Shown here piece after piece: positions 1-21,049 of a stretch of DNA of 21,049 nt; the first letter of the stretch is position 1, and the number at the start of each line of letters is the position of its first letter. The notes under the pieces were generated by a model that did not search any database, had not been told where the DNA came from, and saw only the letters and a program-made list of their open reading frames with translations. Source of the DNA: a virus; IMG/VR virus record IMGVR_UViG_3300044695_007798, positions 1-21,049 of that record; one strand, 5' to 3'. The position numbers were made by a program, and so were the translations under genes.

Positions 1-189
1 CTGCTTCGACGTCGGGCCGCTCTTGTACTTGCCGCCGGCCTTCTTGTACTCCTGCGCCACCATCTGCGCCTTGCGGGCGGACCACTGGCCGGGCTTGCCG
101 CCCTTGCCGCCCGCGAGGACGCGCTTCTTGATGCGCTCGCGGAGCGCGGGGTTCGAGTAGACCTGCTTCAAGGCGGCGCGTCGTTCCAT
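1..189 (-). CDS. Small basic phage protein, 3' end outside window
   Basis: The gene starts at ATG 189 and runs off the left edge; 63 codons are visible. The product is Lys/Gly/Arg-rich and carries KPGQWSARKAQMVAQEY followed by KKAGGKYK. From memory, this combination marks a family of short phage and bacterial proteins of unknown function (DUF5872-like) that sit among structural or packaging genes; I cannot confirm the family here. The start overlaps the stop of the preceding gene by one base (TGATG), so translation is probably coupled. The basic composition suggests nucleic-acid contact, which is inference. No catalytic motif is visible. Confidence 0.7.
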   Translation of the reverse strand, partial: MERRAALKQVYSNPALRERIKKRVLAGGKGGKPGQWSARKAQMVAQEYKKAGGKYKSGPTSKQ

Positions 190-575
190 CACTTCCCCCG
201 CTTGTCGGCGGCCTCCATCTGCCGCACGACCTTTCCGGCCCACGCCTTCCCAGCCTCGCCACCCCAGAGTAGGCCGGCGACGTAGCCCTTGTCTTCCTTG
301 GGCGACTTCCCTGCGTCGAGCTTGTAGTCGCTGGCGTGGCGGTCGAAGTACGCCTTCATTCGCTTCACGGTGCCGGGGCTCATCGTCGCCCCCGCCTTGA
401 GGTCGGAAGCGCGCTGCACGCCGGAGCCGATGCCTTGGGCCGCAGCCTGCTTCACATCGAGCCCGGCCTTCTGCGACTTGGACTGGTCGCGGCGCAGCAT
501 GAGACCGCGAACGGCCGCCGCCGACACGGAGGCCGGAGGCTTGAAGTTGATGTGCCCGTACTTCCCTTCAGCCAT
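189..575 (-). CDS. Conserved small phage protein (LLWGGEAGKAWA motif)
   Basis: About 128 residues. The ATG at 575 is chosen because AAGGAGG lies five bases upstream on the minus strand; an in-frame extension to 605 lacks such a site and runs into the previous gene. Visible blocks are GIGSGVQRASDLKAG, MSPGTVKRMKAYFDRHASD and KGYVAGLLWGGEAGKAWAGK. I recall this arrangement (a GV-RA-DL segment, a 'MSP.TV.RM..FF.RH' helix and a terminal 'LLWGG..G..WA') as a recurring phage family near head genes, with no known activity. It is soluble, with no signal peptide or membrane segment. The stop overlaps the next start. Confidence 0.8.
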   Translation of the reverse strand: MAEGKYGHINFKPPASVSAAAVRGLMLRRDQSKSQKAGLDVKQAAAQGIGSGVQRASDLKAGATMSPGTVKRMKAYFDRHASDYKLDAGKSPKEDKGYVAGLLWGGEAGKAWAGKVVRQMEAADKRGK

Positions 576-576
576 G

Positions 577-783
577 TCAGCCTCCTTCGATGGCGGGGAC
601 GACACCCAGCCAAGCCAGAATCCACTGCTTCCAGCCCGACAGCGCGGCGGACTTCGGCAGCGCCGCTTGGTGCTTCGCCGCCCGCTCGCGCAGTCGGTCG
701 ACCTCGCTCGGCGTGAGCACCCACGTCTCGCTCACGCCATCAGGCGTCAGCACGGTGACACGGTAGTAGTGAGAGATGTCCAT
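577..783 (-). CDS. Small hypothetical phage protein, 68 aa
   Basis: ATG at 783 begins MDISHYYRVTVLTPDGVSET, and the product ends with a hydrophobic WKQWILAWLGVVPAIEGG segment. The stop is one base from the next start (575), as in a tightly packed operon. The C-terminal hydrophobic stretch (about residues 46-66) could be a weak membrane segment or an amphipathic helix. I do not recognise the family. It may be a minor virion or accessory protein, judged only from its neighbours. Confidence 0.65.
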   Translation of the reverse strand: MDISHYYRVTVLTPDGVSETWVLTPSEVDRLRERAAKHQAALPKSAALSGWKQWILAWLGVVPAIEGG

Positions 784-789
784 GCGTCC

Positions 790-1407
790 TCAACGAGGGA
801 AGTCGACCTTGTAGTTCTTCTTCTGAGCCGACCGCATGTCGTCCAGCATCTGCCCCAAGCGCTCGCGGGTGTCGGACTTCTCCATCGGGCCCGGGCTCTC
901 GGTGGGCTCGTCGTCTTCCGACGGCTCGAGGGTCTCGCCCAAGCCGAGCTCGTCCATTATCGACTGGATGTTCTTGAGATACTTTCCACCGCTCGCCGCC
1001 GCGGTCTTCGGGATCTCGATGCCTTCCGCGCCACGCATGGTCGTGGATCGAGGCGAGGGCGCCGGCTGGCGAGAGCCGAGCATGGCCTCGCGCCCGTCGG
1101 GCAGAATGACGGAGACTTGGACGCTGCCGTCTCGGCCCGTCGTGATGTCCTGAATGTTGGAGCCATCGGGCAGCGTGTCGCCGATGGCGTAGCCGCGAGG
1201 CTTCGCGCCGCCACCGCCGAGGTCGCGAATGAGGGCGGAGCTCGTCTGGAAGTTCGGAGACACCGCTCCGCCCATGACGCTGTAGCGCTGGGTGGGGTAG
1301 CGCGCGGAGTCAGTCGGGGTGGACGCTGCCGTCATCCCGTAACGGGCGTTGTCGCTCTCGCGGGCCTGCGCCTTCGCGTCTTCCTTGAGCTTGTAGTAGT
1401 CCGCCAT
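790..1407 (-). CDS. Hypothetical phage protein, 205 aa
   Basis: Starts at ATG 1407 (MADYYKLKEDAKAQARE), preceded by a G-rich SD (AGGGGG) five bases upstream. Residues 70-115 contain a possible beta-rich piece (GYAIGDTLPDGSNIQDITTG, then ILPDGREAML). The C-terminal third is acidic and probably helical (LGLGETLEPSEDDEPTESPG, then RERLGQMLDDMRSAQKKNYK). The middle is Pro/Ser-rich and likely disordered. I recognise no domain. Position in the leftward operon beside TerL suggests a head or connector accessory role, which is inference. It follows the 38-aa gene by nine bases. Confidence 0.7.
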   Translation of the reverse strand: MADYYKLKEDAKAQARESDNARYGMTAASTPTDSARYPTQRYSVMGGAVSPNFQTSSALIRDLGGGGAKPRGYAIGDTLPDGSNIQDITTGRDGSVQVSVILPDGREAMLGSRQPAPSPRSTTMRGAEGIEIPKTAAASGGKYLKNIQSIMDELGLGETLEPSEDDEPTESPGPMEKSDTRERLGQMLDDMRSAQKKNYKVDFPR

Positions 1408-1416
1408 CGCCGCCCC

Positions 1417-1533
1417 CTACTTCTTGAGCTTGCCCAGCACGATGCCCTTGAGCATCTGGCGCTTCGCGTCGTCCTTGGACTTCGCCGGCCCCTTGTTGGG
1501 CAGCGTCGTGTTCTGGATGTCGGTGCCGATCAC
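1417..1533 (-). CDS. Very small basic protein, 38 aa, GTG start
   Basis: Begins at GTG 1533, whose first bases overlap the stop of the preceding 72-aa gene (GTGA), and ends at TAG 1417-1419. The product ends SKDDAKRQMLKGIVLGKLKK and is Lys-rich. Its tail resembles that of the upstream neighbour (SKTKRTMLKQLVLARTLGEM), suggesting two related small proteins in tandem. The overlap, uninterrupted frame and matching composition are the support; no domain is recognised. Confidence 0.5.
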   Translation of the reverse strand: MIGTDIQNTTLPNKGPAKSKDDAKRQMLKGIVLGKLKK

Positions 1534-1748
1534 TTGTTCATCTCGCCAAGTGTACGGGCGAGGACGAGCTGCTTGAGCATGGTCCGCTTGGTCTTGGAGA
1601 GCTTCTTCTCGCCCTCTCCTTCGCCCTGGAGCTGCTCAATCTTCCCCTCGATCTTCTCTTTGGGGATGGTCTCGCCTTCCTTCGCGCCCATCTTCTCGCG
1701 GAGGGCTCCGGGGCGCTTGATCGCGTCCTTGATCCAGTTGTCCGCCAT
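1530..1748 (-). CDS. Small phage protein, NWIKDAIKRPGAL family
   Basis: 72 residues from ATG 1748, with GGAGG six bases upstream. The N-terminus NWIKDAIKRPGALREKMGAK and the C-terminal KTKRTMLKQLVLARTL match a pattern I recall from many short phage proteins of the type 'WI..AIK.PGAL...': short, basic, two predicted helices, function unknown, usually near head or tail genes. The middle (residues 25-50) is Lys/Glu-rich and probably helical. It is the first gene of the leftward cluster and lies head-to-head with TerL, only 28 bases separating its ATG from the most upstream plausible TerL start. Leftward transcription presumably starts within that gap or inside the terL coding region; no good promoter is visible. 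Confidence 0.75.
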   Translation of the reverse strand: MADNWIKDAIKRPGALREKMGAKEGETIPKEKIEGKIEQLQGEGEGEKKLSKTKRTMLKQLVLARTLGEMNK

Positions 1749-1761
1749 GTCGACCTCCGCG

Positions 1762-1786
1762 CCATACCATGTTAGCATGGCTATGG
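1762..1786. promoter_or_regulatory. Near-perfect dyad in the divergent terL gap
   Basis: CCATACCATG (1762-1771) and CATGGCTATGG (1776-1786) are inverted copies around TTAG, with one extra base in the right arm. The dyad fills the gap between the leftward gene start (1748) and TerL and overlaps two possible TerL start codons (1777, 1783). It could be an operator or an RNA hairpin over the start site. Function is inferred from symmetry and position only. Confidence 0.4.
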
Positions 1787-3447
1787 AGCATCCTATCGTG
1801 AGCGCACCCGTAAGTCTACCGGGCGGTGCACGCATCGCCGAAGTGCCGGGCCTCCACATGGGAAAGGTCCAGGCGCTGTTCTCCACCCCGTGGGCGTTCG
1901 TGTCGATGTGCCAGATCGTCCGTGAGGACGAGAGCATCGGCTACCTCGAGCCGACGAACATCCAGATGAAGTTCCTCCAAGCTTGCTCGGACCACCGTTG
2001 GGTGCTCTGCGACAAGTTCCGGCAGGCGAAGATCACCACGCCGAGCGTGATGCTGCTCCTGCGGGACTGCATGTACCTCCAGGGCGTGAAGGGCGTGCTC
2101 ATCGCCGAGCGGCAGGACACCGCCGAGGACATCTTCGAGCGCATCCTCTTCGCCTACAAGAACCTACCCGACGACGTGAAGGTCCCCACCGAGGTGGGCC
2201 GCAAGCCGGGCACGACCCAGATCCACTTCGTCCACGGTGGCGGCATCAAGGTGCTGACGGCCGGCGGCCGCTCTCCGGCCGTCGGTCGCTCGATTGACCG
2301 TCTGCTCATCACGGAGTTCGGTGAGGCGCAGTGGCAGCGCAAGGCGGCGGCCAACATCTTCCCCGCCGTCAACAAGCGCACGAACGCCCGCGTCATCCTC
2401 GAGTCGACGCCGGGCAGCGCCGGCAGCCACCACGAGACCATGTGGCACAACGCGCTTGAGGGCAAGGGCCGCTTCCACCCCGTGTTCCTCGAGTGGTGGC
2501 TCGACCCGAGCTGTCGCGCCGACCCGCACGGCCTCAAGCCCACCGACGTCGAGCTCGAGTACATGAAGCGCCACCCCGGGATGGACCTTCACAACCTCGC
2601 GTTCCGGCGGCTGTCGCTGCAAACGGAAATGGGTAACGACGAGCGGCTGTTCACCTCGAAGTACCCGAGCGACTCTTACGACGGCTGGCTGGGCGGCGGC
2701 GCGCCGGTCATGCCTGTCGACGTGCTCAAGGAGAGCCTGCTGTCCTCGGTGGTTCCGCCCGAGCCGGTCAACAAGGGTGCGAGCCTGCTCGAGCGCCCCG
2801 TCCGCGGCCGCGCCTACCTCGTGTGTGCCGACCCCGCGGGCTTCGGCGCCGTCGGCGACAACAGCGCCGTCACGGTGTGGGATGCGACGGAACGCCGCGA
2901 GGTGGCGGTGTGGGAAGGTCGAGAGGACCCGGGCCGCTTCAGCGAGCGGCTGCTCAACCTCCAGCGCTTCTTCAACAACGCGCTCCTCGCCGTGGAGAGC
3001 AACGCCGCGGCGTGTATCGCCATGCTGAAGGACAAGGGTGCGAAGAACCTGCTGTGGACCGACCGCAGCCACCCAGGCTGGTATGCGACGGAGAAGCGCG
3101 TGCAGGAGGGCGAGGCCCGCCTCGTCCGGATGCTGCGCGACCACGAGCTGACCATCCGCTCCAAGCCGCTCCTGCACCAGCTCATCAACTACGACGGCAA
3201 CCGAGGCAAGCGCGCCGCGAACAGCGACGGCACGACGCACCACTTCGACCTCGCCCGCACTGCCGTCATGGCGGCTGACATCCTGAGCCGGCGGCGGTTC
3301 ACGGACGACGCCGCGCCCGTGCCGCAGCAAGACTTCGCCCCAAGCGACGGTGTGCGCGTTACAATCGCGGACCTCGACCGCTTCAAGCATCAAGAGCGCG
3401 CCTCGGCACGCAGCCCCTTTAAGCCCATCGCCAGGGAGTGGACATGA
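1777..3447 (+). CDS. terL: Terminase large subunit (packaging ATPase-nuclease)
   Basis: About 556 residues. The N-terminal ATPase shows a degenerate Walker A (DKFRQAKITT, about residues 77-86), a Walker B-like LLITEFGE (residues 176-183, acidic E180) and a coupling motif ILESTPGS. The C-terminal RNase H-fold nuclease shows its three acidic positions: D352 in CADPAG, E407 in AVESNA and D491 in HHFDLARTAV. In the family, this enzyme cuts concatemeric DNA and drives it into the prohead through the portal. The start is uncertain: ATG 1777 or 1783 have no clear SD, while GTG 1798 has GGAG nine bases upstream. The open frame extending far upstream is antisense to other genes. The stop overlaps the portal start (ATGA). 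Confidence 0.95.
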   Translation: MAMEHPIVSAPVSLPGGARIAEVPGLHMGKVQALFSTPWAFVSMCQIVREDESIGYLEPTNIQMKFLQACSDHRWVLCDKFRQAKITTPSVMLLLRDCMYLQGVKGVLIAERQDTAEDIFERILFAYKNLPDDVKVPTEVGRKPGTTQIHFVHGGGIKVLTAGGRSPAVGRSIDRLLITEFGEAQWQRKAAANIFPAVNKRTNARVILESTPGSAGSHHETMWHNALEGKGRFHPVFLEWWLDPSCRADPHGLKPTDVELEYMKRHPGMDLHNLAFRRLSLQTEMGNDERLFTSKYPSDSYDGWLGGGAPVMPVDVLKESLLSSVVPPEPVNKGASLLERPVRGRAYLVCADPAGFGAVGDNSAVTVWDATERREVAVWEGREDPGRFSERLLNLQRFFNNALLAVESNAAACIAMLKDKGAKNLLWTDRSHPGWYATEKRVQEGEARLVRMLRDHELTIRSKPLLHQLINYDGNRGKRAANSDGTTHHFDLARTAVMAADILSRRRFTDDAAPVPQQDFAPSDGVRVTIADLDRFKHQERASARSPFKPIAREWT

Positions 3448-5204
3448 ACCTCGCCAGCCTCATTGACCGGCACAAGCGCTACTACGAGCGTTCCGAGAAG
3501 AAGAACTTCGACAAGGCGCGCCGGTACTACCGCGGCGAGTTCTACACCTCCCGCAACGACATGAACGTGGCCGATGGCGCCATCCCGTCGTTCCTCTGCT
3601 CGAAGAACATGATCTACGCCATCGCCGACACGGCGGTGAGCGCGCTGTTGGGCCCCAACCCCAAGGTCGCGGCCAACCCCCGCAACCGCGAGAGCCAGGC
3701 TGCGCTGCCGCTCGTGAACGGGCTCATGGAGTACGTCTTCGACTCCAACAACATGCGGCGCCGTGCGGCCACTGCGCTCATCGACGCGGTGCTCTGCAAG
3801 CGCGGCGTGTTCAAGGTTGGCTGGGACAAGGGGGCTGACCGCCCCATCGTGCGCGTGCTTGAGCCCGGCGCGGTCTTCTTCGACCAGACGGTGCGCGATG
3901 TCGACGACATCCGCTACTGGCTCGAGGCCGCCGTCATCCCTTGGACCGAGTTCCAGCGCCGCGTGAAGAGCGGAGCGTACAAGAGCCCCAAGCTCTCCGA
4001 CGTGACGCCCGACCGCTACCCGAAGTGGATCAGCGACACCTACAAGAACAACGACGTGTCGCAGCTCCGCGATGCGTTCGAGTGGGTGACGGTGTGGGAG
4101 TACTACGACCGCGAGAGCAACAAGGTCATCCACTACATCCGGCAGGCAGACGCCGTCGTGTTCGAGCAGGAGCTCGAGTACATCCCCTACTCGATGTTCA
4201 GCCTCAACCAGTCCGCCGTGGACTGCCTCGGCCTCTCCGAGGTCCAGCTCGTGCTCAACCAGCAGGAGACGATCAACGACCTGCTCACGCACATGAAGCA
4301 GATCGTCTACCTGATGATCCCGCGCATCCTCTACAACAGCGAGCTCATCACCGAGGAGGACCTCAACAAGGCGGTCGAGTCCTCCACGGGCAGCTTCGTC
4401 GGTATCAGCCCCACGAACGCTGAGGGCATCCGTTCCCTCGGCACGCTGTTCTACGAGATGCCCCTCCCGCAGGTCCCGGCCGGCGTGGAGAACTTCATCG
4501 CTCGCCAGGAAGGCGATGCGGCGTTCATCAGCGCGCTCGCCGAGGCGGCCCGCGGCCAGGTCGCCGGTGCCCGCACCGCCACGGAGATGGCGATCATCGA
4601 CGCTCAGATGCGCACCCGTCTCGCGACGCGCGAGGGTCACATCAACAGCGCGCTCGAGGACGTCGCCGAGAAGTGCTTCTTCCTGAGCAAGAAGTACATG
4701 CGCGAGGAGAAGCTCGTGCGCGTCAGCGGGCACGAGGGCTGGAGCGAGGTCGGGCTCGCGGACATCATGGACGTGGACGTGAACTTCTCCATGGTCTCCT
4801 ACAACCCCATCCGGCAGAACCCCTCGGTCATGTCCGAGACGCTGCTCAAGCTCTTCCCGGTGCTGGCGCAGGACCCGAACGTCGACAAGCGCCGGCTCAT
4901 CGAGGAGCTCGTCAACGGCGTGGGCCTCTCCTCGAACCTGCTCATCCCCAAGGAGGAGCTCGAGGCGCAGGAGATGCAGGCGGCCATGATGATGCAGGCC
5001 CAGATGGAGGCCGCTCAGGGGGCGCAGGGCGGGGCTCCGGGCGGTCTGCCTCCCGGCGTGCCGCCTGAGCTCGCAGCGATGCTCCAAGGCGGCGCCGTGC
5101 CGCCTGAGCTCGCCGCTAACGAGACCACCACCGCTGCCAACCAAGGCCCGCCGCCCTCTGCCGCGATGGCGGCCCAAGGCCCGACCGCTGTGCCCGTCGC
5201 CTAG
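3444..5204 (+). CDS. Portal protein, P22-like type
   Basis: 586 residues. The start is ATG 3444, which shares ATGA with the terL stop and has AGGGAG five bases upstream; GTG 3438 is less likely. The sequence has the usual portal order: a helical N-terminus (LIDRHKRYYERSEKKNF), a wing with strands and Tyr/Trp-rich segments, a long helix region (QETINDLLTHMKQIVYLMIP), then QVAGARTATEMAIIDAQMRT, typical of P22-type portals. Residues after about 505 form a Met/Gln/Gly/Pro-rich tail that is probably disordered. As a dodecameric ring at one capsid vertex it is the DNA channel and docking site for TerL. Directly following terL is the classic arrangement. Confidence 0.92.
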   Translation: MNLASLIDRHKRYYERSEKKNFDKARRYYRGEFYTSRNDMNVADGAIPSFLCSKNMIYAIADTAVSALLGPNPKVAANPRNRESQAALPLVNGLMEYVFDSNNMRRRAATALIDAVLCKRGVFKVGWDKGADRPIVRVLEPGAVFFDQTVRDVDDIRYWLEAAVIPWTEFQRRVKSGAYKSPKLSDVTPDRYPKWISDTYKNNDVSQLRDAFEWVTVWEYYDRESNKVIHYIRQADAVVFEQELEYIPYSMFSLNQSAVDCLGLSEVQLVLNQQETINDLLTHMKQIVYLMIPRILYNSELITEEDLNKAVESSTGSFVGISPTNAEGIRSLGTLFYEMPLPQVPAGVENFIARQEGDAAFISALAEAARGQVAGARTATEMAIIDAQMRTRLATREGHINSALEDVAEKCFFLSKKYMREEKLVRVSGHEGWSEVGLADIMDVDVNFSMVSYNPIRQNPSVMSETLLKLFPVLAQDPNVDKRRLIEELVNGVGLSSNLLIPKEELEAQEMQAAMMMQAQMEAAQGAQGGAPGGLPPGVPPELAAMLQGGAVPPELAANETTTAANQGPPPSAAMAAQGPTAVPVA

Positions 5205-5219
5205 TCAGGAGAGACCACC

Positions 5220-5699
5220 ATGCCCATTCAAGACCTACGGTGCCCCGTCTGCGAGGTCACCACCGAGAACGTGTACTACCGCATGTCGGGCGGGTTCCCC
5301 GCCTGTCCCGACTGCGGGGCGGAGCGCCGCGTGGATTGGAGCCACGGCTCCGCGCCGGCGGTGCACGGCCAAGGCTACGGCAGCTTCACGCCCATCGACA
5401 TGGGCGTGCTCGGCAAGGCTGAGACCAAGGAAGACTTCGACCGGATGAAGAGCACCATCGAGAAGCGCTTCCCCGGCCACCGCATCGAGCTCGAGAGCGA
5501 GACCAAGAGCCAGAAGCAGGCCCGCCTCGACGCGGTGCGCCACGCCAGGCACGAGCGCCATGCCAAGCTCGGCATCGGCGGCAAGATGGCCGACGAAGCT
5601 CGTGCCGAGGCCGGCGCCAAGAAGTCCGAGGCTCGCCGGGCCGCCGAGAGCAAGAACCTTCCTCCCCCCAAGCCCAAGAAGGCTGGAGCGCCCGCATGA
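5220..5699 (+). CDS. Zinc-ribbon protein, FmdB-like N-terminus
   Basis: 159 residues from ATG 5220, with CAGGAG upstream. C8 and C11 (CPVC) and C29 and C32 (CPDC) form a CxxC...CxxC zinc ribbon of the FmdB type. A middle section follows (GQGYGSFTPIDMGVLGKAET), then a long charged Lys/Ala/Glu helical region ending in a Pro/Lys tail. FmdB-like ribbons recur in phage head operons between portal and scaffold or capsid genes; their role is not established. The stop overlaps the next start (ATGA), indicating coupling. Zinc binding is inferred from spacing only. Confidence 0.75.
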   Translation: MPIQDLRCPVCEVTTENVYYRMSGGFPACPDCGAERRVDWSHGSAPAVHGQGYGSFTPIDMGVLGKAETKEDFDRMKSTIEKRFPGHRIELESETKSQKQARLDAVRHARHERHAKLGIGGKMADEARAEAGAKKSEARRAAESKNLPPPKPKKAGAPA

Positions 5700-5935
5700 A
5701 GACCCCCGACATTCGCGAGGCCGCCCGTAAGGCGGTCAAGAACTCGCGCGACATCCGCATCATCGGCGAGATGCCCGGCTACGACGCCATCGTGCTGGAG
5801 AACCGCGCGACGGGAGAGCGCCGTCGTGTGCCGAACAAGTTCATGCTGATGGCGGGCAAGCACCCGAACATCGCGTTCGAGATGGTTCCTCCGAGCCAGG
5901 GCTTCGAGGAAATGGAAGAGAACGTCGAGGAGTAG
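5696..5935 (+). CDS. Small hypothetical protein in head operon, 79 aa
   Basis: ATG 5696 overlaps the stop of the zinc-ribbon gene (ATGA). The N-terminus is basic and helical (IREAARKAVKNSRDIRIIGE), the centre reads as beta strands (YDAIVLENRATGERRRVPNK) and the C-terminus is acidic (EEMEENVEE). No family is recognised. Its size and position between portal and scaffold suggest an assembly or decoration role, which is inference. Confidence 0.7.
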   Translation: MKTPDIREAARKAVKNSRDIRIIGEMPGYDAIVLENRATGERRRVPNKFMLMAGKHPNIAFEMVPPSQGFEEMEENVEE

Positions 5936-5995
5936 CGGGCCGGCGCGTCCTCGTTCTACCTGTCCGGTTTCACTCAACCACGTTAGGAGGTCAAC

Positions 5996-6481
5996 ATGGC
6001 CGAGATGCAGAAGCAGGGCGGTATGCCCGGCGAGAACCCCAATGCGATCATCCCCCGTCGGGATGTGAAGCCTGTGGCGGATGAGCTCCAGCGCATCATG
6101 GAGGAGCTCGGCGAGGGAGACATGGGCCCGATGGGTGGCGCGCAGGGCGCCCCTGGCGAGATGCCTCCCGAAGGCGAGAAGCCGATGGCCGAGGGCGGGA
6201 ACGACGAGGCGATGGTGATCGCCGACATGCTCGACGTGTCCCCGGACAAGGCGATGCAGCTCCTCGAGGCAGCTCGCGCCATGCCCAAGTTCGCCAGCAT
6301 GAGCGCCGAGGAGATCGGCCAGATGCTCGCCAGCGACATGAACCTGCGCATGCAGGTCGAGAAGAACATCGGCGCGTCCCAGGACGGGATGGCGCGCGAG
6401 AAGATGGTCAAGGACCAGATGGGCCCCAAGGAGCCGCCGGTTCCCATGGAGCCCACGCCCGCCGGGGCGATGAAGAAGTAG
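5996..6481 (+). CDS. Met/Gly-rich helical phage protein, possible assembly factor
   Basis: 161 residues from ATG 5996, with AGGAGG six bases upstream. Acidic and Met-rich. There is a disordered Gly/Pro/Met stretch (about residues 42-68), then a helical section (VIADMLDVSPDKAMQLLEAA; MSAEEIGQMLASDMNLRMQV), and a Pro-rich tail ending AGAMKK. The composition resembles scaffold-associated or internal head proteins, but I recognise no named family. It precedes the coiled-coil scaffold-like gene by 19 bases with the same style of SD, so the two are probably co-expressed. Confidence 0.7.
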   Translation: MAEMQKQGGMPGENPNAIIPRRDVKPVADELQRIMEELGEGDMGPMGGAQGAPGEMPPEGEKPMAEGGNDEAMVIADMLDVSPDKAMQLLEAARAMPKFASMSAEEIGQMLASDMNLRMQVEKNIGASQDGMAREKMVKDQMGPKEPPVPMEPTPAGAMKK

Positions 6482-6500
6482 AACCACCAAGGAGGTCAAC

Positions 6501-7364
6501 GTGGACGAGATCGAGAACGTCGGGGCAGAGACGATGGAGACCGAGGAGGTCCAGCCGGAGTCCGAGCCAGTCGAAGAGGCGCCCAGTGTCTTTGACTGGA
6601 ACGGCGAGCTTGACTCTCTATCGAAGGCCGACTGGTACGCGCGGCTGGACGAGCCCCTGCGCAACACGCTTACGCGGGGGTTCGAACAGAAGTACCGCAA
6701 CTTCGAGCGGGGCTACACCAAGAGCTTCCAAGAGACGGCGCAGCGCCGCAGGGACATCGAGCGTCGTGAGGCCAAGCTCCGCGACGAGGAGCTCCGCATC
6801 CAGCGCTGGCTCACGGGCGACGCCGACCCCATGGCGGAGAAGCAGCGTGAGATCGAGCAGCTCAAGCTCGCTCACGAGACGGCGCTCCAGACGCTGCGGG
6901 ATGAATACGACCAGTCCGTCCGCAAGGCGGCTGACGAGTGGACAGGCAAGTACGGCACCGCCGAGCGCGAGCGCGACGAGCTCCGGCAGAAGCTCGAGTC
7001 GTTCGAGTACGAAGCCCGCCAGGCCGAAGAGCGCCAGGTCGAGGCGGCGGTCACCGAGGTTGAAGACTGGCTGAAGAGCGAGGCGAGCGACGTCTACTCC
7101 AACGACGACGCCTTCTACGCCTTCTGCGTGTTGTGCACCGGTGGCCTCGACCCCGAGGACGCGGTCACCATGGTGCGTGCGAAGTTCGGCGCGCCGCCTC
7201 CCCCCGAGCCGGAGCCTGTCCCCGAAGCCATGAACCTGATGAACATGGGCCCCAGCCGAGCCGCCTCGACGTCGCAGACCGAGAACCGCTCCTACAAGGA
7301 CATCATGGACCAGATGCGCCGAGCCGCCCAGTCGGACGAGTCGGCCTTCTACAAGGGTCGCTGA
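6501..7364 (+). CDS. Scaffold-like coiled-coil protein
   Basis: 287 residues from GTG 6501, with AGGAGG six bases upstream. After an acidic N-terminus comes an FDWNGEL motif and a helical domain (residues 30-75). A long heptad-like coiled coil rich in Glu/Arg/Lys/Gln follows (about 75-190), then a small folded section with two cysteines (FCVLCTGGLDPEDAVTM) and a C-terminal segment ending SAFYKGR. Length, charge, coiled coil and position at the end of the portal operon fit a capsid scaffolding protein that templates procapsid assembly and is then lost. The expected major capsid gene does not follow; non-coding DNA does. Confidence 0.7.
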   Translation: MDEIENVGAETMETEEVQPESEPVEEAPSVFDWNGELDSLSKADWYARLDEPLRNTLTRGFEQKYRNFERGYTKSFQETAQRRRDIERREAKLRDEELRIQRWLTGDADPMAEKQREIEQLKLAHETALQTLRDEYDQSVRKAADEWTGKYGTAERERDELRQKLESFEYEARQAEERQVEAAVTEVEDWLKSEASDVYSNDDAFYAFCVLCTGGLDPEDAVTMVRAKFGAPPPPEPEPVPEAMNLMNMGPSRAASTSQTENRSYKDIMDQMRRAAQSDESAFYKGR

Positions 7365-7378
7365 TTGTAATATTCGCC

Positions 7379-7407
7379 TTGACGCAGTAGGCGTCTGGCG
7401 ATACACA
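7379..7407 (+). promoter_or_regulatory. Sigma70-like promoter after the scaffold gene
   Basis: TTGACG (7379-7384), 17 bases, TACACA (7402-7407). The -35 is five of six to consensus; the -10 is weaker, and GATACA overlaps it at 15-base spacing. It lies 15 bases after the scaffold-like stop and points toward a folded, gene-free segment that ends at a strong terminator. Confidence 0.5.
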
Positions 7408-7413
7408 CCTCAT

Positions 7414-7540
7414 GCGCGGATCGTGCGTTCAAAGAAGACACGGGCTCTGAGAACAATCAATCCGCGTGAGTGCTGCTTCCATCGCTGTGTTCGTGGTGTG
7501 GGCCGTCGGGAGGGGAAACTCTTCCGGCGGTTTTACTTTG
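7414..7540 (+). ncRNA. Candidate small structured RNA, about 125 nt
   Basis: The segment runs from the predicted start of the 7379 promoter to the intrinsic terminator at 7503. CTCA-(TG)-CGCGGAT near its 5' end pairs with ATCCGCGTGAG (about 7460-7470) with a two-base bulge, enclosing CGTG/CACG. A second weak hairpin (CATCGC/GTGGTG) precedes the terminator. No open frame here has an SD or phage-like composition. The alternative is that this is only an untranslated terminator region of the head operon with a chance promoter. No known RNA family is recognised. Confidence 0.35.
7503..7539 (+). terminator. Strong intrinsic terminator
   Basis: CCGTCGGGAGGG (7503-7514) pairs with CTCTTCCGGCGG (7519-7530) over 12 positions, including three G-U pairs, around a GAAA tetraloop. 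TTTTACTTT follows. It ends rightward transcription from the head operon or from the promoter at 7379. Confidence 0.85.
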
Positions 7541-7550
7541 TCCCACACGG

Positions 7551-7583
7551 CAAAGAGACACCCCGCAAGTGTTCCCTGCGGGG
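7551..7583 (-). terminator. Terminator for the leftward transglycosylase operon
   Basis: CCCCGCA (7561-7567) and TGCGGGG (7577-7583) form a perfect seven-base stem with a nine-base loop. Read leftward the hairpin is followed by TGTCTCTTTG, a modest U-rich tract. It lies 67 bases past the last leftward gene, convergent with the rightward terminator beside it. Confidence 0.6.
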
Positions 7584-7649
7584 CGTCATACGAGCGCGGA
7601 GACGTACTCGCGCCGCTCAGGTGAGGGTGCTCTACGCCCTACCGAGACT

Positions 7650-7805
7650 TCAATGCTTTCCGACCTTCACGGCGACCTTCACGACCGGCTTCTTGACCAG
7701 CGCAGAAAGGTCAACCGGCTTGACCTTCTTGGTCTTGCCGTCGCCCGCCATGTCTTCCATGGCCTTCTTCTTCATCTCGCCGACCTTGGCGTAGTACTCG
7801 TTCAT
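7650..7805 (-). CDS. Small Lys/Val-rich basic protein, 51 aa
   Basis: ATG 7805 to TGA 7650. The SD AAGAGG is formed by the end of the transglycosylase gene, whose stop is two bases away. The sequence starts MNEYYAKVGEMKKKAMEDMA and ends KKPVVKVAVKVGKH. No domain is recognised; the charge suggests nucleic-acid or peptidoglycan contact. It is the last gene of the leftward cluster, followed by a terminator. Support comes from SD, spacing and continuity. Confidence 0.6.
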   Translation of the reverse strand: MNEYYAKVGEMKKKAMEDMAGDGKTKKVKPVDLSALVKKPVVKVAVKVGKH

Positions 7806-7807
7806 GG

Positions 7808-8626
7808 CTACCTCTTCTTGGCAGGCGCGGTGGCCGGCTTCTTGGGGGTGCTCTTGGGCGCACTCTTGGCGGTCTGCTTGGGCTTCGGGCTCTTCGCCGC
7901 CGCGGCCGCCTTCGCCTGCTCTTCGCGAGCCTTGCGCGCCCGTTCGGCGAGCTCGGCTGCGAGCTTCTGCTGGTACTCGGCCTCGGAGACGCGGACCTTT
8001 CCGTCCTTGTCGAACCGCAGCTTGAGGAACTCCGGGTTCTCGACCTTGGGCGTCAGCGGCGTCTTAGACTTCAGGCGCGCCGCGATCTTGGGCTCGATGT
8101 AGTCGGAGTAGACGACGTAGTTAACCGCCTCGTCCGGCAGTTCCGCGGTGGGGTTGGCGCCCCACTCACGATACCGGCCGATGCCGGCGTTGTACGCCAC
8201 GGCGCGGCCCTGCTTGGAGACCTTGCCCTTGACCCCCTCGGAGATGAGCTGGGCGGCGATGTCGGCGTCGCGCAGGAACGGGTCCTTGATGGACTTGTTC
8301 TCGAGCTTTCGGTTGTCGGGCATGATCTGAAACGGTCCGGAGGCTCCCTTCTCTGAGGTCTTCGGGTTGAGCGGGTTGGGCTCCGTCCGTGTCTCGACGA
8401 TGTGCTTGGAGATGAGCTCTACCGGGTCGACGCCGTGGCGCTGCGCAATGGGCACCAGCGCCTGGTACAGGGGCAGCGCGCGCTCGATGTTGTTGTCGAG
8501 GTACGCCTGGCTGAGCGCCCGAAGAGCGGGCTTGGGCAGCTCAGCGAGCCGCGTCTCCGCCATGGCGAGCCGGCGCGCGGTCGCTGCGGGGCTCTCGTCT
8601 TCGTTGTTTGGCCGCGGCTTCGCCAT
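7808..8626 (-). CDS. Lytic transglycosylase, SLT-like fold
   Basis: 272 residues. The catalytic core shows the expected order: a helix with the likely catalytic glutamate E78 (HIVETRTEPNPL), GASGPFQIMP (94-103), DPFLRDADIAAQLIS (115-129) and AYNAG (144-148). These are hallmarks of SLT family 1 enzymes, which cleave the MurNAc-GlcNAc bond of peptidoglycan to give 1,6-anhydro-MurNAc. There is no signal peptide, so it is more likely carried in the virion and used at DNA entry than secreted. The tail (about 215-272) is Ala/Lys/Pro-rich and probably disordered. Ordinary T in place of S after the catalytic E (ET for ES) is tolerated in the family. Confidence 0.85.
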   Translation of the reverse strand: MAKPRPNNEDESPAATARRLAMAETRLAELPKPALRALSQAYLDNNIERALPLYQALVPIAQRHGVDPVELISKHIVETRTEPNPLNPKTSEKGASGPFQIMPDNRKLENKSIKDPFLRDADIAAQLISEGVKGKVSKQGRAVAYNAGIGRYREWGANPTAELPDEAVNYVVYSDYIEPKIAARLKSKTPLTPKVENPEFLKLRFDKDGKVRVSEAEYQQKLAAELAERARKAREEQAKAAAAAKSPKPKQTAKSAPKSTPKKPATAPAKKR

Positions 8627-8627
8627 G

Positions 8628-9056
8628 TCAGAACTTCATCACGGTCTTCTTGAGGAACGCGGGCGGGCCCTTCTTGGCCTTGGGCGCAGACTTGGGCTCC
8701 TCCGCGGGGAGCTCCTCGGTGTCCTCGCCCTCATCCTCTCCCTCGTCCTCGCTCTCGGCTTCCATCTTCTCGTCCTCGCCCTCGAGCTTTCCGCTCATGG
8801 CGAGCTGGTCGAGCTTGGCCGCGGTGGCCTTGAGCTGGGCGATGACGCTCTTGAGGTCCATGGACGGGGACCCCTTGGCCTTGTCCATCGTGGCGACGTC
8901 GTAGCCCTTCGGGTCGGTGTTCTCATCCTCCTGGCCCTCGGCCATCTCGAAGACGGCGGGACCCATGGCGAGGGGCTCTTCCGACATCATCGGATCGAAG
9001 TATCCGCCGGGCCCCGCGGCCTTCTTCTTGGCGAGGATAAGGATGGACCCGTGCAT
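8628..9056 (-). CDS. Acidic phage protein, 142 aa
   Basis: ATG 9056, with GGAG a few bases upstream. N-terminus MHGSILILAKKKAAGPGGYF, a helical section (SVIAQLKATAAKLDQLAMSG), a strongly acidic stretch (about 93-118, repeated EDEGED), then a basic tail AKKGPPAFLKKTVMKF. I recognise no family. The acidic block plus a basic end could act as a linker or chaperone-like element for the transglycosylase encoded next (stop and ATG one base apart), which is inference. It is the first gene after the divergent promoter region. Confidence 0.65.
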   Translation of the reverse strand: MHGSILILAKKKAAGPGGYFDPMMSEEPLAMGPAVFEMAEGQEDENTDPKGYDVATMDKAKGSPSMDLKSVIAQLKATAAKLDQLAMSGKLEGEDEKMEAESEDEGEDEGEDTEELPAEEPKSAPKAKKGPPAFLKKTVMKF

Positions 9057-9074
9057 GCCTGCTCCGTTTGCGGT

Positions 9075-9103
9075 ACAGTACCACCGCCATGAGGTTCGAG
9101 CAA
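9075..9103 (-). promoter_or_regulatory. Leftward sigma70-like promoter
   Basis: Read leftward: TTGCTC (9103-9098), 17 bases, TACTGT (9080-9075). The start would fall about 10-15 bases before the 9056 ATG. The -10 is part of a perfect short palindrome (GGTACTGTACC), a possible repressor site. It faces away from the fibre-like gene at 9136. Confidence 0.5.
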
Positions 9104-9135
9104 TACCGCTCGGCTCGGTTCACAGGAGGTAGGTC

Positions 9136-9642
9136 ATGGCGGCATACGGTTGGATCGTTCGTAAGTTCATTCGCGACGGAGAGGTCACCACGGAGAAACT
9201 CGCGCCGGGCGCCATCACGGCGTCGAAGATCGCCAGCGGCTCCATCAACGGCTCCAAGATCGCGACGCTCGCCAACGCGGCCGGCGCGGGCACCGCCACG
9301 GCGATCACGCCCGGAGTGCAGTGCATCATGGGCATGAGCATCGCCGACGCGGCGAGCGCCATCTATGACTTCACTGTGCCCTTCAAGTGCGAAGTCCTCG
9401 ACGCCCAGGTCATCCAAGTCGGCGCGGGCAACGCGGGCAACAGCGTCACGATCAAGAACGCTGCCGGCACGGCGATCACGAACGCCATGAACAACGCCAC
9501 GGACAAGGGCGTCAGCCGCGCTGCGACCATCGACAACGCCAACAACACCATCGCCTCGGGCGCCGTGGTGAAGGTGGATGTGGTGAAGGCCGGTGGTGCG
9601 GCCGCGGTTGAGGTCTACCTCACCGTCGTGCCCGTCGTCTGA
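9136..9642 (+). CDS. Fibre/decoration-like structural protein
   Basis: 168 residues from ATG 9136, with AGGAGG upstream. The N-terminus has the repeating 'G.IT..KLA.GAIT.SKIA.GSI' pattern (residues 15-40) typical of phage tail or neck fibre stalks. The rest is a beta-rich domain with low charge (VTIKNAAGTAITNAMNNATD; TIDNANNTIASGAVVKVDVV) resembling small head- or tail-fibre domains found as repeats in many phages. There is no enzyme motif. It is transcribed alone, between a divergent gap and a hairpin terminator. It could be a receptor-binding or head-decoration protein; the precise location is not determinable. Confidence 0.7.
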   Translation: MAAYGWIVRKFIRDGEVTTEKLAPGAITASKIASGSINGSKIATLANAAGAGTATAITPGVQCIMGMSIADAASAIYDFTVPFKCEVLDAQVIQVGAGNAGNSVTIKNAAGTAITNAMNNATDKGVSRAATIDNANNTIASGAVVKVDVVKAGGAAAVEVYLTVVPVV

Positions 9643-9660
9643 TAGGCTGACGGACGACTG

Positions 9661-9697
9661 AGGGCCGGGGAGAGAGTTGATCTCGCTTCCCGGCCCT
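9661..9697. terminator. Strong hairpin between convergent genes
   Basis: AGGGCCGGG (9661-9669) and CCCGGCCCT (9689-9697) form a perfect nine-base stem with an inner GAG/CTC pair. It sits between two converging stop codons (9642 and 9705). No clear U tract on either side, so efficiency is uncertain; position supports a two-way terminator. Confidence 0.55.
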
Positions 9698-9704
9698 TCC
9701 TGCG

Positions 9705-10661
9705 TCAGGCGTTGGCCCACTTCACGGGCACGACGTGGCCTGGACCCCACGGGGTCTCCTGCACGACCATCTTCCGACCCCCCTTGTCGCTCCCAGGGAA
9801 CGGATCGAGGTCTTGGAAGCTCCGCTTGGAGCTCCAGTAGAAGTAGATCGGCGTCCCATCGACCATGCCCCAGTACCGAGACCACCCATTCTGGGTGTAG
9901 TAGTCGTGAAGAACCGCCTCGGGGACCGGAATCTTGTCGTTCGGGCCCACTTTCGACCAGCCTTCGGGCGTCGCGAGGTCCTCGGCGTCCTCCGGAGGCG
10001 CAGAAACGGGCTGATCGTCGCGATTTTCGGGCTGATCTTGCCGATTTTCCGCCTTCGCGCCCGACTTGTGGGCCCGCTCGAGGCTATCGAGGCCCCGAAT
10101 CAGCGCCATTCGGCCCACCGTCTCCGCCGTAACTTCGACTCCGAGCTCCTTGACATGCGGGAGCGCCTTGATAGTAGGAATAAGGCCGGTGATGCGTGCT
10201 TGAATATCGGCCTCGAGCCTGAGGGCCAGCAGTCCACGCGCTTCTGGGCCCGACTTCGTGTCGATAGAGCCGCCGATACGCTCGACTTGGGCTCGAGCCG
10301 AGGCGAACATGGCGCTTTCCAGGCGCTCCAGCCCGCCGCGCATGCCGGCGTCGTAGCTAGCCGCGTCGTCAAGGCGCTGCCGCATGGCCGTGTCGAGCTC
10401 CTTCGCTACTTCATGGCGCTTGGCGACCCTTGCGACGCCTTCTTCCGGCGTCTCGACCTCACGCAGCGCGGGCTTGTCGTTCTTCGACTGCTCCTCGTTG
10501 ACCCAGTCGGTGAGCTGGCGCATGCCGGTCGCGCCGACGCCGGGGATAATGACGTCGTCTTGACCGTCGAACCAAGACATGACGTCGAGGTCCGTATTGA
10601 AACCAGCTTTCAATAAGGCGTTGCGCAGGCGGAGCGGCAGTGGAAGATCGCTGACTAGCAT
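9705..10661 (-). CDS. Phage protein with RNA polymerase alpha-CTD-like N-terminus
   Basis: 318 residues from ATG 10661, GGGAGA five bases upstream. Residues 5-56 (PLPLRLRNALLKAGF; IIPGVGATGMRQLTDWV) align by eye with the C-terminal domain of RNA polymerase alpha: the leading L.L.R..N helix, the middle helix and the PGxG helix-hairpin-helix. R11 and N14 fall where E. coli R265 and N268, which contact UP-element DNA, lie; K298 and S299 are not kept. A helical middle (residues 100-210) includes LGVEVTAETVGRMALIRGLD, ribbon-helix-helix-like. A Gln/Asp/Pro linker and a Trp/Tyr-rich C-terminal domain follow. It could bind DNA or host polymerase. Its upstream region holds two copies of the phage dyad. 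Confidence 0.7.
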   Translation of the reverse strand: MLVSDLPLPLRLRNALLKAGFNTDLDVMSWFDGQDDVIIPGVGATGMRQLTDWVNEEQSKNDKPALREVETPEEGVARVAKRHEVAKELDTAMRQRLDDAASYDAGMRGGLERLESAMFASARAQVERIGGSIDTKSGPEARGLLALRLEADIQARITGLIPTIKALPHVKELGVEVTAETVGRMALIRGLDSLERAHKSGAKAENRQDQPENRDDQPVSAPPEDAEDLATPEGWSKVGPNDKIPVPEAVLHDYYTQNGWSRYWGMVDGTPIYFYWSSKRSFQDLDPFPGSDKGGRKMVVQETPWGPGHVVPVKWANA

Positions 10662-10684
10662 GTGTGTCTCCCGTCGATGAGCAT
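10655..10684 (-). CDS. Possible 9-codon leader peptide
   Basis: ATG 10684 has a perfect GGAGG five bases upstream and encodes MLIDGRHTC before TAG. It overlaps the start of the alpha-CTD-like gene by seven bases (ATGCTAG). A leader with a better SD than the gene it overlaps would couple or restrain translation. It may equally be a chance short frame. Confidence 0.3.
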   Translation of the reverse strand: MLIDGRHTC

Positions 10685-10708
10685 GGTGGCCTCCAGGCAG
10701 ACGGCGTA

Positions 10709-10723
10709 ACACCGCAACGGTAT
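10709..10723. promoter_or_regulatory. Dyad site 1 (ACACCG-CAA-CGGTAT)
   Basis: 15-bp interrupted palindrome, one mismatch from ATACCG-N3-CGGTAT. It lies 48 bases upstream of the alpha-CTD-like gene ATG, where a regulator would affect its promoter. Confidence 0.5.
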
Positions 10724-10782
10724 GACGACCACGCCAAAGCGCGAGCAGGCTGGGCCGCGCAGCGGTCCTGCCAGCATGCGTG

Positions 10783-10797
10783 TTACCGGAGTGGTAT
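10783..10797. promoter_or_regulatory. Dyad site 2 (TTACCG-GAG-TGGTAT)
   Basis: Same symmetry and spacing as site 1, with two mismatches to the ideal palindrome, 74 bases away (about seven helical turns). An A-rich tract lies just beyond it in the leftward direction, which could be an UP element. Confidence 0.45.
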
Positions 10798-10990
10798 GGG
10801 TGTTTGGAATTTTTTACTCGCCAATGGAAACGGCTTTCGGATTGGGGACCCCGGATCATCACAATCGGGGTATGGGGCCTTGTCGCTTCGATTACGCGGC
10901 GCGCGACGCGGCGTTGCGGCGCCGGCGCTGCGGTGGTGGCGCGCGCTTGCGTGGGCGGGGTGGGTCGCGCTCGCGGCGGGTGGGGCAAGC

Positions 10991-11085
10991 GAGCCGGAGC
11001 CGGAGCCGGAGCGAGCCGGAGCGTGAGCCGGAGCGGCGCCGCGCGTGGGCGAGCCGGAGCGGGTGAGCCGAGCCGAGCCGAGCCG
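10991..11085. repeat. GAGCCG low-complexity repeat block
   Basis: About eight near-perfect GAGCCG or AGCCG units in 95 bases with short interruptions (GAGCGT, GAGCGG). It is GC-rich and strongly purine-skewed on the plus strand between interruptions. It sits in non-coding DNA. It could be a slippage-expanded simple repeat or a set of protein-binding units. Confidence 0.75.
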
Positions 11086-11140
11086 TGAGGCGGACGCCCG
11101 AGCGAGCCGCGGCGGAGCGGGGCCCTAGCGGGGCTTGCCC

Positions 11141-11180
11141 ACGATCCATTGCACGCGACGATCCGCGTGCAACGGATCGT
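11141..11180. repeat. 17-bp inverted repeat with one mismatch
   Basis: ACGATCCATTGCACGCG (11141-11157) and CGCGTGCAACGGATCGT (11164-11180) flank a six-base spacer, ACGATC. Sixteen of 17 pairs match. As DNA it is a large operator or origin dyad; as RNA it is a very stable hairpin. No U tract follows, so it is not an obvious terminator. Confidence 0.75.
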
Positions 11181-11229
11181 CGGGCCTCACGTTGTCGAAG
11201 AGCGGGGGAGCGTTCCCGCCCCCACGATC

Positions 11230-11260
11230 TACATGTACCACGGGGCGCCAAATATGCAAG
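11230..11260 (+). repeat. 31-bp repeat copy A
   Basis: Matches copy B (11327-11357, opposite strand) at 26 of 31 bases. Shared blocks are TACATGTA, CACGGGGC and ATGCAAG. The core CCACGGGGC recurs inside the promoter spacer at 11454-11482, so these may be promoter-like or regulator-binding elements. Confidence 0.7.
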
Positions 11261-11326
11261 GTCCCGTAGCGCGAATATTGTCTTGTTCCCTGGTGAGCGC
11301 CCCCGCGGAAAATCGTGCGCCCCGCT

Positions 11327-11357
11327 CTTGCATGTTCCGGGCCCCGTGCTACATGTA
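11327..11357 (-). repeat. 31-bp repeat copy B, inverted
   Basis: Inverted partner of copy A, 26 of 31 identical when read on the minus strand, with the same TACATGTA, CACGGGGC and ATGCAAG blocks. The pair faces each other across 66 bases. Confidence 0.7.
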
Positions 11358-11453
11358 TTGTGTGCGGCGAGGGTCCTATCCCCTCCGACGCCGAAGCCCC
11401 TGAGGGGGCACGAGCCCCGGAACGACGACAAGCGAAAGTCTGAAGATTCTCCC

Positions 11454-11482
11454 TTGACGTACACCACGGGGCACGGTACATA
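11454..11482 (+). promoter_or_regulatory. Rightward promoter toward the Cys-rich gene
   Basis: TTGACG (11454-11459), 17 bases, TACATA (11477-11482), with TATAGA overlapping just after. The spacer contains CCACGGGGC, the core of the 31-bp repeats. A transcript from here would carry an untranslated leader of more than 300 bases before the ATG at 11814. Confidence 0.5.
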
Positions 11483-11572
11483 TAGAACATCAAGGGAAGG
11501 AACGCGGCGCCGCAAGGCTCGCAGCCCCTCCCCCGCTCTCTGACAACCTAGCCGCCACCGCGCGGACGCGAA

Positions 11573-11625
11573 TAGGGGACGTTGCCCCTAGGTCTACACT
11601 CCGCCGCTTCACACGCGGCGGGTAG
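11573..11625 (+). promoter_or_regulatory. Paired hairpins in the long leader
   Basis: TAGGGG/CCCCTA (11573-11590, six-base loop) is followed by CCGCCGC/GCGGCGG (11601-11621, seven-base loop). The second is extended by CTAC/GTAG across a three-base bulge. Neither is followed by a U tract. They could be leader RNA structures or single-strand origin features. Confidence 0.45.
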
Positions 11626-11672
11626 CCTTCAGGGCCCGTACCTGTGACGGACCTTGAGGCCTACCCGATAGC

Positions 11673-11687
11673 ATACCGCAACGGAAT
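11673..11687. promoter_or_regulatory. Dyad site 3 (ATACCG-CAA-CGGAAT)
   Basis: One mismatch from the ideal 15-bp palindrome. It is followed by ATGTTA, so TATGTT (11687-11692) falls at the same offset as the -10 at the 13468 site. This stretch and the 13468 site match at 16 of 17 bases. It lies 127 bases before the Cys-rich gene. Confidence 0.6.
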
Positions 11688-11762
11688 ATGTTACGGATAG
11701 TCGCGCCCTAGGGCCCCGCCGTTCAACGCGGAGCCCTTAGGGCTACCCTACCCTACCCCATA

Positions 11763-11808
11763 CCCTAGAACGCGCTCCTGAGCGTTCCTAGGGCCCTTCC
11801 AGAGGAAG
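11763..11808 (+). promoter_or_regulatory. Hairpin and SD-masking stem before 11814
   Basis: CCCTAGAACGC (11763-11773) pairs with GCGTTCCTAGGG (11782-11793) with one bulged base. Immediately after, CTTCC (11796-11800) pairs with GGAAG (11804-11808), which is the SD of the gene at 11814. The arrangement could restrain translation until the stem is opened. Confidence 0.4.
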
Positions 11809-11813
11809 ATACC

Positions 11814-12485
11814 ATGCTGAACGATACCGATATCCTTTGGGCTCCGCGGAGCCGCAACGTCAAGACGGGCGACGTACCTACGGCGTGGGTCGGCCTGAGC
11901 AAGAGCGCGGGCCTTGAGTCGTGCCGCGGGTGCCCCATGGCCCCGCGGAGTGTCGGCGGCGACGGGTCGTGTTACTCGCATAGCGGCTCCCCCGCGATTG
12001 CGGCCTCTTCCATCCGGAAGGCTGCGGCCCGCGGCGTGGCCCGCGACCTGACGGCGGCGCTCCGTGAGTCTAGCCGAGCAGCTCGCATGGTCCGGTACAC
12101 GGCTATTGGCGACGGCGGGCGCGTTGCCCCCGGCGTGGCGGACAAGATCGTCTCCACGGTCAAGGCCGCCGGCCTTGCCTTCGTCGGCTATACGCACCAT
12201 TGGCGGGAAGCTCAGGTAGCTACCGACTGGCGCGGTCGGCTTATGGCTTCCGTCGGCTCCCTCGCTGAAGCGGACGAAGCCCTTGCGCAGGGCTGGAGGG
12301 CCGCGGCGGTCGTCTCCGTCGATCATCCGGCGCGGAGCGTGACGCCCCAGGGCGCGCGGGTCGTTGTGTGCCCGGCCCAGGTCTCGGACGGTCGTGTGAC
12401 CTGCAATGATTGCCGCCTGTGCGACGCTAGCCGTCCCGGTCCCGTGATCGCCTTCCGTGAGCACGGTAACGGCGTCAAGCGCTAG
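11814..12485 (+). CDS. Cysteine-rich conserved phage protein, unknown function
   Basis: 223 residues from ATG 11814 with AGGAAG five bases upstream. Cysteines are arranged as C37-x2-C40 and C53 near the start and C186, C197-x2-C200-x2-C203 near the end, with CYSHSG (52-57), YTHHW (126-130), LMAS and CDASRPGP between. I recall this layout (KTGDVPT, GYTHHWRE, CPAQ, C.DC.LC) as a widespread phage and bacterial family of unknown function, possibly the one named DUF7227; the accession is from memory. The two Cys groups suggest a bound metal or iron-sulfur cluster in a barrel-like fold, which is inference. It is monocistronic, after a long structured leader. Confidence 0.8.
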   Translation: MLNDTDILWAPRSRNVKTGDVPTAWVGLSKSAGLESCRGCPMAPRSVGGDGSCYSHSGSPAIAASSIRKAAARGVARDLTAALRESSRAARMVRYTAIGDGGRVAPGVADKIVSTVKAAGLAFVGYTHHWREAQVATDWRGRLMASVGSLAEADEALAQGWRAAAVVSVDHPARSVTPQGARVVVCPAQVSDGRVTCNDCRLCDASRPGPVIAFREHGNGVKR

Positions 12486-12497
12486 TCGCGAGAAGAG

Positions 12498-12540
12498 GGG
12501 GTCCGTCTTGATATTGATAATCGTTTTCAATACGGACCCC
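12498..12540 (+). promoter_or_regulatory. Large hairpin containing a Fur-box-like dyad
   Basis: GGGGTCCGT (12498-12506) and ACGGACCCC (12532-12540) form a perfect nine-base stem, with TATTGA/TCAATA inside it. The interior 12510-12528 matches the 19-base Fur consensus GATAATGATAATCATTATC at 16 positions. It begins 12 bases after the Cys-rich gene stop. It could be a terminator lacking a U tract, an operator, or both. Confidence 0.45.
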
Positions 12541-12829
12541 TGCGTATCGGCAAAGCCTAACGATCACGGAATCATACCAAGAGAGATCTAGATCGTTACG
12601 TTGTTACGTTCTGTGATCATAGGGTCTACGGATATTCATAGAGATCTAAGATCCTGTAGATCGATCTAAGTTACTAACGGTCGCTCCTGTGCCGGCTGAC
12701 GTAACGCGTAACGCCCCCACGATCTGCGCCAGCAGCGGATCGCCGATACCGCCGCCTGTTACACCTTAAAGATCAGGGGTTTACAGGATCGTCAACGATT
12801 ACCGTAGCTTGCGGGTCAACGTCTAGACG

Positions 12830-12844
12830 ATACCGCGGCGGCAA
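12830..12844. promoter_or_regulatory. Weak dyad-like site before the 12863 promoter
   Basis: ATACCG-CGG-CGGCAA keeps the left half and the CGG of the right half. It is followed by AATATGG, as at site 3. It lies about 20 bases upstream of the -35 of the next promoter. A weak match, listed for its position. Confidence 0.3.
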
Positions 12845-12851
12845 ATATGGA

Positions 12852-12891
12852 CACGTCAGGGCTTGACGTGGACCCGCGAACCCCATAAGTA
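12852..12891 (+). promoter_or_regulatory. Promoter with palindrome over the -35
   Basis: TTGACG (12863-12868), 17 bases, TAAGTA (12886-12891), about 15-20 bases before the SD of the 12914 gene. CACGTCA (12852-12858) and TGACGTG (12864-12870) form a perfect seven-base dyad over the -35, so a bound repressor would block polymerase. Confidence 0.6.
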
Positions 12892-12913
12892 TCTAACACC
12901 GGAGGCCGACAAG

Positions 12914-13045
12914 ATGATCCCCGCTCCCTTCCTCTTCCTCGCCGACTGGGCCGACACGAGCCCGGGCACGTTCATCCCCGTGGGCGTGGCCGTCACGATC
13001 CTGTGCCTTGCCGCGGCTACCTTCCTCGCCCGTTCCATTCGCTAA
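12914..13045 (+). CDS. Single-pass small membrane protein, 43 aa
   Basis: ATG 12914 is chosen for its GGAGG nine bases upstream; a TTG further up at 12863 falls inside the promoter. A hydrophobic N-terminal part (PAPFLFLADWA) is followed by one clear membrane segment (IPVGVAVTILCLAAATFLA) and a short basic end (RSIR), suggesting N-out/C-in topology. Function is unknown; small early membrane proteins of phages often affect the host envelope or exclude other phages. It is the first gene of the rightward module, ten bases ahead of the next gene. Confidence 0.65.
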   Translation: MIPAPFLFLADWADTSPGTFIPVGVAVTILCLAAATFLARSIR

Positions 13046-13055
13046 GGAGATCCCC

Positions 13056-13439
13056 ATGCTCACGATCAACGATGCCCCCGCCTCTCTCAGCCCCGCCGGT
13101 GCGCTGCGCTGGCTCGCTCACAAGCTCGAGCAGGCCGCCGAGACGGCCGCCGATCATGCGGACCTGTGCCGCTCCGGCTCCATGCTGATCGACCTGCGCC
13201 ACGCGGCGGAAGCCTACGCGGCCGCCGCGGACCACAAGCGGGCCGCCGCCGGCTACATGGCTCAGGCGTACGGGCTGGAGGGCCGCGAGATCGACCGCTG
13301 CGTGTCGGGCTGGCACGCAGGCGACGCCGCCTGCTACGACGTTGCCGCCGCTGACGCCCGGGAGGAGCACGCCCGCCGTCAGGTCGAGGTCGCCGCGACG
13401 ATCCCCGCCTTCCTCGTCAACCAGGGCGCCACGATCTAG
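13056..13439 (+). CDS. Ala-rich helical protein, 127 aa
   Basis: ATG 13056, with AAGGAG six bases upstream. Almost entirely helical by composition: ALRWLAHKLEQAAETAADHA, LRHAAEAYAAAADHKRAAAG and YDVAAADAREEHARRQVEVA. Three cysteines are present (about residues 44, 82 and 93). No motif or family is recognised. Heptad-like Ala/Leu spacing suggests a helical bundle or oligomer. It belongs to the early transcript starting at 12863. Confidence 0.65.
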   Translation: MLTINDAPASLSPAGALRWLAHKLEQAAETAADHADLCRSGSMLIDLRHAAEAYAAAADHKRAAAGYMAQAYGLEGREIDRCVSGWHAGDAACYDVAAADAREEHARRQVEVAATIPAFLVNQGATI

Positions 13440-13459
13440 CGGGCCGCCTGCTTTCGCCC

Positions 13460-13487
13460 TTGCATCTATACCGCACCGGAATATACT
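13460..13487 (+). promoter_or_regulatory. Promoter with dyad site 4 in its spacer
   Basis: TTGCAT (13460-13465), 16 bases, TATACT (13482-13487), ten bases before the SD region of the 13512 gene. The 15-bp dyad ATACCG-CAC-CGGAAT (13468-13482) fills the spacer and touches the -10. This is the geometry of a repressor operator. Confidence 0.65.
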
Positions 13488-13511
13488 AGAAGCATCGGAG
13501 GACAAGAGACC

Positions 13512-13748
13512 ATGCACAAGCCCCTCAGCATCTCGACCAGCTACAGCGGCGCGACCGACACCCGCGGCTCCCGGATCATTGCCCGCGGCATGGGCCGTCA
13601 GGCCACGATCCCTTATGACTACGCGCTCCGCACCCTCGACCTCCACGACAAGGCGGCCCGCACGCTAGCGGATCGGCTGGGCGTGACGCTGGCGCAAGAC
13701 CCCTGCGACGGCACGTCCACCGGCTGGCGCTGGATCGTGACGGGCTGA
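13512..13748 (+). CDS. Conserved small phage protein, 78 aa
   Basis: ATG 13512 follows CGGAGGACAAGAGACC. The start 'PLSISTSYSGATDTRGSRI' and the IPYDYAL segment, then ADRLGVTL and a final GWRWIVTG, match a short protein pattern I recall from many phages and some bacteria ('IST.Y.GPT..RGSRI.A...... IPYD..L'), with no known function. It is predicted as a small alpha/beta fold. It has its own promoter overlapped by the phage dyad, so it is probably regulated separately from the genes before it. Confidence 0.75.
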   Translation: MHKPLSISTSYSGATDTRGSRIIARGMGRQATIPYDYALRTLDLHDKAARTLADRLGVTLAQDPCDGTSTGWRWIVTG

Positions 13749-13827
13749 GACCTCGACGCACGCCACGCATCCCGGGTGCGTGTCGTGAGCCGGTGCCTCA
13801 TCCGGACCTCACACTAGGAGCCCCACC

Positions 13828-14304
13828 ATGGACTATCTCGACGACAAGATGATCGACGCCGCGGGCCGCGACCTGCGCGGCATGCTGGCGGAGCGCTACG
13901 GCCTTCACCTCAAGGATCAGGGCTACGGGACGCTCGACGCAGGCGAGACCCGCCGCGCCGCTCCGGCCGGCTTCGCCTCCGGCAACGTAGGCGTGCAGGT
14001 TAAGCGGGACCGCACCGCGGACGTGCTCACGGTATGGCTCGACGCTGACGGCGTGCCGAGCGGCTCCTACGCCAGCGCGGTGGACCTGAACATGTACGAC
14101 GTCCCCGGCATCTATGACGCGCTGCGCCGCGCCCTCGGGACGGGCGGCTGGTGGGCCGTCCAAGCGGTCCACGACGGTACGGATCTCGCCCTTGTCGAGG
14201 TGCCCGAGGGCGAGGGCGGCGCGCCCTACGCCGAGGCCCTCGCCGACGCGCAAGATCAGGCGCGCGCCGCCGGTCCCAACTGCCGCGTCTACACCTTCGC
14301 CTAG
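13828..14304 (+). CDS. Hypothetical early protein, 158 aa
   Basis: ATG 13828, with TAGGAG nine bases upstream. Soluble and acidic; N-terminal helices (DKMIDAAGRDLRGMLAERYG), a likely beta section (NVGVQVKRDRTADVLTVWLD), then a further alpha/beta part (WWAVQAVHDGTDLALVEVPE) and a final helix-strand (ALADAQDQARAAGPNCRVY). I recognise no family. The gap before it (13749-13827) contains only a modest hairpin (CACGCA/TGCGTG) and no clear promoter, so it is probably on the 13460 transcript. Confidence 0.65.
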   Translation: MDYLDDKMIDAAGRDLRGMLAERYGLHLKDQGYGTLDAGETRRAAPAGFASGNVGVQVKRDRTADVLTVWLDADGVPSGSYASAVDLNMYDVPGIYDALRRALGTGGWWAVQAVHDGTDLALVEVPEGEGGAPYAEALADAQDQARAAGPNCRVYTFA

Positions 14305-14315
14305 AGGAGCACGCC

Positions 14316-14771
14316 ATGACCCGCACCGCCACGAAGCCCGCCGCCCCGGCGACCGAGACCGAGGCCACGATCAACACCGCCCGCCCGCCTGCGAGCGCCC
14401 GCCCCAAGGGGTGGGCCGCCGCCGAGGTGCAGCCCGTCACCCGCACCGATACGAGCCTGCCCGTCATGGGTGCATGGCTTCACCCCTCCGGGCGCCTCGC
14501 CGTCCACCGCCTGACCTACGAGGGCAACGTCCGCGGCTACATCGCCGTGGGGATCATCAACGGCAAGGCGTGGCGCATCGGCGAGGGCACCGCCGCCGAG
14601 GTGCGAGCGTGGGCCGCCCGGGCGGAGGCCGCGCTCGCTGAGCTGACCGAGGACGTATGGCGCGACCTCGACGCAGCGAGCGCAGCCGACCGGGAGGGCT
14701 GGCCCAGCCGCGCCCGTTCGTGGCCTGACTTCGCCCAGGTCATGCAGAATCACTACGCCACCCACGTCTAG
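14316..14771 (+). CDS. Hypothetical early protein, 151 aa
   Basis: ATG 14316 has GAGGAG six bases upstream and follows the previous stop by 11 bases. The first 50 residues are Ala/Pro/Thr-rich and probably disordered. A compact section follows (MGAWLHPSGRLAVHRLTYEG, then GYIAVGIINGKAWRIGEGTA), then a helix (ADVRAW-like EVRAWAARAEAALAELTEDV) and a Trp-rich end (WPSRARSWPDFAQVMQNHY). No family is recognised. It is co-transcribed with the gene before it. Confidence 0.65.
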   Translation: MTRTATKPAAPATETEATINTARPPASARPKGWAAAEVQPVTRTDTSLPVMGAWLHPSGRLAVHRLTYEGNVRGYIAVGIINGKAWRIGEGTAAEVRAWAARAEAALAELTEDVWRDLDAASAADREGWPSRARSWPDFAQVMQNHYATHV

Positions 14772-14815
14772 GCCGCCGGTCGCAGCGCGACGAGAGCCCT
14801 CCTCCGCGAGGTGGG

Positions 14816-14854
14816 TTGTCGTGGCGCCCCGACCTGCATATACCGTTGTGCTAT
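14816..14854 (+). promoter_or_regulatory. Promoter with dyad site 5 over the -10
   Basis: TTGTCG (14816-14821), 17 bases, TATACC (14839-14844). The dyad-like ATACCG-TTG-TGCTAT (14840-14854) overlaps the -10 and the likely start point. The right half is degenerate (four of six). It precedes the 14878 gene by 24 bases. Confidence 0.5.
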
Positions 14855-14877
14855 CACCTGTTCAGGAGGACCGACCC

Positions 14878-15150
14878 ATGAAGATCTTCTACGACAACGA
14901 GGCCCAGCGCCTCGCCTCCATCCGCAGCCATACCGCCTACATCCTGCGTGTCCTGCGCGAAGACGCCGAGGCCATGCTCCGCCTCCCGGCCAAGGGCAAC
15001 GCCTTCGCCCACGGCCGCGTCGACGCCTACGAGCGCGCCATCAGCCTGCTCTCCCTGATCCAGGGCTCCCTCGACGCGCCCATCATCGACCCGGACGCCG
15101 ACGCGGACGACGAGGTCGAGCCCGACTGGGCTCCCGACGCAGGGCTTTGA
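14878..15150 (+). CDS. Small acidic helical protein, 90 aa
   Basis: ATG 14878, with CAGGAGG eight bases upstream. Helical throughout (EAQRLASIRSHTAYILRVLR; DAYERAISLLSLIQGSL) and ending in an acidic tail (DPDADADDEVEPDWAPDAGL). The pattern resembles short phage proteins with two helices and an acidic C-terminus, but no family is assigned. It is under the promoter at 14816. Confidence 0.65.
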   Translation: MKIFYDNEAQRLASIRSHTAYILRVLREDAEAMLRLPAKGNAFAHGRVDAYERAISLLSLIQGSLDAPIIDPDADADDEVEPDWAPDAGL

Positions 15151-15212
15151 GTATCCACAAACGCAGCAACCCCGACGGCTATGCCGTAACACGATTGTCA
15201 ACGGAGACCACC

Positions 15213-15491
15213 ATGGAACGCGAGATCGAGATCATCGACCCGGTGAACAGCTACAGCCACGTCGCGAAGGTGCACTACTGGTACGTCGATGAGAGCGAAG
15301 GCGACGAGCGCCCGGACTACCGTCTCGACGTGGAGATCGTTGCCGTGAACGTGTCCGAGGAAGACGGCGTATCGACGCGCGACGTGGAGCCTGAGCCGTG
15401 GATGAAGCGCGCCGCTCTCCGCGAGCTTGAAAGCGAGCTGGACATGGAGCTTAGCGTTGCGTCGGAAGATCGCGACGTTGTGATCTTTTGA
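15213..15491 (+). CDS. Acidic hypothetical protein, 92 aa
   Basis: ATG 15213, with CGGAGA a few bases upstream. A beta-rich N-terminal half (REIEIIDPVNSYSHVAKVHY; YRLDVEIVAVNVSEEDG) and a helical C-terminal half (MKRAALRELESELDMELSVA). Very acidic, ending DRDVVIF. Acidic size-matched phage proteins are often DNA mimics or inhibitors, but no specific signature is present. The 62-base gap before it contains GTATCCACA (15151-15159), one base from a DnaA box. Confidence 0.6.
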   Translation: MEREIEIIDPVNSYSHVAKVHYWYVDESEGDERPDYRLDVEIVAVNVSEEDGVSTRDVEPEPWMKRAALRELESELDMELSVASEDRDVVIF

Positions 15492-15509
15492 AGCTTACAG
15501 GAGCTTATC

Positions 15510-15650
15510 GTGAACGACGCTCTAGATATGATCGTTGCGGGGGTCATGGTCCTCGGGACCATCGGCGCCTACAGTCTCATCTTCGTGGCTGCGCGCCAGC
15601 CCGCCGCCCACTTCGAGTACCGATGGAAGAAGAAGGAGGACAAGCCGTGA
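15510..15650 (+). CDS. Single-pass membrane protein, 46 aa, GTG start
   Basis: GTG 15510 has AGGAG seven bases upstream and the frame ends at TGA 15648. It has one membrane segment (MIVAGVMVLGTIGAYSLIFV, about residues 7-26) and a cytoplasmic-looking tail that is aromatic then Lys-rich (HFEYRWKKKEDKP). Its stop overlaps the next start (GTGA). Function unknown; it could be a holin-like or superinfection-exclusion protein, though a single membrane helix alone is not diagnostic. Confidence 0.6.
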   Translation: MNDALDMIVAGVMVLGTIGAYSLIFVAARQPAAHFEYRWKKKEDKP

Positions 15651-16081
15651 GGACGAATGAACCCCTGAGCGTGAAGCTCGAGCTATCCGACGACCGTGCC
15701 GTCGCGACCATGTGCCTGCCAGGGATGGGTGCAGGCGCCACCGTGACGCGCTCCGGGCGCGACGAGCGAGAGGCCCTGAGCGCCACCCTGCGCGCCCTCG
15801 CGGACCTCGTGGACAACCGCCACCGCGCGGCCAAGCGAGAGGGCGACACGACGTGGGTGCGCGTCTCCCTCGACGTGGATGTGAAGGTGGCGCAGGCCGA
15901 GGCCGACCGCGCCGAGACCTTGGAGAAGCGCTCGATGAACGGCGACCGGCAAGCCGCCGCCGAGGAGATGAGCCTCGCCATGTCGTGGATCGCCGCTGCG
16001 CTCCACGACGAGGACGCGCGCGACTGGCAGAGCTTCTCGTGGTCCTTCAGCGATGACTGCGAGGACTTCAATCTTGCCTAA
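15647..16081 (+). CDS. Hypothetical early protein, 144 aa
   Basis: Starts at GTG 15647, overlapping the previous stop (GTGA), with AAGGAGG at the expected distance. Upstream in-frame starts lie inside the membrane-protein gene and lack an SD. The N-terminal half looks like a beta domain (LSVKLELSDDRAVATMCLPG) with a helix REALSATLRALADLVDNRHR; a second strand-helix follows (TTWVRVSLDVDVKVAQAEAD), and the end is Trp/Asp-rich (ARDWQSFSWSFSDDCEDFNL). No family is recognised. It is translationally linked to both neighbours. Confidence 0.65.
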   Translation: MRTNEPLSVKLELSDDRAVATMCLPGMGAGATVTRSGRDEREALSATLRALADLVDNRHRAAKREGDTTWVRVSLDVDVKVAQAEADRAETLEKRSMNGDRQAAAEEMSLAMSWIAAALHDEDARDWQSFSWSFSDDCEDFNLA

Positions 16082-16292
16082 GCCCAAGCCGCACGTCGTG
16101 AGGATCGACTACACCAACTGGCGAGGCGAGCGGCGCATGCGCACCGTGCAGCCTCTTGAGTTCTACCTTGGCGAGGTGTCGTGGCACCCGGGTCGTCAAT
16201 GGCTGATGGACGCCATCGACCTGGAGCGCACCGACGACGACCGCACCCGCACCTTCGCCCTCTCCGGCGTCCACTCTTGGAGAGCCGCCTAA
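16074..16292 (+). CDS. Small WYL-like protein
   Basis: About 72 residues from TTG 16074, preceded by GAGGA eight bases upstream; ATG 16053 is an alternative without an SD. The order VRIDYTNWRGERRMRTVQP, WHPGRQWLMDAIDLE and RTFALSGVHSW recalls the core of WYL domains ('I.Y....G....R.I.P', 'W.L.A.D', 'R.F....I'), here in a short single-domain form found in phages and some bacteria. WYL domains usually sense ligands for transcription factors; a stand-alone copy has no DNA-binding part. The WYL link is an inference from the pattern. It is the last gene before a terminator. Confidence 0.65.
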   Translation: MPKPKPHVVRIDYTNWRGERRMRTVQPLEFYLGEVSWHPGRQWLMDAIDLERTDDDRTRTFALSGVHSWRAA

Positions 16293-16316
16293 CCTTGCGC
16301 AAGCCTGACCACCGAC

Positions 16317-16346
16317 CCCCGGGAGCCTCGTGCCCCGGGGGTTTTT
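16317..16346 (+). terminator. Intrinsic terminator of the early module
   Basis: CCCCGGG (16317-16323) pairs with CCCGGGG (16334-16340) around a ten-base loop, followed by GTTTTTC. It lies 25 bases after the WYL-like stop and faces the converging leftward operon. Confidence 0.85.
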
Positions 16347-16451
16347 CTCGTTCGCGCCGCTGGGCCCGGACGTTCAGAGGCCCCGGCGCACCACGCACCA
16401 GGGCCCCACCGCAGACCGCTTGCCCCGCTTGTCCGCGACGTGGACCTCGTA
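16347..16451. other. Gap between converging operons
   Basis: 105 bases with no gene. Read leftward, GGCCCTGG pairs with CCGGGGCC with one G-U pair but is followed by no U tract, so a terminator for the leftward operon is possible but weak. Nothing else is seen here. Confidence 0.4.
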
Positions 16452-17069
16452 TCAGGCCGGCCGGCTGGCCGCTACGATTCGCGCGAGCCGTTCGTCAAAG
16501 TCCACGTCCACCCGCACCGCGGTCTCGACCTGAGCCACCTGCTTCGTCGGCAACTCGACAAGGCCGCAGCGGTCGAGGATGATCTCTGCTGCCTTGAGCC
16601 GGTCCTTGGGCGTCGTGCCCTCGTCCTGCATCAGGTCGATCAGCGTGCCGAGCGCAGCCTCGGCGGCGTCCTCGAGCTCCTGCCCAAGGCTCTGCTTCCG
16701 GAGCAGCCGGCCCTTCTCAATCGCCGTCTTCACGGCGGGCTCCTCGGCCCAGCCCCACACCGTGTGCGCCCGGATGGACATGCGCTTCGACACGTCGCGC
16801 ACCGTGTAGCCGGCGCCGAGCAACTGGATCGCCATGGCCCGGACCTCGGGCTCGCCTGCGAACTTCGTCTGCTCCGTGAGCATGGCGACCACCTCGGCCT
16901 CCGCCGCCGGCGCCACGGACACGACCCGCGCCGTCGAGGAAACGGGCGGACCGTAGGACGGGGCGACGGGATGGTCCGTCTGCGCCATGCCAGGGAGGCG
17001 CACGGCGTTAATGGTCGGGGCGGGTTGGATGGGCTTCTCTCTTGGCACAGGCACCTCGACCCAAAGCAT
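16452..17069 (-). CDS. Terminase small-subunit-like HTH protein
   Basis: Up to 205 residues. After a disordered Pro-rich N-terminus, residues 72-108 form a helix-turn-helix (EVRAMAIQLLGAGYTVRDVS; SIRAHTVWGWAEEPAV). A helical region follows (KGRLLRKQSLGQELEDAAEA; LGTLIDLMQDEGTTPKDRLK) with AAEIILDRCGLVE, the classic layout of phage TerS-type proteins that bind the packaging site and form a ring. The start is unsure: ATG 17069 has no SD, GTG 17048 has GAGG five bases upstream, and ATG 16988 is also possible. It lies more than 13 kb from terL, at the end of the replication operon, which is unusual. An early DNA-binding regulator is the alternative. Confidence 0.65.
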   Translation of the reverse strand: MLWVEVPVPREKPIQPAPTINAVRLPGMAQTDHPVAPSYGPPVSSTARVVSVAPAAEAEVVAMLTEQTKFAGEPEVRAMAIQLLGAGYTVRDVSKRMSIRAHTVWGWAEEPAVKTAIEKGRLLRKQSLGQELEDAAEAALGTLIDLMQDEGTTPKDRLKAAEIILDRCGLVELPTKQVAQVETAVRVDVDFDERLARIVAASRPA

Positions 17070-17120
17070 AACCGCAGCGTCAAGTAAACGCCGCGGCTCT
17101 TGCTTCCCTTGCGGCCCGTG

Positions 17121-17645
17121 TTACGTCGAAGACGTCGGCCCCGCTGCGTTCTTTCTACGCTCCACACGGAGCGCGGTTCGGCGCGCGTGCAGCTCGCAGA
17201 AGGAGCCCTTCGTCCCCTCGACGAGGTAGGGCCCAGGGTTCTTGCACTTCAGCTTGCTGTGCGGGTCGATCTTGTAGGTGCACTGGCGCTCGGCCGTCGA
17301 GGCCCGACGCTTCACCCGCTCGGGCATGTCGTCGTGTCTCCAGGTCACGCGCATCGGCGTCGCAACGCAAGAACGTTCGAGCCGGGTGGCGAGGCGGAGG
17401 GCCCCGGCCTCCCCGATCTCACGGAGCAGGGCAGCCGCGGCCTTCGCGTGCTCGACGGTCACGGGGTAGCCGAGGGCGTGCCGGCTGGCGAGGATGCCGA
17501 GCGCATCGTCGTCCCGCCTGCGCCAGAACAGGGCGAGGTTCGCCGAGTCCTTGCTCACGAACACCTCGAAGGTGGGAGGCAGCGTCACGGGCACGCCGCC
17601 CTCCCGGCTCTTCGTCGAAGGCCAGAACTCAGTCGGCGTCGCCAC
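17121..17645 (-). CDS. Phage protein with C-terminal C3H zinc site
   Basis: 174 residues from GTG 17645, with GAGG six bases upstream, overlapping the end of the DUF927 gene by 17 bases. The C-terminal third carries C122, C134, C150 and H153 (QCTYK, LKCKNPG, FCELH), a Cys-Cys-Cys-His arrangement seen in short zinc-binding modules of phage proteins. The N-terminal two-thirds is alpha/beta (FEVFVSKDSANLALFWRRRD; GYPVTVEHAKAAAALLREIG) with no recognised fold. Its position suggests a replication or packaging helper. Metal binding is inferred from spacing. Confidence 0.65.
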   Translation of the reverse strand: MATPTEFWPSTKSREGGVPVTLPPTFEVFVSKDSANLALFWRRRDDDALGILASRHALGYPVTVEHAKAAAALLREIGEAGALRLATRLERSCVATPMRVTWRHDDMPERVKRRASTAERQCTYKIDPHSKLKCKNPGPYLVEGTKGSFCELHARRTALRVERRKNAAGPTSST

Positions 17646-19779
17646 GTACCACCTCGTCTTCTGCGACGTGGTTGTCGACCGACGAGCGCGAGAACTGGTA
17701 GACCCGCATCGGCGCGCCGTTGATGCGCGTCACCGTCGTGCGGCTCTTGATGGTCTTCCCGTTGCGCGTGCTCTCGGAGTGGACCAGCCAACCCCGCTCG
17801 GCCCAGCGGTCGAGGATCTCCTCCACCTGGAAGCCGATGGGTTCGAGCACCTCGCGCAGCGCGTGCGGCATGATGTTGATGGTCTGCCACGACTCGCGGT
17901 TGTCCCAAGCGCCGGCCCAGCCTCGACCCGGCACGCGGGGATTGCCGTCGCGGTCGGTCTCGTGCCGACCCCAGAAGCGGTTCTGGTTCGCAGCACACCA
18001 GCCAACGACCTCGATGAACGCAGCGTGCGGCCGGTCCTTCTCGGTCTCGATCTGCATGACCGCCTCCAAGGCGAACGCCATGGGGTCTTCCTCGGGGTAG
18101 GGCACGCCGAGGCTCTCATGCACGATGGTCGAGGCGAGGTGCAGGGTGGCGAGGTTGCCGGCGTGGCGCCGGCTCACCGCCGTGCGGGCGACCGCCGCGT
18201 ACTGGTCTCGGGTGTCGCGCCACACTTCGCGCAGGGCCTCGTGCTGGTCGGCCACGCTCACGAGGTAGTGCATCAGCCGCCGGCCCAAGTGCCCGTAGTG
18301 CTCCGCGATCTGTGCAGCGAGGAGCTCGGCCGCCTGCCCGCCGACCTTCATGCCCACGCCCATGGGCTTGCCGGTGATGCTCAGGACGCGCGCCCGCGTG
18401 CCTCCGTCCTGCGAGAAGGAGGTCGCCGCGCTCTCGCCCGACGTGAGCATGACGCTGCGCCAAGACGCCGTCTGCCTCGTCCCGTCGGGCGCTCCACGCC
18501 CGCGGCCCTGACCGTTGGCGAAGTCATAGACCACGTCGCGCACGACCTTGGTGTCCTTCGCCCGCTTGGTCTCGTCGAGGATGACGGGAAGGTGGCAGAG
18601 GAACCCGCAGATGCGCTCGATGAACACCTTGGTGGCGTCCCACGAATACATGGCCGTCGGCATGTTGTCGGCCGGTCGGCCCCACACGCTGGCCGCCACG
18701 CGCATCGCCGTCGTCTTGCCGCTCGACGTCTCGCCGTTGAAGTCCACGATGAACGAGGGGCTGCCGAGGATCTCCAGCATCGGCGCGGCGCACGAGGCGT
18801 AGAGCGCGACCCACATCGGGGTGAAGGGGCGCATGGTATCCATGGCCTCCAGCCATCCCTCCCAAGTGCCGCCCGGCTTCCAGCCTTCGAGCACGCTCTC
18901 CAACCCGGGCTGCGGGGAGAGCTCCACGCCACCCTCTTCGCTCTGCGCCGTGGTGTAGAACGCATCGGGGAGGAGGAACCCGTGCATCCCTCCCTGCCTG
19001 ATCCTGCCCATCCGGCTCGCCGCCTGCGAGGCAGCGAAGCGGTGCATGTTCTCAGCCTCGAACTCCGCGAGCCACTCCACGACCGCGCCCGACGTGTTCG
19101 AGGTGACGGGCACCTCCAGGTCCGCGAGGCCGATGAGCTTCTGCCCGTTCATTAGCACGCCGCGGTCGATGGGGCGCACCGTCCAGCCTGCCGGGGTGCG
19201 CCACATGAGCAGCCGCTTGGCCGTGCCGGTCAGCACGTCGTGCGTGCGGCCCACGATGAAGATGGGCGCCGTCGCAACACGAGTGGCGTTGGCTGACCCG
19301 TCCGCGAGGATGGAGAGCTTGAACACACCCGTCGGGTCCACCGTGTAGCCTCGCGGCACACGGAAGGCGTCGAGTACGTGCGGCTCTACCAAGCTTGCAG
19401 GCGGAGCCCCCGCTCCGAGGGCGACCCCGAGCGAGATGAGTGTGTTGTCGTTCACCACTCCGATAACACGGTCGAGCGAGGCGCGCCTCCTCTCGGTGAC
19501 CAATCGCTTGAGCGCAGAGCGCAGCGCCCTGCATCGAGTGACCTGCCCGGGGATGAGCTCGATCACGGCGAGGATGCCGGTGACCTGGCCCTCGTCGGAC
19601 ACCCATGCGTCCGCGATGTCTCCGAGCGCCTCGGGCCGCTGGATGGCAGCCCATGCGCCGAGATGGCCGTCCTTGTCTCCCTGGAGGCGGGCCTGCAAGT
19701 TCTGGAGGTAGTCGAGGCCGGCGCTCACGGTGTCGCGCTTCTCCTCGGTGTCTTCGTACTGCTGCATGTCGTCGTTCAT
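17629..19779 (-). CDS. DUF927-type replicative ATPase/helicase
   Basis: 716 residues. A DUF927-like beta-rich region (about 150-320; RGYTVDPTGVFKLS, RPIDRGVLMNGQKLIGLADL) leads into a P-loop ATPase: Walker A GETSSGKTT with K355, Walker B LPVILDETKRAKD with D402/E403, then VMLTSGESAATSF and GTRARVLSI, as in superfamily-3-like phage and plasmid helicase-primases. The C-terminal region (about 630-716) has a possible winged helix. In the family, DUF927 proteins unwind DNA at replication start, often with a primase domain; none is visible here. ATG 19779 is used; GTG 19785 overlaps the previous stop (GTGA) and is as likely. It is soluble. Confidence 0.85.
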   Translation of the reverse strand: MNDDMQQYEDTEEKRDTVSAGLDYLQNLQARLQGDKDGHLGAWAAIQRPEALGDIADAWVSDEGQVTGILAVIELIPGQVTRCRALRSALKRLVTERRRASLDRVIGVVNDNTLISLGVALGAGAPPASLVEPHVLDAFRVPRGYTVDPTGVFKLSILADGSANATRVATAPIFIVGRTHDVLTGTAKRLLMWRTPAGWTVRPIDRGVLMNGQKLIGLADLEVPVTSNTSGAVVEWLAEFEAENMHRFAASQAASRMGRIRQGGMHGFLLPDAFYTTAQSEEGGVELSPQPGLESVLEGWKPGGTWEGWLEAMDTMRPFTPMWVALYASCAAPMLEILGSPSFIVDFNGETSSGKTTAMRVAASVWGRPADNMPTAMYSWDATKVFIERICGFLCHLPVILDETKRAKDTKVVRDVVYDFANGQGRGRGAPDGTRQTASWRSVMLTSGESAATSFSQDGGTRARVLSITGKPMGVGMKVGGQAAELLAAQIAEHYGHLGRRLMHYLVSVADQHEALREVWRDTRDQYAAVARTAVSRRHAGNLATLHLASTIVHESLGVPYPEEDPMAFALEAVMQIETEKDRPHAAFIEVVGWCAANQNRFWGRHETDRDGNPRVPGRGWAGAWDNRESWQTINIMPHALREVLEPIGFQVEEILDRWAERGWLVHSESTRNGKTIKSRTTVTRINGAPMRVYQFSRSSVDNHVAEDEVVRGDAD

Positions 19780-19781
19780 GT

Positions 19782-20564
19782 TCACGTCCGAAGGTAGAGG
19801 AACCCGCGAGGCTCGATCAGGTTGTAGTGGCGGAGCTTCACGAGCGCGAGGTTGATGGAGGAGTGCGCGAAAGGAACGCGCGACTTCAGGGAGGATAGCG
19901 TCTCGCACGGCTGCGTGGGGTTGTCCCACGCCTCTTGCACGGCGTTGAGCACCGCTCGCTCCGAAGGCGTGAGGCTCTCCGGCACAGCCGCTCCGGGCGT
20001 GGGCACCACTCCGTCGGAGAGAATGAGGCGCCGGCGCATCTCTGCCACCAGAGACTTCGTATCCCGGTCGGCGCGGTTGAGCGCGTCGGCGAGGTCGAGG
20101 AGATCCGTCTGCTCGTTCTTCTCGGCGCGCGCCTGGAGGATGCGCACCGCCTTGTCGATGAGCGCGTCGGTCTCGGGGCCCGGCACCGTCTTGCGTCCCG
20201 GGGAGCTACGCTTCCGCTTGCGCGGCATGTGAGGGTAGGGCACGCCGGCCCGCTCGCAGTAGCGCACGAGGCGCATGTAGACCTTGCGCACGTTCATCTT
20301 GGTGGGCTCCATGCCGAGCTCCACGGCGATCTCCATGAACTCCTTGCCGGCCTTGCGGTCGGCGTAGATCTTCCCAGTCTGGAGCTCTTCGCGGCTCTCC
20401 TCGCGGCGCGCGCTATCCGCGCTGTAGCCGGCCACCTTCAGGCGTCGATGGATGTTCCGCACACCGCAGCCCTCCTCTGCGGCCAAGGTCTTCACGCACA
20501 TCCCGTTGCGCAGCTTCTTCCACACGCGCTCGGCGCGCTTCGTCGTCCAGCTCTGACCCTTCAC
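19782..20564 (-). CDS. Multi-HTH DNA-binding protein, likely replication or regulation
   Basis: 260 residues from GTG 20564, which overlaps the previous stop (GTGA) and has GGAGG six bases upstream. An N-terminal helix-turn-helix (residues 24-46, KTLAAEEGCGVRNIHRRLKV), a second helix-rich HTH-like segment (74-103, FMEIAVELGMEPTKMNVRKV), a basic linker (PRKRKRSSPGRKT), a helical middle and a C-terminal winged helix (198-258, SERAVLNAVQEAW; SSINLALVKLRHYNLIEPRG) make this a DNA-binding protein. Directly upstream of the DUF927 ATPase it could be an origin-binding loader or operon regulator. It could also be what reads the ATACCG dyads; nothing proves either. Confidence 0.7.
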   Translation of the reverse strand: MKGQSWTTKRAERVWKKLRNGMCVKTLAAEEGCGVRNIHRRLKVAGYSADSARREESREELQTGKIYADRKAGKEFMEIAVELGMEPTKMNVRKVYMRLVRYCERAGVPYPHMPRKRKRSSPGRKTVPGPETDALIDKAVRILQARAEKNEQTDLLDLADALNRADRDTKSLVAEMRRRLILSDGVVPTPGAAVPESLTPSERAVLNAVQEAWDNPTQPCETLSSLKSRVPFAHSSINLALVKLRHYNLIEPRGFLYLRT

Positions 20565-21049
20565 AGTACACCTCCGCTGATGGACCCACCTGCATGGGTC
20601 GTCGAGAGCATGCTCGACACGAGCTGCTTCCTCACCACCTTGAGCTCCTTCTCGATGTCCGCGTGCGCGGCTCGCATCTGCTTGTTCTCGTTGCGCACTT
20701 GCTCGAGGAGCTCGAGCCCCTCGGCGACGAGCGCCTGGGTATCGCGCTTCGTGGCGCGGTCGGGGTTGGCGAGGCGCCACGCGAGCTGGCGCATGACGCG
20801 CTGCGCGCCGTCGATGGCCGGGCAGGTGTGCCCCGGCACCCCGGACGGAACGGGCGTGTCGCTGACGAACACCGCCGCCTCTTCGCGCGCCTCCTCAGCG
20901 AGCTTCGCAAGCTGGCGCAGGGCGAAGCTGGCGCGCTCACGCATGTTCTCGTGGCCTGCCATGAGCGTCTGCTGGATGCCCGCCGCGAGCACAGGGTCGT
21001 ACCGATGCGCCTCCTGCGTCTCGAACCACTGCACGTACTCGCGGCTCTC
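20561..21049 (-). CDS. Coiled-coil phage protein, 5' end outside window
   Basis: The frame is open to the right edge. A GTG at 21034 could be the start, but five further open codons reach the boundary and no SD is visible, so the true start is probably outside. At least 157 residues are visible. The N-terminal part is helical (GHENMRERASFALRQLAKLA), a central region has CPAIDGAQRVMRQLAWRLAN, and the C-terminal 60 residues form a coiled coil (LVAEGLELLEQVRNENKQMR). Function unknown. The stop overlaps the HTH gene start (GTGA), placing it in the same leftward operon. Confidence 0.6.
   Translation of the reverse strand, partial: ESREYVQWFETQEAHRYDPVLAAGIQQTLMAGHENMRERASFALRQLAKLAEEAREEAAVFVSDTPVPSGVPGHTCPAIDGAQRVMRQLAWRLANPDRATKRDTQALVAEGLELLEQVRNENKQMRAAHADIEKELKVVRKQLVSSMLSTTHAGGSISGGVL

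Follow-up and report, generated by a model that had tools for sequence, protein, structure and literature searches.

What role does a domain resembling part of RNA polymerase play at the start of a phage protein? The locus that raises this question lies in a window of 21,049 nucleotides, the whole stretch analysed here. This 21-kb stretch comes from an unclassified environmental phage and encodes a terminase, a DUF927 primase/helicase, and a portal of the P22/SU10-like type. The terminase has at best about 25% identity to annotated phages, and the portal has no match among annotated phages and pointed to no host. Rfam and tRNA searches across the window were empty.

The gene of interest is an open reading frame for 318 aa on the minus strand (10661-9705), and its ATG start is preceded by GGGAG. 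It is a real gene and is kept in the same slot across relatives, where it converges with the structural module. Also conserved in relatives are genes for a lytic transglycosylase and a small acidic protein (7808-9056), which are carried on the other strand from the structural genes around them. The 318-residue protein can be divided into the following parts.

9705..10661, minus strand: whole gene, 318 aa (open reading frame and conservation)
10488..10661, minus strand: alpha-CTD-like N-terminal domain, residues 1-58 (profile, Pfam, fold, and conserved residues)
10242..10487, minus strand: variable linker, about residues 59-140 (alignment; pLDDT mostly below 60)
10071..10241, minus strand: ribbon-helix-helix (RHH)-like segment, about residues 141-197 (sequence pattern; corresponds to the N-terminus in distant orthologs)
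9708..9980, minus strand: Trp/Tyr-rich C-terminal domain, residues 228-318 (conservation; no known family)

As a single query the window protein matched nothing in Pfam (full length) or NCBIfam, and PHROGs and the PDB gave chance-level matches alone. No relatives were found in annotated phages, plasmids, or bacterial genomes.

The alpha-CTD-like domain and its DNA-contact residues

Residues 1-58 are homologous to the C-terminal domain of the RNA polymerase alpha subunit (alpha-CTD) but have diverged from it, and the protein is not a polymerase subunit. This follows from profile comparison, Pfam scans, a fold match, and scores that fall below the family cut-off. The alignment contained 12 non-identical relatives with the N-terminal domain (13 members including the window; L048 was added later). 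When its profile was compared with the PDB, alpha-CTD chains ranked first, and the Bacillus alpha-CTDs had E-values of 0.0013-0.0016. In Pfam scans of the members singly, RNA_pol_A_CTD was matched weakly in all 13 (best 2e-4, window 0.29) and HHH_5 in one, showing that a generic helix-hairpin-helix (HhH) is not the better match. The N-terminal piece of the window protein scored 11.3 bits, below the curated PF03118 cut-off of 23.8 bits. A six-frame search of the whole records of eight relatives with PF03118 found exactly one match apiece, always in this gene, with scores of 10.7-19.6 bits that are likewise all below the cut-off. The window domain alone is too divergent to call, and its identity becomes clear once the 12 relatives are included.

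The predicted model of the domain has a pLDDT of 87. It superimposes on the Bacillus alpha-CTD 1z3e_B with a Z-score of 9.1 and an rmsd of 1.5 Å over 56 residues. The top 27 rows of the fold search are all alpha-CTDs, and RAD51-type HhH domains come next with Z about 7. The preliminary description had stated from the sequence that the N-terminus follows the alpha-CTD pattern and that the remainder is unrelated to polymerase, and it had proposed a profile search and a structure prediction as checks. Both checks agree with the first statement. The second is also borne out, as the domain is N-terminal and is followed by unrelated sequence, with no alpha N-terminal dimerisation domain attached.

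The main DNA-contact residues of alpha-CTD have been kept. In the structural alignment, residues 1-58 of the model correspond to residues 255-311 of E. coli alpha, the numbering differing by 254 over the first half, and the GxG hairpin sets G43 at E. coli G296 (offset 253). This confirms the earlier placement of R11 and N14 at R265 and N268. R11, N14, and G43 are invariant in the 13 members. Both R265 and N268 are required for contact with UP-element DNA (PMC11434276). Conservation in 12 or more of the 13 rows holds for five of the seven DNA-contact positions and for 13 of the 51 others (Fisher p 0.025, from a small test whose rows are related). The equivalents of K298, S299, and E302 are not kept; most members have T, G, and Q/A/T there.

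True alpha-CTD homology, on an arm tethered much as in polymerase alpha, raises the alternative that the arm acts on the host polymerase itself. It could contact host sigma region 4 or activators, or compete for UP elements, and thereby recruit or misdirect the enzyme. Retention of the D259 equivalent (D5) in 12 of the 13 members is consistent with such a role. However, E261 is a sigma-facing residue of alpha-CTD, and its equivalent is a proline in every member; it is the DNA face alone that is recognisably retained. We consider this mode of action unlikely.

The remainder of the protein and the history of the domain

The middle segment is plausibly RHH-like, judging from its sequence. The preliminary description had suggested this. 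A strand-helix-helix sequence pattern fits RHH, and comparison with PDB profiles gave a weak match to the RHH domain of PutA (2jxg, E 1.5). On the other hand, no RHH family in Pfam matches the segment, and the monomer model has a helix at the position expected for the RHH strand. Within the protein, conservation is highest in the C-terminal domain (228-318). Its PDB profile matches reached E 0.64 at best, its tblastn search gave chance-level terminase matches alone, and no relative is recognised by sequence outside this phage group. A fold search with the whole model gave a single viral match, of 188 aa (E 1e-11).

A search with the C-terminal domain found about 15 additional, more distant loci. 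Except for L048, these encode proteins of about 177-197 aa (the start in L049 is uncertain) that consist of an N-terminal RHH-like segment and the C-terminal domain, without the alpha-CTD. The RHH-only orthologs occupy the same slot, next to a homolog of gene 6501+. In a tree of this neighbour, all 14 alpha-CTD phages fall beyond one branch (support 100/99). Since these phages form one clade, the domain was probably gained once, onto an older regulator. The clade is nested among the RHH-only phages under a midpoint root, the root not being independently known, and the domain may instead have been lost elsewhere. G010, whose ortholog in the slot is RHH-only, has a separate 169-aa protein with a C-terminal alpha-CTD that scores 33.5 bits, over the Pfam cut-off (L079:2031-2540, minus strand), showing that alpha-CTD domains circulate in this phage group.

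Palindromes and the A/T tract upstream of the gene

The region upstream of the gene contains several palindromes and an A/T tract.

10711..10724, minus strand: palindromic site 2, CATACCGTTGCGGT, then GTTACG
10785..10798, minus strand: palindromic site 1, CATACCACTCCGGT
10808..10816, minus strand: A/T tract in an UP-element-like position, immediately upstream of site 1
10844..10852, no strand assigned: palindrome GGGGACCCC, conserved upstream in relatives
11672..11685, plus strand: CATACCGCAACGGA, a third site that has one mismatch and precedes the divergent DUF7227 gene by about 130 nt

In the relatives this region has a conserved layout, in which GGGGWCCC is accompanied by an A/T tract and by between one and three TACCRCNNCGGTA-type palindromes. 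Within the window GGGGACCC is not rarer than chance, its sole support being its conserved position. In the alpha-CTD clade (204 kb) there are 33 occurrences of ACCGN3CGGT compared with 2.2 expected by shuffling, and in the RHH-only loci there are 11 occurrences of TGACN5GTCA compared with 0.7 expected; both counts overstate the number of independent events because the relatives share kinship. No ACCGN3CGGT was found in the RHH-only loci.

Five relatives have an exact composite of the form TTGAC-N4-8-TACCN4CGG, and reversed-pattern controls gave none. TTGAC composite sites are often 50-70 nt ahead of an open reading frame. From their sequence, the composites resemble sigma70-type promoters whose spacer contains an operator. 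Palindromes of the ACCGN3CGGT type were observed between TTGAC and the -10 of sigma70-like promoters in L064, L068, L070, L073, L075, and L078. It is possible that the palindrome-bearing promoters of the relatives form a phage regulon.

The preliminary description had drawn attention to an A-tract upstream of the gene as a candidate target of the domain. The tract exists (10808-10816; AATTTTTTA when read on the plus strand), and all 13 members have an A/T tract just upstream of site 1. As a target of the domain it is weakened. Orthologs without the alpha-CTD domain have A/T tracts at the same promoter position, so the tract is not diagnostic of the phage domain, and it was rejected as a mark of binding by that domain. 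The tract may simply serve the host polymerase as an UP-like element.

A recognisable palindromic site is found at the gene's own promoter in all 13 members, which fits autoregulation. The palindromes might instead be bound by a different phage regulator, with the 318-aa gene as one target. Variation in the residues expected to face DNA on the putative RHH strand, set against a constant palindrome, suits this alternative. The presence of a site at this promoter throughout the members argues against it, as does the switch in site type together with protein architecture, and we find it improbable. Equally doubtful is a non-specific DNA-binding HhH on a protein for packaging, replication, the nucleoid, or the virion: the gene adjoins structural genes and shares a strand with the lytic transglycosylase gene, and RAD51-type domains are just 2 Z or so lower, but sequence profiles prefer alpha-CTD throughout and the promoter palindromes would suit an autoregulator.

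A proposed regulator and its comparison with known systems

The explanation that we favour, with somewhat more confidence than doubt, is a phage transcription regulator with an RHH-like core, the C-terminal domain, and the alpha-CTD-like arm as a second DNA-binding module. The core would be an RHH-like dimer module together with the conserved C-terminal domain, to whose N-terminus the alpha-CTD-like domain and a flexible linker would have been joined in this phage lineage. We infer that the protein binds DNA, the core recognising ACCGN3CGGT sites in the promoter of its own gene and in a small number of further phage promoters. Several such sites fall between the -35 and -10, where binding would repress or tune the promoter. 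The arms would add minor-groove contacts on neighbouring DNA, comparable to the two tethered alpha-CTDs of polymerase. More tentatively, the fused arm could read the A/T tracts beside the palindromic operators, competing with or replacing host alpha-CTDs at phage promoters. Its gain would then have accompanied an operator change from TGACN5GTCA, overlapping the -35, to ACCGN3CGGT in the spacer.

The phage domain shares with the RNA polymerase alpha-CTD (PF03118; 1z3e_B, 1lb2, 3n97) its fold, its helix order, the equivalents of R265, N268, and G296, and a flexible tether to the adjacent domain. In contrast to polymerase alpha, the phage protein lacks the alpha N-terminal domain and has the alpha-CTD-like domain at its N-terminus. 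It also differs in the changed equivalents of K298, S299, E302, and E261, and the window copy is under the Pfam cut-off. RHH regulators fold as a beta-strand and two helices into an intertwined dimer, and their palindromic operator usually lies in the promoter of their own gene. With RHH autorepressors such as the PutA N-domain and the RelB type, the short phage orthologs share a strand-helix-helix pattern at the N-terminus, and the phage orthologs share a palindrome at their own promoter. Unlike the autorepressors, the phage protein has no Pfam RHH match, a long inter-helix loop, an extra C-terminal domain, and the alpha-CTD arm.

Phage alpha-CTD proteins were known before as database annotations. 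Small proteins with such a domain are encoded by Bacillus phage Goe8 (c00050), Microbacterium phage Mazun (gp26), Mycobacterium phage Morty007 (gp51), and Rhodococcus phage Finch (A0A2P1JY10). The Goe8 and Mazun proteins have the domain at the C-terminus and the Morty007 protein has it near the N-terminus; in these three, which were aligned, neither an RHH-like nor a Trp/Tyr-rich domain was seen. The 169-aa protein of G010 comes from the same broad phage group but is encoded by a separate gene. In the open-licence papers searched, phage-encoded alpha-CTD-like domains were neither the subject of a study nor assigned a function. To the extent tested, novelty lies in the combination of alpha-CTD, RHH-like, and Trp/Tyr-rich domains, in its one-time gain, and in the operator change paired with it. 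If the proposal is true, a phage regulator has taken up the flexible promoter-binding domain of polymerase as a reusable module. Orthologs that have the arm and orthologs that lack it share a gene slot but differ in their operators; they would form a natural before-and-after comparison, and therefore the contribution of an alpha-CTD arm to a DNA-binding protein would be directly testable.

The divergent neighbour with the one-mismatch palindrome upstream encodes a DUF7227 protein (PF23872, phrog_2554; 11814-12485). Before it is a region of about 0.7 kb (11085-11815) without a convincing gene. This region has long imperfect inverted repeats (11230-11260/11327-11357), a strong hairpin (11138-11183), and repeated motifs resembling TACATGTA..CACGGGGC, and it could be an origin or a regulatory region.

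Follow-up and report, generated by a model that had tools for sequence, protein, structure and literature searches.

Cro proteins are small HTH proteins, and the C1 repressor of phage P1 is a single repressor with operators dispersed over many promoters. These P1 sites are asymmetric, and their role is in lysogeny as a plasmid. PY54 Cro is a lytic-phase repressor with a 16 bp palindromic operator and binds a single site (PMC4488713). The stoperators recognized by mycobacteriophage immunity repressors are asymmetric; the repressor is a monomer that carries two DNA-binding domains, and the sites stop elongation as well (PMC9283540). T7 Gp5.7 has a winged-helix-like fold and also contacts RNA polymerase (PMC5569994).

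The locus considered here is a palindromic dyad that recurs in a 21 kb viral record, the whole of which is referred to as the window; its relatives in IMG/VR are 14-76 kb long. The dyad is probably the operator of an early regulon under a phage-encoded, dimeric XRE repressor of ~106 residues that acts as a Cro-like shut-off. The arrangement resembles that of the Cro proteins of lambdoid and telomere phages in its small HTH repressor (here a candidate), palindrome length, and divergent promoters. PY54 Cro has a single site, whereas each of nine records here has between 4 and 11 intergenic sites spread over early promoters, and unlike in Cro systems, searches for an integrase and for an S24-type CI partner were negative. 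As for P1 C1, there is one candidate repressor with sites dispersed over many promoters. The stoperators share the many genome-wide sites for one phage repressor (here a candidate) of early lytic promoters, but the present sites are palindromic and tied to promoter boxes, and the candidate has one HTH domain. Like T7 Gp5.7, the candidate would be a small DNA-binding protein of phage origin that represses those promoters of the phage genome which the host polymerase uses, but with an XRE fold and a sequence-specific palindrome.

The dyad in the window

A first-pass annotation of the window described six copies of the dyad upstream of central and early genes and read them as a phage regulon operator. 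All six are present, and all six lie in non-coding DNA by our own gene calls (Table 1). The pattern ATACCGNNNCGGWAT is matched exactly at 11673 and 13468, with one mismatch at 10709, and with two at 10783, 12830, and 14840. The resulting counts of 2, 3, and 6 at ≤0, ≤1, and ≤2 mismatches compare with shuffle means of 0, 0.04, and 1.08 and were equalled by none of 300 shuffles of the window. At ≤3 mismatches, there is no window enrichment (19 matches versus 16.5 expected). Window shuffles flatter the pattern because it was picked after the sites were seen; the independent test is provided by the relatives. Sites 11673 and 13468 share 16 of 17 bases, as had been reported. The structural block was also correctly described as free of good copies, with no matrix match above 10.0 in window positions 1-9704 among matches printed from 9 up.

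Table 1. Dyad copies, putative operators, and associated features of the window.
Feature	Position	Strand	Description
Gene below two leftward putative operators	9705-10661	-	C-terminus strongly conserved
Proximal putative operator copy ACACCGCAACGGTAT	10709-10723	.	Minus-strand run into TTACGC, likely -10 of leftward gene 9705-10661
Distal putative operator copy TTACCGGAGTGGTAT	10783-10797	.	Upstream of 9705-10661; matrix score 19.2, itself 1 of 14 training sites
GGGGACCCC block	10844-10852	.	Upstream of distal putative operator, within conserved upstream module
Putative operator ATACCGCAACGGAAT	11673-11687	+	-10-like TATGTT at 11687-11692; upstream of DUF7227 gene 11814-12485
Weaker operator-like site	12830-12844	+	Matrix score 13.9; upstream of ORF 12914-13045
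Predicted promoter of gene 13512-13748	13460-13487	+	TTGCAT 13460-13465, TATACT 13482-13487, putative operator ATACCGCACCGGAAT 13468-13482
Weaker putative operator ATACCGTTGTGCTAT	14840-14854	+	Right half overlaps -10-like TATCAC at 14852; upstream of gene 14878-15150

The two leftward copies precede the ATG of gene 9705-10661 at 10661. By eye, the distal copy is seen in 14/14 non-redundant upstream regions, mostly as CCATACCRCNNCGGTAW on the minus strand, and a second, looser copy ending G(T/C)TA(C/T) occupies the 10709 slot in 11/14 orthologous regions. A GGG(A/T)CCC block lies 5' of the dyad in 13/14 upstream regions (L135 has GGGATCCC) and also occurs in distant genomes G017, G023, G025, G040, and G041.

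Among nine listed relatives of the DUF7227 gene, L027 and L035 have a dyad of score 15.6 some 130-145 bp upstream and L019 has one of score 12.0; L017, the closest relative (75%), has no dyad within 180 bp upstream. Gene 13512-13748 has four relatives: dyads lie upstream of those in G001 (L089, 18.5) and G008 (L043, 17.8), a hybrid TTGACGCCCCGGTAT of score 8.5 lies upstream of that in G005 (L019), and L031 has no upstream dyad. No ortholog was found for ORF 12914-13045 or for gene 14878-15150. For the site at 14840, however, the form TTACCGCNNYGCTAN is seen again ahead of genes in G001, G002, G005, G006, G008, and G009.

The dyad at 13468 had been said to fill the spacer between TTGCAT and TATACT. 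It does lie between these boxes, which are 16 bp apart, but it overlaps the first base of TATACT. At 14840, the proposed promoter box TATACC is mostly the dyad's own left half, and the register in relatives makes TATCAC the likelier -10. All four rightward window sites lack a near-consensus -35 box at the expected spacing, so only the relatives show a convincing promoter geometry; in the window, 13468 alone comes near to sigma70 boxes.

Distribution among relatives

A scan of 12 records gave 45 intergenic and 5 coding matrix matches, a density ratio of 79, with coding DNA ~9x longer. With the training locus left out, 31 intergenic and 5 coding matches were obtained. Matrices with permuted half-sites averaged 1.54 intergenic matches over 200 draws, and the best true rival reached 13 against the real 45; swapping two equal columns returns the real matrix and is thus not a rival. 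In nine records, 67/69 intergenic sites, training locus included, fall in the early half and 2/69 in the structural half, with the border between halves placed manually by reference to the 9705 gene and to the XRE gene described below.

Conservation was read upstream of the 9705-10661 gene, skipping 15 partial matches. The dyad is found by eye in 14/14 readable non-redundant upstream regions, and the dyad or a variant occupies the same slot in 13/13 further genomes with a 9705 homologue. Equal numbers of copies inside genes and a lack of conservation, either of which would speak against a regulon, were both sought, and neither was found. De novo palindrome counting in the group placed ATACC-N5-GGTAT (22 intergenic, 2 coding) second after a hairpin-like CCGGC. 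Single distant genomes, in which coding DNA was masked by ORF length only, gave nothing clear, with weak traces in G023 and G014 only. They contain 0-2 exact intergenic TACC pairs each, so the broad regulon is demonstrated for the close group only.

Several choices bear on these counts. Gene calls are our own, and some starts are missed or truncated (12087 for 11814 in the DUF7227 gene; 9705-10580 for 9705-10661), so intergenic counts inherit start errors. Closely related records are included, and site counts are therefore not independent events. G010 and G012, whose match identities equal those of G002 and G006, were left out of the 12-record matrix, training-locus, and hybrid counts; G009 was kept though close to G002. 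The first register count (-35 boxes) took in G010 and left out G012 and G013. An exact 17-mer scan of viral contigs returned 8 loci, a raw count. Among 50,697 phage records, there was no match to DNA 10300-16300, the portal protein, or the 9705 protein. Two scans of genome_contigs for copies integrated in sequenced host genomes, by short peptide patterns only, found no portal relative. As a separate matter, a possible RNA in the major capsid gene's leader was folded and rejected: no pair had changes on both sides, and there was no Rfam match there.

Promoter register and hybrid operators

In the relatives, the sites are set against sigma70-type promoters defined by TTGACA, a spacer near 17, and TANNNT. 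TTGACA (≤1 mismatch) lies at -11, -10, -9, or -5 in 26/63 unique intergenic sites, all 26 with TA 16-18 bp past the box and 11 with the full TANNNT. Where the box is at -11, -9, or -5, TA follows after exactly 17 bp in 22/22 sites, nine of them with the full TANNNT. Outside the training locus, a box at -9 to -11 is found in 22/47 sites, compared with 2.0% of intergenic positions. Part of the TA in the -11 class comes from the GGTAT of the dyad itself.

A hybrid form, TGAC-R-N3-Y-GGTA, has a -35 box that doubles as a half-site. It occurs 36 times in intergenic and 6 times in coding DNA and ranks 1 of 288 half-site pairs. Among 28 unique hybrid promoters, TA follows after 17 bp in 22, with the full TANNNT in nine. 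The sigma70 register and the scarcity of sites in the structural half fit a regulon operator. The reading of the first-pass annotation is thus supported by the scan, conservation in relatives, register, and early-half placement.

The candidate repressor

Nine of 13 records (G001-G009) each encode one HTH_3 (PF01381) protein over cut-off. The candidate scores 31.4 bits against a curated cut-off of 23 and is composed of 106 aa, with copies 65-82% identical to that of G005. The predicted five-helix, lambda-repressor-like fold (helices 15-26, 31-38, 42-49, 57-69, and 81-101; pLDDT 89.8) has mostly XRE proteins as Foldseek neighbours, e.g., ClgR, C.BclI, HigA, and SinR (best E 0.031; no match at E 0.001). 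A profile of the XRE protein had no match among PDB sequences. The window, a fragment, has no HTH_3 match, and TetR_N and RHH_1 profiles had no match over cut-off in nine records.

The XRE gene's own upstream region contains an exact hybrid site in 6/9 of these records; G001, G002, and G009 have no exact site there and degenerate ones by eye. Among 19 unique XRE upstream regions, 16 have an exact hybrid site, 5 of these on both sides. Recognition helices were compared with operators at XRE loci, of which 80/88 were kept; five rows lacked a parsed helix and several an anchor. Loci with helix SQSE (12) have TGACANNNTGTCA as the XRE gene's own operator, those with TQAE (11) have an ACC left half there, and TQPE and SQPE loci have mixed half-sites of their own (TACC, TGCC, AACC, TGAC). 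Helix types may correspond to clades. TACC dyads persist ahead of the 9705 homologue in SQSE genomes G031-G033, and in matching context in G034. In G025, the slot upstream of the 9705 homologue holds TTGACAACATGTCAA and the XRE helix reads SCSE, a candidate operator switch that, as a single genome, does not count as proof. A change of XRE helix does not carry the whole regulon with it, so two proteins or one tolerant protein may be at work. As judged from sequence, a changed XRE helix with unchanged TACC dyads elsewhere weakens the one-protein model.

Markers of lysogeny were sought in the same group. Integrase (PF00589) was found in 0/13 records and resolvase (PF00239) in 0/16, several records being fragments in both cases; the resolvase control found 10/14 genomes. 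S24 peptidase-type CI repressor (PF00717) was found in 0/9 records.

Alternative explanations

The first-pass annotation suggested the products of 19782, 16452, and 9705 as proteins to test for binding. The 16452 product is terminase-small-subunit-like (PHROG E 8e-5) with sub-threshold HTH matches only, and the 19782 product has no family over cut-off. The 9705 protein, whose N-terminus bears a weak likeness to the C-terminal domain of the RNA polymerase alpha subunit (best E 0.011 against alphaCTD chains), could bind the dyads, autoregulate, and control the early genes while the XRE protein controls its own promoter only. In favor of this view, the dyad precedes its gene in every one of the 14 group members read and is present there, itself or as a variant, in the 13 further genomes with a homologue; SQSE genomes also keep TACC dyads there though the XRE operator differs. 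However, its putative beta-strand base-reading residues vary freely (A/R, I/Q, A/D, V/T, S/T) while the dyad stays the same, and the middle domain, ribbon-helix-helix-like by eye only, has no credible Pfam match, with RHH_1 absent at E 1 in nine records. Eight distant homologues gave no credible Pfam match. With a mean pLDDT of 60, the AlphaFold model of the 9705 protein is of too low a quality for a structure search. G037, which may be incomplete, has the XRE gene and a TACC dyad before another gene, but no detectable 9705 homologue. Control by the 9705 protein is thus unlikely, and the HTH_3 protein encoded outside the window appears to be a better candidate than any of the three.

The phage may instead have adopted the operator of a host transcription factor, which would then bind the dyad, but this is decidedly unlikely. 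Divergence of the phage proteins has not removed the dyad, but half-site shifts in some lineages are unexpected for a fixed host factor, and the operator sits in many phage early promoters and adjoins a phage-encoded regulator gene. The tight link between dyad and promoter boxes could instead reflect a promoter element for an alternative sigma factor or a modified polymerase, with no operator at all. This is very improbable: the dyad is palindromic, it occupies more than one position relative to ordinary TTGAC-N17-TA boxes, and clear boxes are not seen by eye at most of the distal copies ahead of 9705-10661. A chance or compositional coincidence picked by eye would agree with the lack of window enrichment at ≤3 mismatches, yet it is hardly credible against the shuffle, permuted-matrix, outside-training-locus, and hybrid-pair results and the enrichment and register in relatives. 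The dyad is real.

Proposed mechanism and implications

The analysis establishes the sites with their positions, register, and conservation, and the presence of the XRE gene alongside them. Under the favored reading, a regulon operator for the XRE repressor, we infer that the XRE protein is what occupies these sites, as a dimer, and that its binding represses. The homodimer, whose gene lies outside the fragment, would bind 13-15 bp palindromes of two T(AC or GA)C half-sites inside sigma70-type promoters used by host RNA polymerase. At the central, rightward early genes, it would cover the spacer and the -10 box. In the replication region and at the XRE gene, it would cover the -35 box, with TTGAC as one half-site. 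The bound dimer would exclude RNA polymerase. As the XRE protein accumulates, it would silence the early promoters and also itself because its own divergent promoters carry sites.

For this apparently non-integrating lineage, the case for a Cro-without-CI circuit is close to evenly balanced. One small XRE repressor would shut most host-polymerase early promoters and its own, with the TTGAC -35 serving as half of the palindrome or the dyad shifted in fixed steps relative to a constant 17 bp spacer. If a -35 box also acts as half of an operator, neither operator nor promoter can evolve alone. The sites would supply a code by which early-gene control can be read in a phage group represented here solely by contigs from metagenomes, with the likely regulator named and its target promoters predicted. 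Such a code would aid prediction of immunity between these phages and of the timing of gene expression without a cultured host.

Distribution and conservation of the predicted operator

The window is 66.6% G+C, covers the entire 21,049-base IMG/VR record, and encodes a terminase, a P22/SU10-like portal, and a DUF927 primase-helicase, together with small genes that point rightward from 11.8 to 16.3 kb. IMG/VR was the source of its relatives, thirteen of which (G001-G013, 14-76 kb) were read alongside it. The phage collection held no relative by DNA search (window 10300-16300), portal protein search, or search with the product of the leftward 9705 gene, and short peptide patterns found no portal relative in host genomes.

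The dyad, a palindrome of the type ATACCG-N3-CGG(A/T)AT with TACC half-sites, is real and conserved, and is predicted to be an operator from its sequence, position, and conservation. The first-pass annotation had assigned it to an early regulon, which is upheld and is more extensive than was seen there. All six sites claimed in the window are present. At up to 0, 1, and 2 mismatches the window has 2, 3, and 6 matches, whereas 300 dinucleotide shuffles of the entire window average 0, 0.04, and 1.08 and reach at most 0, 1, and 5. The excess is gone when 3 mismatches are allowed. Because the search pattern was itself derived from the window sites, the case rests on the relatives.

The dyad is found by eye upstream of the 9705 gene in 14/14 non-redundant orthologous regions. 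The distal copy mostly reads CCATACCRCNNCGGTAW, and the looser proximal copy, ending G(T/C)TA(C/T), occurs in 11 regions and is preceded in G005 and G006 by TTGCCA or TTGCGA at promoter distance. A GGG(A/T)CCC block lies upstream of the dyad in 13/14. Among 17 further genomes, 13 have a 9705 homologue (not found in G019, G021, G029, and G037). By eye, the same slot carries TACC on both sides in 7/13, a single TACC half and a near miss in G014, G017, G039, and G040, one TACC and one TGAC half in G038, and TTGACAACATGTCAA in G025.

A matrix built from the 14 distal copies, with three neutral central bases, was scanned over 12 records that together contain 61.8 kb of intergenic and 545.7 kb of coding DNA. 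Intergenic against coding sites numbered 84 to 33 at scores of at least 9, 45 to 5 at 13, and 30 to 0 at 15. Leaving out this anchor locus gives 31 intergenic and 5 coding sites (ratio 54), and the best true rival among 200 half-site permutations reached 13 intergenic sites. Nothing on this operator or phage group appeared among the top-ranked open-licence papers on phage repressors whose operators are early or dispersed, on stoperators, on Cro in lytic phages, on the operators of P1 C1, or on TACCG/CGGTA.

Coordinates of features in the window and its relatives
Feature	Position	Description
Leftward gene	9705-10661	anchor locus
Dyad, proximal	10709	upstream of 9705 gene
Dyad, distal	10783	upstream of 9705 gene
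Dyad	11673	
Dyad	12830	
Dyad	13468	
Dyad	14840	
Hairpin-like stretch	5956-5985	similar to CTACCTNNCCGGTTTCA...AACC, immediately before gene 5996-6481
Second motif	11230-11249, 11340-11359, 11460-11485	around TACATGTACCACGGGGC, some copies inverted
Low-complexity stretch	10900-11140	GC-rich, GAGCCGGAGC-like repeats, beyond conserved module
Operator promoters with leader hairpin	e.g., G005 45605, G003 27661, G007 43302	central region, CCGGC-loop-GCCGG
Capsid-upstream block	e.g., L130, just above 10912, minus strand	GCACCC...CGGGTAGCCC-loop-GGGTCCG...GGGCAGGCG, ~70 nt

The hairpin-like stretch has a weak dyad score (10.0 in the window) and reads as GGTTT-loop-AAACC close to the ribosome site, with counterparts at the same position in G001-G003 and G005-G008. 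Copies of the second motif recur in the extended non-coding DNA that precedes DUF7227 and may be another binding site or an origin. In the slot matching the low-complexity stretch, several relatives carry different GC-rich low-complexity DNA.

Register against promoter boxes

Register was read at 63 unique intergenic sites from 12 records, all scoring at least 11.4, with one mismatch allowed in TTGACA. Relative to the dyad, the TTGACA-like box starts at -11 (10 sites), -10 (4), -9 (10), or -5 (2), and no other offset occurs more than once. TANNNT starts at +12 (12 sites), +14 (8), and +18 (3); it is also seen at +1 (15), -4 (7), and +7 (5), partly built in by motif and flank. Where the box starts at -11, -9, or -5, TA follows exactly 17 bp on in 22/22 sites (full TANNNT in nine), the TA of the -11 class being part of the dyad itself. 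With the box at -10, TA lies at 16 or 18 bp in 4/4 (full TANNNT in two). Outside the anchor locus, a -35 box lies at -9 to -11 in 22/47 sites, compared with 1,221/61,475 intergenic positions; none of the window's four rightward sites is among the 22. The dyad thus shifts in offset while the promoter stays the same, which is the behavior of an operator, not of a promoter element.

Overlap with the spacer, -10, or -35, together with the normal 17 bp spacer, favors steric repression over MerR-like activation, a mode that requires a longer spacer. By eye, several operator promoters in the central region of relatives lead into a CCGGC-loop-GCCGG hairpin, located in the leader ahead of the ribosome site.

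Predicted hybrid operators

With TGAC in place of TACC in one half-site (TGAC-R-N3-Y-GGTA), the 12 records yield 36 intergenic matches and 6 coding ones. This pair ranks first when 288 half-site pairs, itself among them, are compared (the runner-up has 7, the mean is 0.56). Two TACC halves match 13 times in intergenic DNA and never in coding DNA; for two TGAC halves the counts are 2 and 7. The TGAC of most hybrids is part of a TTGAC -35 box. Unique hybrid promoters reading TTGAC[AG]-N17 number 28, from all 14 group records, some recurring between related records and so not all separate cases. The following hexamer begins TA in 22 (full TANNNT in nine), and six also have TANNNT at 12 bp. By position they appear to form about six types: those flanking the XRE gene on either side, three types within the leftward replication region, and those at central genes.

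Across nine records (G000-G008), the early half contains 67 intergenic sites of either kind, a density of 1.75 per kb of intergenic DNA, and the structural half 2, or 0.11 per kb; 8 sites are coding. The anchor locus is included, and the border between the halves was drawn by hand.

Candidate regulators

The predicted regulator is most likely encoded outside the window. By position and uniqueness, the best candidate is the XRE protein, a 106-aa HTH_3 protein among the core genes of the long relatives, divergent from the adjoining SNF2-like helicase gene. It is 65-82% identical to the G005 protein across G001-G009 and is the sole HTH_3 match over cut-off in each; G010-G013 have none over cut-off, and the window has no match. 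Its structure is modeled confidently as a five-helix fold. TetR_N, RHH_1, and S24 peptidase domains gave nothing over cut-off in G001-G009, with one sub-threshold TetR_N match (G006). Upstream of the gene, two -35 boxes stand back to back, with 6 bp between them in most of the close group, and by eye each is linked to a TACC-like half-site. In 19 unique close upstream regions the exact hybrid is on both sides in 5, right only in 10, left only in 1, and neither in 3. Among G001-G009 it is on both in G003, right in G004, G005, G006, and G008, left in G007, and neither in G001, G002, and G009.

At the XRE gene's own promoter, recognition-helix residue 43 and the half-site appear to go together, though each helix type may represent a clade of its own. 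The own operator is TGACANNNTGTCA in 12 SQSE loci and has an ACC left half in 11 TQAE loci. Loci of the QP types (TQPE, SQPE) are mixed: many have ACC, others TGCC (e.g., L186-L188, L249, L250, L253) or TGAC (L189-L191, L212). TACC dyads are kept upstream of the 9705 homologue in SQSE genomes G031-G033 and, in matching context, G034, which cuts against the XRE protein; intergenic hybrids also persist in G031, G032, and G034. Either the XRE protein accepts both kinds of half-site, a reading that the hybrids suggest, or the work is divided between two proteins. The 9705 protein ranks second. Its first 55 residues weakly match RNA polymerase alpha C-terminal domains (profile E 0.011; Pfam E 0.026, under cut-off, in one ortholog), and its middle resembles a ribbon-helix-helix by eye, although Pfam gives no credible match for it. 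The putative DNA-touching residues vary while the dyad is constant. Distant homologues examined are without the alphaCTD-like N-terminus, the match beginning at the middle domain. Most literature terms tried for phage proteins resembling the alpha C-terminal domain returned no paper.

Possible control of a late promoter and probable role in the lytic cycle

By eye, the major capsid gene promoter of G001, G002, G003, G004, and G007 carries an element that resembles the dyad but is longer by one base and reads ATACCCACAGCGGTAT in G001 and G002. It is flanked by TTGCGC or TTGCAC on one side and the -10 region on the other; it is not evident in G005, G006, and G029. One late promoter may so share the same control. 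The capsid-upstream block is conserved in close and distant relatives, with no Rfam match and no covariation.

T7 Gp5.7 shows that early shut-off can be of advantage to a lytic phage (PMC5569994). Integrase, resolvase, and S24 repressor were not found in the records searched, so the XRE-type operator system more likely shuts off early genes during lytic growth, in the manner of Cro, than maintains lysogeny.
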